50,480 bases of DNA from positions 1-50,480 of IMG/VR virus record IMGVR_UViG_3300037961_003735; one strand, given 5' to 3'. The notes beneath the pieces were generated by a model. It ran no database searches. It was given only the letters and a program-made list of their open reading frames with translations, and was not told the DNA's origin. Made by a program: the position numbers and the translations under genes. Positions 1 through 50,480 of this stretch are shown one piece after another. The DNA comes from a virus. Positions within the stretch are counted from its first letter, which is position 1. Every line of letters starts with the position of its first letter.

Positions 1-3000
1 TACATTAGCTTTGCCATAATCCAATTTTTCTCCTGTCTTCCTGTCTATGTAGTTAACGAACGGATCATATAAGGTATTTGGTTTCCTATCGTTGCTACTA
101 ACATTAGGTCTTACGGCAACATAGTTACCACCCCCATATGTATCAGGGTCTTCCGCTGCTTTCTTATTCAGTTCTTCCTGAGTTAACAACCACCCTTGTT
201 CTCTACCCATTTCCGCAACGCGAACCAAGAAGTTCTGGTTGGCAGCCATGGTGGACAACGTCATAAACGTCCTAAACATGTTATCGAAGAAGCTCTCTTC
301 TCCATAAACGCCCAGCAGTTCCTGTAGTCTTGGGTCTAAATCCTTTTTCCTTTTCAGGTTGTCGGTGAGGGGTTTATACCCTTCACTCTTGCCCGCTAAA
401 CCTGCGGGCATGTAACCTTTATTCCTATAGGCTTCAATAAAGGCTTCTACCTGTTGTTGTCCATACGTCCTATTACCTTCAGATAATGCATTGTATTGAG
501 ATTCAGCCATGGCAGCCGCTTCGGATGCAGACATTTCCGCATCTGCGAAAGCAACTTCATCCTTCGCTTTCAAGGCTTTCGACTTATCCCTTCTAGATTT
601 ATCTAAAAGCATAGCCGTCTGCGCATTGATGAACTGCTCTCTAAAGTAACCTTCACCTTTCTCCCTTATTCGCTGGAACTCCTCGCTCGGATCAGTGAGA
701 ACTTTATCCGCCCAACCTGATTCATTAAATATCCTGTAGCTACGGGTAAGGTATATTCCCAATTGGTCGTCGATACGCGCCTCAAGCTCTGGACTTACTC
801 CATATAATTGCTTAACCTTAACTGATAAGGCATCAATATACTTACGCATTCTGTCCAAGGTATCCACCAGTTCAGGCGCGGCGGGTATGGTGTCATTCCC
901 ATTTCGGAGTAGGTCAAGAGCATCTGCACGATCCCTGATAATCCGTTGTCTATCTTGCTCAGTTAGGACTGCATACTCAGCGTTAGCCTCTTCTTCTAGT
1001 AGGGCTTTCTGTTGCTTCGCCTGCTTGCGGGCTTCCCTAACTTCCTTGTATGTTATGTCACCCTTCTTAGCTATACGTTCTTGCTCCTTGAGTTTAGCAT
1101 CTATTGCGGCCACTCCTTGTGTAACGTAATCCTCTATCCGTTTAGCATCTGCGCTAGATGGTCGGGCACCTCTGGTGTTTCCGATTGCCGCTGCTATAAC
1201 CTTTATAGGTGCTTTACCTAAAGAGCCGTAGGCTTCAATAGTCTGTGCTTTAAGATTTTCATGGAACTTGGTAACCGTGCGTAACGATTGGTTCATCATA
1301 AACTTACGCTGGTCATCAAGCGAGCGGACACGTGGGTCTAACGATCCCGCCAACCACCGCATAAATTTGTATTTGAAAGGCTTCTTATAGCCTCCGGCCT
1401 TCAGGACAGGCAGGTCGAACAAGTCCAGCACATGCCGAAATTCAGTGGCGTTCAGAATCTCCTCATCTGTAGGCGGGCGTGATCCTATGCTGGAAGCTAA
1501 CTCTACAGGTTCTTCACCGTCTAATTCTTTGATAGGTTTACGTGCTACAATAAGGCGGTCGTAGGAACCTATCCGCTCACCATCTTTATAAGCTGTGGCT
1601 TCGTTAGTGATTACTTCACCGAAATTCTTCTTAACTTGATTTACAAATCCTCTATAATATTCGGCGTAGCGATTAGCGGCGTGTTCAGTAACCCAGAAAT
1701 AAGCAGAGCCATTAGGCTTGATGGCATCTGCGGCCAATTCAATCGCATGCGCTCTGACATCGTCTGATACACCACTATTCATTACGGAAGCTACTGTAGC
1801 GGTATCTGCCTGCCCGCCTCTAATTAGTTTGGCCGCCTCTTCGTTATGCTCTGGACTACGATTAGCTGGGTCATAAACTACATTAGTAACTCCATGCCGG
1901 TTGAGTAGTATGTTAGTTGCCTCTTGCGATGCGCCTCCTCCAATAGCTGCGTTGATGCCGCCACTAATCCACATAGGTTTATCTGGAGCGGCTTTTTCTA
2001 CTAGCTCATCCAGACGTTCTGATATTTCAGTGAATGACGCACTACCATATAACCTAGCTTGTGAAACAATTTCTTGGTTTCTTTCAAGCCAGTCTGCTGA
2101 TTTTTCAACTAAATTAGAGCCATCAGGTAATGTCAGGTAATCTGCATCTTTGATAAACCACCTCGGAATAACATTACCCGAACGTGGGCTGATAATATCC
2201 ATGAACCCACCGAACGGTTGCCACTGTCCGGCAGTTGTCCCACCGATGCCTGCCTTACGCCCCCTACCGGATGACAAGTAGAATACCTGTTTCATGCCTT
2301 CTGGCAATGAGACTTCGACAATTGTCCTTCGGCCTGATTGTCCTAAAACCCGTATATCCTCGGGCTGTAAGGTGTTTGCGTCAAACCCCATATCATCAAG
2401 CAAAGCACCTCTATATCTTAATTCATTTAGCTTTTTCTGCTTATGTTCTTGCCGAACTCTTGTAGGAGCATTTATATCAGGAGCATTGTTCAATAACCGC
2501 ATGTCCTTAACGGATACCGGATCACTTATTGAAGGCTGTGGCCTGCCATCCTCGTCCTTATCAAAGGAGAACGTATCCCACATAAGGAAGCTAGGATATC
2601 GTTGTATATGTAAACGCTCCCCTGCTGGTGCTGTAAATTCAGAAACCCCTGTATGCCTCATGGTTATGCCCCGCATCCTCGGGTCATCCAACTTAGCTAT
2701 ATCAAGGTTCCAGTCAGGGAATTTGGTAGCGTTGGGGTCTTGGCTATCCCATAAATCCATACCTCCTAATGATGACCAAAGCTCAAGCTGCTCGTCCGAT
2801 GAAGTCGGAGCGGTGACCCTACCCGTTAGTGGTTGTCCGGCTCCCCTAATTAAAGGTCTGGCTGTGCTGTATTTTGCGATAGCCTGACCCATCTTAGCGA
2901 AGTCGCGTGCCACCTTCTCATACTTATTCCATTGGGCTTCTGTTTCTAGCTTTCTTAAGGGCCGTCCTGTTCTATCGAACTGATCTTTTTTGACAAAATC

Positions 3001-6000
3001 GGCTGTGGTGTCTCCGGTAATTAATACGTGTGTTGATTTTTTAGATAATCCTCTTACACGCTCGTCATTAGCCCCCAGCATATGAATCCTGTATGCTTGT
3101 TGGTTTTCCGGTATATCATTCCGACTTACCTGATCGACGTAAGTTTCTAATTCTTTCTTAGACCAAACAGCTTTAGCGGAAGGTGCGCCTACAACGAAGT
3201 TCCATCTGCGGGAATCTTCCCCGAATATAGATGTTATATCACCTACCGCATCAGCAAACGATGCCTCGTCTCTAGGCGCGTTGGGTCGTTGCGCCGGAAC
3301 AACTACGGTTACTCCTTTGTCCATTAAACCTAGCAGTCTATCTTTATACTGCTCTAGTAATTCTTTAGTGCCTATCGGGTCACCTATTATATCAGGAGCA
3401 ACCACAGTAAGGTTTAATGCATCTGTTGGGTTTATTGATAACGCAGCCCATTCCTCGTAAAAAGATACTATCTCCTCCCAATTAAGCAGAGAGCTTTTCG
3501 GGTTGTTATATACCTGTTCAACAATAGTTTTCGGATAGCCCGCTTTAATAGCCGCATCCACACTACCCGCATCCAGAATATTGTTCTTAGCAGAGAATGC
3601 CGCAAAGGCTCCGCTATCCAGAAATACTCTGCCTCCTCTAAACCAATATTGCAATAATCGCCCGTGACGTGCCCTGAACCCTTCTCCCGGTGCATGAACC
3701 CCATCCTTCTTAGGTTGTTTCTCGTAGTTTCGTTTATGTATAGATTGAGCCTGCGCACCGATTGACATCGTGCCCATTATAGCTTTCTTTAAATGATGCA
3801 GGTTTACGGCAGCTCCTGAGCGGAAGGTGTCGAACACTTCATCTACACGCGACTTGGGTAAGTAACCATACATACCTCCCTCACCCTCAACTTCACCTGT
3901 CATTGGGTCTTCAAACGCACCTATATAAAGGTTACCCCTATCATCCATGGTAGCGTTCAATCCCTTAATCGGCGTAGGTTGTGATTCCCAAGGCCATTCT
4001 GCCAGCATCTCAATCTCTTCCTCAGACAGATCAGGGTTCTGCTGTCGCAAGCGATCCGCATCATCCATGTCCGGCAGGACGTTGAGGGTGTAATTAAGGG
4101 CTTCTGCGGATTCCCTAGTGAAAGGGGCACCGTTATTCATAATCGTATACAGAAGTTTGTCTGTAGAGAATGAACCCATCTCGCCTTCCACGAACCGTTT
4201 CGTGGCTGGTGGTATCGGTGGGTCGCTTATTGAAGTGTAAAGCGTTATGTCCTCGGGTTCCTTATCACCCACTTCAGTGACCCATCCATTACCTGCCCAT
4301 ATCTTTTTCTCAGCGAACTGGATAACCGCGTGAAGTTCAGCAGTATCCATATCCAATTGTTTAGCTGCTCTGTTAAAGATCAGTTCTGACGCTAAGAAAT
4401 CCTCATAAGACACTCCTCTCTCGGCTGGTGGTTGGATACGCCAACGGGATTGGGATGCTTTAACGGGTGCTTTATATAAAAGTCTACGGAGTGAGCGTGC
4501 GTCCCATACGCCAAAGCTGGACTGCCCGATATCTTCAGGTAGTTCTGGATCACTAAGTGATTCCTCAGCTTGTTTGGCAAGCAGTGCGGCGGCTCGGTCT
4601 ATGGCTCCACTGTCGATGGCGGCATCTATCCTAGCCCTATTAGGTTCAGTTATGTCATAGGGCAGTTCCTCGTAGTCGGGCTTTGTGAAATCCCTTGCAC
4701 CCTTATTCCTGAACCCTTTACCAGTGAGCAATGGAGAACCTAACAAGTCATATGGCTGTTGGATAATATTATCATCCTCGTCATACTTTACCGGAATCAT
4801 CGACGTATCATTTAGCTCTGCCGTGCTATCTATCTTAGATGCAAGAGCCACCATACCGGATTCAGGGTTCTTAACGTCAAACGGCTCTATATCTGGAGCT
4901 TTGAAGTTACCTCTCATCATCCTTAATTGGGTAACAATGCGGTCAGTCGCTCTGGCGAGATGAGGGTTCTGGCGTTGGACTTTACGAAGCTCAAGTAACC
5001 GGCGTAGGAATCCTTTCATGTAACGGATTGCACGCTGGAGCAGATTGGGGTTACTCCTAAAAAACTTGTTATCTTCTTCAGTAGTAAAGCCACGCACCAC
5101 TCGTTGTGCGTGCATACGCATCTTCTCCTCAATTAGCCTATACTTTTCCTTACCGGATACGGTAGGGTCAGGTGAGTTGAGTCTCGCAAACGAAGCCTCT
5201 TTAGAGGATTGGTCTTGGTAATATTCGTCTGCTATATCTGTAAAGTCACCGTCACCTAAGCTATCGATTACTTCCTGAACTTCAGCCCTTGTAAGGACGT
5301 TCCAACTGGCTACGTGAGCCATCTCCTCACTGACCATCGTAACGGATAAGTGCAGGGCATCTTTATCCTGCAATCCACTTATGGCTCGGGCTACTCCGTA
5401 AGGGTTGATGTAGACCATATTACCCTTCGCCCACATAGGGGGTGCGCTCTGTTTAGAGCCTCCGGGCGCATAATCTAAGCTGCGGACAACCGTTGCGTTT
5501 ACTCCATTCGATGAAGCTACGTCTAATGCTAGTCCTACGTTGTCGTTAACCCTGCGCTTTATATCAGTTGCTGTGTTTTCTGAATCATCTGCCGCGATAG
5601 CCTCCATCCCATTATGGGTTCCTGAAATCATTGGCGGCGGGGTGGTTGACTCAAAGGCAGCTACTTGTGTCCTGCGCTCATCGTAATCCCTTAAATCAAT
5701 TCGGTCTTCGGGTAGTATGATCTGCCCGTCATCGTCAAATGTGATTGGGTTGCCGGACTTCACGCGGCGTGAATCAAATACCACAAGTGTGGCTGGCGTG
5801 TCTCTCCGCATTCCACTTGGCTGCATCGGATCAACTGCCCGAAGATCAATAACAGAGTCGTAACCCAAGTAGTTGAGTATACCGTTAATAGCTTCTTGGG
5901 TTACCTCAGATTCACCGAACATTTCATCCGACTCAAGGAACTCGACAAACTCTGAGAAAGGCGCGGCTTCATCAGCCATCTCAAGAACCTTCTTAAAGCT

Positions 6001-9000
6001 ATCAGTTGATATATCTGTGTTTAACCCTCTTCCATTCAAAGGTGAGCCGGGGGATTCTGCTATAGCTAAAACAGAAGAAATAGCTTTAACCAACAAGGGG
6101 GCATCGGCCTCAGCCATAACTCCCGTTGGGTTTTGAGTCATCTTTTCAGACCAAGCTACCTCAGCCAGTCTTTGCTGCTCTAGCCTTATATACTCTTCAT
6201 ACCCAACCAATGTTGAATTAAGTGATAGGTTGTATTCCTCTCTAATATTTGTTTCAGCTTCTTGCTTATACTCCTCAAGGACGCTTGAGTTAATACCGAA
6301 ATACATATCCGGCTCATCCAAAATAGGTATTTCATCCTCCTTATAACCACTAGGCATGCGGGTTTCTTCAAAACCTCCAAGAACTGCGCTGTTCAGTAAT
6401 GATGCGTAGCGCATGCGCTCTCTGTAATCGTCACCTATAAGGGACTTAGCTGCATTATCATACGCCTCGACTTCAGTTATATCGGGGTTTTCTTTGCGGA
6501 GTCTCTCCGACTCCTCTGCAACCATTGCTTCCCAATCCTCATGGTAGGTATAAACAGATGTGCCATCCTCTTTCTTTGTTACGAAGATTGGTCTATAAGC
6601 CATTATCCTAGCCCACTTGGTCATAAATGAACTTAGCTGGGCAGATGCTAATGGGTTTCTTTTCGTCCATTCAGACAGAATAGCTTGCCTCTCCTCTGTT
6701 GAATTGGCTCCGCTCAGCAAGGGTTGGATGTGGTCACCACCATCATCCCCACTAAGATGGGTTGAGTAAACTGAATTAGGGGATGGTTCGTATGAACCTA
6801 TTGATGTTTCGAGAGTTTCGTCCGCGTCATATTGTAAACGACCGCTCTCATACCCCTCGCGGAAGGCATCTCTATATTGGGGTTGCGCGGCACCCGCTTG
6901 GCTCTTACGGAACGCATCTCCCGACAAACCCAGCTCATAGCCGTTACGGAAAAATTCTCTGGCACCGTCCAAGTAGGCTTGCGGGGGGTCAGGTCGAGCT
7001 GCTATATCATATTCATCTTCTAACCGCTCTATTGACCACTTACTATCAAAGACTGCATCCGCATCAGTAGCTGGTTCATCAGCGGCTGCATCCGGTCTTT
7101 CCATTATCTCCGCTTCGTCCTCTTCCGTCAGGAAACGCGTCCTTAGCCCAGAGGCAACTATAAACTTAGGGTCTGGGAGAGCTGAAGTTGGGTCGTATAC
7201 GACTTTATTTAAAAGGACAGTTAATTCGTCTGGGGGCTGAGTATTATCGTCGTTGAATACAAATTCTTTGGCCTCTTTCAGTTTCTTGAAGATAGCCTCA
7301 CTCCCATCATCCTTAGTTAAAGTCTCGCCATCCAAGGTAGCGCGCCATCTTATATGCCTTCCGGTGCCTTCGCCCACCTTCTCAACTTTAAGTCTGCTGA
7401 AGGCACCAACGAACTTATCAGCGGCTGCTTTTTCCAATGGGTCTGCGATAAACCCTGTATCTATTTCTATATATAAGTCATTACCTCCGGCTTTCTTCCA
7501 TGATGCGTTATCATGGTAATCCTCTGTGTCTATGTTTCCGACGAATATAGGTAATTCTTCTTGTGTATTAGGCGATAGCTGGCTGGGATCATTCCTTACT
7601 TCTGATAAATGATCGCTGAGTAACTTTAGCTTATCCCGTAATAAGTCTACGTCTTTGGGTTGCTTGCCCCTCCGCACTACATCTGGGAGGAACCAATCAT
7701 ATTTTTTAGCACCCCTCCAATATTCATATGACTCTTTTATATCAGAATATAACCTCTCTAAAAGGGCTATAGGAATGCCATCCGATGCGCTTATATTACC
7801 TATATAAGACATACCGACGAACCTGCCGCCGAACCGTGCCCCATCCCCTGCGATAGATGAATCAGGGTTTAGCATAGCTAAATATGTATTCTCAACCCTC
7901 ATGGCTTCCTTATCGCCTAACTCGAAAGCTCTCTCCCAACGATTAACCGCCTCTGACTTCCAAAGCTGCATCTCAGCATTCAGCGCATTATCGAAGCGTA
8001 AATTGGCTGATGAGTCAGGCGTATCTGACCCTTCCAATGTGTGGCCTCCAAAGATGTTTAACCCTAGAGTTGCGACATCTAATGAAAGTTCATCTTCTCT
8101 TCCACCATCTTCAGTCCGACTGATCTTGCTTTCAATCACCGTCGTAGCGGTGGGGGTGGTGGGCTTAGTGGCTTCTAAGTTCGCTAGAATCTCATCCGCT
8201 TTGTTGTTGAGCGGATCAACTACCGACGCATACCCATCTGCCATTGATGCTAGATTTGCTGCCCGCTTTAGCTCGTCACCAAGTATTTTTACTGAAGCAC
8301 GGGGTAATTTATCATTCGCTAATATAGGTGAATCTGTTGCACGTTTATCTCTTAAAAAACTAGCTAGTTCTCGGAAACCGGCGGTTTCTACTACTGACTT
8401 ATCCGCTCCCTCGTCATCATAGTCTTCCTTATTGCGCACCTCCTCTAACGCGAAATATAAGTATTCAGCATATTCGGTAGATGAATCAGCGTCTTCTAGG
8501 TTTACGCCTATCTCAACCTCTGTCATGTCATCTATGACGGCAGGGGGTGTATCGGCGGGCGGGTTATCCAATAAATTCTGAATTTTAGTAGCAGTCGCGC
8601 CTGCCCATGCGCCTCCCTTTAATATCTCCGTAAAGCGGTCAGCATCCAGATCAGCTTCGTTAGCCGGTGAGTCCCTATTCGCTAAATTTTTAAGATCAGC
8701 TATAAGGTAAGGTGCAATATCGGATGATATAAGTTGTCTTCCCGGTATTCGCAGGCTAGAGCCCTTCGGCTCCCCCCTCGACAACCAATCAAGATAAGGT
8801 CGGTATTCTTCGTTCCCTCTATTTACCTCTTCCGTAGCTCCTGTTATTAACAGATCAAGTTCCGTGACTATGTAGTTATCAACTTCTTCATCTTTAGAAA
8901 TGAAAAAATTACGCATGCTTATATAGTCATCCCCAAACCATTTGGCATCCAACGAGGAATCTTGGGATGTGTCGGGTGCTTCCTCAAGCCTCCTGATCGT

Positions 9001-12000
9001 CCCTATATTAAATGCGAATTGCGAATCACCTATTACACCCTCTTCAAAATTAATCTTGGATGTATCTTCTACGATTAGGATTTGGTTGCCAGCTTGTTCT
9101 TTAGGTAGTGCTATAATGCTCTGCCCTTCGGGGTTCTGGATATAAAGGTCGTATGCTTGTAGAATGAACCGCTCTGCATCAAGTATTTCGTCATACAGGC
9201 TTGATTCCTCATATACGTCAGGATCAAGTGTGCCTTCTTCTGAGAAACCACCTTCCCTATTTTTATAGTCGTTTAATATGTTCTTATGGTCTAAGTAGCG
9301 TTTGTCCTCTGCTTCGGAGACGGGGGTTCCCTTAGACAAATCAGGGTTCTGGAATCTAGTGTAATATTCCGTTATACGGTTTTTCCACTTTTCCAATAGA
9401 TCAGGAGATATCTCTGCGGCTACGTCAGGCCATTCATCCTCAAATTTTACGTATTCAGGAACAACATTTTCGTCTACATCCCACAACTCCTTTATCTTCT
9501 GTCTTGCGCTAGTTACCTCATTATCAAAATCCTCTTGCCCCTTATCACTCAAGTTGAGTTCCAGTTGTTCGTATACTTTTTCATCTTCCTCTTTCTTTTT
9601 CTGCCAGTCAGTAAACTGGTCAGACTGGTTTTTAGCTACGTCCTTTTTACGTAGCCGATCTTCCAGCATGATAGACATACTTGTGTTGAATGAAGTGAAA
9701 ATGGCTTCCCTGAAATCAGCCATTTCAGAGTCCACCGTCCCTGATTCCTGAACCGCTACCTCAATGGTCTGAGTTATGTAATCCAGTAATTGAGGAGATA
9801 TTGTGCCGTTGCGTTCAAACTGATTATCTAACCAATCAATTACAGGCTTAGATTGGATACGCCCTTCATTCTTAATTGAGTTGGATAGTATTTCCAACGC
9901 ACGTTCAAATAGCTCACGCTCGTCGCCTTCGGCTAACTTAGCAAATTCCGGTATTGCAGATGGGTCGGGTTCAGTTACAGCCTCACCTTCACCTAATGGT
10001 AAACTTGTCTGCTCACTTAAAGGTAGTAAAAGCTGCTGTATTTTTTGCTCTACCGGCCTATCCAACGCTGCTGAGAAAGGGAATTCATATTGCACTTCGC
10101 CACTTTCAGTGGTGTAAGCTTTAGGTATTGCAGGGGCTTCCTGCTCAAACATAGGAACCCATTCAAAATCCTCGACTTCTCTTTCGACGGTTTTGTATTT
10201 ATCTTTACCGTCTTCATCAACGCCATCCTTTTCAAGCGATTCAATAATTGTCTTACGTTTTACTCTACGGAATCCCGGTCTAGGTGAAGGGCCGCCTTGT
10301 GCCATGACCTCATCAATGAATGGCATTTCGTCCTGCCCTAATGTTTCGGGCGAATCTCTCCGTGTAGCTTTCCGCGTAGGGAAACCCACCCAAGTCCCGC
10401 CAATGCGGACTCCATAAATGACTCCATTCGAATCTATATTATAGTCGGCGTCGTTGCGGGCTGCCTGAAGTTCAGCCTCATCAGTTATGCGCGGTAGGAC
10501 AGATGGTAATATGGCTGCTCCATCTGTCGCGTAGTAATTTGCAAATGTTTTGTTAACCTGCCTGTGGTGTTTTTGTTTAGCAGGAGATGCTGGAATAAGT
10601 TCTGCATCTTCTTCTACGGGTGTTGCGACTTCTGTGGCTTCTGCTTCTACGTCTTCTTCAAGTGAGGGTGCGCCTTCAGGTCTTGGTGGCAGGGCTTCCC
10701 GTGGTCCTCTTGCCAACGCGGTGCGTGTCCAGTTACGCAGCTCGGCGGCAGCTAATGGGCTGTCGTTTTCTTCCAGTGTCGAAATTATATTCTGAATTTG
10801 ATCGCGCTCGTATGCTTCAGCATCTTTTATTCCTGCTCCTGTAGCGAACCGGTTAACGGCTCGCATGGCGGGTGTGAGTGTGCCACCAATCAAGGCTCCC
10901 GCTCTCGCTCCTACTAACGCTCTATTTATGTGTTCAATTAGTGGGCGTTCTTCGTCCAGCGCAGCGGCTTCAATAAAGCTCTGCACAAATTCATCAAGAC
11001 CCTCCTCCATGCCTTCAGGCAACGCGTCCTTAGCCCTAGCTTTAAGGAATTTACCTACACCTTTATTAAAGGGTCGGTCCAATTCGTGTATAGCCTCTGC
11101 CATGCGGCTCTTAATTAAAGCCTCAGCTTCCTTGTTTCCTACCTTTTGACCTGATAGTTTGGTAAGGACTTGTTTCATCTCCTTATAGGAAAGCCCACGA
11201 TTCAATAAAGAATCTTCGAAACCACCCAACCCCATCTTGCTAAATGCTGATGTTATAAGGATGGTCGATGCCGCTGCCTTTAGTCCAGCACCTAATGCGA
11301 TGGCATGTTTTTCCTCATGTGTCATTGTATCAGGCAGGCTGCCATATACGGACACAAACATCCCCCCACCCGAACGTGTTCCCCATGGAATTGCCATGGT
11401 TGTCTGACGCATAAAGCGATTAGACATGGCGCGGGTATATGCTTCGATAGCCTTCTCCACTCCGACTTTGGCAGCGTCGGTTCCTGAAGTCTTAATCAGG
11501 TTGTTGGCTATCAGGTCATCAGCAAGTTGCTTAGGGGATTGGTAAAATTTGGGTTTCAATAAAGTAAGTCCCATAGACTTCTTTGCTAAACCCTTAGCAG
11601 TCACACGTGATCCAGCCTGTGTGGATAGGTAACCCAGACCCACAACACCTCCCGTAAATGCTGCTAATCCTAACGATACCAAAGCATCTACGACAACAGC
11701 AGAAGCTGTTCCTGCGGCGTCTAGCACCCAACTGAATTCTTCCCCGAACAAGGCTGCAACTTCTCTGCGTCTTGCGTCTTCCTTGGCTTCCTTTTCATTA
11801 TACTCACGTGCAGAGGAGCTGCCAAATATTTGAGCAGGGAATGACCAAAGTTGTGCTATTGATGCTTCTATAGATGACCCAAATTGAGTTAATTGGTTTT
11901 TGAAATGGCTGTAGTTATCAGGGTCTGCTAAGAAATTATCTAATATGTCAACATCAGGAGTTCCCTTAACTCGTCCTGCCTGCAAAGCAGCCCGCCATTT

Positions 12001-13206
12001 AGAACCTGTGGCACTGGTTTCATCTAAAATATCTTTATAGTGGTCAAACGCACCTGCTACATAAGCCTGTCTGCGTTGTTTTAAGGAGATACGTTGTTCG
12101 TCCGTAAGACGTGTGTCTTTATCCACCGCGCTTTCAAAGCGGTCACGCCTGAGCATGAGCGTGGGGTGAGCCATAGGCACACCACCAAACATGCGGATGT
12201 TCCGGTTATCTTGTTCTGGGTCATCGTAAAACTCAAATGCTCCCGAATGGTTTAAGTCCTGCGCTGCAAATACCTGAAGTGCTCTCCCTATGTCCCTATC
12301 TGAAAACCTACCGTAAGCCTTAGCTCCGTAAGAATTTCGTGTCTTGCTATAATGACGTTGTAGTGCTTCCCTGGCGTCCTCTATAGATTTGTAAGGCGTG
12401 TCGATGAACTCTTTGTTTATCTTATCGGCTTTTCTAATGGCTTCTTTTACATCTTTTAAAGCCCCTCCCATTACATCGTAATTGGATTTATCGGCCTTAG
12501 CTGCGGCCATCTCGACCATTAATTCGGACAGTTCCTGCTGCTCAAAAACATTAAGCCCGTCACTATTCTTGGTCTGGGAAAATCTAAGGGCTTGTGCTGC
12601 GTCTGCGTAACTGACAGTCCCTGCCATGGCTGACCGTTTAAAGGCATCCCCTAAATGAGCACCTCTACTAGCGGGCCCGCCTATTATACTCCGCTCGTTT
12701 CCATCAATACTTGAAATGGTAGCAAATGGGATTTCGCCTGTGCGAACTAATAATGCTTTAGCTTCATTTAAGCGGTTATTGACGTAGGGGTCTGTAGGGT
12801 CTGCTTCTAACTTCTGTGAAAAGTTATCTGCCTCTAAATCCCCTAACGCTTGACGCACAAGAGAAATCTTTCTGTCAGAGGAAATATCACGTGCACCTAC
12901 TAAGTTTACCGCGTTAGCCTCAAAATCAGGGTCTACGTCAGGAGTCCCTATAGCTCCTATTTGCTGTGCTTTTTGCAGTAAGGCGGTATTTATCGACGCG
13001 TCGATCTCGTCAGTCAGCTCGCCTGTATTGAGGTGCCACTCCCTTACATAATCTGCGTAGTTTCTTATGCTTTCAACCGGCTCCTCAGTGGTCATCCCTC
13101 GGGCATTTGACCATGATTCATAATCATTGAACGTGTCCTCCTGTTTAATAGGAGATAATACGGGGTCATTGACCCCACCAAGTGGTGGAATAGGAGCGTC
13201 TGGCAC
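1..13206 (-). CDS. Giant phage polyvalent protein, 3' end off window (DpdA-like, methyltransferase-like, ART-like and zincin-like regions)
   Basis: One uninterrupted reading frame of at least 4,402 codons runs off the left edge. The start is GTG at 13206, because an in-frame TAA lies just upstream at 13213-13215. Regions read by eye: three hydrophobic Ala/Gly-rich stretches near residues 493-525, 633-652 and 763-780; an RMF-like GY..G / GYESG motif near 2081-2124; an ADP-ribosyltransferase-like end (LGYDS, VVFDSRRVKS, TFDDDG) near 2445-2497; EEMAH at 2627-2631, resembling a zincin site; LDSGAF (Asp3197), APD (Asp3272) and TGDTT (Asp3399), as in the DpdA/TGT fold; a VSLPEG...FYLSSGRG motif near 3627-3690; a methyltransferase-like segment (VYDP Asp3779, TVASVMN, AIKPNG) near 3740-3895; and YLTRSYR near 4140. 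This mix is typical of the polyvalent proteins described by Iyer and colleagues (2017), which phages deliver with their DNA. The gene follows four probable virion genes. Domain calls are from motifs only. T7-like RNA polymerase motifs were not seen, which argues against an N4-type virion RNA polymerase. Confidence 0.85.
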   Translation of the reverse strand, partial: MPDAPIPPLGGVNDPVLSPIKQEDTFNDYESWSNARGMTTEEPVESIRNYADYVREWHLNTGELTDEIDASINTALLQKAQQIGAIGTPDVDPDFEANAVNLVGARDISSDRKISLVRQALGDLEADNFSQKLEADPTDPYVNNRLNEAKALLVRTGEIPFATISSIDGNERSIIGGPASRGAHLGDAFKRSAMAGTVSYADAAQALRFSQTKNSDGLNVFEQQELSELMVEMAAAKADKSNYDVMGGALKDVKEAIRKADKINKEFIDTPYKSIEDAREALQRHYSKTRNSYGAKAYGRFSDRDIGRALQVFAAQDLNHSGAFEFYDDPEQDNRNIRMFGGVPMAHPTLMLRRDRFESAVDKDTRLTDEQRISLKQRRQAYVAGAFDHYKDILDETSATGSKWRAALQAGRVKGTPDVDILDNFLADPDNYSHFKNQLTQFGSSIEASIAQLWSFPAQIFGSSSAREYNEKEAKEDARRREVAALFGEEFSWVLDAAGTASAVVVDALVSLGLAAFTGGVVGLGYLSTQAGSRVTAKGLAKKSMGLTLLKPKFYQSPKQLADDLIANNLIKTSGTDAAKVGVEKAIEAYTRAMSNRFMRQTTMAIPWGTRSGGGMFVSVYGSLPDTMTHEEKHAIALGAGLKAAASTILITSAFSKMGLGGFEDSLLNRGLSYKEMKQVLTKLSGQKVGNKEAEALIKSRMAEAIHELDRPFNKGVGKFLKARAKDALPEGMEEGLDEFVQSFIEAAALDEERPLIEHINRALVGARAGALIGGTLTPAMRAVNRFATGAGIKDAEAYERDQIQNIISTLEENDSPLAAAELRNWTRTALARGPREALPPRPEGAPSLEEDVEAEATEVATPVEEDAELIPASPAKQKHHRQVNKTFANYYATDGAAILPSVLPRITDEAELQAARNDADYNIDSNGVIYGVRIGGTWVGFPTRKATRRDSPETLGQDEMPFIDEVMAQGGPSPRPGFRRVKRKTIIESLEKDGVDEDGKDKYKTVEREVEDFEWVPMFEQEAPAIPKAYTTESGEVQYEFPFSAALDRPVEQKIQQLLLPLSEQTSLPLGEGEAVTEPDPSAIPEFAKLAEGDERELFERALEILSNSIKNEGRIQSKPVIDWLDNQFERNGTISPQLLDYITQTIEVAVQESGTVDSEMADFREAIFTSFNTSMSIMLEDRLRKKDVAKNQSDQFTDWQKKKEEDEKVYEQLELNLSDKGQEDFDNEVTSARQKIKELWDVDENVVPEYVKFEDEWPDVAAEISPDLLEKWKNRITEYYTRFQNPDLSKGTPVSEAEDKRYLDHKNILNDYKNREGGFSEEGTLDPDVYEESSLYDEILDAERFILQAYDLYIQNPEGQSIIALPKEQAGNQILIVEDTSKINFEEGVIGDSQFAFNIGTIRRLEEAPDTSQDSSLDAKWFGDDYISMRNFFISKDEEVDNYIVTELDLLITGATEEVNRGNEEYRPYLDWLSRGEPKGSSLRIPGRQLISSDIAPYLIADLKNLANRDSPANEADLDADRFTEILKGGAWAGATATKIQNLLDNPPADTPPAVIDDMTEVEIGVNLEDADSSTEYAEYLYFALEEVRNKEDYDDEGADKSVVETAGFRELASFLRDKRATDSPILANDKLPRASVKILGDELKRAANLASMADGYASVVDPLNNKADEILANLEATKPTTPTATTVIESKISRTEDGGREDELSLDVATLGLNIFGGHTLEGSDTPDSSANLRFDNALNAEMQLWKSEAVNRWERAFELGDKEAMRVENTYLAMLNPDSSIAGDGARFGGRFVGMSYIGNISASDGIPIALLERLYSDIKESYEYWRGAKKYDWFLPDVVRRGKQPKDVDLLRDKLKLLSDHLSEVRNDPSQLSPNTQEELPIFVGNIDTEDYHDNASWKKAGGNDLYIEIDTGFIADPLEKAAADKFVGAFSRLKVEKVGEGTGRHIRWRATLDGETLTKDDGSEAIFKKLKEAKEFVFNDDNTQPPDELTVLLNKVVYDPTSALPDPKFIVASGLRTRFLTEEDEAEIMERPDAAADEPATDADAVFDSKWSIERLEDEYDIAARPDPPQAYLDGAREFFRNGYELGLSGDAFRKSQAGAAQPQYRDAFREGYESGRLQYDADETLETSIGSYEPSPNSVYSTHLSGDDGGDHIQPLLSGANSTEERQAILSEWTKRNPLASAQLSSFMTKWARIMAYRPIFVTKKEDGTSVYTYHEDWEAMVAEESERLRKENPDITEVEAYDNAAKSLIGDDYRERMRYASLLNSAVLGGFEETRMPSGYKEDEIPILDEPDMYFGINSSVLEEYKQEAETNIREEYNLSLNSTLVGYEEYIRLEQQRLAEVAWSEKMTQNPTGVMAEADAPLLVKAISSVLAIAESPGSPLNGRGLNTDISTDSFKKVLEMADEAAPFSEFVEFLESDEMFGESEVTQEAINGILNYLGYDSVIDLRAVDPMQPSGMRRDTPATLVVFDSRRVKSGNPITFDDDGQIILPEDRIDLRDYDERRTQVAAFESTTPPPMISGTHNGMEAIAADDSENTATDIKRRVNDNVGLALDVASSNGVNATVVRSLDYAPGGSKQSAPPMWAKGNMVYINPYGVARAISGLQDKDALHLSVTMVSEEMAHVASWNVLTRAEVQEVIDSLGDGDFTDIADEYYQDQSSKEASFARLNSPDPTVSGKEKYRLIEEKMRMHAQRVVRGFTTEEDNKFFRSNPNLLQRAIRYMKGFLRRLLELRKVQRQNPHLARATDRIVTQLRMMRGNFKAPDIEPFDVKNPESGMVALASKIDSTAELNDTSMIPVKYDEDDNIIQQPYDLLGSPLLTGKGFRNKGARDFTKPDYEELPYDITEPNRARIDAAIDSGAIDRAAALLAKQAEESLSDPELPEDIGQSSFGVWDARSLRRLLYKAPVKASQSRWRIQPPAERGVSYEDFLASELIFNRAAKQLDMDTAELHAVIQFAEKKIWAGNGWVTEVGDKEPEDITLYTSISDPPIPPATKRFVEGEMGSFSTDKLLYTIMNNGAPFTRESAEALNYTLNVLPDMDDADRLRQQNPDLSEEEIEMLAEWPWESQPTPIKGLNATMDDRGNLYIGAFEDPMTGEVEGEGGMYGYLPKSRVDEVFDTFRSGAAVNLHHLKKAIMGTMSIGAQAQSIHKRNYEKQPKKDGVHAPGEGFRARHGRLLQYWFRGGRVFLDSGAFAAFSAKNNILDAGSVDAAIKAGYPKTIVEQVYNNPKSSLLNWEEIVSFYEEWAALSINPTDALNLTVVAPDIIGDPIGTKELLEQYKDRLLGLMDKGVTVVVPAQRPNAPRDEASFADAVGDITSIFGEDSRRWNFVVGAPSAKAVWSKKELETYVDQVSRNDIPENQQAYRIHMLGANDERVRGLSKKSTHVLITGDTTADFVKKDQFDRTGRPLRKLETEAQWNKYEKVARDFAKMGQAIAKYSTARPLIRGAGQPLTGRVTAPTSSDEQLELWSSLGGMDLWDSQDPNATKFPDWNLDIAKLDDPRMRGITMRHTGVSEFTAPAGERLHIQRYPSFLMWDTFSFDKDEDGRPQPSISDPVSVKDMRLLNNAPDINAPTRVRQEHKQKKLNELRYRGALLDDMGFDANTLQPEDIRVLGQSGRRTIVEVSLPEGMKQVFYLSSGRGRKAGIGGTTAGQWQPFGGFMDIISPRSGNVIPRWFIKDADYLTLPDGSNLVEKSADWLERNQEIVSQARLYGSASFTEISERLDELVEKAAPDKPMWISGGINAAIGGGASQEATNILLNRHGVTNVVYDPANRSPEHNEEAAKLIRGGQADTATVASVMNSGVSDDVRAHAIELAADAIKPNGSAYFWVTEHAANRYAEYYRGFVNQVKKNFGEVITNEATAYKDGERIGSYDRLIVARKPIKELDGEEPVELASSIGSRPPTDEEILNATEFRHVLDLFDLPVLKAGGYKKPFKYKFMRWLAGSLDPRVRSLDDQRKFMMNQSLRTVTKFHENLKAQTIEAYGSLGKAPIKVIAAAIGNTRGARPSSADAKRIEDYVTQGVAAIDAKLKEQERIAKKGDITYKEVREARKQAKQQKALLEEEANAEYAVLTEQDRQRIIRDRADALDLLRNGNDTIPAAPELVDTLDRMRKYIDALSVKVKQLYGVSPELEARIDDQLGIYLTRSYRIFNESGWADKVLTDPSEEFQRIREKGEGYFREQFINAQTAMLLDKSRRDKSKALKAKDEVAFADAEMSASEAAAMAESQYNALSEGNRTYGQQQVEAFIEAYRNKGYMPAGLAGKSEGYKPLTDNLKRKKDLDPRLQELLGVYGEESFFDNMFRTFMTLSTMAANQNFLVRVAEMGREQGWLLTQEELNKKAAEDPDTYGGGNYVAVRPNVSSNDRKPNTLYDPFVNYIDRKTGEKLDYGKANV

Positions 13207-13246
13207 AGCAGATTAGGTTGTTAAAGTTAAAAGGTATATTACCTCA

Positions 13247-14575
13247 TTATCTGATTGGGGAAATCCCAAATTTGCGTTCAAAGAGACTTTGTCTCCCACT
13301 AGCCGTGGAGGGCTGATCCCCTGAAGATGGTAGCGAAGAGTAACGGCGGCCACTTAATTCATCTCGTTTAGAGGAAATGGCGTCACGCGTCTGACGTAAT
13401 AACGCTGCAAATTGTTTTACTAACTCGTCAGAGCTGATATTTTCTAAATCAACGTCTGCGAAATCCGTTTTATCGAATCGTTCTTGTCCTATGATATCCC
13501 TAAGAACTCGGGATACACGGACAAATTGCATCTTACGGAAGTCTTCTACAGATAGAGGGGCTCCCGCAGCTTCTCCTGTTTGTGAGGGCATAGCTAACTC
13601 ATCCCTGCCTTTAGCGAACGCAGTCATGGAGCTGTTAACTTCCTTATCTGCCTCTGATAAACGGCTTAGGTAATATTCCAAACCAGATTGCTTTTGCACC
13701 AAGGCGTCCTCTGCTCTCTTCAGTTCTGCTTTAGATACAGCCCCACTATTAACGGCTCGGGCTAGGGCACTTAAATCTCTTCCTATTGAATCATCTGGCG
13801 CATAAAATTCGTTTACGACCTCCGTTGATCCCGTTCTAGCAGCGGCAAGTGCGGTATCAAACTTCTGCCTAGCAGATGTTTTCTCATCCTCTCTCTGCCC
13901 AGCTACCTGCGTATACGCGGTATTGAATACAGCCGATAAACGGGGGTCAGTAATCGCTGTGGGGTGTTTAAGTTTAAGAGCTGATAAAGCTGAAATCTTA
14001 TCTGAACTGGTAGCGTCGGCACTAATTATGGGGTTAATCTGATCTACCACATTAGGTAATATGCCTTCCACTTCGCGTTGTCGTTTAGTAGCGTCTCTGG
14101 CAGTTTGCAAATTCAATTGGGCTTGCTCAAACGCAACCTCATCTCTTCGTAGTTTTTGCGCTCGCTGTTGCCTTTCAAACACTTCGTTATCCAATAACGG
14201 CATAAATCTGTTAGCTAACATTTCCTGTTGGCCTATTGGTATGCCGGGACGAGCTATATCCTGAAAGAACTGCTGCCTCATGGGGGCTATGTCCCTTTCA
14301 AAATCTATCGTATCGTCGAAATGGGATCGACGGGCGGCGGCTACAGTTTCTCTTCCTTGTTCTACGGCAGAGCGAAATGCAGGCGTCATTATGGACGGCT
14401 CATTGAGACGCATATTTTCTGCCTCAAGCATCATTTTGCCTGCTTCAGACCTATAACCTTGTCTGCGTAATCTTTCTGCGGCTCTTCGTAGACGAGAGGA
14501 CTGCCGTCCGGTCGGGACTGCCGCTGCCATACCCGACATATAATTCGGGTCGTATGCTATATCTCCTTCAGCCAT
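13247..14575 (-). CDS. Putative internal virion protein, helical, 442 aa
   Basis: This 442-residue protein is not recognised as a named family. It is rich in Arg, Glu, Ala and Gln with long predicted helices (for example residues 130-175 and 240-330) and no membrane segment or signal peptide. It lies between a 308-aa gene, 5 nt upstream, and the giant polyvalent gene, 40 nt downstream. All read in the same direction and are probably one transcript. Position and composition fit an internal core or ejection protein of a short-tailed phage, but this is inference. The ATG leader is AT-rich with no Shine-Dalgarno sequence, as for most genes here. A tail or scaffold-like role cannot be excluded. 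Confidence 0.85.
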   Translation of the reverse strand: MAEGDIAYDPNYMSGMAAAVPTGRQSSRLRRAAERLRRQGYRSEAGKMMLEAENMRLNEPSIMTPAFRSAVEQGRETVAAARRSHFDDTIDFERDIAPMRQQFFQDIARPGIPIGQQEMLANRFMPLLDNEVFERQQRAQKLRRDEVAFEQAQLNLQTARDATKRQREVEGILPNVVDQINPIISADATSSDKISALSALKLKHPTAITDPRLSAVFNTAYTQVAGQREDEKTSARQKFDTALAAARTGSTEVVNEFYAPDDSIGRDLSALARAVNSGAVSKAELKRAEDALVQKQSGLEYYLSRLSEADKEVNSSMTAFAKGRDELAMPSQTGEAAGAPLSVEDFRKMQFVRVSRVLRDIIGQERFDKTDFADVDLENISSDELVKQFAALLRQTRDAISSKRDELSGRRYSSLPSSGDQPSTASGRQSLFERKFGISPIR

Positions 14576-14580
14576 TTTGC

Positions 14581-15507
14581 TTATTTATCCCATGGTGCAG
14601 GTCCAAAACGAGAAGCGTGCTGGCGTGCTAAGCGTGCTTTACCCTGCTCATAAATTTCCTGCTTCGATGGTTTCCGGTTTTCGATTTTGGATATAAACCT
14701 CTCAATATTGGCCTGAGTCATGTTACCAGACCACGGGTCAATCTGTTCGCCAATAGCAAAAATATTCTCTAGTTCGTCCAGATTATCTGCTTTCTTATAG
14801 TAATCTTTATCGGCGGCGATGTTGTCTTCTATCGTCCTAGCTAGTTCCTTCTTCAAGAATAGGGTGGATTGATCATCCGTGAGTGCTAGTTTTTTGCGCC
14901 TTGCCTCATCTTCCTCATTAACCGTATTAAATTTTCCCGTCTTTAATCCTTCCGATAACCTACCACTTAACTCTTTGCCATATCGCTGACGGTGTAGTGC
15001 GCGGCGGCGTCCCGTCAAGGGAGTTACTGGTTTTGGCTTCCTTTCGATAGGAAACGGTAAGTCAGGAGCTACTGCTGGGCCTGTATATGTTGGGTCAGTC
15101 CATGCAGGAAGGGGTTGCTCTCTAATAGATATCCGTTCAGGAAGCCCACGCTCAGCGCGGCTGGCTTTTTCAGCTTCGATATCGTAACCGTAATCAGGTT
15201 CTTTGACTTCTTTAGGAACCCACTTCTTCTTTTCAGCATCCCAATTGTGGGTCTTGGCGTAATCGGGTTCGTCTATTTCCTCGCCCGTTTTGGGGTCTTT
15301 AATTTTAGCGGTTATTTGTGGGTATGAAAGTCTTTGCTGAATGCGTTTGATAGGAGCTAAAAATTTCTTCGCATTACTATTCGTTAGTTTTACGGTTTTA
15401 CCGCCCTTCCATCCGGCGTCGGCCATCTCAGGAGTTATAAAGACTTCGGGACCGACTACTTTATTTTCCTCGTCTACAAAATATGGGGAGTTATAATTAA
15501 CAGCCAT
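14581..15507 (-). CDS. Hypothetical virion-associated protein, 308 aa
   Basis: The protein has 308 residues, is highly charged and is lysine- and proline-rich. The N-terminus (MAVNYNSPYFVDEENKVVGP) is followed by several 'KDPKTGEEIDEPDY'-like polar segments, and the C-terminal third (about residues 220-300) looks helical. No catalytic motif, signal peptide or membrane span is visible. It starts 4 nt after the stop of the upstream 402-aa gene and ends 5 nt before the 442-aa gene, so it is translated from the same message. The neighbourhood suggests a virion or ejected protein. The family is not recognised. Confidence 0.85.
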   Translation of the reverse strand: MAVNYNSPYFVDEENKVVGPEVFITPEMADAGWKGGKTVKLTNSNAKKFLAPIKRIQQRLSYPQITAKIKDPKTGEEIDEPDYAKTHNWDAEKKKWVPKEVKEPDYGYDIEAEKASRAERGLPERISIREQPLPAWTDPTYTGPAVAPDLPFPIERKPKPVTPLTGRRRALHRQRYGKELSGRLSEGLKTGKFNTVNEEDEARRKKLALTDDQSTLFLKKELARTIEDNIAADKDYYKKADNLDELENIFAIGEQIDPWSGNMTQANIERFISKIENRKPSKQEIYEQGKARLARQHASRFGPAPWDK

Positions 15508-15511
15508 TTAC

Positions 15512-16720
15512 TTAATTTTTTATGCTTATCCCTAGTGACTTTAGATATTTATCCCTCTCTCCTTCTTTCCAAGACCTTTGCGGTGGCTCTTCTTCTTCAT
15601 CTTCACTACTCCAGTAAGCGGCAGCGGGGATGAGAGCTGGGCTTCCAATAAGTGCTCCTAAAGCTGCCTTTTTCTTTTTAGACATCTTCTTAGGCTGTCC
15701 TACAGGACGATCAATAGTCGGCGTTGCTTTACTGCTCGCCCCTGCTGTGCCTGCTGTGCCTTGCCGCTTAACTTGAGGTATATTACGTCCGAATTTTATT
15801 TGAGCTTCGGCTTCTGCGAAGGGATCACCCCCCATCCTTAAAGAAGCCGGTTCGGGCGGTTGTTGTGATGCAACAGTTTCAGCTAGGTCTTGAATCAGGT
15901 TATCAGGTTGTCCTGCTAATCGTTTTTCTGCCGCTTCGGCTGCTGCTTTTCTGCGGGCTTCAAATAAAAGTTCGGCATTTTTTTCAGAGCTGTGTTGGAT
16001 AGGTGGTCTGTCGGGGACCATTCGTCCTAACTCATCCGTTTTTGTAGACGCAGCTAAATGCTTAGGCATTGGGCTTTCGATATCCACATCAACCCCCTTC
16101 CGTTTCATATCTAATATTTCGGCCTTGGCTCTTTCAGGGTCGCCTGATAATATCTTTTGAATCTCTTGATCTTTATATTTTCGATACTGAAGGTTGCGGT
16201 TCATTAAACGGTTGTGTTCTACAACGTCTTTAGGGCTGTCAGGGACGACGAATCCATATCCCTCAGCTTCTTTCTTTAAAACTTGCCAACTAGGCACTTT
16301 GTTACCGTATGCTGCGCGTTGCCGTGCTACAAACTCTTTGGGTGGTAGCATTTTATCAAACCTATCAATACTAATAGGTTCTGTGCGTGGGCGTTTAACG
16401 GGTGCAGGTGTAGGAGTAGGGGTGGGTGTAGTGGCGGGTGCTTGTCTGCGCCTTAAAACAGGGGCTCCCTGCTTTCGCGCAGCCTCCATTTTTAGCTGAT
16501 CCTTTAATACCTTTGCGCGTTCAGCGGCGGATAGGGAAGCCTTCTGGGCATCCATCCTATCCTCTAGCTTTCGTTGTGTATCGAAAGCGGGGGAGCCTTT
16601 AGTGTATTTACTTAATGCCTTATCGCGTGCGGTGGGTTCCGGTCTAAATTTATTAAAAATCGCCCTAACTATATTACCTTTAATACCTTTAGGTTTAGCT
16701 TTAAACTCAGGAGCTGCCAT
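15512..16720 (-). CDS. Hypothetical basic virion-associated protein with C-terminal hydrophobic segment, 402 aa
   Basis: This is a basic, low-complexity protein of 402 residues. It has a Thr-Pro repeat (TPTPTPTPAP) near residue 100, long Ala/Arg/Lys-rich helices, and near the C-terminus a lysine cluster followed by a short hydrophobic segment (AALGALIGSPALIPAAAYW, about residues 350-370) that could insert in a membrane. The tail after it is acidic. One hydrophobic span near the end of a packaged, helical protein fits an ejection protein, but the family is not recognised. The start codon overlaps the stop of the 120-aa gene upstream by one base (TAATG), a junction used repeatedly in this genome. 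Confidence 0.85.
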   Translation of the reverse strand: MAAPEFKAKPKGIKGNIVRAIFNKFRPEPTARDKALSKYTKGSPAFDTQRKLEDRMDAQKASLSAAERAKVLKDQLKMEAARKQGAPVLRRRQAPATTPTPTPTPAPVKRPRTEPISIDRFDKMLPPKEFVARQRAAYGNKVPSWQVLKKEAEGYGFVVPDSPKDVVEHNRLMNRNLQYRKYKDQEIQKILSGDPERAKAEILDMKRKGVDVDIESPMPKHLAASTKTDELGRMVPDRPPIQHSSEKNAELLFEARRKAAAEAAEKRLAGQPDNLIQDLAETVASQQPPEPASLRMGGDPFAEAEAQIKFGRNIPQVKRQGTAGTAGASSKATPTIDRPVGQPKKMSKKKKAALGALIGSPALIPAAAYWSSEDEEEEPPQRSWKEGERDKYLKSLGISIKN

Positions 16721-17082
16721 TACTTCTTAGGGGGGTTTTTACCTTTTGGCGTTTTTAATTTTTCCATAGCCATACGGAGTGTGTTATCGTCGGGAAACCC
16801 TCCAGCGGGGACGTTAACGCCGCCTGCTTCCATATACTCTCTCAGACGATCCTTCTGTGTCCTGCCTGCCGGTTGGTTTGCTTTCCTAGCGGCGGCTAGA
16901 GCCTTTTTATCGGGTTTAGCCATAGCCATTGATTCCCGCAAAGATGGCTTAGCTTTGGCCGTAGTTTTAGCAGCCCCGAGGGATTTCCTACTAACCTTAT
17001 CCAATACTTCGGGTGGGACTACTGGTGTCGGTTTTACCTTTAACTTTTTTAGAAATGAAGATGCTATCTTTGAACCTGCCAT
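16720..17082 (-). CDS. Small basic hypothetical protein, first gene after late-element copy 1, 120 aa
   Basis: The 120-residue protein is Lys- and Ala-rich (long runs such as KTTAKAKPSLRESMAMAKP) with a C-terminal PKGKNPPKK tail. It contains no recognisable domain and is probably nucleic-acid-binding by charge alone. It is the first gene of the leftward block ending in the giant gene. The perfect palindrome at 17157-17191 starts 75 nt upstream of its ATG, exactly the distance seen for the gene at 49864, which supports ATG at 17082 as the true start and a promoter just upstream. Confidence 0.8.
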   Translation of the reverse strand: MAGSKIASSFLKKLKVKPTPVVPPEVLDKVSRKSLGAAKTTAKAKPSLRESMAMAKPDKKALAAARKANQPAGRTQKDRLREYMEAGGVNVPAGGFPDDNTLRMAMEKLKTPKGKNPPKK

Positions 17083-17127
17083 AACTTAAAATTTAAGGGA
17101 TTTATCCAGTAAGTCAACACACTGGAG

Positions 17128-17215
17128 TGCCCATATAAAATTTCTTCTATTAAACATTTCCAGTTGTTTCTATTACAGAAACAACTGGAAACATGCACAT
17201 GAGAAACTTTTTAAG
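17128..17215 (-). promoter_or_regulatory. Putative late promoter/operator element, copy 1
   Basis: On the minus strand this 85-bp element reads AAAAGTTTCTCA, a 10-13 nt spacer, a perfect palindrome, then ATGTYTAATAGA and a T-rich TTTTATATGGG. It is nearly identical to 49908-49997 except in the spacer and in the transcribed leader. TATAT resembles a -10 box and would place the transcript start about 50 nt before the ATG at 17082. The palindrome would then sit near -40 to -60, where an activator or repressor dimer could bind. The function is inferred from duplication and fixed spacing, not demonstrated. Confidence 0.65.
17157..17191. repeat. Perfect 14-bp inverted repeat, copy 1
   Basis: The left arm TTTCCAGTTGTTTC (17157-17170) and right arm GAAACAACTGGAAA (17178-17191) are separated by TATTACA. 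Arm centres are 21 bp apart, two DNA turns. The same 35 bp occurs at 49939-49973. No T-run follows on either strand directly, so it is unlikely to be a simple terminator for terL. Confidence 0.95.
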
Positions 17216-17226
17216 TTAAATTTACG

Positions 17227-18990
17227 TTAGATTTGATCTACCGCTAAAATCTTAGAAAGTCCTTTTATATCCCGCCGTGGACGTGCCTTATTAATCGAGC
17301 TATCTTCCACTGGCTCAACAGCTACAAGCCCATGTCTTTGCCTAGCTAAGTCTAAGCACAGAAAGGCAGCGTCCGCTAAGTCAGGACTGCGCCCAAACCG
17401 CGCCTTATAATCAGGCTTAGACTCTATCTTCATGCGAAGGGTAGACCCTTTGATCATTTCGTAGTTACGTCCTGTTATTTCCTGAGCGAGCGCATTATCT
17501 ATTCCAAACAGTTGCTTGGTTCTTACCAGTTCTTTCCCTACAAACCATAACTCGCTAACTCTATTGACGTATAATTCTGTGCCTATTAATTTAGAATTTG
17601 CCGAAACCCGTTTATCAGACGCTTTTCCACCGAATGAAACGCGAAGTATCTCGTCAGACCACTCCCCCGCCAATACATCGCAGAAAGGCGCACCGGCTCC
17701 TGTGGCATCCACCGCAACATCCTGCGGAAGTATCTTCCTCTTCTGACACGCCTCTTTCACCTGCCGGACGATCTGATAAGTGCGAGGCACCGCGTGGTTG
17801 GTGGCATCGTCGTTGAGCTGCAACGCTTCATCCAGCATAACGCAATATTGCCCATTTGAATCATATCCGACAAAACCTGTATACAGTATAGTTCTATCCC
17901 CTCCATTCGTGAATGCGGGGTCGAGTCCGGCTATAGCTGTGGGTTTTCCGCTCCATTCTATTTTACCTAATGATCCTGATCGGGATAATTCTGCTTCTGA
18001 GTATATACCCTCTGTTTCGTCCGAGTCGAAGAACACGGCGCGGACCATTCTCATATAGCCCCGCGACTCTTGTCCTAATAAGGCTTTATCTTCATTGATC
18101 TTTTCTATCGTAGGTAACCAAGGATATATAACCTCTCCTGCTGTTATATTAGGACTACGCTCCCCATCAAACCGGATATATTTACCATTCCACTTAGTTG
18201 TCCACTTTTCATCGACATTAGTATCTACGGAATCCCACCCGTTTTTTGGCTCGCTCCAAACCCCGAAGGCGTCAAACCGACTAGAGGGGTTCGACATACC
18301 AATCATTTGAAATGATGGGTTTTTGGATAAGTTCGATAGACCAGCTTGTAATATAGCCTCTGACAATTCCGATAACTCGTCCCCGATCAATATTACTTTT
18401 TTCTGTTTTATACCAATGAATTTACCAACAGCCTCCCTTGTTTTAGATTTTTCTGCCGCAATAAGAGATAGACCTGCCCGCTCCACTAGGTTTCCCCCTT
18501 CACTTATATAAGCAGCGTTACCAATCGAATCCCGAATCCTGATCGGTGCGCCCTCAATCACCATCAGCAAGCTGATCACTGAACCCCAAATCCTTTTCCG
18601 TGCTTCACGTAACGTGGTTGAGGTTAAAAGGATCAGGGTATCGCGGGGCTGGGCTAACCAATTCAGGATTCCCCATGCGGCCATAGTATGGGACTTACCG
18701 CTGTTGGCTGCGCCTCCAATAGCTACGTATTTATTCCTTATCACAGCCCGTATCATATCGACTGCCCAAGGGTGTTTAACCATTAAAGGTTCAGGTAAGT
18801 CAGGATGATTCCATAACTCATCACACAACCTCCAGAAATAATACTCTCTGGCTTTAGGCAGTTCGTGATTAGCGAAGCCATACAACAGAGCCGTTAAGGT
18901 ATTAGTGGGCGGTATAAATAAACCACCTACATCCATCTTCTTTGTTGTGGGGTCTATGCGCGGTTCGTAAACGTGTAATTTTGATCCCAT
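17227..18990 (-). CDS. terL: Terminase large subunit
   Basis: This is the ATP-driven DNA packaging motor and headful or end-cutting nuclease. It has 587 residues from the chosen ATG at 18990. The ATPase part shows a Walker A motif (GGAANSGKS) and a Walker B motif (VILIGDELSEL). The C-terminal nuclease part shows three acidic motifs of the RNase H fold: GLDPAF, AVDATGAG and PDLADAAF. The frame is open to 19092, but starting there would run over the divergent terS start at 19034, so MGSKLHVYEP is preferred. It is transcribed away from terS and lies 36 nt before the palindrome of late-element copy 1. The family assignment is firm. Confidence 0.93.
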   Translation of the reverse strand: MGSKLHVYEPRIDPTTKKMDVGGLFIPPTNTLTALLYGFANHELPKAREYYFWRLCDELWNHPDLPEPLMVKHPWAVDMIRAVIRNKYVAIGGAANSGKSHTMAAWGILNWLAQPRDTLILLTSTTLREARKRIWGSVISLLMVIEGAPIRIRDSIGNAAYISEGGNLVERAGLSLIAAEKSKTREAVGKFIGIKQKKVILIGDELSELSEAILQAGLSNLSKNPSFQMIGMSNPSSRFDAFGVWSEPKNGWDSVDTNVDEKWTTKWNGKYIRFDGERSPNITAGEVIYPWLPTIEKINEDKALLGQESRGYMRMVRAVFFDSDETEGIYSEAELSRSGSLGKIEWSGKPTAIAGLDPAFTNGGDRTILYTGFVGYDSNGQYCVMLDEALQLNDDATNHAVPRTYQIVRQVKEACQKRKILPQDVAVDATGAGAPFCDVLAGEWSDEILRVSFGGKASDKRVSANSKLIGTELYVNRVSELWFVGKELVRTKQLFGIDNALAQEITGRNYEMIKGSTLRMKIESKPDYKARFGRSPDLADAAFLCLDLARQRHGLVAVEPVEDSSINKARPRRDIKGLSKILAVDQI

Positions 18991-19033
18991 CCAACTTGAA
19001 CTATAGCAATTTAAATAGTATATATTAAATGCT
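18991..19033. promoter_or_regulatory. Divergent intergenic region between terL and terS
   Basis: Only 43 bp separate the two start codons. It is AT-rich, with a TATATATTAAAT stretch at about 19019-19030 that could be a -10 box for the plus strand very close to the TTG start. Divergent promoters must lie here or inside the flanking genes. No operator repeat is visible. Confidence 0.4.
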
Positions 19034-19642
19034 TTGAGTAAAAAAGCCAAAAAAGCCAAAAAGTCGGAACTCATTAAACGGGCTCTCGACATGTATAATA
19101 AGGATTACAAGTTGGTGAATATCTGCAAGGAGTTGGATATTCACCCCGCTACGTTACGTAGATGGCTAAGGGAAATGGGGGTAGCTCCAAAGACAAACTC
19201 TCACGCAGAATCTAATCCTAAACCAAAAGACCCTGATCCGTTGGGGACGGCTGTTGACAAAAATCTGAAAGAGACAACTGATGATGCTGTCAAGCTGGCT
19301 AAACACGATGCACGCTTAGCGGAGGATAAATCCATGATGGAGATAGCGGAGTCCCAATCCTCACCGGCAGAGAAATACCAAAGTTATATCGCAGCGGCGG
19401 GAATAAAGCTGCTACGCGATGCTATGAAAAATCTTCGCGGACCTAAAACCGTCCGTGAACTATCTGAACTGGATCAACTAATACGACGAAACCTCGGTCT
19501 AAATGCTAAGACCGGTGGCGGGACTGGGAAGGTTCAGATAGACATATCAATACTCAATAACGCGAAAGCTGATAGGGGTAAAGGCTCTATAAAAGTAAAC
19601 CCTGATAAAGTTATCGACGTTGAGGAACTAGACTCTGAATAA
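19034..19642 (+). CDS. terS: Terminase small subunit (helix-turn-helix DNA-binding)
   Basis: This is the likely DNA-recognition subunit of the packaging motor, 202 residues. The N-terminus is lysine-rich and is followed by a helix-turn-helix (about residues 13-48, ending in ATLRRWLREMG). A helical middle region and a conserved-looking ELDQLIRRNLGLN segment (about 145-160) come before the acidic tail. The start is TTG at 19034: an upstream ATG at 19029 is out of frame and hits a stop, and the next in-frame ATG (19091) would cut into the DNA-binding domain. It heads the plus-strand replication block and is divergent from terL. The call rests on the HTH and on adjacency to terL. Confidence 0.75.
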   Translation: MSKKAKKAKKSELIKRALDMYNKDYKLVNICKELDIHPATLRRWLREMGVAPKTNSHAESNPKPKDPDPLGTAVDKNLKETTDDAVKLAKHDARLAEDKSMMEIAESQSSPAEKYQSYIAAAGIKLLRDAMKNLRGPKTVRELSELDQLIRRNLGLNAKTGGGTGKVQIDISILNNAKADRGKGSIKVNPDKVIDVEELDSE

Positions 19643-19911
19643 TGAGCACTCCTGAGACTACCGAAAATGCTGAACATTGTATCCTACTCTATTCGGGCCT
19701 TAATGACGCATACATAGGGAACGTAGAGACGTTTGGTAAAGCACCCGTTGCGTGTTACTCTAAAAAAATAACGCTTAAAATTTTGGAGACAGAATATAAG
19801 CTAACTCCTAGAGAAGCACGCGAGCGTTATGAATATGAATATCTTCAAAATGACTATGGGGATGCAACACCCTCATTTCTTGACGATGAAGAAATCCCAT
19901 CTATTTCCTGA
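19642..19911 (+). CDS. Hypothetical protein, 89 aa
   Basis: The 89-residue protein is acidic in its C-terminal half, with no recognisable domain. It has a short beta-like N-terminus (CILLYSGLNDAYIG) and a helical TPREARERYEYEYL segment. The ATG overlaps the terS stop by one base (TAATG), so it is probably translationally coupled to terS. The function is unknown; it could be a small partner of terminase or of the next gene. Confidence 0.75.
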   Translation: MSTPETTENAEHCILLYSGLNDAYIGNVETFGKAPVACYSKKITLKILETEYKLTPREARERYEYEYLQNDYGDATPSFLDDEEIPSIS

Positions 19912-20155
19912 CAGGCTGTTGGTAATAGACCCGTTAGTGCTAATAAGGGAGGATTTGCCACCAAGGGATTTCCGGTTCGTAAGCATGCGCTGTAAAGGAG
20001 AGTTTTACCTTGTAAAGCCACAACGAGCTAAGGAAGTATTCTTTTTACAAATGCTGGGTAAGAATATTGATATATTTCTCCCTTATACGGGTGAGGGGTT
20101 GTTGATTAAAAGAAAGGCCATAGACTATCTATACACTCCTGTATTAAGCGACTAA
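19886..20155 (+). CDS. Hypothetical protein, 89 aa
   Basis: The frame is open from 19829. The ATG at 19886 (MKKSHLFPDRLLVIDPLVLI) is preferred because it limits overlap with the previous gene to 26 nt. The protein has 89 residues of mixed alpha/beta character with no known motif. Its stop overlaps the ATG of the RuvC-like gene by one base (TAATG). Its place in the replication block suggests an early function, not identified. Confidence 0.65.
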   Translation: MKKSHLFPDRLLVIDPLVLIREDLPPRDFRFVSMRCKGEFYLVKPQRAKEVFFLQMLGKNIDIFLPYTGEGLLIKRKAIDYLYTPVLSD

Positions 20156-20634
20156 TGATAGTTGGTATCGATAACGGTCTTGATGGCGGTCTTGTGGCTA
20201 TATCTAAACACACTGGTTCAGTTATTGATAAAACAGTAATGCCTACTTTTCATAGGCTAGGTAAGCGAGAAGTCGATTCCCGTAAAATTTACGATTGGAT
20301 AATGGGACTTAACACCCCATTCACCGTAGCTATTGAAGAGCCTTTACGCCATGCGCGATCATCGCAAGCCATACGATCAATGGCTATATCATTTGGAAAA
20401 ATTCTAGGCATGGCCGAATGCCGTCAATGGGAAATAAACTGCGTAAGCGTGCATAAATGGCAAAAAGAGATGCTGGGCATGGTTCCAAAAGGAAAGACAA
20501 AAGAGGTAGCTCTTGCCGTAGCCAACACCTTAGCTCCTGACGAGTGTTGGCAAAAAAGTAAGCGGGCTTCTAAGCCCCACGATGGGATGATTGATGCGTA
20601 TTTGATTGCCCACTACTTGCGTAAAAGGTTGTAG
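20155..20634 (+). CDS. RuvC-like Holliday junction resolvase / RNase H-fold endonuclease
   Basis: This enzyme probably cuts branched DNA during replication, recombination or packaging. It has 159 residues, close to RuvC. The visible acidic set is Asp6 (VGIDNGLDGG), Glu61 (VAIEEP) and Asp143/Asp147 (HDGMIDAYLIA), which matches the D-E-D(D) pattern of the RuvC superfamily. KWQKEMLG and a basic KGKTKEVAL segment lie between. It is followed after 50 nt by the SNF2-like helicase. It may also clear replication forks before terminase acts, by analogy with other phage resolvases. Confidence 0.82.
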   Translation: MIVGIDNGLDGGLVAISKHTGSVIDKTVMPTFHRLGKREVDSRKIYDWIMGLNTPFTVAIEEPLRHARSSQAIRSMAISFGKILGMAECRQWEINCVSVHKWQKEMLGMVPKGKTKEVALAVANTLAPDECWQKSKRASKPHDGMIDAYLIAHYLRKRL

Positions 20635-20684
20635 TTCAATATTTTTCTGGACATTCAGTTATTTTCCATGTAAGCCTTTGCTGC

Positions 20685-22043
20685 ATGAAAACCCTGTTCC
20701 CTACTCAGGCCGCTGCGGCTAAACGATTCCTACACCATTTATTAGACGGTCGGCACACGCTAGATTCAAGTGATGTAGGAACCGGTAAAACCGTCGTAGC
20801 GGCTCATATTGCTAAGGAGTTAAAGAGGCAGCTTGCATCGCCTGTTGCGGTAATATGCCCTAAAGCGGTCATACCCTCATGGGAACGGGAACTGGACGAG
20901 ATGGGCGTCGAGCCGTTGTTCGTAATGAACTACGAAAAGATAAGGACAGGCAAGACTCCATACTTAACCAAAAAGGGAAAGAAAATATTCCGCTGGGGGT
21001 TGCCTAAAGGGACACTCGTCCTTGTTGACGAAGTGCATAAATGTAAAGGACCGTGGACTATAAATGCTGAATTACTAATTAGCTTAGTTAACCACGCCCA
21101 TAACTATCAAGGCTATCGTATACACGCCATGTCAGCTACCGCTGCGGAAGACCCAACAGAGATGAGGGCGTTGGGTTATATGTTGGGGCTTCATGGGCAA
21201 AACCGCCAAATAATTAGGGATAAGGTAAATTGGTTTACGTGGATGAAGCAGTTTGGCTGTTCACAAGATGAGTGGGGTAAGTGGAGGCTTTTAAGTAGAA
21301 AGAGATTAACTGAGTTACATGATCATTTATATAAAGATAAGATATCATCTAAAGGCCGGTTTGTTAATCGGGCGCGTGCGCAGAAATTGACTGTAGAGCA
21401 ATTTCCCGATTCGTTTAAGAATAACAGGGTATTCATAGAGCCTATAGAATTCAAAGAATCTTCGAAGATACTAAAAGCCTATGATGATCTAGGCATAACA
21501 CCATCTATTGTCGAGGATTATATAGAGGATGGTGTAGTTACAAATAGCGAGCACGTGCTAGTTAATATTTTAAAAGCACGGCAACTAGCGGAATCATTCA
21601 AGACCCATGACATAGCTGACATGGCTTCTGACCTTTTGTCGCAGAACAAATCAGTTGTTATATTCGTTAACTTTAAGGACACGGTAGACGCGCTATGTAA
21701 GAAGTTAAAATGCCCTAGAATAGACGGGTCGCAGACAACAGACGAAAGACAAAGTGTTGTTGACGCTTTTCAAAACGACGAGGTTAGAGCCGTAGTGGTT
21801 AACATAAAAGCTGGAGGGACAGGACTCTCCCTGCACGACATAAACGGTAACCATGCGCGTGTTAGTCTTATATCTCCTACGTTCTCAGCCAAAGACCACG
21901 CACAGGCATTGGGTAGGATTCATCGTAATGGTGCAAAATCCCATGCACTACAAAAAATTCTAGTTGCTTCCGGTAGCGTAGAGGAAAACATAATAAAAGC
22001 CATTAACCGGAAAATGGCTAACCTACATATGCTCCATGGCTGA
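20685..22043 (+). CDS. SNF2-like superfamily 2 helicase/ATPase
   Basis: This is a DNA-dependent ATPase of 452 residues. N-terminal RecA-like domain: Walker A DVGTGKT (about residues 30-36), DEVH box (about 115-118), SAT motif. C-terminal domain: VVIFVNFKDTVDAL, IDGSQTTDERQ, VVVNIKAGGTGLSLHD and the arginine finger region QALGRIHRNG. It is shorter than cellular SNF2 remodellers and lacks accessory domains, as is usual for phage helicases placed next to the primase and polymerase genes. It probably works in fork restart or origin melting. The last 8 nt overlap the next gene. Its leader has no Shine-Dalgarno sequence. Confidence 0.88.
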   Translation: MKTLFPTQAAAAKRFLHHLLDGRHTLDSSDVGTGKTVVAAHIAKELKRQLASPVAVICPKAVIPSWERELDEMGVEPLFVMNYEKIRTGKTPYLTKKGKKIFRWGLPKGTLVLVDEVHKCKGPWTINAELLISLVNHAHNYQGYRIHAMSATAAEDPTEMRALGYMLGLHGQNRQIIRDKVNWFTWMKQFGCSQDEWGKWRLLSRKRLTELHDHLYKDKISSKGRFVNRARAQKLTVEQFPDSFKNNRVFIEPIEFKESSKILKAYDDLGITPSIVEDYIEDGVVTNSEHVLVNILKARQLAESFKTHDIADMASDLLSQNKSVVIFVNFKDTVDALCKKLKCPRIDGSQTTDERQSVVDAFQNDEVRAVVVNIKAGGTGLSLHDINGNHARVSLISPTFSAKDHAQALGRIHRNGAKSHALQKILVASGSVEENIIKAINRKMANLHMLHG

Positions 22044-22506
22044 GTTTAAAGAAACACAGGTATATCTTATGCAAGATACTACCAATAACTTTTACAAGAT
22101 TGGTAGATCAAAAAAACCTAGATATAGGGAAAGGACATTACAGGCAGAGAAGCCCACAATAGAGTTACTACTGTGTTTTGTTGGTTGCTGTGAAGATGAA
22201 AAATACCTACACGACCACTTCAAAGAAAAAAGGATACGGGGGGAGTGGTTTAACTTAGATGACGACGACGTAGAATTCTTTAAAGAATACGCAGGCAAAA
22301 CAGTTAAACCTTGGGATGATTGTTATAGTGAAAGTTACTATGGTAAGTATGATTTAAAATATGACGATGAAGGCAAGCTAGTATTTGCGCATAGCTATGA
22401 AGAAAGACATAACTCTGAAAAACCGGAAAAGTTTAAGTTTTATGAATGGGGCTCCGATGAATACAAAGAAGCAGAAAGAGAAAGAATTAAAAATGAGCAC
22501 GGATAA
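22036..22506 (+). CDS. T5orf172/Mug113-type GIY-YIG-like nuclease
   Basis: The protein has 156 residues. The N-terminal 90 match the T5orf172 pattern: VYLMQDTTNNFYKIGRSKKP, RERTLQAEKP, ELL, then a histidine and acidic pair (EKYLHDHFKEKRIRGEWF). The family is a branch of the GIY-YIG nuclease fold, with the first motif as VYLM...YKIG. The C-terminal third is polar and acidic. It overlaps the helicase by 8 nt and the next nuclease by 14 nt. The biological target is not known; a role in DNA processing or in degrading competing DNA is possible. Confidence 0.8.
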   Translation: MAEFKETQVYLMQDTTNNFYKIGRSKKPRYRERTLQAEKPTIELLLCFVGCCEDEKYLHDHFKEKRIRGEWFNLDDDDVEFFKEYAGKTVKPWDDCYSESYYGKYDLKYDDEGKLVFAHSYEERHNSEKPEKFKFYEWGSDEYKEAERERIKNEHG

Positions 22507-23626
22507 TAAACCAGACCACGCAAACCGCGACCATGCGGAATTTTCACCCTCCTCTCTTAAATACGTAGCCGGTTGTGCCGGTTACCAAGGCAGGGACGGG
22601 ACAAGCGCAGCAGCCGAAAAAGGAACCCGTATCCATGAAGCGTTGGAAGAGCTTGACCCTAGTGCCTTGCATGACGAGGAAGAACTTGAAATTTACTGGC
22701 AGATTGTAAAGGATGAAGAAGCCTTTCTATCAAGCGTGTTGGATAAGGAAGCCTTAGAAGACGCAGTAGAACTTAACGAAGTTCAAGTAGATGTAGAATT
22801 AGACGGAGTCGCTACATGGGGGACGTGTGACCGACTTACTATAGCAGGTAAGCGAGCTGTTATGGGGGATTATAAAACTGGCATATCTGTTATCGACACC
22901 CCAAAAGAAAACTGGCAGGCGAAAGCATATGCTTTAGGCGCGTTTCAAAAATACCCTGAAATTGAAGAAATTATATTCGTATTCTATATCCCTGTCAGGG
23001 ATCAAGTATTAAGTGATGTATTCACACGCGATGATGTTCCGTCGCTAGTTAAAGAGTTATCGGACGTTATTAGTAGAGGTGAAGTGATCAGACCGCAGTG
23101 GGAAGGTGGTCAGCCTGATATGGATGACTTAAACCCGACGGTAAACTGTCGGTTCTGTCGTCACGAAGGACATTGCCCAGCTTTGGGCGGTCTAGCTATT
23201 GAAGTAGCCACTCGCGTATCAGAAACGATACCAAAAGACATTGATATAAATAATCCTAAAGACCCCGAAGTGATTGAGCAGCTTTGGCTAGTTGCAAAGG
23301 TAGTTACGAATTGGGCTTCAAGGGTGAAAGCTCAGGCTGTCGCGCAAGCTAAGGATGGTATGGAGTTCCCGTCCCTCCGACTACGTTCCATGGGAGCTAC
23401 TCGTAAGTGCACGGACAATAATAAACTGCTAGATATAGCCGAGGAGTTTGGAGTTACCCAAGAAGATATGTTGGATTTAGCGAGCATCCCACTTAAGAAA
23501 TTAGCTGGACTTGCGGGGCAAACAGCGGAAGAAGGGGAGAAATTACAAAAGACCAAAGATTTTCTTGACGCAGTCGAAGATGCGTCTATTATCGATGTCT
23601 CCGAGACGCGGTATACGCTCTCATAA
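22493..23626 (+). CDS. PD-(D/E)XK exonuclease, Cas4/RecB-like, with probable Fe-S cysteines
   Basis: The 377-residue protein starts at ATG 22493 (MSTDNKPDHANRDHAEFSPS); the frame is open from 22385, but that would overlap the GIY-YIG-like gene by 122 nt. Motifs: KGTRIHEALEE (His48), GDYKTG (the Asp and Lys of the D-x-K core, near residue 127) and a C-terminal NCRFCRHEGHC cluster (near 218-227), with one N-terminal Cys28. One cysteine before and three after the nuclease core is the iron-sulfur layout of Cas4 and AddB. It is probably a recombination exonuclease that acts with the next, SSB-like protein. Confidence 0.85.
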   Translation: MSTDNKPDHANRDHAEFSPSSLKYVAGCAGYQGRDGTSAAAEKGTRIHEALEELDPSALHDEEELEIYWQIVKDEEAFLSSVLDKEALEDAVELNEVQVDVELDGVATWGTCDRLTIAGKRAVMGDYKTGISVIDTPKENWQAKAYALGAFQKYPEIEEIIFVFYIPVRDQVLSDVFTRDDVPSLVKELSDVISRGEVIRPQWEGGQPDMDDLNPTVNCRFCRHEGHCPALGGLAIEVATRVSETIPKDIDINNPKDPEVIEQLWLVAKVVTNWASRVKAQAVAQAKDGMEFPSLRLRSMGATRKCTDNNKLLDIAEEFGVTQEDMLDLASIPLKKLAGLAGQTAEEGEKLQKTKDFLDAVEDASIIDVSETRYTLS

Positions 23627-23665
23627 TTAAACAAGAAACAGGAAACAATAAAAAGTAAAAGCATT

Positions 23666-24304
23666 ATGCCGAAGCAAGAAGTAGTTGAAGTAAAGAAAAA
23701 TGAGCTGGCTGGGGCTCAGCAATTAACAATAACTCCCAGCGACATCGACATCCCTAGATTGAATATCGTCCAAAAGACCAGTTCAATTGACGGGCCTGTC
23801 GGTTCTATCGTCCTTGATAAAACCCATATCCTTATGGAACCAGAGGACACAAGAGAAGTAATAGTGGTAACAGCTCTAAAACGCTGGAGGGAGAATATCC
23901 CTTATGGTTCAGATGAGCTACCACGAATTGCAGAGAATGAGGCTCAGAAAGAAGCAATCGAAAAGAACTCCGAATGGGGGACTATTGAATTCGCTGATAT
24001 CATTCTATTAATCCCTCAACCAGAGGGCGATGATAACGAGGCTGCTTATACGGTGCCTATTGAGGATTCTATGTATGCCATTGGCAAACTGAATGCCGCT
24101 AAGGATGCGTATCGTATGACTTATAAAAGGCTTGCCACCTTTAGCACGTTTAATCCGTCAACGCCGTTCAGTCACCGCAAATGGACATTTGCCGCTGAGC
24201 TGCTGACCAAGGGTAAACATAGTTGGTATGCCCCATCGTTAACAATAACAAAAGAGAAGCCATCCGATGACGTTATCGAATTCGTTGGCCGCTTAACTTC
24301 CTGA
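23666..24304 (+). CDS. Putative single-stranded DNA-binding protein
   Basis: The protein has 212 residues and no sequence motif that can be named with certainty. Beta-rich character, a basic N-terminus (EVVEVKKNEL), conserved-looking DIDIPRLNIVQK and aromatic positions (KWTFAAELLTKGKHSWYAPS) resemble phage ssDNA-binding proteins of marine podoviruses. Position supports this, since it lies between a Cas4/RecB-like nuclease and DNA polymerase. Most phage SSBs end in an acidic tail, which this one lacks (it ends VGRLTS); the following 63-aa gene has one. The upstream leader is A-rich with no Shine-Dalgarno sequence. Confidence 0.65.
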   Translation: MPKQEVVEVKKNELAGAQQLTITPSDIDIPRLNIVQKTSSIDGPVGSIVLDKTHILMEPEDTREVIVVTALKRWRENIPYGSDELPRIAENEAQKEAIEKNSEWGTIEFADIILLIPQPEGDDNEAAYTVPIEDSMYAIGKLNAAKDAYRMTYKRLATFSTFNPSTPFSHRKWTFAAELLTKGKHSWYAPSLTITKEKPSDDVIEFVGRLTS

Positions 24305-24305
24305 T

Positions 24306-24497
24306 ATGACTTTATCTGAAGCAGTAAAAAAAGAGATTGCTGAAATGAGTAAATTTCAGGGAGAACTAACTGAACAAATTGCATTAGCAGAAGCCCAGAA
24401 AGAACGCTTATCTCATTTGATAAACGCACTTAACAAGGTGGAGCTTCCTCCCGAAGAGGAGCAATTGGAGTTAGATTTAGGGGATAAGACCTCATAA
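24306..24497 (+). CDS. Small coiled-coil protein with a clamp-binding-like QLELDL motif
   Basis: The 63-residue protein is helical and coiled-coil-like from residue 4 to 45 (EIAEMSKFQGELTEQIALAE), then has a flexible acidic tail PPEEEQLELDLGD. QLELDL fits the QLxLxL consensus by which bacterial proteins bind the host beta sliding clamp. It starts 2 nt after the stop of the SSB-like gene and ends just before two hairpins. A processivity or clamp-hijacking role is possible but inferred from six residues. Confidence 0.75.
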   Translation: MTLSEAVKKEIAEMSKFQGELTEQIALAEAQKERLSHLINALNKVELPPEEEQLELDLGDKTS

Positions 24498-24500
24498 ACT

Positions 24501-24528
24501 TAGCAGGCTTGTGTAGGGACTCCTGCTA
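24501..24528 (+). other. Small stem-loop upstream of terminator
   Basis: TAGCAGG (24501-24507) pairs with CCTGCTA (24522-24528) around a 14-nt loop. It lies 5 nt before the terminator hairpin at 24533 and may fold with it as a tandem structure. Its function is unknown. Confidence 0.5.
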
Positions 24529-24532
24529 CATA

Positions 24533-24575
24533 CCCCCGGCAGCTTTTAATGCCTTTCAAGCTGCCGGGGGTTCTT
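24533..24575 (+). terminator. Rho-independent terminator (putative, weak T-tract)
   Basis: CCCCCGGCAGCTT (24533-24545) pairs perfectly with AAGCTGCCGGGGG (24558-24570) around a 12-nt loop, followed by TTCTT. The 13-bp GC-rich stem is strong. The short T-tract suggests partial termination, reducing read-through into the polymerase gene 29 nt further on. Confidence 0.75.
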
Positions 24576-24603
24576 ACCCTAAAGGCATATTACATAAAAA
24601 GGC

Positions 24604-26367
24604 ATGGACACTTACGCTCTCGATTATGAGACATACTACGATAAATCATGTAGTATAAGGACACTTGGTCCTCTTGGATATTTTAGCCACCCTGAATTTG
24701 ATGCCTACATGGTATCTGTGGTAGGCGATGAAGGAACCTCATTTGTAGGACATCCGAAAGACTTTGAGTGGTCTAAACTTAAAGGACAACGAGTGTTATC
24801 TCATAACGCATCGTTTGATGAAACTTTATATTTATTTGGTGTAGAAAAGGGGTGGTGGGCTCATGTGGATTACGCTGAATGGCACTGCACTGCTGACCTG
24901 TCAGCTTACTGTGGTCATCCAAGGGCTCTCAAAAAAGCAGCAGAAGATGTGCTAGGCGTCCAGATGGATAAATCCACCCGAGATAACATGAGTGGGAAGC
25001 GGTGGGATAATATGACGGAAGACTTCCAAAAGGAAGTGATGGAATACGCGCTAAAGGATTCCGTATATTGCCTAGATTTATGGAAGAAATTAGCTCCAAA
25101 ATGGCCTGAGCATGAAAAGCAGGTAAGCCGCATGAATCGTAAAATAGTGCAACGTGGTTTGCCCATAGATGTTAAGGAATTAAAGAAGCAAAAGGACAAT
25201 ATTACGGAAGAGCTATTTAAGGTAGAGAATACCATACCTTGGATAAACGACGCGCCCATTCTGTCGCGCACGGCCTTTAACGATGAATGCCGGAAAATGG
25301 GTTTAGAGCCTCCTGCAAGCCTAGCTATGACTGATGAGGATGCTAACGAATGGATTAGGATAAATGGAACTAAATATCAATGGGTTCATTCAGTCCGTAA
25401 TTACAGACGTATTAATGCGTTAAAAAGGAAACTGGAGTCATTCGATTTCGCAACACTATCCGATGATAGGTATTACGGGGGGATAATGTATTTTGGTGCT
25501 CATACAGGAAGGTTTAGTGGTTCTGGAGGAAACTTAAACTTACAAAACTTACCTAGAGGAGATTTGTTTGGGACAAACTTACGTAGCCTGATAGCTCCCA
25601 AACCTGATAAACGACTCATAGTGGTTGATCTTTCGCAGATAGAGGTGAGGACATTATGTTGGTTATCACAAGATGAAGTAACACTTGATGAAATTAGGAG
25701 AAGTGATGATATCTACGAAGCGTTCGCAGTTAGGTTTGGTCTTTGGGATTCTTCTAAAGGCGTATTGAAGGACGAGGATTCTGCATTGCGCCATAAGGTA
25801 AAGACCATGGTTCTAGGGTGTGGGTATGGAGCATCCCCTACGCGCTTTGCATCTATGTCGGGCATGGATTTTCAAGAAGCCAAAGACGCCGTTACGTTAT
25901 ATCAAACTCAGATGCAGTTGGTTGTTAAATACTGGAACTTGTTATATAGAGGTCTACGCCCTGCCCACGATAATTTTGAGGATTACGTAATAAATCTTCC
26001 GTCAGGAAGGGTATTAAACTATGGGGCAGTTAAATCTAAGATAGGAGATGGTAGAATATCCTTTTTTTCTGACTCTGTTGTAAAAGGCTCTAAGAAGATG
26101 CGTATGCATCTATGGGGCGGTTTGTTAGCTGAGAATGCTGCATCCGCGTTAGCTAGAGATATTTTTGTCGATATTATGCTCCGTTTGGAAGCGGCTGGTA
26201 TGGATATCATTATGCACGTGCATGACGAAGTTGTCATAGAAGCAAAAAAAGAAGACGCGGAAGAAATCCTCGCCAAAGTAATCGACACCATGCGGACTCC
26301 CCCTGCTTGGATACCCGACATCCCGCTTGATGCTGAGGGTAAAATTTTAGAAAGGTATGAAAAATAA
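24604..26367 (+). CDS. DNA polymerase I family (family A) with 3'-5' exonuclease
   Basis: This is the replicative DNA polymerase, 587 residues. Exonuclease motifs: LDYET (Asp7, Glu9), SHNASFDE and YALKDSVY. Polymerase motifs: A, DLSQIEVR (near 344-351); B, RHKVKTMVLGCGYG (near 396-409); C, MHVHDEVV (near 539). The residue that aligns with E. coli Pol I Phe762 is Leu404, a type reported as common in marine viruses (Schmidt and colleagues 2014) and linked there to slower replication or temperate lifestyle. There is no 5'-3' exonuclease domain. The ATG overlaps no other gene. The downstream primase begins in the stop (TAATG). A thioredoxin-binding loop was not recognised. Confidence 0.94.
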   Translation: MDTYALDYETYYDKSCSIRTLGPLGYFSHPEFDAYMVSVVGDEGTSFVGHPKDFEWSKLKGQRVLSHNASFDETLYLFGVEKGWWAHVDYAEWHCTADLSAYCGHPRALKKAAEDVLGVQMDKSTRDNMSGKRWDNMTEDFQKEVMEYALKDSVYCLDLWKKLAPKWPEHEKQVSRMNRKIVQRGLPIDVKELKKQKDNITEELFKVENTIPWINDAPILSRTAFNDECRKMGLEPPASLAMTDEDANEWIRINGTKYQWVHSVRNYRRINALKRKLESFDFATLSDDRYYGGIMYFGAHTGRFSGSGGNLNLQNLPRGDLFGTNLRSLIAPKPDKRLIVVDLSQIEVRTLCWLSQDEVTLDEIRRSDDIYEAFAVRFGLWDSSKGVLKDEDSALRHKVKTMVLGCGYGASPTRFASMSGMDFQEAKDAVTLYQTQMQLVVKYWNLLYRGLRPAHDNFEDYVINLPSGRVLNYGAVKSKIGDGRISFFSDSVVKGSKKMRMHLWGGLLAENAASALARDIFVDIMLRLEAAGMDIIMHVHDEVVIEAKKEDAEEILAKVIDTMRTPPAWIPDIPLDAEGKILERYEK

Positions 26368-28541
26368 TGCAATATAGATACTTAAAAAACCTACGTGAAC
26401 AAGTCAAACTCTACAAGACCTCCGACTTATCGAAACTTAATAAGACAAGACCTCAATTTAAATCTAAATCGCAATTCAGGGATTGGTGTGCAGACCCTAA
26501 TACTGACCATTGTTTTTATACAATGGTGGAAGGGAATAGCCCGTCTGCACGTGTAACAGGAGATAACCCTCCCAACGCTATAGGAGGTATAGTTGTAGAT
26601 TATGACGCGCCTACGGATTGGGCTGTTATAGATAAACTACTAAAGGCACAGTGTAAGCAGCACATGCCTATGTGGCGTAGTGAGACTTACTCTGGATACG
26701 TCAGGCTAGTTTTTCCTTTCGAGTCTAAGATGCCTATAAGTCCTGAGATGTTCCCTGCTTTTATGAAGCAGATGTCTGTGCAGCTTAGCCTAGAACGTAT
26801 ATTACCGGGTTTTGATTCTTCTTCATTAAAAGCCACTCAGTATTTCGAGCTAGGGACTAATTGGGTGAAGATAGGTGACCCACTACCAAAGTCTTTTTAC
26901 CAGACGGCTTTGTTAAAGGCATCTATGGATAAGCCCCCGCAAACTTCAGAGGTTTCGATTCCTATAGACGTTGTCGCGGAAGAAGTAGAAAGGAAATTTC
27001 CTAATAGATGGACTAATACATTTGAAGTTGGTGCGAGAGGCCCGTTGTTCTGGATTAACGACGGAATTGATAGGGATGGATGTCAGATTGTTGAGGACGG
27101 CATAGTTTGTTATAGCGACCGTGCGGGGAAAGGTTTTATGACATGGCGTGAGATTTTGGGCTCTGCCTTTGTGAAACAATACGAAGCTCAAAAAATGGGA
27201 GGGATTCTGGATGAGTATTGGTTCAATGGGAAAATGTTTTACAAACTGATCTATGGGAAAGCCCATGCTACGCCGAAGGATCAAGTTATACTGGAGCTAC
27301 GTAAAGCGGGTTTTTCCCCCCGAGCTAAGAAGGGGCAGAACCTATCTGAAGTTGAAAACGCAATATTAGCTATAAGTAACGAAAACAGGATAGATGAGAT
27401 AGCTCCTGTTATTTTTAGCGATGACCGTGTAGTTGAATATAATAGCCAGCGCATACTTAATAACGGCAATATAAAACCAGTGGAACCGGCAGATAATGGT
27501 GATCCTGCTAACTGGCCTTTTATCCATAAGTTCTTACATCAGTTATTCTCTAACGCTACGGGTAAGCCTGATACAATTGAATACTTCTTCGCGTGGATGA
27601 AGCGTTTCCTGATATCCGTGCTCAACAAAGAACCCATGCAGGGACAGGCTCTGCTATTGGTAGGAGGCGTGGGTAAGGGGAAGTCATTACTCTCTAATCG
27701 CATAATATCTGGAATGGTAGGAGGATTTGCAGATGCTTCTGACTACCTGAGTGGTCAAAGTAATTTTAACAAAGACTTAGCTGGTAAAGCGGCATGGGTA
27801 ATTGATGATACAACCAGTGCCGCTTCCTTCCAAGACCAAAGGAAAGCTACAGAACTCATTAAGAGAACCGTGGCAAATCCACGTATTGATTATCATGCTA
27901 AATACGTAGATGCCATAGCCATACCATGGGCTGGTCGGGTGATCTTCAGCGTGAATATGGACGCAAACAGCCTGAGTGTTATACCAGCTCTGGATAGTTC
28001 TAATAGAGACAAGTTAATGGCTTTACGTATTTGCGATAAAGCCACTAATAAATTTCCCGCTAACGCCGTTGTGGAGGCATCAATAAGGGAGGAACTACCT
28101 TACTTTGCTAAGTGGCTACTTGAGTGGGATGTGCCTAAGAAGGTAAAAGGGTTATCTAGGTTCGGCGTGGTAAGTTATATAGATCAATCTATAGCATCTG
28201 CCGCTTATGATAATTCAAGTAGGTCGTCTATAGCAGAGCTTGTTGAATTTTTTGTTAAACGCTCACGTATGTATACAACCGAAAAAATATGGTGGGGCAC
28301 TCTTACAGAATTTCAAGTGGCTATACATGAATTTAATGGGGGACGTGCTGTAGGTATGAGCAGTAGTCTAGAATTCATGCGTAGGGGCATGCAAATAATG
28401 GAAGAGTCCGCGCAAAATAACAAAAAGCTACGTCCTATAAAATCAGTAGGGCACGGAGGCGGTAAGATTTGGGAAATAGCTTTGGACGAAAAATATGATA
28501 TTAGCAAAGGAAAAACACCCACTAAAATAAACACACCATGA
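26367..28541 (+). CDS. Primase-helicase: AEP-like primase fused to SF3-like helicase
   Basis: The protein has 724 residues. The N-terminal third has VVDYDAP (Asp78, Asp80), the DxD-like site of archaeo-eukaryotic primases, with a conserved ATQYFELG segment further on. The C-terminal part has Walker A LLVGGVGKGKSLLS (near residues 427-440) and Walker B AAWVIDDTT (near 474), as in phage D5/SF3-like helicases such as that of phage NrS-1. Together these would unwind the fork and make primers for PolA. No T7-type gp4 (TOPRIM) motif is visible. The gene overlaps the stop of polA by one base and the next gene by four. The primase-polymerase call is the less certain half. Confidence 0.82.
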   Translation: MQYRYLKNLREQVKLYKTSDLSKLNKTRPQFKSKSQFRDWCADPNTDHCFYTMVEGNSPSARVTGDNPPNAIGGIVVDYDAPTDWAVIDKLLKAQCKQHMPMWRSETYSGYVRLVFPFESKMPISPEMFPAFMKQMSVQLSLERILPGFDSSSLKATQYFELGTNWVKIGDPLPKSFYQTALLKASMDKPPQTSEVSIPIDVVAEEVERKFPNRWTNTFEVGARGPLFWINDGIDRDGCQIVEDGIVCYSDRAGKGFMTWREILGSAFVKQYEAQKMGGILDEYWFNGKMFYKLIYGKAHATPKDQVILELRKAGFSPRAKKGQNLSEVENAILAISNENRIDEIAPVIFSDDRVVEYNSQRILNNGNIKPVEPADNGDPANWPFIHKFLHQLFSNATGKPDTIEYFFAWMKRFLISVLNKEPMQGQALLLVGGVGKGKSLLSNRIISGMVGGFADASDYLSGQSNFNKDLAGKAAWVIDDTTSAASFQDQRKATELIKRTVANPRIDYHAKYVDAIAIPWAGRVIFSVNMDANSLSVIPALDSSNRDKLMALRICDKATNKFPANAVVEASIREELPYFAKWLLEWDVPKKVKGLSRFGVVSYIDQSIASAAYDNSSRSSIAELVEFFVKRSRMYTTEKIWWGTLTEFQVAIHEFNGGRAVGMSSSLEFMRRGMQIMEESAQNNKKLRPIKSVGHGGGKIWEIALDEKYDISKGKTPTKINTP

Positions 28542-28804
28542 CCAGAGACGAAGTAGATGAATTCATAGAGCTAATGGCTCCAGAGCATGTAGACGAAATA
28601 TTAATAGCCGATGATTTAGATAGAGCTTTCATAGGTGTAATGTTTGAACCAGCACGTGCGGTTTACAGTGTTGAGCTGTGTATATCAGAATTAGCTAAAA
28701 GCATGTCTAAAGCGGAAGCTGAAGAATATTTCTATTACAACGTAGAGCGTGGGGCTTCCTATATGGGGGAGCACGCTCCTGTATTCATTAATACTCCTAC
28801 GTAA
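28538..28804 (+). CDS. Conserved hypothetical acidic protein, 88 aa
   Basis: The 88-residue acidic protein (IADDLDRAFIGVMFEP; AEAEEYFYYNVERGASYMGE) resembles a small protein seen near replication genes in many marine phages. Its role is not established. The ATG overlaps the primase-helicase stop as ATGA, so it is likely translationally coupled. It is the last gene of the plus block, and its stop lies one base from the stop of the convergent minus gene. Confidence 0.8.
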   Translation: MTRDEVDEFIELMAPEHVDEILIADDLDRAFIGVMFEPARAVYSVELCISELAKSMSKAEAEEYFYYNVERGASYMGEHAPVFINTPT

Positions 28805-28805
28805 T

Positions 28806-29345
28806 TTATTTAAATGTTTTAGGAGCGTTTAGTTTACCTATCTCTATATGGTATCCTGATGCCTTGAACGTGTATCCTTTATCATCTGTATGTCCTTTGT
28901 GGACGAATTTGGCTTCTTTAAATAGTTTTGATGTAGGGAGCCAACCGCAGATATAAACGCGTTGCATATCCCTTCTAACACGGGTGAAGAAATAAACGTC
29001 GTTGTCAGGAGCCATATGCTCTTTTCCATTAACAAACGCGCTATATTCAGGTTCCGGGCACCCCCCGCAGGTCTTACTTTTTACCTCAACACGTCTTTTT
29101 TTGTATACAATATCGTGCGTAAATTCGTTATCGCCTACATAACGGCTTCTGGGCAAGTAGGCGTTGACGGCTATTTCTCCTAAAAACCCCGTCATCCTGC
29201 CCATGCCATACATGTATGAGCCTCTTGGGACTCCTAACTGACATGACCTAGTATGGGCTAAAGCGACATCATCGCTTGTAGTTGAGTATACGGCTATACC
29301 TTTCTCGTATTTGAACCGCCTTTTGTTTCTTCGTGCGCGGCTCAT
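28806..29345 (-). CDS. PD-(D/E)XK nuclease-like protein
   Basis: The 179-residue protein starts with a strongly basic N-terminus (MSRARRNKRRFKYEKG). The core has Glu57 (FLGEIAV), Asp78 (HDIVYKK) and EVKSK (Glu87, Lys89), the E...D...ExK pattern of Holliday junction resolvases and phage restriction-like nucleases. A short CGGC pair follows. It is the last gene of the leftward block and converges on the replication block with only one base between the stops, and no terminator is visible. The exact substrate is unknown; it may work alongside the RuvC-like enzyme. Confidence 0.75.
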   Translation of the reverse strand: MSRARRNKRRFKYEKGIAVYSTTSDDVALAHTRSCQLGVPRGSYMYGMGRMTGFLGEIAVNAYLPRSRYVGDNEFTHDIVYKKRRVEVKSKTCGGCPEPEYSAFVNGKEHMAPDNDVYFFTRVRRDMQRVYICGWLPTSKLFKEAKFVHKGHTDDKGYTFKASGYHIEIGKLNAPKTFK

Positions 29346-29354
29346 GTCTTTGGG

Positions 29355-29420
29355 TTATTGAGGCAACTTACCTAGTGATGGGGGTTGAAACCTATCGGTT
29401 TTTTCTGCTGGCTGAGGCAT
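29355..29420 (-). CDS. Possible 21-aa peptide gene
   Basis: The ORF encodes a 21-residue polar, proline-rich peptide (MPQPAEKTDRFQPPS...) between a secreted-protein gene and the nuclease gene. The stop lies 10 nt before the nuclease ATG. The gap would otherwise be about 85 nt in a very compact genome. Support is weak because there is no ribosome site to judge by. Confidence 0.3.
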   Translation of the reverse strand: MPQPAEKTDRFQPPSLGKLPQ

Positions 29421-29430
29421 GTCTATGTAA

Positions 29431-29784
29431 TTAAAATCTAAATGGTTTTAAAACTTTCCAGTTTATCAGTTCTCTTGGAGTCGGAACAGGCTCAGTTCTC
29501 CTAACCCTGACACGAGCGATGGCTTCGTTACCCCATTGGATATACGTGTATCCTGACATGACGGAGTTCTTTGCTGGGGTGACCCAAGTCGCAACTGTGA
29601 ACCATCCGCTCCCATCAAATTCGTTTACCTCAAGTATGTAGTCATACTGAGAACCAGCACTGACCCACCACATACCAAATACTTCTTCATCGTGATCATA
29701 GAACGTAGTTAACTGCGGGGTGGGCGGGCTTTGCGCGTTAGCAATGCCGCAGGATAGAAGTAAGGCGATTAGTAATTTCTTCAT
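29431..29784 (-). CDS. Secreted hypothetical protein with signal peptide, 117 aa
   Basis: The 117-residue protein has a clear Sec signal peptide (MKKLLIALLLSCGIANAQS, cleavage near ANA). The mature part is beta-rich with many aromatics (FYDHDEEVFGMWWVS, DGSGWFTVATWV), like a small beta-sandwich or Fn3-like domain. It may act in the periplasm or at the cell surface, perhaps in lysis or superinfection exclusion. No catalytic motif is visible. The start overlaps the upstream stop as ATGA. Confidence 0.8.
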   Translation of the reverse strand: MKKLLIALLLSCGIANAQSPPTPQLTTFYDHDEEVFGMWWVSAGSQYDYILEVNEFDGSGWFTVATWVTPAKNSVMSGYTYIQWGNEAIARVRVRRTEPVPTPRELINWKVLKPFRF

Positions 29785-30089
29785 AACTCACGTTGTATCC
29801 TTTTTAAGAATGCCTCCCATGCCGGAAAAAAAATCTCCTCCATACAACGGACGATGGGTTCTTGCTCATACCTCTCTGACCAAGCTAGTCCAGATATAAA
29901 CAGGCTGGCTTCCATCATTTCGTGCCTGAGCGTGGTTAAAGCTACTTCATCAGAAAGACCCGTATTAATCTGTATGGTTTTATCATCGTGGAAGTATTCC
30001 CCGAATGTATCCCTATCTTCTCCCCTAAACGGTTTTATAACTAAACGTATTCTGCGTCCAGCTATTTTGACTGTTTTTGGGAAATTCAT
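29781..30089 (-). CDS. Putative zincin-like metalloprotease, 102 aa
   Basis: The 102-residue protein has His56-Glu57-x-x-Glu60 (LRHEMMEA) instead of the usual HExxH, so one metal ligand would be Glu rather than His. It has a beta-strand start (RRIRLVIKPF) and a helical C-terminus. It resembles a family of small phage proteins of unknown role that carry a TLxHE-type motif. It sits in the lysis cassette between the amidase and a secreted protein. A catalytic function is tentative. Confidence 0.65.
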   Translation of the reverse strand: MNFPKTVKIAGRRIRLVIKPFRGEDRDTFGEYFHDDKTIQINTGLSDEVALTTLRHEMMEASLFISGLAWSERYEQEPIVRCMEEIFFPAWEAFLKRIQREL

Positions 30090-30095
30090 AGGGAC

Positions 30096-30650
30096 TCACC
30101 ATCTACTGGCTAATTCGTTATAGAGTAATATACCTCCTGTTATAGTCATCGCCAGCCCATCTTTATGCTTAGTAGCTAACTCCCAATCTTCGTTAGATGT
30201 CCCAAAAAAGGGTTGGGCAATTACGGCTGGGCAATGCGTGTGCCGTAGAAAAGCGGCTCCTTTACTGCCTTTTTTATGTAATTTAATGCCCCTGCTTGTG
30301 TGCATAGGGAAAGAATCCTCCATAGAATCCCGTAGAGAGCGCGCTAGAAGCCTTCCTTTTTCGCTATTATGCCAATAACCCCATTCATGCCCTGTTTCTG
30401 ACGGCTTAGCTGCGTTAAAATGAAGCTCTATTGCAAACTGTGCGTTATCAGTTTGCAGTTTTCGGGATAGCCAGCGCATGGAGTTCGCATAACTTTTGCC
30501 CCCATACGTATTATAAACCCTTACTTCCTGCCTTAACTTAGAAGCTATCCTCTCGGCTAAATCGCAATTATAATCCCATTCAGTAGTGCCATCGACTGCG
30601 GAGGCTCCACTAACCCCTTGTCGGCTATGGCCTACGCAGATTGCTATCAT
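30096..30650 (-). CDS. N-acetylmuramoyl-L-alanine amidase (endolysin-like, Amidase_3)
   Basis: It is a cell wall amidase of 184 residues with zinc ligands His8 (ICVGHS), Glu24 (TTEWDYN) and His77 (AIELHFNA). The usual catalytic glutamate before the FF of the PAVL.EPFF block is Gln146 here (PAVIAQPFF), read as CAA in the sequence. It has no signal peptide, so holins are needed to release it. The next gene begins 4 nt before its stop codon ends (ATGA-type junction). The family is sure. Activity is uncertain because of Gln146. Confidence 0.88.
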   Translation of the reverse strand: MIAICVGHSRQGVSGASAVDGTTEWDYNCDLAERIASKLRQEVRVYNTYGGKSYANSMRWLSRKLQTDNAQFAIELHFNAAKPSETGHEWGYWHNSEKGRLLARSLRDSMEDSFPMHTSRGIKLHKKGSKGAAFLRHTHCPAVIAQPFFGTSNEDWELATKHKDGLAMTITGGILLYNELASRW

Positions 30651-31093
30651 TTATATTTATTCCGTATGATAACTTCGGCGCGTGATGGGTGAGGAGCCAT
30701 GGCTGTTTTCTTAGGAAAGGAATAATATCTACCATCATCCCCCCGCCGGATAACATTCCCTGCGGCTTCTTCTCCCTCTACCAGCTTGTCCCAAGTAGGG
30801 TGTTTCCGGCCCTTGAGCAGCATACCTGTTCTCGGATGCCTACTGCTTCCGTGTATTTTCCACTTATTTTCTTCGGGATGCCACACCCACGCATCAAAAG
30901 CACCCCCGGACCTTACCTCAAACTGAGGAACTGATTTACCATAGATGGGTGTTTTGACAGGTGGCTTTGATGGCTCAGGCAAGGTCAATGGCATTTCCTT
31001 CCTAAGCTGCGCCGCTGTGAACTCATCATACCCACTCCCTTCTGGATCGAAGGCCAACCGCGCGTCAACTCTTTCTGTAAATGATTCAGGCAT
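30647..31093 (-). CDS. Conserved hypothetical phage protein, 148 aa
   Basis: The 148-residue protein is hydrophilic, with many Pro, Gly and Trp (FDAWVWHPEENKWKIHG, SSRHPRTGMLLKGRKHPT). It has no known motif. It sits in the lysis cassette between a 37-aa membrane peptide and the amidase, whose ATG overlaps its stop as ATGA. It could be virion-associated. The family is not recognised. Confidence 0.8.
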   Translation of the reverse strand: MPESFTERVDARLAFDPEGSGYDEFTAAQLRKEMPLTLPEPSKPPVKTPIYGKSVPQFEVRSGGAFDAWVWHPEENKWKIHGSSRHPRTGMLLKGRKHPTWDKLVEGEEAAGNVIRRGDDGRYYSFPKKTAMAPHPSRAEVIIRNKYK

Positions 31094-31096
31094 TAT

Positions 31097-31210
31097 TTAG
31101 GCCGGACCAACTCCAAAGAATATCGCGGTTAATGGGACAATGAACAAGGCTGCTACTGCCAATATTATTATCAGCAGGATGATTAAGGTGTTGATGAAAC
31201 GTAGTATCAT
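31097..31210 (-). CDS. Small single-span membrane peptide, 37 aa
   Basis: The 37-residue protein is almost entirely hydrophobic (FINTLIILLIIILAVAALFI then VPLTAIFFG), with one Arg near the N-terminus, so it would span the membrane once or twice. It starts directly after the stop of the 351-aa gene (TAA then ATG). In the lysis cassette this could be a holin, antiholin or pinholin-like partner. It is too short for most ORF callers. Confidence 0.65.
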   Translation of the reverse strand: MILRFINTLIILLIIILAVAALFIVPLTAIFFGVGPA

Positions 31211-32266
31211 TTAGGCCATTCGTTGTTCGGGGAAATATCGGGGCTTTCCTGTATCAACAAATTGATCCATTATTTCTATAGTCCCGTCTATTAGTTTTTT
31301 AGCCCGTTCTGGGTTTTCTTTGTTATATATTCTTAGTGCGTCTATCAACCCCCGCACATCCTTTAGGTTATAGTCAGTGGGACCGAGACTTTTGAAATGA
31401 CCAACTCCTCCCTTATCGTCCTTGGGGAACCCTCCTTTGGGGTCTGCGAACCTCCTAAAGTCATCTGCCGTCATCCTACGCGGCCCTTCAGGAAAACTCT
31501 TTGGGTTGGCTTTCGTGAAAGCATACCATCTACTTTGTAATTGCGATACAGCATCCCAATACTCCTGAGAGTCTTTAAGTGGGTATTCCGCGCTTGCTTT
31601 TGGTTCATTCTCAGTAGGGAAAAAACTGACCTTTGAAACTTTTGGGCGTCCTCCCACCGTATACGTTGGGTTCAGCCAGTTAAAAGAAGTGCCTCTATGC
31701 CCTATAGGGTATTTTCTCTCGTATAGGTAATGCCTAGCTTCATGTTCTTTAGTGGCTACGTCCTTAGCGGGGTCTTTACTTGCCTCGCTCTTCATCGCTA
31801 TATAAGGCCCGCCTTTGTGCTTGGGCTGGAAAAACCCCGCTAGTCCGCGCTCCTTTAACCATTTACCAGTTTCAGGATCGCGCCTAACCTCAACGATATG
31901 GTCTAGTCTTTTTAAAGGGTCTTCAGAATAATATTCTTTACGCCACCCTTCATGCTTTTTGCGTCTCGCCTGCCAATCTGAGTAGCCTTGACGTTTAATT
32001 GCATCCTTGTCCACCGGCCATATCTTATCTACATATTTTTTGGTAGCTTTTCTTGCCTTGGCAACCTCTTCTTTCAGCCCTTTTTTACCATAAAACCGTT
32101 CTAAGTCCTCCCTTGGTATCAAACTACTTCTAGGAGGGACGTTGTGATAATTGATTGATAAAGGCACCGCATCCTTTAATGGGTCTATAATCGGTTTACC
32201 AAAACGATCTTTACGTTTGTCATAACGCTTAAGGACATCAACGGGTGTTGGGAAGAATTCAGACAT
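31211..32266 (-). CDS. HExxH metalloprotease-like protein, 351 aa
   Basis: The 351-residue protein is basic (many Lys, Arg and Asp) and has a textbook HEARH zinc motif near residue 175, inside TKEHEARHYLYERKYP. Other parts are polar, with no signal peptide or membrane segment. A protease or peptidoglycan-associated role is possible. It lies between the Rz1-like lipoprotein and the small membrane peptide. The family is not recognised; HExxH can occur by chance, so the catalytic call is moderate. Confidence 0.8.
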   Translation of the reverse strand: MSEFFPTPVDVLKRYDKRKDRFGKPIIDPLKDAVPLSINYHNVPPRSSLIPREDLERFYGKKGLKEEVAKARKATKKYVDKIWPVDKDAIKRQGYSDWQARRKKHEGWRKEYYSEDPLKRLDHIVEVRRDPETGKWLKERGLAGFFQPKHKGGPYIAMKSEASKDPAKDVATKEHEARHYLYERKYPIGHRGTSFNWLNPTYTVGGRPKVSKVSFFPTENEPKASAEYPLKDSQEYWDAVSQLQSRWYAFTKANPKSFPEGPRRMTADDFRRFADPKGGFPKDDKGGVGHFKSLGPTDYNLKDVRGLIDALRIYNKENPERAKKLIDGTIEIMDQFVDTGKPRYFPEQRMA

Positions 32267-32514
32267 TACTTACCCCCACCCCCTATAATTACGGCGCGTC
32301 TATAAGAGTAGTCGGAATGCCATTTGTGGTTCTTTCGCCCCACTAGCTTACCTTCTACAAACTGATACTCCCGTCCCTCAATCAAGGTCACGGTTGGGGG
32401 GTCATGGAGTGCGCTCTCGTTTAAGGCGTTGCGAGAGCCTTTCGATGCGCAGCTTTGCAGCAGGGCTACCATCGGCAGCAAGAGTATCAATTTCATCTTC
32501 CAGTTCATAGACAT
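32266..32514 (-). CDS. Rz1-like outer-membrane spanin lipoprotein
   Basis: The 82-residue protein has a lipoprotein signal (MKLILLLPMVALLQSCAS) whose lipobox cysteine is Cys22. The mature part is short and ends in Gly-rich VIIGGGGK. It overlaps the 61-aa coiled-coil gene by 113 nt in another frame, the classic Rz/Rz1 arrangement. With holins and an amidase next to it, a role as o-spanin, which disrupts the outer membrane, is likely. This implies a Gram-negative host. Confidence 0.75.
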   Translation of the reverse strand: MSMNWKMKLILLLPMVALLQSCASKGSRNALNESALHDPPTVTLIEGREYQFVEGKLVGRKNHKWHSDYSYRRAVIIGGGGK

Positions 32515-32587
32515 AAGTTCTTTGACGCCACTTCGCGTAAGCGATGTAAGCCTCTAAAGCGGCGGTTAAAAGCCGGAAGAAAGTCAC
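32402..32587 (-). CDS. Putative i-spanin (Rz-like) or small coiled-coil protein
   Basis: The 61-residue protein starts at GTG 32587, overlapping the holin stop. It has an amphipathic or weakly hydrophobic N-terminus (FFRLLTAALEAYIAYAKW), then a charged helical part that includes DGSPAAKLRIERLSQRL. It overlaps the lipoprotein gene out of frame. By position it could be the inner-membrane spanin, although it is short and the membrane segment is not strongly hydrophobic. A similar small protein family occurs in other phages with unknown function. Confidence 0.65.
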   Translation of the reverse strand: MTFFRLLTAALEAYIAYAKWRQRTYVYELEDEIDTLAADGSPAAKLRIERLSQRLKRERTP

Positions 32588-32748
32588 TTCTTCTTATTAA
32601 GCACTGACCAGACTAAACCGACGAGGGTCACGATGGCTGATACACCAGTTGTGATCTGATCATCGGATGCGATTCCGGCCTGAGTCATAAAGCCTCCCCC
32701 GAAGGTGAGGATGTGACGGACGATTCCTAAAATAGCTTCTTTACTCAT
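32584..32748 (-). CDS. Holin (Pam3-gp28-like), 54 aa
   Basis: The 54-residue protein reads as a small holin: ILGIVRHILTFGGGFMTQAG, then SDDQITTGVSAIVTLVGLVW and a basic end NKKK. The VRHxLTFGGG and SAIVTLxGLVWS pattern matches the Pam3-gp28 holin family known from Pseudomonas-type phages. It would make the inner-membrane holes that free the amidase. It starts within the stop of the other holin-like gene (ATGA). Confidence 0.72.
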   Translation of the reverse strand: MSKEAILGIVRHILTFGGGFMTQAGIASDDQITTGVSAIVTLVGLVWSVLNKKK

Positions 32749-32924
32749 TTCTTATTCTTGTTCTTAAGTAGATGATACAGCGAAACAACGGCCACTGCAA
32801 TTCCTAAAAGACCTCCTAAGACCTGTATTGCCCACTCCATATGCTCTTGATAAGGTGAGAGAACCGCCAAAACTGAGCCAGCGATGCCTGTCGTTCCTTT
32901 AGTGATTATCTCTCCGGTGTTCAT
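32745..32924 (-). CDS. Second holin-like membrane protein, 59 aa
   Basis: The 59-residue protein has two hydrophobic stretches (TTGIAGSVLAVLS and AIQVLGGLLGIAVAVVSLYH) followed by a lysine tail (LLKNKNKK), a class II holin topology. Its ATG overlaps the 78-aa gene stop by one base (TAATG), and its own stop overlaps the next holin start. The role could be holin or antiholin. Confidence 0.7.
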   Translation of the reverse strand: MNTGEIITKGTTGIAGSVLAVLSPYQEHMEWAIQVLGGLLGIAVAVVSLYHLLKNKNKK

Positions 32925-33160
32925 TACTCAAAAGGGTTTGGTGATTCCACCCAAGTAGGAGATTCAAGAAGATTGAGCATCTCCCCATAAGTTAATTGCG
33001 TTTTACCTACCAAAAAATCGGGTATTGCACCTTCAAATTTAACAAAGGTTTGTGAACCATCAACTGACCACCGAAGTGTGTCTTCTGATGTTTCAAGGAC
33101 TTTGCTGAAATCCACTTGTGATACATCGGAAGAGTCAATAACTACATATTTCCGTGGCAT
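32924..33160 (-). CDS. Conserved hypothetical protein, 78 aa
   Basis: ATG 33160 (MPRKYVVIDSSDVSQVDFSK) is chosen over the upstream in-frame ATG at 33196, because it leaves 4 nt after the fibre gene instead of overlapping it. The leader TTAATATTATG matches other starts here. The 78 residues form a probable small alpha/beta domain (KYVVIDSSD; TFVKFEGAIPDFLVGKT). Such proteins often follow fibre genes in marine phages; a role in fibre assembly or attachment is only a guess. Confidence 0.75.
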   Translation of the reverse strand: MPRKYVVIDSSDVSQVDFSKVLETSEDTLRWSVDGSQTFVKFEGAIPDFLVGKTQLTYGEMLNLLESPTWVESPNPFE

Positions 33161-33164
33161 AATA

Positions 33165-33914
33165 TTAAGGGACTGAAGTTGAAAAGGCTGGCCCATTTAC
33201 AAGAGTTCCATCATTACCACCGGAACCTTGATCAGTAATAGTTGTCCCCGTCCCACCATCGTTATCCCCCAGCCTCCACCAGCCGAGAGGACTTAAACTG
33301 GTAAGTGATTTGGGTTTGCCGCTATTATAAATAGAAGTCACTTGGGATGCTGATAATTCGGAATTAAAGATAGCTAATTCATCAATAAGCCCAGCCCAAG
33401 TGTATGAAGTTGAGTAGTAGCCAGCGAGGATTGTTTTTAGTCCAGCAAAATCCATGTCAGAGCTAGATGGGAACGTGTTGTAGCTTGAACTGATAGTCCC
33501 AACAGAGGAACCATCTAGATACATTTTACTATTTGTCGCACTACCTGCCGCATAGATCGCAACTAAATGATGCCATGACGAGGAGTCCGTGAACGCTACA
33601 GTTCGCATCCAGTTAAACTCATCCAACCAGAATCTTAGTTTGTTACTGTGCATTTGCACCCAAAACTTACCCCCATTGCCATTGAAGGGGCCGATGTCAA
33701 ACATCCCGTCATACGTCCTCGCAGTGTTGTCTGCTTTGAACCAAAACGAAACAGATAGGCTTCCGGTATAGTTGTCTCCTAATGTGTCACCAATGCCTGT
33801 TCCAGCATCCATGTAGTCATTTGAACCATCGAAGTCAACACTGTAAGTGTTATCGAAGCTGTCAATAACAGGGTTAGCCGTTACACTGTTCCCTAATCCT
33901 AAACGGGGAGCCAT
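33165..33914 (-). CDS. LamG/concanavalin A-like fibre or receptor-binding protein
   Basis: The 249-residue protein has a LamG fold: YSVDFDGSNDYMDAG, FSVWF-like SVSFWFKADN, WHHLVAIY, MYLDGSSVG, GLIDELAIFNSELSASQV and a C-terminal WWRLGDNDGG block. This domain binds sugars on surfaces in many phage and cell adhesins. No signal peptide is visible, as for a virion protein. It lies next to the short 98-aa and 78-aa genes. The residue composition (Ser, Gly, Asn) fits a tail-tip lectin. Confidence 0.85.
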   Translation of the reverse strand: MAPRLGLGNSVTANPVIDSFDNTYSVDFDGSNDYMDAGTGIGDTLGDNYTGSLSVSFWFKADNTARTYDGMFDIGPFNGNGGKFWVQMHSNKLRFWLDEFNWMRTVAFTDSSSWHHLVAIYAAGSATNSKMYLDGSSVGTISSSYNTFPSSSDMDFAGLKTILAGYYSTSYTWAGLIDELAIFNSELSASQVTSIYNSGKPKSLTSLSPLGWWRLGDNDGGTGTTITDQGSGGNDGTLVNGPAFSTSVP

Positions 33915-33920
33915 TGTTCT

Positions 33921-34217
33921 TTAGGCGGCGAGGTAAGCTAGAACCTTACCACTATTTAAGGCTATAGACGTAAACTGACCATAAATAGTTAGTCCTGCGG
34001 GAAAGGTAATACCCGTCCCGATAGCTGTAATATTATCTTCAGCGGTTCCATTTGCTTTTATATTAAGCTCTGGCCAGACTAACCCATCAGCATCAAACGT
34101 AGTATCCTCTAAAAAGGTTATAGCACAGAACTCCCGCGCAAAGGTGTGGCTGTTGCTTGTTATTAATAAAGCTCCGGCCTGACCGAAGGATTGTTTTTCA
34201 ATGTTGTTTGTAGCCAT
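33921..34217 (-). CDS. Small virion-type beta protein, 98 aa
   Basis: The 98-residue protein is rich in Thr, Ala and Gly (FAREFCAITFLEDTTFDADG; GTGITFPAGLTIYGQFTSIAL), beta-sheet-like, with no signal peptide. It reads like small tail or head completion proteins found beside fibres in marine phages (phrase patterns such as ITFPAGLTIYG occur there). The exact role is unknown. Confidence 0.75.
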   Translation of the reverse strand: MATNNIEKQSFGQAGALLITSNSHTFAREFCAITFLEDTTFDADGLVWPELNIKANGTAEDNITAIGTGITFPAGLTIYGQFTSIALNSGKVLAYLAA

Positions 34218-34244
34218 AGCTAATTATTGTTTGTTTATTTGAAA

Positions 34245-34982
34245 TTAATACATCCCTAATATTGTGCCTCCCGGTCCGCTCGGGGCGATATTAGGTCTTG
34301 GTCTTGCACCACCCCTGTAAGAATCAAGGTCAGCGTCTAAAAGTTTCTGGCAAGTCTGCCAGTGGTATTCAGCCCTTTGGACATCGGCGTTGTCTTCAGC
34401 GAGCTTGCCTAAAAGGGCGTGTTTAATGACTGAGGGGTCATTAGGAAGGAATACGTAGTGGCTATTACTAGATACATCTACCCATTTCCTCTTCATTAGA
34501 AACGTGGCTTTTGTGGTAGAATCGACGGGGGCTATCCTATACCTCCTTCGTGCGGGATCAATGGCGGCTCCCTTGCCTCCATTAGACTCAGGGCTTGTGT
34601 AAGCATCAAAGGAGGTATAACCATCATCATACACGCCTACTGATAGTGAAGTAACGTCAGCCGCAGCAGTTGTGTGAGGCTCACCAAAAATCCGGTAATC
34701 ATGCCAAATGGAAAATAAATCCGTTGGGCTATCATCTAAGATAGCGTGTAGAATACTATCATAACCTACCCCTGTTGTGGCGTTGTCTTCAGGTAGTATA
34801 TATAAGCCCTTACTGACATCCTGTTCCTCAAGCGTGGTCATCATATCCCGCCAAAAGCCCATATGGTATATACGGGGCATGACCTCATTAAGAGCAATAT
34901 ACCAATCAGCATCGGTAGCGGCTCCCGCATCCAGATACTGGCTGAATTTACTCTTAATAGTTCCTACTTGTCCTTTCGGCAT
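34245..34982 (-). CDS. Virion structural protein, possible head-tail connector or tail protein, 245 aa
   Basis: The 245-residue protein has a helical start (FSQYLDAGAATDADWYIALNE), then MPRIYHMGFWRD and a region with many Tyr and Asp, and a C-terminal helix (LGKLAEDNADVQRAEYHWQ) ending in PRPNIAPSGPGG. This resembles adaptor/tail-tubular-type proteins of short-tailed phages by general character, not by a firm motif. It lies between the glycosyltransferase and the small beta proteins. Confidence 0.75.
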   Translation of the reverse strand: MPKGQVGTIKSKFSQYLDAGAATDADWYIALNEVMPRIYHMGFWRDMMTTLEEQDVSKGLYILPEDNATTGVGYDSILHAILDDSPTDLFSIWHDYRIFGEPHTTAAADVTSLSVGVYDDGYTSFDAYTSPESNGGKGAAIDPARRRYRIAPVDSTTKATFLMKRKWVDVSSNSHYVFLPNDPSVIKHALLGKLAEDNADVQRAEYHWQTCQKLLDADLDSYRGGARPRPNIAPSGPGGTILGMY

Positions 34983-35012
34983 GACTCGTTAATATAGGGG
35001 TTTTGGGCGTTT

Positions 35013-35792
35013 TTACAAGGGAGTAACTATAGGGGCTTTGTCTCCCATAAAGTAAGAATCAGCCTTATTCACATGCATCCCCGCCTTTGAATCGGTTATA
35101 TACCAATATTTTCTAATAGAATCTATCTTCTTACTACAGACCCCGTCAGACGTAGTGATATGGGCAATATCGCTTTCACCTGATGCCTGCCCTGCTACCC
35201 ATTTAAGAGGGCAATATACATTCCATTTCTTTTCTTGGTGTGCGGCTTCTAGGTGACGGTCAACGTGGGTTTCCTTCTCTTGTATAAACTCAGGAGCGTT
35301 ACTTAAATGAGCATAAAACTTCTTGAATACTTTTTCGTTTAGTCCATACGCGTGAGTCCTGTGAATGGAAGTGCCTTTCAGTATCAATGGGTCATCTGTA
35401 AATTCCGGTGTTTTGCAATGTTGTCCCCCTAAGTAAACTTGATCCCAATCAGGAGGTATATGGTTCATTAGATAATTGGCTTCTACAAGAGAGGAAGTGT
35501 TAAAACACACGTCATCTTCTAAAATTAGCGCGCTTCGGCATCTCTCTTCTGAGTTAAGTATATCAGTTATAACTCCGCAATGGGACTGATAACAGCCCCA
35601 AGCACCCCTACCCCATTTCCAATAAGGAGGTGAGCCTACCTTATTCCCGTCGATTGCCTTAAAAATCCTGACTTGTGAAAAGTCAGCAACTCCCATGCGC
35701 TTAAAATTAGCCTCCAACGCATCTAAACGATCCTTGCGGTAGGAACAGCTTATAACGTAAACTCTATCAAATAGTTCGGTTAAGGGCTGCAT
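35013..35792 (-). CDS. Glycosyltransferase family 25-like (LPS-type)
   Basis: It probably transfers a sugar from a nucleotide-sugar to a glycan or protein. The 259-residue protein starts FDRVYVISCSYRKDRLDALE, has CYQSHCGVI and ALILEDDVCF with the EDD metal site at about residues 92-94, like GT25 enzymes of lipopolysaccharide synthesis. It lies between two virion genes. It might decorate a fibre protein, alter host LPS to block other phages, or be a host-derived cargo gene. No signal peptide or membrane segment is visible. Confidence 0.85.
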   Translation of the reverse strand: MQPLTELFDRVYVISCSYRKDRLDALEANFKRMGVADFSQVRIFKAIDGNKVGSPPYWKWGRGAWGCYQSHCGVITDILNSEERCRSALILEDDVCFNTSSLVEANYLMNHIPPDWDQVYLGGQHCKTPEFTDDPLILKGTSIHRTHAYGLNEKVFKKFYAHLSNAPEFIQEKETHVDRHLEAAHQEKKWNVYCPLKWVAGQASGESDIAHITTSDGVCSKKIDSIRKYWYITDSKAGMHVNKADSYFMGDKAPIVTPL

Positions 35793-37133
35793 CTAATTCC
35801 ATGTTGTAGTTACGGGTGAGTCACAAGACGGAGAGCCTGATGAGTCCTCAATTTCAGGTAGTATTAATGGTGAGTAGTAGACGTTTTCATAAATTACCTG
35901 CACAATTCCTTTACTGGCTTCTTGCTCGTCTTCACTATCAGGGTCAAATGCAGTGCCTATAAGAAGTCTATAAGACCCAATATCTGGGTTACGATCTGCC
36001 GCCCAATGAGCCCTCGTTAACTGGCCCGCGTTAGTCGTGGCAGGGTTAATCATAGCTATATTTACGTTTGTTACTACTCCGTCAGCAGCCCCTCCAAGAT
36101 TATCTTTATCTGTGTTTAAATCCCACGTTAAATAAACATCACCATACGCATGTTCAAGTGTCTGCGCCCTAAATCCGGTTGGCACTTCTACGCCATCCAC
36201 ATTTATTCTGGTCATATCTACGAAACCATTAGGCTCTATCTGTAGTGGTCCCTGTATCGCAGGTTGGCCATCGACTGTGAGGAACTTCTCTATATCACAA
36301 CGGGTGGATGATACACTAAGGTCTACATCTACCAGATCGGGAGCCTCTGGATCAGCATTAAAATCCTTAGTAAAGTGTTTGTGCTGTCCCATTGCATGCG
36401 AATGGGAAGGAATATCTATAACATGATAATGGTCGGGTATGTCGTGAGTATGGGAAGTGGAAGGAACTACTACCGTGACCGGATGGGTGTGAGAGAAACT
36501 GTCGGTGCCTCCTCCGACACCTGCACCTTGTCCTGTATTTGTGTTTATTGTTTGCGCTGCTATCTCCACTTCCTGCGCGAGATGCGGGTTCTCCGAATCT
36601 TCCATTGCGCCATTATCATTAGCATCAATATATCTGGCATTTTTATTGGGAGTGCCTCCTGTCTTAGTGCTAACAGAATATGATGCATGTTCCCCGGTAT
36701 CTACGCCAGCATCAGTGCAAGTCGAGGTGGCCATGGGGCCAGTGCAGCTTTGAATAGTGACGTTGACGCTGCCTGAATAGGTAGTATCCGTATCCTTACT
36801 CTTATGATAAGTGAACGTGTTTATCATTGCGGTAAGCATACCTGTATAGATGCGTAGCCTACGTTGCTTATAGGTTTCCGACTCAGGGTCGTCGTCAATG
36901 AACCACTGGAGCTTAAACGGAAACATATCGTCATATATGCTTCCTTCGCCTACTGCGGAGGTGTTTACACCTAGCTCGGTAACGCCGGGAGAGTCCGAGT
37001 CAGGGCGTGGGTTATTAGGGTCGCCAAAAGGCCACTTACCCGTATAAATTAACGCGTGTTCGGGGTCTACATTTCCTCCTCCTAAACCGCTCGCGCCTGT
37101 GTCTGGAGGGTCTACTGGTGGGCTACCTGCCAT
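35793..37133 (-). CDS. Tail fibre/spike-like protein with HxH metal-binding cluster
   Basis: The 446-residue protein has a Gly/Pro-rich N-terminus. A histidine-rich stretch lies near residues 217-252 (SFSHTHPVTVVV, TSHTHDIPDHYHVIDI, SHSHAMGQHKHF). Repeated HxH is a feature of trimeric phage fibres, where histidines bind iron along the axis, as in T4 gp12. The C-terminal half is beta-rich (VYLTWDLNTDKDN, YSPLILPEIED). No receptor-binding domain was recognised. It is probably a fibre or tail spike that works next to the LamG and GT25 genes. Confidence 0.8.
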   Translation of the reverse strand: MAGSPPVDPPDTGASGLGGGNVDPEHALIYTGKWPFGDPNNPRPDSDSPGVTELGVNTSAVGEGSIYDDMFPFKLQWFIDDDPESETYKQRRLRIYTGMLTAMINTFTYHKSKDTDTTYSGSVNVTIQSCTGPMATSTCTDAGVDTGEHASYSVSTKTGGTPNKNARYIDANDNGAMEDSENPHLAQEVEIAAQTINTNTGQGAGVGGGTDSFSHTHPVTVVVPSTSHTHDIPDHYHVIDIPSHSHAMGQHKHFTKDFNADPEAPDLVDVDLSVSSTRCDIEKFLTVDGQPAIQGPLQIEPNGFVDMTRINVDGVEVPTGFRAQTLEHAYGDVYLTWDLNTDKDNLGGAADGVVTNVNIAMINPATTNAGQLTRAHWAADRNPDIGSYRLLIGTAFDPDSEDEQEASKGIVQVIYENVYYSPLILPEIEDSSGSPSCDSPVTTTWN

Positions 37134-37156
37134 CTAAGTAATACTGGTGAATAGTT

Positions 37157-38614
37157 CTATGGATCGACATTAACGTCTGCACGAGGCTTATACGCCGTGA
37201 TACGCTCTCTTAAATAACCCCCACGATGAGCCGTCTGAGTGTCTGATATAACAATAGTATCAGGCCAATCAAGGTAGTTAGTCCGGTCGTATGTGAATGA
37301 CGCGCCCGCAAGCTCCCATTTAGGGTGATCCGTTCCCGTAGTAGCGTATAGATGGATTCTGGAATGTAGTGAGGGACTTACCCTCATTGTAGTTAATGGC
37401 GTGACAAAATTTATAGGTTCAGGGAGCATAGGGATTATATCGGCTAATTGATGGTCAGTGCCGTCCTTATTGTTTGCCACTACAGTCCACTTAGTGTTTC
37501 TCCAGAAACGCTCTATCTTCACTTTGGTAGGACCGCTCCACGCATTCCGTTTAAATATAGGAACCGCTACTGAATCACCTCCTCCTTCCTTACGTGTCCA
37601 AGTATACATAAAGATGCCTCCTGAATTTTCCCCTTCCTCAGAACCTTCTTCAGCACTTCGCTCGTCAGCCGTTGAGCCGGAGGGGCTTCCGTCAAGGACG
37701 GCGGGCCAAGAATATGACTGATACGTAAATACTTCAGATATCTTACCTACCTTGCCTATAACTTGCTTCTCTATTATAGCATACCAGTTATCTGTTAATT
37801 GCTTACCCTCGCGCAGTATACCGTGCTGGTCTACGCCCCAAAAATTCGTAGTCGTAGTGCTTTCAGCACCCGTCACATCCGACACGAAATCAGAATGGAC
37901 ATCTATAGTCGCATCTCCGTCCGCGAAAAGTGCGGATGTTTCTAGACCTGTATCTCCATCAGGGTCTTCTTCAAATTTACGTGTAGCCTTTGGAGTTTCG
38001 CCCACATACCAAAGAGTCTCCTTGGAAATCAACGCATCATAATCCGCGAATTGGGGGTCGGCATCCACGCGCCACATAGGGACGCGCTTGACATAAACAT
38101 GCTGCTCGACCACGTATAAGGAATCTAAGAACTCATCCCCAGATCGGGTCTGCTTTTTCTCAAAAAGAATGTAATCATCAGCCTCCTCGAAAGGGTCACT
38201 TGTCGTTACCGGCATCTCAGACGTGATCTCAGGATCATCTACGTCATCAAACCCGCCAGCTACACCATCAAGAGGACGTGGAGTTATGTATGTTCGGATA
38301 ACCGTATCATAGTGGGGGTTGTTGGCTCCTGCCGCCTGATACTCCCAATTATACTCATCCTGCTTGTCTCGGTCTTTTACGTAATACCAATACTGAAACT
38401 GGCCTTGGTCGTCGTCGGCATTTTTAATATGCGCCAACTTGAAGTCGGGAAACTTGGTTGTGTCAGGATGCGCGGTTCCGTAGGCCGTATTATCGGCTGC
38501 GTCAGCAGAACTTACATTCTTACTGGCATCGACAACCTCAATGATAACCAAGTCTGCAACTTTGGGCGTTGCAAAATTAATAACCCGTTGCCTTCTATTA
38601 GACGAAACAGGCAT
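37157..38614 (-). CDS. Large virion structural protein, 485 aa
   Basis: The 485-residue protein is acidic and beta-rich with many Asp and Trp (WYYVKDRDKQDEYNWEYQA, KVKIERFWRNTKWTVVANN). No signal peptide or known motif was seen. Size, position between fibre and head genes, and composition suggest a tail or nozzle-like structural protein. A precise role is not supported. Confidence 0.75.
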   Translation of the reverse strand: MPVSSNRRQRVINFATPKVADLVIIEVVDASKNVSSADAADNTAYGTAHPDTTKFPDFKLAHIKNADDDQGQFQYWYYVKDRDKQDEYNWEYQAAGANNPHYDTVIRTYITPRPLDGVAGGFDDVDDPEITSEMPVTTSDPFEEADDYILFEKKQTRSGDEFLDSLYVVEQHVYVKRVPMWRVDADPQFADYDALISKETLWYVGETPKATRKFEEDPDGDTGLETSALFADGDATIDVHSDFVSDVTGAESTTTTNFWGVDQHGILREGKQLTDNWYAIIEKQVIGKVGKISEVFTYQSYSWPAVLDGSPSGSTADERSAEEGSEEGENSGGIFMYTWTRKEGGGDSVAVPIFKRNAWSGPTKVKIERFWRNTKWTVVANNKDGTDHQLADIIPMLPEPINFVTPLTTMRVSPSLHSRIHLYATTGTDHPKWELAGASFTYDRTNYLDWPDTIVISDTQTAHRGGYLRERITAYKPRADVNVDP

Positions 38615-38621
38615 AAAGTTA

Positions 38622-39179
38622 TTAGGTGAATGTGGTGTTAGCTAGGTATACGACGTTGATTTTTACACCACTGGCACTAAAGGTAAATGTGATGTAGTCA
38701 GAAGCGCAAGCCTGACGAGGGACTAATAAAGCAGACCTAACGCCTATCTGTTCTTCCTCGACTGAGGCTGTCCCTACTAATTTAACTGTGCAGAATTCCT
38801 CTGAACTAGCTGCTGCCTTGACCCAAGCTCCATTAGCTGTATTGGATGGTATTTCGTAATAAATAGCCAAGCCACATGCGGCTGTAGGGATGGCTTCACC
38901 GTTTACATCCAACATAGCGGCTCCTGAGCCTGATCCTAGAGTTTCTGTGCTGGTGGGTGCTGTGCCACTTCCCGTATTCTCCAACGTATGTGTGTCCAGT
39001 GTCCACTTAACTGAGTTGGTTCCGGCACCACTCTTAATAGAAAACCCGTAGGCTATATCAGCATTCGTGGTCGTCAGCGTGGGATTAAGGGTTCCTCCTA
39101 CGGCAAAGGAGCTTTGCAATCCCGTTGAAGCTACACGGGCTGATAAAGTCTGTTTTAGTCTGATTGAACTAAGGTCCAT
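38622..39179 (-). CDS. Virion structural protein, 185 aa
   Basis: The 185-residue protein is rich in Thr, Ser, Ala and Gly, with a likely all-beta fold (SSFAVGGTLNPTLTTTNAD; YITFTFSASGVKINVVYLAN). This is typical of small tail or capsid beta-sandwich proteins. The leader is AT-rich without Shine-Dalgarno. The family is not recognised. Confidence 0.72.
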   Translation of the reverse strand: MDLSSIRLKQTLSARVASTGLQSSFAVGGTLNPTLTTTNADIAYGFSIKSGAGTNSVKWTLDTHTLENTGSGTAPTSTETLGSGSGAAMLDVNGEAIPTAACGLAIYYEIPSNTANGAWVKAAASSEEFCTVKLVGTASVEEEQIGVRSALLVPRQACASDYITFTFSASGVKINVVYLANTTFT

Positions 39180-39226
39180 AACGTGTTTTTAAATTTAAGC
39201 GTAGCAGAGGGAATGTCCAGTAAGGC

Positions 39227-39709
39227 TTACATATTTCCCCGAGCGATTTTGCTTCTTCGTTCTGCTGCTTTGACCGCCCTTTCTTGTCTTTCTTTTTCTT
39301 CTCTAGCCATCCGGTCTTGCCGGTTGCGGTTAGCTGTATCAAACCACTTTTGAGTTGCTGCCTGTCCTTCTACGTATGCTTTAGAAAAGGGGGCATCTGT
39401 GGCTCCTCGTCTACGCCGCGCCCCAACAGGAGGCTGCCCTGCGCCCTGTATCGGGGGCTGGTTTTGCGGAACAGCCTGAGCTGCGCCTCCAGCTTGTGCA
39501 GGGTCTTGTAAACCCATCTTCTTATTCTGTTCTGCAATGGAGGCTGCTGCATTCCCGATAGGGGCGGGAGTCATTGCTGTCCCTGCCAATTCAGCGGCGC
39601 GTCGTTTTTCTCGCGCTTTAGCGAAGAACTCAGCGGTATAGGCAGCCTTTTTACGGGCTGCGTCACTAAATCGGGTGGTGTGTCCTTCCCCACTTATTGT
39701 GTATCCCAT
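39227..39709 (-). CDS. Basic helical virion-associated protein, 160 aa
   Basis: The 160-residue protein is Ala/Arg/Gln-rich with charged helices at both ends (ARKKAAYTAEFFAKAREKRR; RMAREEKERQERAVKAAERR) and a Pro/Gln/Gly linker between them. The profile is disordered and positively charged, suited to binding DNA or other virion parts. It follows the acidic 158-aa protein by 8 nt. No domain was recognised. Confidence 0.7.
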   Translation of the reverse strand: MGYTISGEGHTTRFSDAARKKAAYTAEFFAKAREKRRAAELAGTAMTPAPIGNAAASIAEQNKKMGLQDPAQAGGAAQAVPQNQPPIQGAGQPPVGARRRRGATDAPFSKAYVEGQAATQKWFDTANRNRQDRMAREEKERQERAVKAAERRSKIARGNM

Positions 39710-39717
39710 ATCCTTTA

Positions 39718-40194
39718 TTAGCCCATGGGCATCGGTTCCTCAGCAGTAGCTTGTGCAGGTTCGGCTTCGCCTTCTCCTGACATTTTACGATATAACTGAA
39801 TTGCAAACTCTGAGATACTGATTTCGCCGGAAGAAAGGCCAGCGACCAGTTCAGGGTCAGATGCCAGCTCCATAAGAATAAACTCCAGTTTTTGGATATC
39901 TTCGGGAGAGCTATCATCAAACGCATTACCAAATACTTCTTCAAATATCTGCATAACGGTTTCCTCTTCGGGCATGTCTTCAGGCAGCTCCATCTCAGCC
40001 TCCGGCTCAGCTTCGGCCATTGCCTCTTCCAATGCGCCCTCTTCATCAGGCACTTCGGTTGGTAATTCGTTCAGCAACTGTTCAAGCATGGCGGCTTCGT
40101 CCATTGCGGGTTGCTCCATCGCGGCGGCTTCTGCTTCAGCAGCGGCCATCCCCTCTTCGGTGTATGGAAATTCTTTGTCTCCTACTTTGGGCAT
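39718..40194 (-). CDS. Acidic hypothetical protein, 158 aa
   Basis: The 158-residue protein is strongly acidic. After MPKVGDKEFPYTEEGMAAAE it has a Met/Glu/Ala-rich stretch and several helices (FEEVFGNAFDDSSPED; GEISISEFAIQLYRKM). MPKVG..xFPYT starts occur in small structural proteins of several phages. The start ATG is preceded by TTTAATATT, the recurrent leader pattern. It might pair with the following basic protein. Confidence 0.72.
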   Translation of the reverse strand: MPKVGDKEFPYTEEGMAAAEAEAAAMEQPAMDEAAMLEQLLNELPTEVPDEEGALEEAMAEAEPEAEMELPEDMPEEETVMQIFEEVFGNAFDDSSPEDIQKLEFILMELASDPELVAGLSSGEISISEFAIQLYRKMSGEGEAEPAQATAEEPMPMG

Positions 40195-40208
40195 AATATT
40201 AAATGGTT

Positions 40209-40253
40209 AAAATAAAGAACCCCGATCCCCTCTCTAGTGTTAGAGGATCGGGG
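40209..40253 (-). terminator. Rho-independent terminator, minus strand
   Basis: On the minus strand, AGAGGGGATCGGGG (with a 2-nt bulge) pairs with CCCCGATCCTCT around an 8-nt loop, followed by TTCTTTATTTT. This is a good intrinsic terminator about 30 nt after the stop of the 188-aa gene. Confidence 0.8.
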
Positions 40254-40281
40254 ATTCTTGTGAATTATGGAATGTTACTGA

Positions 40282-40848
40282 TTAAGTAGTCGCTGGAACA
40301 ATGTCCTTGTAGTCAGTAATCGTGGTAAGGGCGGCAAGAATTACGACTTGACCCGCAGTCAGAGTGTTAAGAGCAACTCCACCAGGGGTGAATGAAGCTC
40401 TTAACGTCCCAGCAGGTTCAGTGGCAAATCCAGTAGTTGCACTCATGCCAGCTCCTGAATTTTCTTCCATGTTAATAGCTAGACCATTAACTGCATCAAC
40501 GAAGTTGTCGCTGTCACTATCTCCGCTCTCTCCAAGGTCAACAGACAAAGATGATAGACTACCAGAAGAGGTGAAAACTTCGGTAACCATGATCCTTGCT
40601 TTCTTCAAGAACTGGTCTGAAGCGAAAGTGTATAGATCAATAGTTTCGGTTCCTGAACTACTTGCTGCTAGTGTCGCATGATCATAATTAATCAACCAAG
40701 CATGGGTAAATCCTTCGACAGCAAGAGCGGCAGGGACTTGTTGAATCAAGCTACCTCCACTAGCATCTTTGTTTGAAATAACCAAGCTATCATTAGCAGC
40801 AATAGCTACGTTTTTAGCGAGTGTTGTTGTATCATCTAAAGTCGGCAT
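40282..40848 (-). CDS. Probable head decoration or minor capsid protein, 188 aa
   Basis: The 188-residue protein has Ala/Thr/Ser/Gly-rich, beta-type sequence (LAKNVAIAANDSLVISNKD; TLRASFTPGGVALNTLTAG). It follows the major capsid protein and is separated from it and from the next gene by strong hairpins, so it may have its own expression level. The order (portal, scaffold, capsid, small beta protein) fits a decoration or head-stabilising protein. The family itself is not recognised. Confidence 0.72.
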   Translation of the reverse strand: MPTLDDTTTLAKNVAIAANDSLVISNKDASGGSLIQQVPAALAVEGFTHAWLINYDHATLAASSSGTETIDLYTFASDQFLKKARIMVTEVFTSSGSLSSLSVDLGESGDSDSDNFVDAVNGLAINMEENSGAGMSATTGFATEPAGTLRASFTPGGVALNTLTAGQVVILAALTTITDYKDIVPATT

Positions 40849-40875
40849 AATTTTATATGTGTTGAATTAAATTAT

Positions 40876-40903
40876 GCGGGGCTCCTTTTTACGGGAGCCC
40901 CGC
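40876..40903 (-). terminator. Strong hairpin after the major capsid gene (terminator or mRNA stabiliser)
   Basis: GCGGGGCTCC (40876-40885) and GGAGCCCCGC (40894-40903) form a perfect 10-bp stem with an 8-nt loop. The stop codon of the capsid gene is 7 nt upstream. The following minus-strand bases, ATAATTTAATTC, contain few Ts in a run, so it may only reduce read-through and protect the capsid mRNA 3' end. Confidence 0.7.
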
Positions 40904-40909
40904 TTTAGA

Positions 40910-42235
40910 TTAAGCAGCAGGAGTAGAGCTGGTGCGGTCAAAGAGGATCGCGTAACCAAAGTTGGTCTTGATCGGCTTAGAAGCAGAAGCAAGGATGCCT
41001 CTGAAGAAGCCAATAGTTCCATCAGGGTTAAGTGTAACATCGGGGATGTTGGTCCACTTGAACTCACCTTTGTAGTTAACAGGATCAAACTTCAGTCCAC
41101 TCACGCCACTCACAGGAGCGGGAATGAGGGATTCCATTACGTTGTCAACAAGAATGAAAGCAGCTTCATACTGAGCGGTTTCATAAGCCGTGTTAACGAT
41201 AACCTTGTTATCTACATCACTACCGCTTGTAGTAACCACCGTATAAGGCTGGATTTCTTCCAGAAAGTCGGTGGAACCATTGAAGGAGTATCTCGGAGCA
41301 AGGTCGTCGATCAGATGGTAGAAACCCCTGAAGGACTTCTCAATTCCAAGAGGTGCAATAAGGTCTGATACCCTTGCATTGTTATAACGCACATCGTCAC
41401 GGAAACCGGCCTCAGTTTGAAGCTGGTAAGAAGCCTCAGACGAAAGGACAATGGAGAATACCGGACGGCCATTCTCACGGCCATAGGCATTAGCACCTGC
41501 GCCAGCGCGAACGAGCTTGTAGTAAGCATCATCGAGCACCTTATTAGAGATGTTGGCATTGATGTCGCATCCGTCAGGAGAAGCGTCAACATCAATAGCT
41601 GTTAGGGCTGTGGCTTCCTGTCCGGTGGTAGTGCTGGAAGAAGCAGTCTTACACTGCACCACGTTGTCGCAAAGCCTACCATACTCATCGCGGTAGCGGC
41701 TTTCCCATGTATTACGGGTAACTTCTTTAAGAATATCCATGATAGCACGGAGTTGCTCAGTGCGATGAGCAGTATAACGAAGTTCCTCGACGTTGATGCG
41801 TGGAGATTCAATAATTGAACGGCTCAAGCTGTAGTTCTTCTGGACTTTAGTGAAGTCGAGAGTGTTGACGGCTGCCTTTTCAGAACCCATTGCAAGAGTC
41901 TGGTCTTGCTGGCCAGCAGTGTAACCGTTAAGTGCAGTTGCGTGAGTAGTTCCCATTGCAGACCATGATGCACCGACTCCAGTGATTCCAGAATCAACAA
42001 GGTCTTTATTGATCGGAGAAATAGGAAGTGCACGGTCATAAATGAGTGTATTCAGTTGATACCCCATTCCTTCAGGGAAGGTGGACTGCTTGATAAGGTC
42101 CATCCACGGTGAGGTGTGGAGGGTTGCCTTATGGATGTCTTGGCCGATACGTCCAGCCTCTTGTGCGAGGATCGTATCCACAGCGGAGGCTGCGTTAGTT
42201 GCAAAATTATGCGGTAATTCAAAGTCGTCTGCCAT
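40910..42235 (-). CDS. Major capsid protein
   Basis: The 441-residue protein resembles capsid proteins of marine podoviruses: TAYETAQYEAAFILVDNVMES, then LKFDPVNYKGEFKWTNIPD, NPDGTIGFFRGILASASKPI and AILFDRT near the C-terminus, where this family is best conserved. No protease or delta-domain cleavage site is obvious. It sits after a 284-nt leader that carries repeats, between a small basic gene and strong terminator hairpins, the usual place for the most expressed late gene. The call is strong from the C-terminal pattern and the neighbourhood (portal, scaffold). Confidence 0.88.
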   Translation of the reverse strand: MADDFELPHNFATNAASAVDTILAQEAGRIGQDIHKATLHTSPWMDLIKQSTFPEGMGYQLNTLIYDRALPISPINKDLVDSGITGVGASWSAMGTTHATALNGYTAGQQDQTLAMGSEKAAVNTLDFTKVQKNYSLSRSIIESPRINVEELRYTAHRTEQLRAIMDILKEVTRNTWESRYRDEYGRLCDNVVQCKTASSSTTTGQEATALTAIDVDASPDGCDINANISNKVLDDAYYKLVRAGAGANAYGRENGRPVFSIVLSSEASYQLQTEAGFRDDVRYNNARVSDLIAPLGIEKSFRGFYHLIDDLAPRYSFNGSTDFLEEIQPYTVVTTSGSDVDNKVIVNTAYETAQYEAAFILVDNVMESLIPAPVSGVSGLKFDPVNYKGEFKWTNIPDVTLNPDGTIGFFRGILASASKPIKTNFGYAILFDRTSSTPAA

Positions 42236-42370
42236 GATATTAAATATGGTTGATTGTTGAAGATAGACTACTTACGCGTATGCGTAGCAGCCTGTGTAAT
42301 AATTATATTAAGGTGCAAACCATCTCCCTTCGGCGGGAAATAGCCTAGTTCAGTGTGAAGCCTGTTTACT

Positions 42371-42462
42371 TAGAACTATTTAGGTCGGGCTAGAGCAACC
42401 ACACAGATTTCTTGGATATGTTGTTTCAGGAATCTGAACTAAATTGAACGGCTAGAGCAACC
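42371..42462 (-). repeat. Tandem pair of ~28-nt imperfect direct repeats
   Basis: On the minus strand each copy is GGTTGCTCTAGCC then about 9 nt, then TAGTTC. The copies begin 62 nt apart and differ by one base in spacing to TAGTTC. They may be operator sites or two related RNA elements. Confidence 0.7.
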
Positions 42463-42487
42463 TAATTCCTGTAACGTGTTATAAGAT

Positions 42488-42519
42488 ATAGTGACTTTTG
42501 ATATAGGTCAAGCCACTAT
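42488..42519 (-). terminator. Stem-loop after the 98-aa gene
   Basis: On the minus strand ATAGTGGCTT pairs with AAGTCACTAT (one G-U pair) around a 12-nt loop, directly after the stop codon. The tail ATCTTAT is only weakly T-rich, so the terminator role is tentative. Confidence 0.45.
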
Positions 42520-42816
42520 TTAATACCTTCCCCAACGACGTTGGCGGGATGCTTTACGGGCACCATCCTCACGATTCAGGTGCCTGTTACCTAAACCCAC
42601 AATCTTTCCGTTACGGTGCACCAAATCCCTGTTAGGTGGGGTATTCCCGTAATGACCCATCTTTCGGGCTACACGGTTCAGTTCTGCACGATACGGGGAG
42701 CGTTGTTTCTGGTATTTTAAATAATTACGTCTGTTACGTAATATATCGGACGCCCGCATGGGGCGTTCTTCTCTGCTCTTTTTAAGCTGCTGCCATATTT
42801 GATTTAAATGGGACAT
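42520..42816 (-). CDS. Small basic hypothetical protein, 98 aa
   Basis: The 98-residue protein is highly basic, with many Arg and Lys (MRASDILRNRRNYLKYQKQR, DGARKASRQRRWGRY). The stretch VHRNGKIVGLGNRHLNREDG resembles the end motif of some phage proteins that carry an HNH-like tail, but no full HNH motif is present. It is probably a nucleic-acid-binding or head protein. The start overlaps the stop of the 44-aa membrane protein (TAATG). Confidence 0.75.
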   Translation of the reverse strand: MSHLNQIWQQLKKSREERPMRASDILRNRRNYLKYQKQRSPYRAELNRVARKMGHYGNTPPNRDLVHRNGKIVGLGNRHLNREDGARKASRQRRWGRY

Positions 42817-42950
42817 TAATCAGGGTAAGAGCTTATGATTAGTAATACGGATGCTATCAAATAAAGAATCATGCTACTAAACACAAAACTGGTGGTTAGT
42901 GTTAAGGCAGCTACCGGACGGTATTTAGTCTTTAGAAGGTGTATGCCCAT
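42816..42950 (-). CDS. Small two-span membrane protein, 44 aa
   Basis: The 44-residue protein has a KTKYRP motif followed by hydrophobic VAALTLTTSFVFSSM and ILYLIASVLLIISS. An RP motif before the first span is common in small phage holins. It overlaps the end of the upstream 109-aa gene by 26 nt, and its stop overlaps the next ATG. It is too short for standard ORF lists. It may form part of a membrane cluster with the next two genes. Confidence 0.6.
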   Translation of the reverse strand: MGIHLLKTKYRPVAALTLTTSFVFSSMILYLIASVLLIISSYPD

Positions 42951-43254
42951 TGTATAGCTTTTCCGTTATCTTCTCTACGTCCAGTTCAAGCATGGATATC
43001 TTTAAATCCTGCCTAACATCTGAAGGGAGGCTTCCACTACCCCACTTGCCAGCAGGCCAGAGTTCTGTGAATTCTGAGTTTTTAGCTACATCCTTAGCGA
43101 TCATCTTAATCTGAAAGTCATTATGCTGGACTTCAGATTGTAGCTTAGACGCCCACCAAACAATACCTCCTGCTTGTATAGCCAGTCCTACAAGTAGGGA
43201 AATAAGGAATTTAGGGTCGATAGGACTGTTGGATTTGTTCTTGCACTCGCTCAT
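42925..43254 (-). CDS. Membrane-anchored hypothetical protein, 109 aa
   Basis: The 109-residue protein has an N-terminal membrane anchor (PKFLISLLVGLAIQAGGIVWW) and a helical, mostly soluble periplasmic or cytoplasmic part with charged heptads (KISMLELDVEKITEKLYNG). A similar gene precedes it upstream. No enzyme motif was seen. It may belong to a lysis control or virion-membrane system. The start overlaps the upstream gene by 44 nt. Confidence 0.72.
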   Translation of the reverse strand: MSECKNKSNSPIDPKFLISLLVGLAIQAGGIVWWASKLQSEVQHNDFQIKMIAKDVAKNSEFTELWPAGKWGSGSLPSDVRQDLKISMLELDVEKITEKLYNGHTPSKD

Positions 43255-43519
43255 CTATCAGATTCTTTGCCCCTTTTTGGGGTTCCTCAAAGGTATCATC
43301 GATAAGTATGAGGGGCAATATCTCAGATAGTTTACCGTTAGCTCGGTCTATCTGAGCAGACAGGACATCCTGAGTGGCTTTTATCTCCACTAGGTTGGAT
43401 TCTATCCTAGAATCTATAGTCTGAACGCCGCTCCATAATTGAGCGGCTGCACCAACAAATACAGAAGCGACGAGAACAGTGATAGCATTGCATACGATTT
43501 TATTCCAATCCAGTTTCAT
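43211..43519 (-). CDS. Membrane-anchored coiled-coil protein, 102 aa
   Basis: The 102-residue protein has an N-terminal membrane segment (AITVLVASVFVGAAAQLW) and a long coiled-coil (TIDSRIESNLVEIKATQDVLSA...). This is the layout of an i-spanin or of small superinfection-exclusion proteins. It is not next to a lipoprotein gene here, whereas the spanin candidates at 32.4 kb are. The role is unknown. Confidence 0.7.
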   Translation of the reverse strand: MKLDWNKIVCNAITVLVASVFVGAAAQLWSGVQTIDSRIESNLVEIKATQDVLSAQIDRANGKLSEILPLILIDDTFEEPQKGAKNLIDERVQEQIQQSYRP

Positions 43520-43772
43520 TAATTTTCAGTCGATCCCACACCATCTTCTCAGCTAAGTGGCTATCCTTTGTCCCTTCAGGCAAGTTAGTGTGTTTCTGTA
43601 ACCACTCAAGAGCGTTATGTAACCCTGTTTTGTATAAGGCGCAACGATGCTGTAACTCTATCTTCTGCTCTTTCAGAGCTTCATAATCCTCCCTTATCCC
43701 ATACCCGTTATCGTGTGGGCTGGATTTAAGGTGGTTATGGTAATCCGTATTGGAGATGTGGTCGGAAGGCAT
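43500..43772 (-). CDS. Hypothetical helical protein, 90 aa
   Basis: The 90-residue polar protein starts with a His/Asn/Ser-rich N-terminus (DHISNTDYHNHLKSSPHD) followed by helix (YEALKEQKIELQHRCALYKT; ALEWLQKHTNL). It has no known motif. It overlaps the next gene by 20 nt. It may form a complex with the coiled-coil protein just downstream. Confidence 0.7.
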   Translation of the reverse strand: MPSDHISNTDYHNHLKSSPHDNGYGIREDYEALKEQKIELQHRCALYKTGLHNALEWLQKHTNLPEGTKDSHLAEKMVWDRLKINETGLE

Positions 43773-43773
43773 A

Positions 43774-43983
43774 CTACTTCATCTGTGATTCGACGGCGTC
43801 GAGAAAAGATTTAGCCGCATTAACGGCTTCTTTAAAAGACATAGTAGCTATTACCTTCTTCGGCTTGTCATGCCCATACCCTGCACTTTTCAATGCGAGG
43901 TGTTCCTCAACAGTATTAGCTTTTACAGCAACCCCGTCTTTATACATATCATGGGGCTTGAAAGGTTCTTCTTTCTTTTTCAT
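43774..43983 (-). CDS. Hypothetical basic protein, 69 aa
   Basis: The 69-residue lysine-rich protein starts MKKKEEPFKPHDMYKDGVAV and has a C-terminal helix (FKEAVNAAKSFLDAVESQ). It has no recognisable domain. It is one of a row of short, tightly spaced genes between the conserved basic trio and the membrane cluster. Confidence 0.7.
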   Translation of the reverse strand: MKKKEEPFKPHDMYKDGVAVKANTVEEHLALKSAGYGHDKPKKVIATMSFKEAVNAAKSFLDAVESQMK

Positions 43984-43984
43984 A

Positions 43985-44047
43985 CTAATAAGAAGGATTT
44001 GGCTTTGGCTTTGGTCTTGTCTTTGGTTTTTTAGATGTAGCTCTCAT
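43985..44047 (-). CDS. Possible 20-aa Lys/Pro peptide gene
   Basis: The ORF MRATSKKPKTRPKPKPNPSY fills the gap between two genes with one base on each side. Nearby proteins end in a similar KPKPKP stretch (44789-45625). The support is position and composition only. Confidence 0.3.
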   Translation of the reverse strand: MRATSKKPKTRPKPKPNPSY

Positions 44048-44048
44048 A

Positions 44049-44303
44049 TTATTTTCTACGTCGGTTGGTTGCTTTAAGAAAGGCGGCTTTTTCTGCCTCA
44101 GTGTAGGAAGCACGTTGCTTACCTTTTGCAGTTGCCTCTCTTTTCTTTCTATTACCCGCCGCTATTTCGGCAGGTGATAAGGATTTTATTGCTTTTTCAG
44201 GCAGGTATCTTTCTCCAGTCTCAGAGGATTTCTTACCACTTTTGGTTGTCCATTGCTGCTTACCCCAATCTATAATGGACTGCTGTTCCTTCTTGTATGC
44301 CAT
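44049..44303 (-). CDS. Conserved basic phage protein (DUF5872-like)
   Basis: The 84-residue protein starts MAYKKEQQSIIDWGKQQWTT and continues KSGKKSSETGERYLPEKAI, with SPAEIAAGNRKKREATAKGK. This is the pattern of the small basic proteins that many phages and other genomes carry (DUF5872-like). No function is known; charge suggests nucleic-acid or virion binding. Its start overlaps the upstream stop by one base. Confidence 0.78.
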   Translation of the reverse strand: MAYKKEQQSIIDWGKQQWTTKSGKKSSETGERYLPEKAIKSLSPAEIAAGNRKKREATAKGKQRASYTEAEKAAFLKATNRRRK

Positions 44304-44485
44304 TACTTATAACCTCCTCCGGCTTTCTTATACTCACGGGCTAAGAACTGTGCCTTACGCGCAGACCATTGTCCAGCTTTACCTCCCTTAGTGCCTGCCA
44401 ATATGCGTTTGAATAAACGCTTGCGCAAATTTGGCTTCGTATAGTTACCCGCCTCGTTGACGCGTGATTTCTTTTTATTAGGCAT
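44303..44485 (-). CDS. Conserved basic phage protein, 60 aa
   Basis: The 60-residue basic protein has VNEAGNYTKPNLRKRLFKRI and GGKAGQWSARKAQFLAREYK ending in KAGGGYK. This pattern recurs in many phages, especially T4-like cyanophages, with unknown function. Start and stop codons overlap both neighbours by one base, forming a tight set of three. Confidence 0.78.
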   Translation of the reverse strand: MPNKKKSRVNEAGNYTKPNLRKRLFKRILAGTKGGKAGQWSARKAQFLAREYKKAGGGYK

Positions 44486-44772
44486 TACCAGAGCTTCTTA
44501 CATGCCCAATATCGGGCACTTAGTTTATCTTTGGCCGTTTTGCAGTTATGACGCGCCCTGAAGTTTTTCCTGCGCTTTGGGTCTTTGTGTTGCGTAAAGT
44601 CTTTATAATCACGATGACCGAAACCAATCTTGCGGACTTTATCACCTTGCTTCGCTAAGACAAAGAATTTCTTCTTACTTCCTTTAGGTGCGCGTTTAGG
44701 CTTATTAAATCCAGCAAATGTCTCACCCCTAAATTTAATACGTCCGCTAGGTAATCTCTTAAATGAAGCCAT
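44485..44772 (-). CDS. Conserved basic phage protein (DUF6321-like)
   Basis: The 95-residue basic protein includes KKKFFVLAKQGDKVRKIGFG, DPKRRKNFRARHNCKTA and a C-terminal ARYWACKKLW. A closely similar protein is common in marine phages (DUF6321-like) without known role. Two paired cysteines (RHNC, WACK) might bind metal. It heads the basic trio, downstream of the 278-aa gene by 16 nt. Confidence 0.8.
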   Translation of the reverse strand: MASFKRLPSGRIKFRGETFAGFNKPKRAPKGSKKKFFVLAKQGDKVRKIGFGHRDYKDFTQHKDPKRRKNFRARHNCKTAKDKLSARYWACKKLW

Positions 44773-44788
44773 GGGTTACTTTACCTAT

Positions 44789-45625
44789 TTAACCACCTAA
44801 CCCGCGATACATATATTTACGGAGATGTCCTGTAGGAACGCCTTGTCCTTTGTATGGCGTTGGCTTTGGCGTTGGCTTTGGCTTTGGCTCAGGTCTAGTT
44901 CCCTTTGTCGCTAAGTCCGAAATTTCCCTAAGCTGCTGACCGCGCATTCCGAGAAATGGCAAGTATGGTGTAGCCCTACCTGCTAAATCCTTTGCCGCCT
45001 TAAAGGCTCGCTTACCCATCTTAGTCTTACCAGCTAATGCACCTCCCGCAGCAGCCGCGAAAAAGCCGGTTGTGAGCGGGTCACGATCAACTACTCCTCT
45101 TGCCATTCCAGCAGGAATTGCAGTTGTGGGGACATATTCAGCCACAGTCAACGCATTGTCCGCAACATCTTCCACTGTGAAACCGCCTCCACCGGAAGGA
45201 TTGGACATCATAGCGTTCCTACCACCTAAACCTAAAGCTCGTTGCCGTTCGTTATATTCTTTTTGGAACCTTCTTTTCTCAAGCTCCACAATCGCATCCT
45301 TATATTCCTTTACATCCTTCTCCTGTGGGGTAAGTGGTCTAGATTCCTCTGCTCTCTCTGCATCTATTTGGGCGTTAAGGTCAGCCATACCCCTTGCCCA
45401 ATCTTCATATCTTGCTCCTTCCGGTATTAGGTTAACCCAATCTTCTCCTCCTAAGTCCTTATGCAGACCTCGGTGGTAGGCATCTAGTGAAATGCCCATT
45501 CTAGCCGCGTTTTGCTTATCTATACCTAGACGCCTTTCGTTAGCCGCCTGAAAGTAGGATTGTGGTCTTGCCGTTTGTTTTGGGCGAGGGAACTTACCTG
45601 ATGCATCTGTTTCGGGAAATGCCAT
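44789..45625 (-). CDS. Hypothetical protein with hydrophobic segment, 278 aa
   Basis: The 278-residue protein has a helical, charged N-terminal half (DKQNAARMGISLDAYHRGLH; ELEKRRFQKEYNERQRAL), a Gly/Ala-rich hydrophobic segment (TTGFFAAAAGGALAGKTKMG, near residue 190) and a KPKPKPTPKPTP stretch near the end. It may be an internal or ejected protein, or a membrane-interacting factor. No known motif is present. Confidence 0.78.
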   Translation of the reverse strand: MAFPETDASGKFPRPKQTARPQSYFQAANERRLGIDKQNAARMGISLDAYHRGLHKDLGGEDWVNLIPEGARYEDWARGMADLNAQIDAERAEESRPLTPQEKDVKEYKDAIVELEKRRFQKEYNERQRALGLGGRNAMMSNPSGGGGFTVEDVADNALTVAEYVPTTAIPAGMARGVVDRDPLTTGFFAAAAGGALAGKTKMGKRAFKAAKDLAGRATPYLPFLGMRGQQLREISDLATKGTRPEPKPKPTPKPTPYKGQGVPTGHLRKYMYRGLGG

Positions 45626-45658
45626 TGATCAATGTAACCTGATCCCTGAATCCTGCAA

Positions 45659-46825
45659 CTAGCCTCCTAGAGCCGCTTCAATGGCTTCTGCGAAACTAAC
45701 ATCTGCTGGAGCGCGGGTTCCGTCAGCGGCTGGTGCGCCGGACATGGTAGGCTCAGCTCCTTCATAGGCTGCCAGCTTATCCATTAAGGCTTCAACCTCT
45801 TTAGTAGAGGTCAAGTATTCACGGACAAGGGTGGGGACAAGCTGTGCCGCTACCGCGTTGTAGGCAAAGTCTACAGGGTGCACTACGGTAGGGTCTAAAG
45901 AAGCAGCCTTTTCCCCAATGGCATTCATGTCGAGATTCTCCACACCACTAAGGAATGGTAGCTTCTCCCCAATTCGTTTGACAACATTTCGGGTAATATT
46001 GGAACGTAACTGCGCCTGCTCCGCTGCTTCTGTGTTGCGGCGTTGCTCCTCTAGCATAAGAGCTTCGCTTAAAGCAGCCTCAGCGTTTTCAATTAAAACC
46101 TCCCTGCGGTCGAGGATAGGAGCTATGTCCTCAATAGCTCTGTAAATGGTGGCTTTATCTCTGTCTGATGCTCCTGCTAGAATGCCTTCTAGGGCATCAT
46201 CCTGTTGAGCGGGGTCTTCAATAGCTAAAGCATCTATGAGATTATCGGAATCTATTTCGTATTTCTCAGCGATGCTAGATGCTTTATCGAGAATATTTTG
46301 TAGTGGTTCAGTTACGGCCTGTTTATAGGCAGTTGTGTTTTCCAGATTTGAAAAGGTTTGCTCATGTTCGTAAGCAGATACACGTTCCTGTAGCTGGTCA
46401 ATGTCGCGGTTTTCAACCAAACCAGACATCTCCTGAATTTTAGCTTCCTGCTCAGCTATAGTCTGGCGCAATTGATCCATATCGGAACGGTTTGCTTTAA
46501 GCTCAGTTTTTAGCTGTTTAAACCTGTTTGCCGCTTTTGGCGTCCAGTCACCGGTTTCTTCAGATAGACTCTCTAGCAAGTCAGGGTCGGCTGCATTATC
46601 CTCCTCTAAAGCCTCTACTGCGGGTTCTGCTTCCGCTACGGGCTCTGGCGTTGCTTCCGCTACGGGTTCTGGAGTCGGCTCAGGCGTCGGCTCAGGGGTT
46701 GTTCCCAATGAAGCCAATGCGCCTTCAATGGCTGATGCGAAATCGGCGGGTTCGTTGCTATCAGGAATAGCGGCTACGGGGTCTGCGGGTGTTTCAGCTA
46801 CTGCTGTGTCTGTATGTGAGTCCAT
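45659..46825 (-). CDS. Scaffolding protein (putative)
   Basis: The acidic 388-residue protein has a Thr-Pro-Glu-Pro repeat (TPEPTPEPTPEP) near residues 42-60, then a long coiled-coil of Glu, Gln and Leu (KANRSDMDQLRQTIAEQEAK) and helical middle. It carries the same motif near both ends: PADFASAIEGALASLG at about 26-41 and SFAEAIEAALGG at the end. It lies upstream of the capsid gene, after the portal and a small conserved gene. This fits a capsid scaffolding protein, which is acidic, helical and temporary. The family is not matched by a named motif. Confidence 0.78.
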   Translation of the reverse strand: MDSHTDTAVAETPADPVAAIPDSNEPADFASAIEGALASLGTTPEPTPEPTPEPVAEATPEPVAEAEPAVEALEEDNAADPDLLESLSEETGDWTPKAANRFKQLKTELKANRSDMDQLRQTIAEQEAKIQEMSGLVENRDIDQLQERVSAYEHEQTFSNLENTTAYKQAVTEPLQNILDKASSIAEKYEIDSDNLIDALAIEDPAQQDDALEGILAGASDRDKATIYRAIEDIAPILDRREVLIENAEAALSEALMLEEQRRNTEAAEQAQLRSNITRNVVKRIGEKLPFLSGVENLDMNAIGEKAASLDPTVVHPVDFAYNAVAAQLVPTLVREYLTSTKEVEALMDKLAAYEGAEPTMSGAPAADGTRAPADVSFAEAIEAALGG

Positions 46826-47103
46826 TCAGTATTTATGGGTTGTGTTTGTTTGTCTGCCCTTACTTTGGTGAGTTTGTGAAGATCAGCAAAAGCATCACGG
46901 TATCCTGCATACCAAGCAAGCCTTTGGCTATTGGTAGAGGTTTCGGGGTCGAGGCTGCTGAAGGACGGGCCTGCGACTTCTTTAAGCGTGAGTGCTGCCT
47001 CTTGGAAAGTCGGAGAATCCAAGATAGCTCGCAATTCCTCAATTCGTTTGACATCTTTAAACCACCGATCCAATGGAATCGGCAGGGGTGTGTTTTTTGC
47101 CAT
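46798..47103 (-). CDS. Conserved hypothetical protein, 101 aa
   Basis: The 101-residue protein has a helical motif RLAWYAGYRDAFADLHKLTK that recurs in small proteins placed after portal genes of marine podoviruses. No known function. It overlaps the scaffold start by 28 nt, and starts 3 nt after the portal stop. An alternative ATG at 47171 in another frame is a shadow. Confidence 0.8.
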   Translation of the reverse strand: MAKNTPLPIPLDRWFKDVKRIEELRAILDSPTFQEAALTLKEVAGPSFSSLDPETSTNSQRLAWYAGYRDAFADLHKLTKVRADKQTQPINTEWTHIQTQQ

Positions 47104-47106
47104 AAA

Positions 47107-49341
47107 TTACTGCTGGAGCTGACGTAGCTCCATTGCATTCTTTGCGTCACGCATAGCTTGCTCCTGCTCAAACTTGGCTTGCTTTATTTGCAAGTCCATT
47201 TGGGCTTTCTGCTGAGCCATCTGCATCTTCATGTCATGCTCAGCCATTTTAGCTTGTAAAGCTGGGTCTGGCTGTTGACCTTCGGGTGCTCCTTCCTGAG
47301 CCGCGTCCCGTTGCATCTTTTGAACTTTTTTGCTGGTATTATTTATCATCTCCTCAGCGTATTGAAGAGCTTGTTTTGCTTCTCCTACAAGCACCTGTTG
47401 GGATGGGTCGCCTGCCAGTAACTCCACTGTCTCAGCAATGTGCTGGTAGAAAGCCTGCAAGGCAGGTAGGGCTTGCATAGGATCAGCAGCCCCTGCGTTA
47501 AGTTGCTCAAGCAACTCACTTAAAGCTGGTAAATGAATCTGTAAATGTGAACCATGTAATTCATTTGTAATTACAGGAACAGGGCTCCCTGCCGCCAACT
47601 CCTGATTTTCAAAGTAAGCAATCTTGTTATCAACCGTAGGACGCGCTCCCTCAAGCTGAGGAGTGTATCGGTCTGCAAGATCGTGTCCTACACGCGTAGA
47701 TACGATGTCGCGTGTAAGGTTTCTGCGGCCTACCTCGTCAAACGAACCTGAGATAGCCTGAAGTTCTCTAAGAGCCACTAATCGATTAGCGTATGATCCC
47801 GATCCAATTGACCTAACAGCCCTTGTCCGTTCCACGTCAAGGGTGCGGATAAAGGATTCGGGGACGCCTCTGGCTTCACAGCGGCTTATGAATGAAGCTA
47901 AGGCGGGGTCGTTCTTTGTGCTGGTGGCTATGCGTCTGACAACCTCCCGCATCAATCTATTCCAACTCGCGTAAAATAAATTAAGGCTGGCACCGGATAG
48001 GCGTGTGCTGACATCCATATCAGCCACAACCTGCATCTGATTCCTGTAAGGTGATCCCTGCTGCCCATACGTGCTCACGGTATCCGTGTTCATAGCAAGC
48101 TGGTTAGAGATGTCCTCAAGGGCGGGTTGCACAGCCGTTCCTAGATTCGGGACTGCCTTTTCGATTATGTTGACGTTCGGGCTAAGGACTGCATATGCGC
48201 CGTAGTAAGTAAACCCTAGCTCATCCAACGCACGTTGGGACTCCGGCTGGATCATAACGGCTGATCCTAACATAGCACCGTCAACCATCTGGCAGCGTAG
48301 CCTATTACTTGTTTGGATATGGTTAAAGATACGGTGCCCTAAACCACGGATAGAGTGGTATGTGCCGTTAGAACCCACTCCGTATGTGAACATAACAAAT
48401 GCACGTTCGGGGGATTCATATCGGGATATCTTCTTATAAAGGAACTCCTGATCTTTTTTACCGTCCTTCTCACACGCAATGTAGTGCGATACAGAACCGT
48501 CCATTTCCCTGATCCAGAAATGTAATACGCTGACGGTGGGGTTCTGATACCCTTGGTAAACGTCATTGTTCTTCAGTTCCTGCTGTAATTGCTCCCAATC
48601 AGTCAGAGACGTGCCAGCTCGCCCGTTACGCCCATACGTCCCTGAGCCCTTTAAAATGGCGCGTTTAACCTCAGCCACGTTCCATCCAACACGTTCTGCT
48701 GCCTCTTCGTTGCGGATAAAGGCATACAGTTCGTGTAGATGGTATTCGCGTCGTCCTATGGCTACATCAATTAGCCCTTCTGACGATGGTGTTTGGCGGG
48801 GGATCAGCATGTCTGCAAAAGAACCAACTCTAAATCGCCAATCCTCTGGTGTATCAAAATATGAAATACCTACGCCATGTTTGATGAAAGTGGTGCACAG
48901 CCGCAAATAGCTGCTGTGAAATTCCGGCCAGCTTCGGAGTAGATGTGTAATCTCCTCCGCGACTATGTCTTCCTGTGGTTTTATCTCTGAAGCCTCACCC
49001 TCAGTCCCCTTAACCTCAACGAGACGCTCTAGAGATGAATACAGGTCAACGTAAGCGGAAAGTGACACGTCAAGCAAACGCTGAGCTTCCCCGAAATTCA
49101 GGTTAGTCTTCAACCCTTGCCCGCTGGCCGCGAGACTTCCGCTATCATATGGCGATGCTCCGTCGAACATAGCATCTACCCGAGCACGATTGTAGGACGA
49201 CTTTTCGTCAGCCTTCCTTAGAGTATGGAAAAGTGATAAGGCACTTTTAACGTCCTTTAGGCGTGTTTTTACGGGCTTGCCTTTTTTATCTAAAGAGCCT
49301 AGTGACTCTAAGGCATCCAGTTTTGCATCCAACTCTTCCAT
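47107..49341 (-). CDS. Portal protein (head-tail connector)
   Basis: The 744-residue protein forms the ring at the capsid vertex through which DNA passes. It is of portal length for short-tailed phages. It begins with helices (LKDVKSALSLFHTLRKADEK) then NRARVDAMFDGASPYD, which occurs in portals of this type, LKTNLNFGEAQRLLDVSLSAY, and a long Gln/Lys/Ala-rich C-terminal helix (MQMAQQKAQMDLQIKQAKFE). The next gene starts 3 nt after the stop. It is the second gene downstream of late-element copy 2. Confidence 0.88.
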   Translation of the reverse strand: MEELDAKLDALESLGSLDKKGKPVKTRLKDVKSALSLFHTLRKADEKSSYNRARVDAMFDGASPYDSGSLAASGQGLKTNLNFGEAQRLLDVSLSAYVDLYSSLERLVEVKGTEGEASEIKPQEDIVAEEITHLLRSWPEFHSSYLRLCTTFIKHGVGISYFDTPEDWRFRVGSFADMLIPRQTPSSEGLIDVAIGRREYHLHELYAFIRNEEAAERVGWNVAEVKRAILKGSGTYGRNGRAGTSLTDWEQLQQELKNNDVYQGYQNPTVSVLHFWIREMDGSVSHYIACEKDGKKDQEFLYKKISRYESPERAFVMFTYGVGSNGTYHSIRGLGHRIFNHIQTSNRLRCQMVDGAMLGSAVMIQPESQRALDELGFTYYGAYAVLSPNVNIIEKAVPNLGTAVQPALEDISNQLAMNTDTVSTYGQQGSPYRNQMQVVADMDVSTRLSGASLNLFYASWNRLMREVVRRIATSTKNDPALASFISRCEARGVPESFIRTLDVERTRAVRSIGSGSYANRLVALRELQAISGSFDEVGRRNLTRDIVSTRVGHDLADRYTPQLEGARPTVDNKIAYFENQELAAGSPVPVITNELHGSHLQIHLPALSELLEQLNAGAADPMQALPALQAFYQHIAETVELLAGDPSQQVLVGEAKQALQYAEEMINNTSKKVQKMQRDAAQEGAPEGQQPDPALQAKMAEHDMKMQMAQQKAQMDLQIKQAKFEQEQAMRDAKNAMELRQLQQ

Positions 49342-49387
49342 GTAAGCGAAAATTTAAGGCTTTTTTCGTCAGCTTCAAGGTTTAATC

Positions 49388-49864
49388 CTACCAAACGGAT
49401 TCTACAATATCGGAAACACGAACAGGGGCTCTGGTTTTATCTGAGCTAGTAAGGGTAACGTAAGATGCGCCGTTTCGCAATATCTCTTGTAAGAGGTATA
49501 TCTTACCGGCATTTGGCCCCCTTGAAGGAGGTTCTATGCAGTAGACGGCTCCATAAGATGTTACGGCGTAACGAGGATAGTCCGGTATCCGACGTGCTCC
49601 GATTACCTCCTCTACATCAGCGCGGGTGAGTTCTTCGTCCGGCTCCCCCAACAGCTCTTTGACCATCTTATCAGTATCGAAAGACCAGCGAGTGCCATCG
49701 TCCCTGTAGACTTGGGCAAACCACTTCCCGCTACGGTTTTGCAGCCGCAGCTTTCGGTTGAGCCGGTAAACGAAACCAAACTCATCTATCTCATATTGAG
49801 ACGCTCTGGGTAGACGGGTTCTGCGGGGGTTATCTAATTGCGCGGTGGTAGGGAATTGAGTCAT
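49388..49864 (-). CDS. NUMOD4-like hypothetical protein, first gene of the late block
   Basis: The 158-residue protein has two similar halves: FGFVYRLNRKLRLQN near residues 30-45 and IPDYPRYAVTSYGAVYCIEP near 92-111, a pattern recalling NUMOD4-type modules that accompany homing nucleases. No HNH or GIY-YIG nuclease motif is visible here. It may bind DNA or RNA. It is the first gene after late-element copy 2, whose palindrome starts 75 nt upstream of the ATG. Confidence 0.72.
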   Translation of the reverse strand: MTQFPTTAQLDNPRRTRLPRASQYEIDEFGFVYRLNRKLRLQNRSGKWFAQVYRDDGTRWSFDTDKMVKELLGEPDEELTRADVEEVIGARRIPDYPRYAVTSYGAVYCIEPPSRGPNAGKIYLLQEILRNGASYVTLTSSDKTRAPVRVSDIVESVW

Positions 49865-49907
49865 ATCAAATTATTGAACACAATAGCATAGAAAAGAATT
49901 GAGTCCA

Positions 49908-49997
49908 CCCCCTATATATAAAGTTTCTCTATTAGACATTTCCAGTTGTTTCTATTACAGAAACAACTGGAAATTGGCTCTGAGAAACTTTTCAACT
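49908..49997 (-). promoter_or_regulatory. Putative late promoter/operator element, copy 2
   Basis: On the minus strand it reads AAAAGTTTCTCA, a spacer, the perfect palindrome, ATGTCTAATAGAG, AAACTTTATATATAGGGGG. The TATATATA followed by GGGGG would start a transcript about 50 nt before the ATG at 49864. Nearly identical to copy 1 (17128-17215) except for the spacer and the leader. The outer AAGTTTCTC/GAGAAACTT arms are also complementary (49921-49929 with 49982-49990). Function is inferred. Confidence 0.65.
49939..49973. repeat. Perfect 14-bp inverted repeat, copy 2
   Basis: TTTCCAGTTGTTTC (49939-49952), loop TATTACA, GAAACAACTGGAAA (49960-49973). All 35 bp are identical to 17157-17191. It could bind a dimeric regulator (21-bp centre spacing) or form a cruciform. 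Confidence 0.95.
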
Positions 49998-50050
49998 TGC
50001 TCAGATTCCAACAATTAGTTTTTCCTTCAATTAAAATACAAGAATCGTGT

Positions 50051-50203
50051 TTTTGCGCGGTTTTTGGTCGCGCATACAAAACCGCTCATTTATGGCAGAA
50101 ACCGCTCATATGGAGCACGTTTCACGCCTTTTTGGACTCGTTTTCTGCGCGGTTTTTGCGTAAACGCGCGCGGTTTTCACGGATTTTTGCGCGGTTTTTT
50201 CGG
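50051..50203. repeat. Cluster of GCGGTTT-core repeats in both orientations
   Basis: Units include TTTTTGCGCGGTTTTTG (50051...), AAACCGCTCAT (50079... and 50099...), CTGCGCGGTTTTTGCG (50145...), GCGCGCGGTTTTC (50165...) and TTTTTGCGCGGTTTTTT (50184...). Part lies inside the 84-aa gene, where it encodes KNRA-type repeats; part lies in the non-coding DNA after it. This could be iteron-like DNA or an expanded or decayed codon repeat. Confidence 0.6.
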
Positions 50204-50376
50204 TAATAGAGCCGGTTATATTCCTTCCGCGCATCCTCCCATGACGGATCATTTTCCTTTTTCAGCTCTGCTCTGCGTTTAATCAAAGCCTTGTTTTTCC
50301 TGTAATAAGCACGCTGATAGGCTAGACGCGCCTCTTTGTTATCTTGGTAATATTTCTGTTTAGCCTCATCTGCCAT
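50122..50376 (-). CDS. Small basic repeat protein, 84 aa
   Basis: The 84-residue protein is full of Lys, Arg, Glu and Tyr with repeated YYRKN units (RAYYRKNKALIKRR; RLYYRKNRAKIRENRARLRK). It resembles a class of small phage proteins with unknown function, which often sit near HNH genes. Codon repeats continue after the stop as GCGGTTT-core repeats, so the C-terminus may have been shortened. DNA or RNA binding is plausible from charge. Confidence 0.72.
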   Translation of the reverse strand: MADEAKQKYYQDNKEARLAYQRAYYRKNKALIKRRAELKKENDPSWEDARKEYNRLYYRKNRAKIRENRARLRKNRAENESKKA

Positions 50377-50439
50377 GAGTAATTGAAATTCATTACGGGA
50401 TTGCAGTCAAATTTTTTCCTACGCGTGTATATACTACGC

Positions 50440-50480
50440 ATGACGCGCTCAAAAAAAGTGGCACCCCACCCGTGGCGTGG
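50440..50480 (+). CDS. Start of a rightward gene, cut by window edge
   Basis: ATG at 50440 opens a frame (MTRSKKVAPHPWR) that runs off the right edge. A TATACT stretch just before the start could be a -10 box, with a short or absent leader. Only 13 residues are visible, so function is unknown, and whether it is real is uncertain. Confidence 0.35.
   Translation, partial: MTRSKKVAPHPWR

Follow-up and report, generated by a model that had tools for sequence, protein, structure and literature searches.

A DpdA-like domain of the tRNA-guanine transglycosylase superfamily within a giant, cysteine-free and probably injected phage protein

The viral DNA analyzed here (50,480 nucleotides of IMG/VR record IMGVR_UViG_3300037961_003735, hereafter the window) encodes a giant protein with an internal barrel domain that belongs to the tRNA-guanine transglycosylase (TGT) superfamily and is DpdA-like. 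The open reading frame of this candidate ejected polyvalent protein lies on the minus strand (1..13206, read from 13206 to 1), has 4,402 codons within the window and is open at the window end; the same protein is complete in a sister contig, G001, at 5,145 residues. Based on an AlphaFold2 model and on profiles, the domain comprises residues 3110-3450 and is encoded at about 2857..3879 (minus strand). The initial annotation had located it at 2990-3665, where the domain indeed lies, although it extends further.

The AlphaFold2 model of the domain is an eight-strand barrel (pLDDT 75.9, pTM 0.76) whose strands cover residues 3127-3401, strands 1 and 2 falling in blocks of pLDDT 69-77. Its motifs, all encoded on the minus strand, are DSGAF, with Asp3197 at the end of strand 3 (3604..3618), APDIIGD, with Asp3272 and Asp3276 after strand 4 (3379..3399), PxQ, with Gln3306 after strand 5 (3289..3297), GxP, with Gly3340 and Pro3342 at the end of strand 6 (3181..3189), HxLG, with His3375 on strand 7 (3073..3084), and TGDTT on strand 8 (3004..3018), with Asp3399 as the candidate nucleophile. 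In the giant protein FLDSGAF, APDIIGDP, VVPAQR, FVVGAP, HMLGAND and TGDTT start at residues 3195, 3270, 3302, 3337, 3375 and 3397, respectively, so that the motif series is present and Asp3197, Asp3272 and Asp3399 sit where the initial annotation had put them. The label "WVGxGS-like" that it gave to one segment is too loose, given that the family motif at that place is [GA]xP. Convergence of the aspartates in a pocket is judged from barrel topology only. VIA-align, which merely re-ranks the best 1,000 chains from Foldseek, places the bacterial DpdA 7ui4, a DNA preQ0 insertase, at rank 1 for the window model (Z 12.9, rmsd 3.6, 206 aligned), and the best 50 rows, many of them entries of one enzyme, are all TGT, archaeosine TGT or DpdA (Z 12.2-12.9). 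A model of a stand-alone relative encoded on a plasmid reaches pLDDT 92.8 and pTM 0.89; its top seven Foldseek matches are all TGT, and in VIA-align aldolase rows are tied with TGT rows.

Direct searches with the window domain (Pfam, PHROGs, NCBIfam, PDB sequences and tblastn of phages) returned no match, that to Pfam TGT included. PHROG 887 and PHROG 7068 match all eight phage DpdAs tested, yet not the window domain; NCBIfam and PADLOC, either of which may lack a DpdA model, gave no relevant match. An HMM built from 10 phage DpdA proteins scores 11.8 bits at the domain, higher than anywhere else along the giant protein, and no score among 2,000 shuffles exceeds 5.4 bits. With a profile of 20 relatives from which the window was left out, the domain scores 113 bits (best of 2,000 shuffles, 6.6), a value helped by selection because the motif of the window itself had served to find these relatives. 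Comparison of the family profile with that of phage DpdAs by hhalign gives 97.4% and E 9.5e-12, or E 3.9e-11 without the window row, whereas the reversed profile gives E 0.4 and the best of 30 shuffles 0.042. The window domain and DpdA (bacterial 7ui4 and the phage 9g type) share the barrel fold, the Asp of DSGxF, the Asp after strand 4, HxxG and the final Asp; they differ in that identity to nine phage DpdAs is only 16-23%. A MAFFT alignment with DpdAs does not place HMLG opposite their HxxG, whereas hhalign sets His3375 opposite the HxxG His, position 196 of 9g DpdA. The hhalign alignment also sets Gln3306 opposite a His after strand 5 that all 10 phage DpdAs share, a residue that may not define the DpdA family. 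A search of PDB sequences with the A4 profile found no TGT or DpdA and one weak match, dihydrodipicolinate synthase (E 0.34); this search is uninformative, as a profile of known phage DpdAs also found none there. The proposal of a divergent DpdA/TGT-like domain inside the giant protein is borne out by the AlphaFold model, VIA-align and the profile homology, and the structure and profile searches that the initial annotation had named as a check on it returned TGT and DpdA matches. Assignment of the domain to an LPD family of Pfam was rejected, as none of the 21 family rows matches LPD.

The VAPDxxGD motif of the window served to gather the relatives, part of which were kept only when tblastn matched the window, and resemblance to the window is therefore built into the set; among 102 pattern matches, one survey took 80 and another all 102. 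Whether the query was just the window domain or the later part of the giant protein, searches for relatives returned only the sister contig, and the motif LDSGAF[TAS]A, present in at least 599 stretches, revealed no relative beyond that contig among the matches listed. The 21-row alignments leave out near copies (L105, L128, L130, L147 and L148), the truncated L150, the degenerate L131 and L133, L136 and L137 of the DNG class described below and the plasmid protein L152, which an HMM from the same alignment recovers with E 5.1e-66. Asp3197, Asp3272, Asp3276, His3375 and Asp3399 are invariant in all 21 rows (degenerate L131 left out), the final Asp on strand 8 and the Asps after strands 3 and 4 thus being present throughout, and the position of Gln3306 holds Gln in 19 rows and His in 2. 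Within the domain, the window and the sister contig differ by two synonymous and two nonsynonymous substitutions, too few to inform on selection.

The complete giant protein of G001 has no cysteine in 5,145 residues, against about 38 expected, and the injected vRNAPs of N4-like phages are likewise reported to lack cysteine. Directly upstream of the giant gene, in the same direction, are four ORFs (442, 308, 402 and 120 aa; 13247..17082, minus strand) in which cysteine is also absent; these could possibly encode further internal virion proteins, although 14 of the 38 window ORFs examined also lack cysteine, which makes this trait weak evidence alone. The terminase large subunit (17227..19092, minus strand; PHROG 2) follows, and found no relative among phages when used as a query. 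The giant gene thus stands near packaging genes, beside phage late genes, as do genes for polyvalent proteins (Iyer 2017, PMC5512222). Cysteine absence and gene position together make it likely that the giant protein is, as the initial annotation had supposed, injected with the viral DNA. Over its C-terminal part it matches an annotated ADP-ribosyltransferase of phage Y3 (1,027 aa). It differs from the described polyvalent proteins in that no Pfam polyvalent-protein domain is found in the window giant, nor in the final 756 residues of its sister counterpart.

Relatives of the domain occur in other giant phage proteins that do have polyvalent-protein domains, namely LPD1, LPD38, ART-PolyVal, ddrB-ParB and InPase; overall, their fusion partners include helicase, methyltransferase, ddrB-ParB, LPD, ART and pyrophosphatase domains. 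AAA_34/Helicase_C_4, which we take to be the helicase type of P1 DarB, is strong in the giants L125 and L126 and falls below the cut-off in L135. Stand-alone genes annotated "hypothetical protein" encode relatives on large Pseudomonas plasmids; a further relative is part of an LPD1 protein from plasmids of Cupriavidus. Such recurrence in giant phage proteins and plasmids raises the prospect that phages and plasmids alike disguise their DNA during cell entry. Actinophage genes annotated "DpdA-like tRNA-guanine transglycosylase" (DNG class) have a profile relation to the family, whose E of 5.8e-12 was helped by the VAPDxxGD pattern having picked both sets. They differ in that most are short ORFs standing alone, marked by DNGxF, GGSTxxK and HxGRVN; the class also occurs within long cysteine-free ORFs, for example, L028, L060 and L073.

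P1 DarB offers a comparison for such an arrangement: PMC5512222 describes it as a virion head protein that guards phage DNA in cis and as a proposed modifier of injected DNA. The window giant resembles it as a large virion-packaged protein, if injected as we expect, and L125 and L126 add the helicase domains to a TGT-like giant. DarB differs in bearing an adenine methyltransferase, and the description cited mentions no TGT domain for it; the main text of PMC5512222 likewise contains no mention of queuine, deazaguanine, archaeosine or TGT. One review suggests that the P1 Dar system may instead block restriction physically. In a literature search that covered few subscription papers, we found no report of TGT in polyvalent or DarB-like proteins.

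We consider it an evenly balanced proposition that the domain, ejected as part of the giant protein, puts a host 7-deazaguanine, likely preQ0, into entering phage DNA. The giant polyvalent protein would be packaged and then ejected together with the genome, and residues 3110-3450 would displace guanine from the entering DNA via an aspartate-linked intermediate. By analogy with TGT, Asp3399 would be the nucleophile and Asp3197 the general acid/base. A host-made 7-deazaguanine, most likely preQ0, would be inserted in guanine's place, and the modified sites would be masked from restriction enzymes or would imitate a host mark. The initial annotation's statement that the window has no preQ0 synthesis genes holds for QueC, QueD and FolE, none of which turned up in the window, in the sister contig or anywhere in the 15 virus records searched. 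QueC is present in all four bacterial genomes tested that carry relatives, and these genomes, rather than the phage's own host, make preQ0 supply by the host plausible. Phages with dpdA and no other 7-deazaguanine genes are described in PMC6884629.

We describe the domain as DpdA-like rather than as an established DpdA proper, and its targets could possibly be tRNA or protein instead of DNA. Structure does not pick the target, because tRNA TGT and archaeosine TGT reach Z values of up to 12.7 in VIA-align, a tie with DpdA, and Gln3306 is closer to tRNA TGT, which has Gln in the comparable motif, than to the His of phage DpdAs. Modification of host tRNA, for example, of anticodon guanines early in infection, favoring phage translation or blocking anticodon nucleases, is nevertheless unlikely in our judgment: tRNA TGT has a zinc subdomain (CxCx2C...H), whereas the window domain has no Cys and therefore no zinc site, CxCx2C occurs in none of the 21 family rows, and several fusion partners of the relatives are DNA-directed. 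We rate as still less probable, indeed as a minor prospect, that the domain binds or handles 7-deazaguanine on protein like CBASS Cap10, disturbing a host defense protein or labeling a phage protein. A TGT-family protein takes part in nucleobase-protein conjugation in type IV CBASS, according to PMC11996544, and Cap10-CdnD (9ntn) is at rank 7 (Z 12.2) in VIA-align for the stand-alone plasmid relative; however, ordinary TGTs and aldolases tie with it there, and it falls outside the best 50 rows for the window model, and the 15 virus records contain no QueC match.

Two further readings concern the barrel itself. No copy in the tree diverges further than that of the window, which has the longest end branch (3.96), carries inserts and has Phe3404 where the family has a nearly invariant Arg; moreover, a related copy, L131, has lost both DSGAF and the final Asp, so that decay does happen within the family. 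The barrel might accordingly be kept in this phage as a non-catalytic module of the giant protein for DNA binding or packing, a reading that we regard as doubtful given that the window keeps 10 of 10 pocket positions (Asp3197, Gly3199, Asp3272, Asp3276, Gln3306, Gly3340, Pro3342, His3375, Gly3378 and Asp3399). Foldseek alone would leave room for the motif series being a coincidence in an unrelated TIM barrel: the TM-score for the window model is low (0.41), and ranks 2 and 3 in the PDB are unrelated barrels, also with low TM-scores (E 3.4e-4 and 6.1e-4 vs. 3.2e-4). The profile link to DpdA with its clean controls, together with the agreement of the pocket motifs in order and strand position, makes such a coincidence scarcely credible.

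Returning to base exchange in entering DNA as the preferred reading, we propose more tentatively, and with somewhat less than even confidence, that the family is a recurring, undescribed cysteine-free transglycosylase module of ejected phage and plasmid polyvalent proteins that rewrites guanines to 7-deazaguanines supplied by the host on DNA arrival, masking the first genome copy before phage gene expression. To our knowledge, DpdA enzymes are products of separate genes and are made within the infected cell, which leaves the first incoming genome unprotected; the window domain, unlike these, is part of a giant protein. If our proposal is true, a transglycosylase that arrives with the genome would close this gap, needing only host preQ0, and base exchange would join methylation and shielding among injected anti-restriction strategies. 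Missing cysteine in giant proteins would offer a simple sequence sign for spotting ejected proteins, and the presence of the family on Pseudomonas and Cupriavidus plasmids makes the idea testable both in phages and in plasmid transfer.

The 50.5-kb window virus record encodes a phage terminase, a DNA polymerase, and a primase, and its giant ORF (13206..1, minus strand) comprises at least 4,402 residues and continues past the window end. The entire ORF (5,145 residues) is present in the sister contig G001 (IMGVR_UViG_3300030117_005840, 63,321 nt), which is 88–99% identical to the window in aligned blocks of at least 600 nt and is probably a complete genome, because the 98 bases at its start are repeated at its end. 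At residues 1201–1600 and 2001–2400 of the giant protein (minus strand), the window and G001 differ more than they do elsewhere in it, and the former region includes unaligned residues. When tiles of the G001 protein were compared with 13 other proteins (phmmer, E 1e-3), six matched within the TGT-like domain, a single one from Pseudoalteromonas phage Y3 (1,027 residues) matched the C-terminal part, and no further shared stretch was found. Residues 3768–3840 (window 1687–1905, minus strand), which look methyltransferase-like by eye, match an uncultured 485-kb phage that carries no annotation, LR745208 (43.6% identity over 72 query residues). Two zincin-like motifs on the minus strand, EEMAH (2627–2631) and HEEKH (630–634), might be parts of a self-processing metallopeptidase; Pfam gave no support for such a domain at either motif.

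The initial annotation had proposed a divergent DpdA-like domain in a polyvalent protein from a series of motifs that includes LDSGAF (Asp3197), APDIIGDP (Asp3272), and TGDTT (Asp3399), and all of its motifs are present at exactly the residues reported. The domain (residues 3110–3450) has no match in Pfam, PHROGs, NCBIfam, or PDB sequences, nor by tblastn in 50,697 phage records. An HMM built from ten phage DpdAs has its top place in the giant protein at this domain (11.8 bits; best among 2,000 shuffles, 5.4), and MAFFT with nine DpdAs aligns the domain's three aspartates to theirs at 16–23% identity, with HMLG not placed against the DpdA HxxG.

Relatives were sought in IMG/VR using a degenerate DNA pattern for V-A-P-D-[IV]-[IV]-G-D, which returned 102 stretches. 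Motif rules assign 13 of them to the DSGAF class (DSG[AS][FY] before the pattern and HxLG after it) and 43 to the related DNG class, leaving 46 in neither. Alignment-guided scans retained 17 viral loci from 94 stretches and 14 bacterial loci from 58, 12 of the latter in Pseudomonas. The family occurs in 3 of 398 Pseudomonadota genomes, a count that includes the centre genome, and is therefore rare. Plasmid records with relatives number 47 by tblastn (31 from Pseudomonas), and among the 40 matches listed most are annotated as hypothetical protein. Large Pseudomonas plasmids carry stand-alone relatives (L144, L153); on pHN39-SIM, the relative has 261 residues, is annotated as a hypothetical protein, and lies ~2.5 kb downstream of a DNA cytosine methyltransferase gene.

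Across a 21-row alignment that excludes the degenerate copy L131, Asp3197, Gly3199, Asp3272, Asp3276, Pro3342, His3375, Gly3378, and Asp3399 do not vary, the Gly3340 position is glycine in 20 rows, and the Gln3306 position is glutamine in 19 and histidine in two. The L131 copy, which resides in a 2,247-residue ORF also entered as L051 and L056, has lost DSGAF and the final aspartate and is probably inactive. Built from the 20 other rows, a profile reaches 113 bits on the window domain, and none of 2,000 shuffles exceeded 6.6; since the window itself served to select these rows, more weight goes to the family's comparison with DpdA. The family profile matches the ten DpdAs with 97.4% probability (E 9.5e-12; 3.9e-11 with the window row removed), whereas reversed DpdA gives E 0.4 and 30 column shuffles reach 0.042 at best; this alignment spans the first strand to HxxG, and the final aspartate, which lies outside it, is aligned by MAFFT instead.

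AlphaFold2, given a 12-row alignment, predicts eight strands (pLDDT 75.9, pTM 0.76), with 21 of 22 ten-residue blocks in model residues 71–290 at pLDDT ≥82 and the blocks of strands 1 and 2 at 69–77. DpdA 7ui4 heads the VIA-align list (Z 12.9, rmsd 3.6, 206 aligned), archaeosine and bacterial TGT are tied just behind, and each of the best 50 rows belongs to the TGT/DpdA superfamily, many being entries of one enzyme. The top Foldseek match in the PDB is a TGT (E 3.2e-4, low TM-score) with two unrelated barrels close behind; among viral matches an "ART-PolyVal-like domain-containing protein" comes top (E 1.6e-10). For the plasmid stand-alone L144 (pLDDT 92.8, pTM 0.89), Foldseek's top seven are all TGT; in VIA-align, TGT and aldolase rows score level, with Cap10 of CBASS in seventh place. 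The active sites of barrels lie on or just after strands, as do the conserved residues here (strands 3 to 8). The initial annotation was to be refuted if structure and profile searches gave no TGT/DpdA match; both gave such matches, and we regard the fold and family assignment to the TGT superfamily as nearly certain. We class the domain as a new TGT subfamily, DpdA-like rather than an established DpdA, within a giant protein.

Profile comparisons relate the DNG class (DNGxF, GGSTxxK, HxGRVN) to both the DSGAF family (E 5.8e-12) and DpdA (E 1.8e-8; the lowest E among 20 shuffled DpdA profiles was 0.079); the DNG class and the DSGAF family were picked by one and the same VAPD pattern. Several actinophages encode stand-alone members annotated "DpdA-like tRNA-guanine transglycosylase", and an Erythrobacter phage encodes one of 213 residues annotated "DarB-like antirestriction protein". 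Five loci place the domain inside cysteine-free ORFs of 2,202–4,533 residues (L028, L060, L062, L073, L136); L028, L062, and L136 appear to be one and the same protein.

Domain partners were identified in other giants. L134 carries LPD38, ART-PolyVal, and zeta toxin; L135 has pyrophosphatase, LPD38, and ResIII along with a methyltransferase match and a sub-threshold match to a helicase C-terminal domain; L124 has LPD1 and a sub-threshold methylase match; AAA_34 and Helicase_C_4 occur in both L126 and L125, the latter adding ddrB-ParB and RadC; and L152, a Cupriavidus plasmid protein, has LPD1. In L123 and L135, one ORF encodes both the TGT-like domain and InPase, the inorganic pyrophosphatase domain of polyvalent proteins. 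Embedded and separate copies are intermixed in the tree, which forces at least two changes between states, and the window copy has the longest end branch.

Cysteine is absent from all 5,145 residues of the G001 giant protein, where ~38 would be expected from 38 other window ORFs taken as genes (78 in 10,622 residues). The four ORFs directly upstream, which together with the giant ORF occupy window 1–17082 (minus strand), also lack cysteine but add little, because 14 of the 38, these four included, are cysteine-free. Counted over the part that each locus covers, domain-bearing phage giants of 5,100, 4,919, 4,518, 3,294, and 4,533 residues (the last DNG class) have none, and two have 2 in 5,725 and 2 in 2,940 residues; more occur in the degenerate L131 (10/2,247), in plasmid L152 (11/2,206), and in two others (6/913, 3/772). 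Papers on N4-like phages describe a virion RNA polymerase without cysteine, perhaps for passing the tail or periplasm. We consider it likely that the giant protein is ejected with the DNA.

QueC, QueD, and FolE were found in none of 15 virus records (several are fragments and two pairs near copies), the window among them, and all three were found in the control phage 9g, in agreement, for these three families, with the earlier statement that the window lacks preQ0 synthesis genes. QueC is present in all four bacterial genomes tested out of the 14 with a relative. PMC6884629 indicates that phages carrying dpdA alone are known and that the host may contribute.

The target could be tRNA or protein instead of DNA; in type IV CBASS, a TGT-family protein acts in protein modification, according to the abstract of PMC11996544. 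A precedent for DNA is P1 DarB, which is carried in the virion head, gives phage DNA protection in cis, and is proposed to modify injected DNA (PMC5512222); a review suggests that the Dar system may work by physical obstruction. On balance we lean slightly toward action on DNA, and the divergent window copy is probably active. Our literature search found no report of a TGT domain in polyvalent or DarB-like proteins. As the most likely reading, we hypothesize that the giant protein is ejected and that its base-exchange domain would mark the entering DNA with host 7-deazaguanine.
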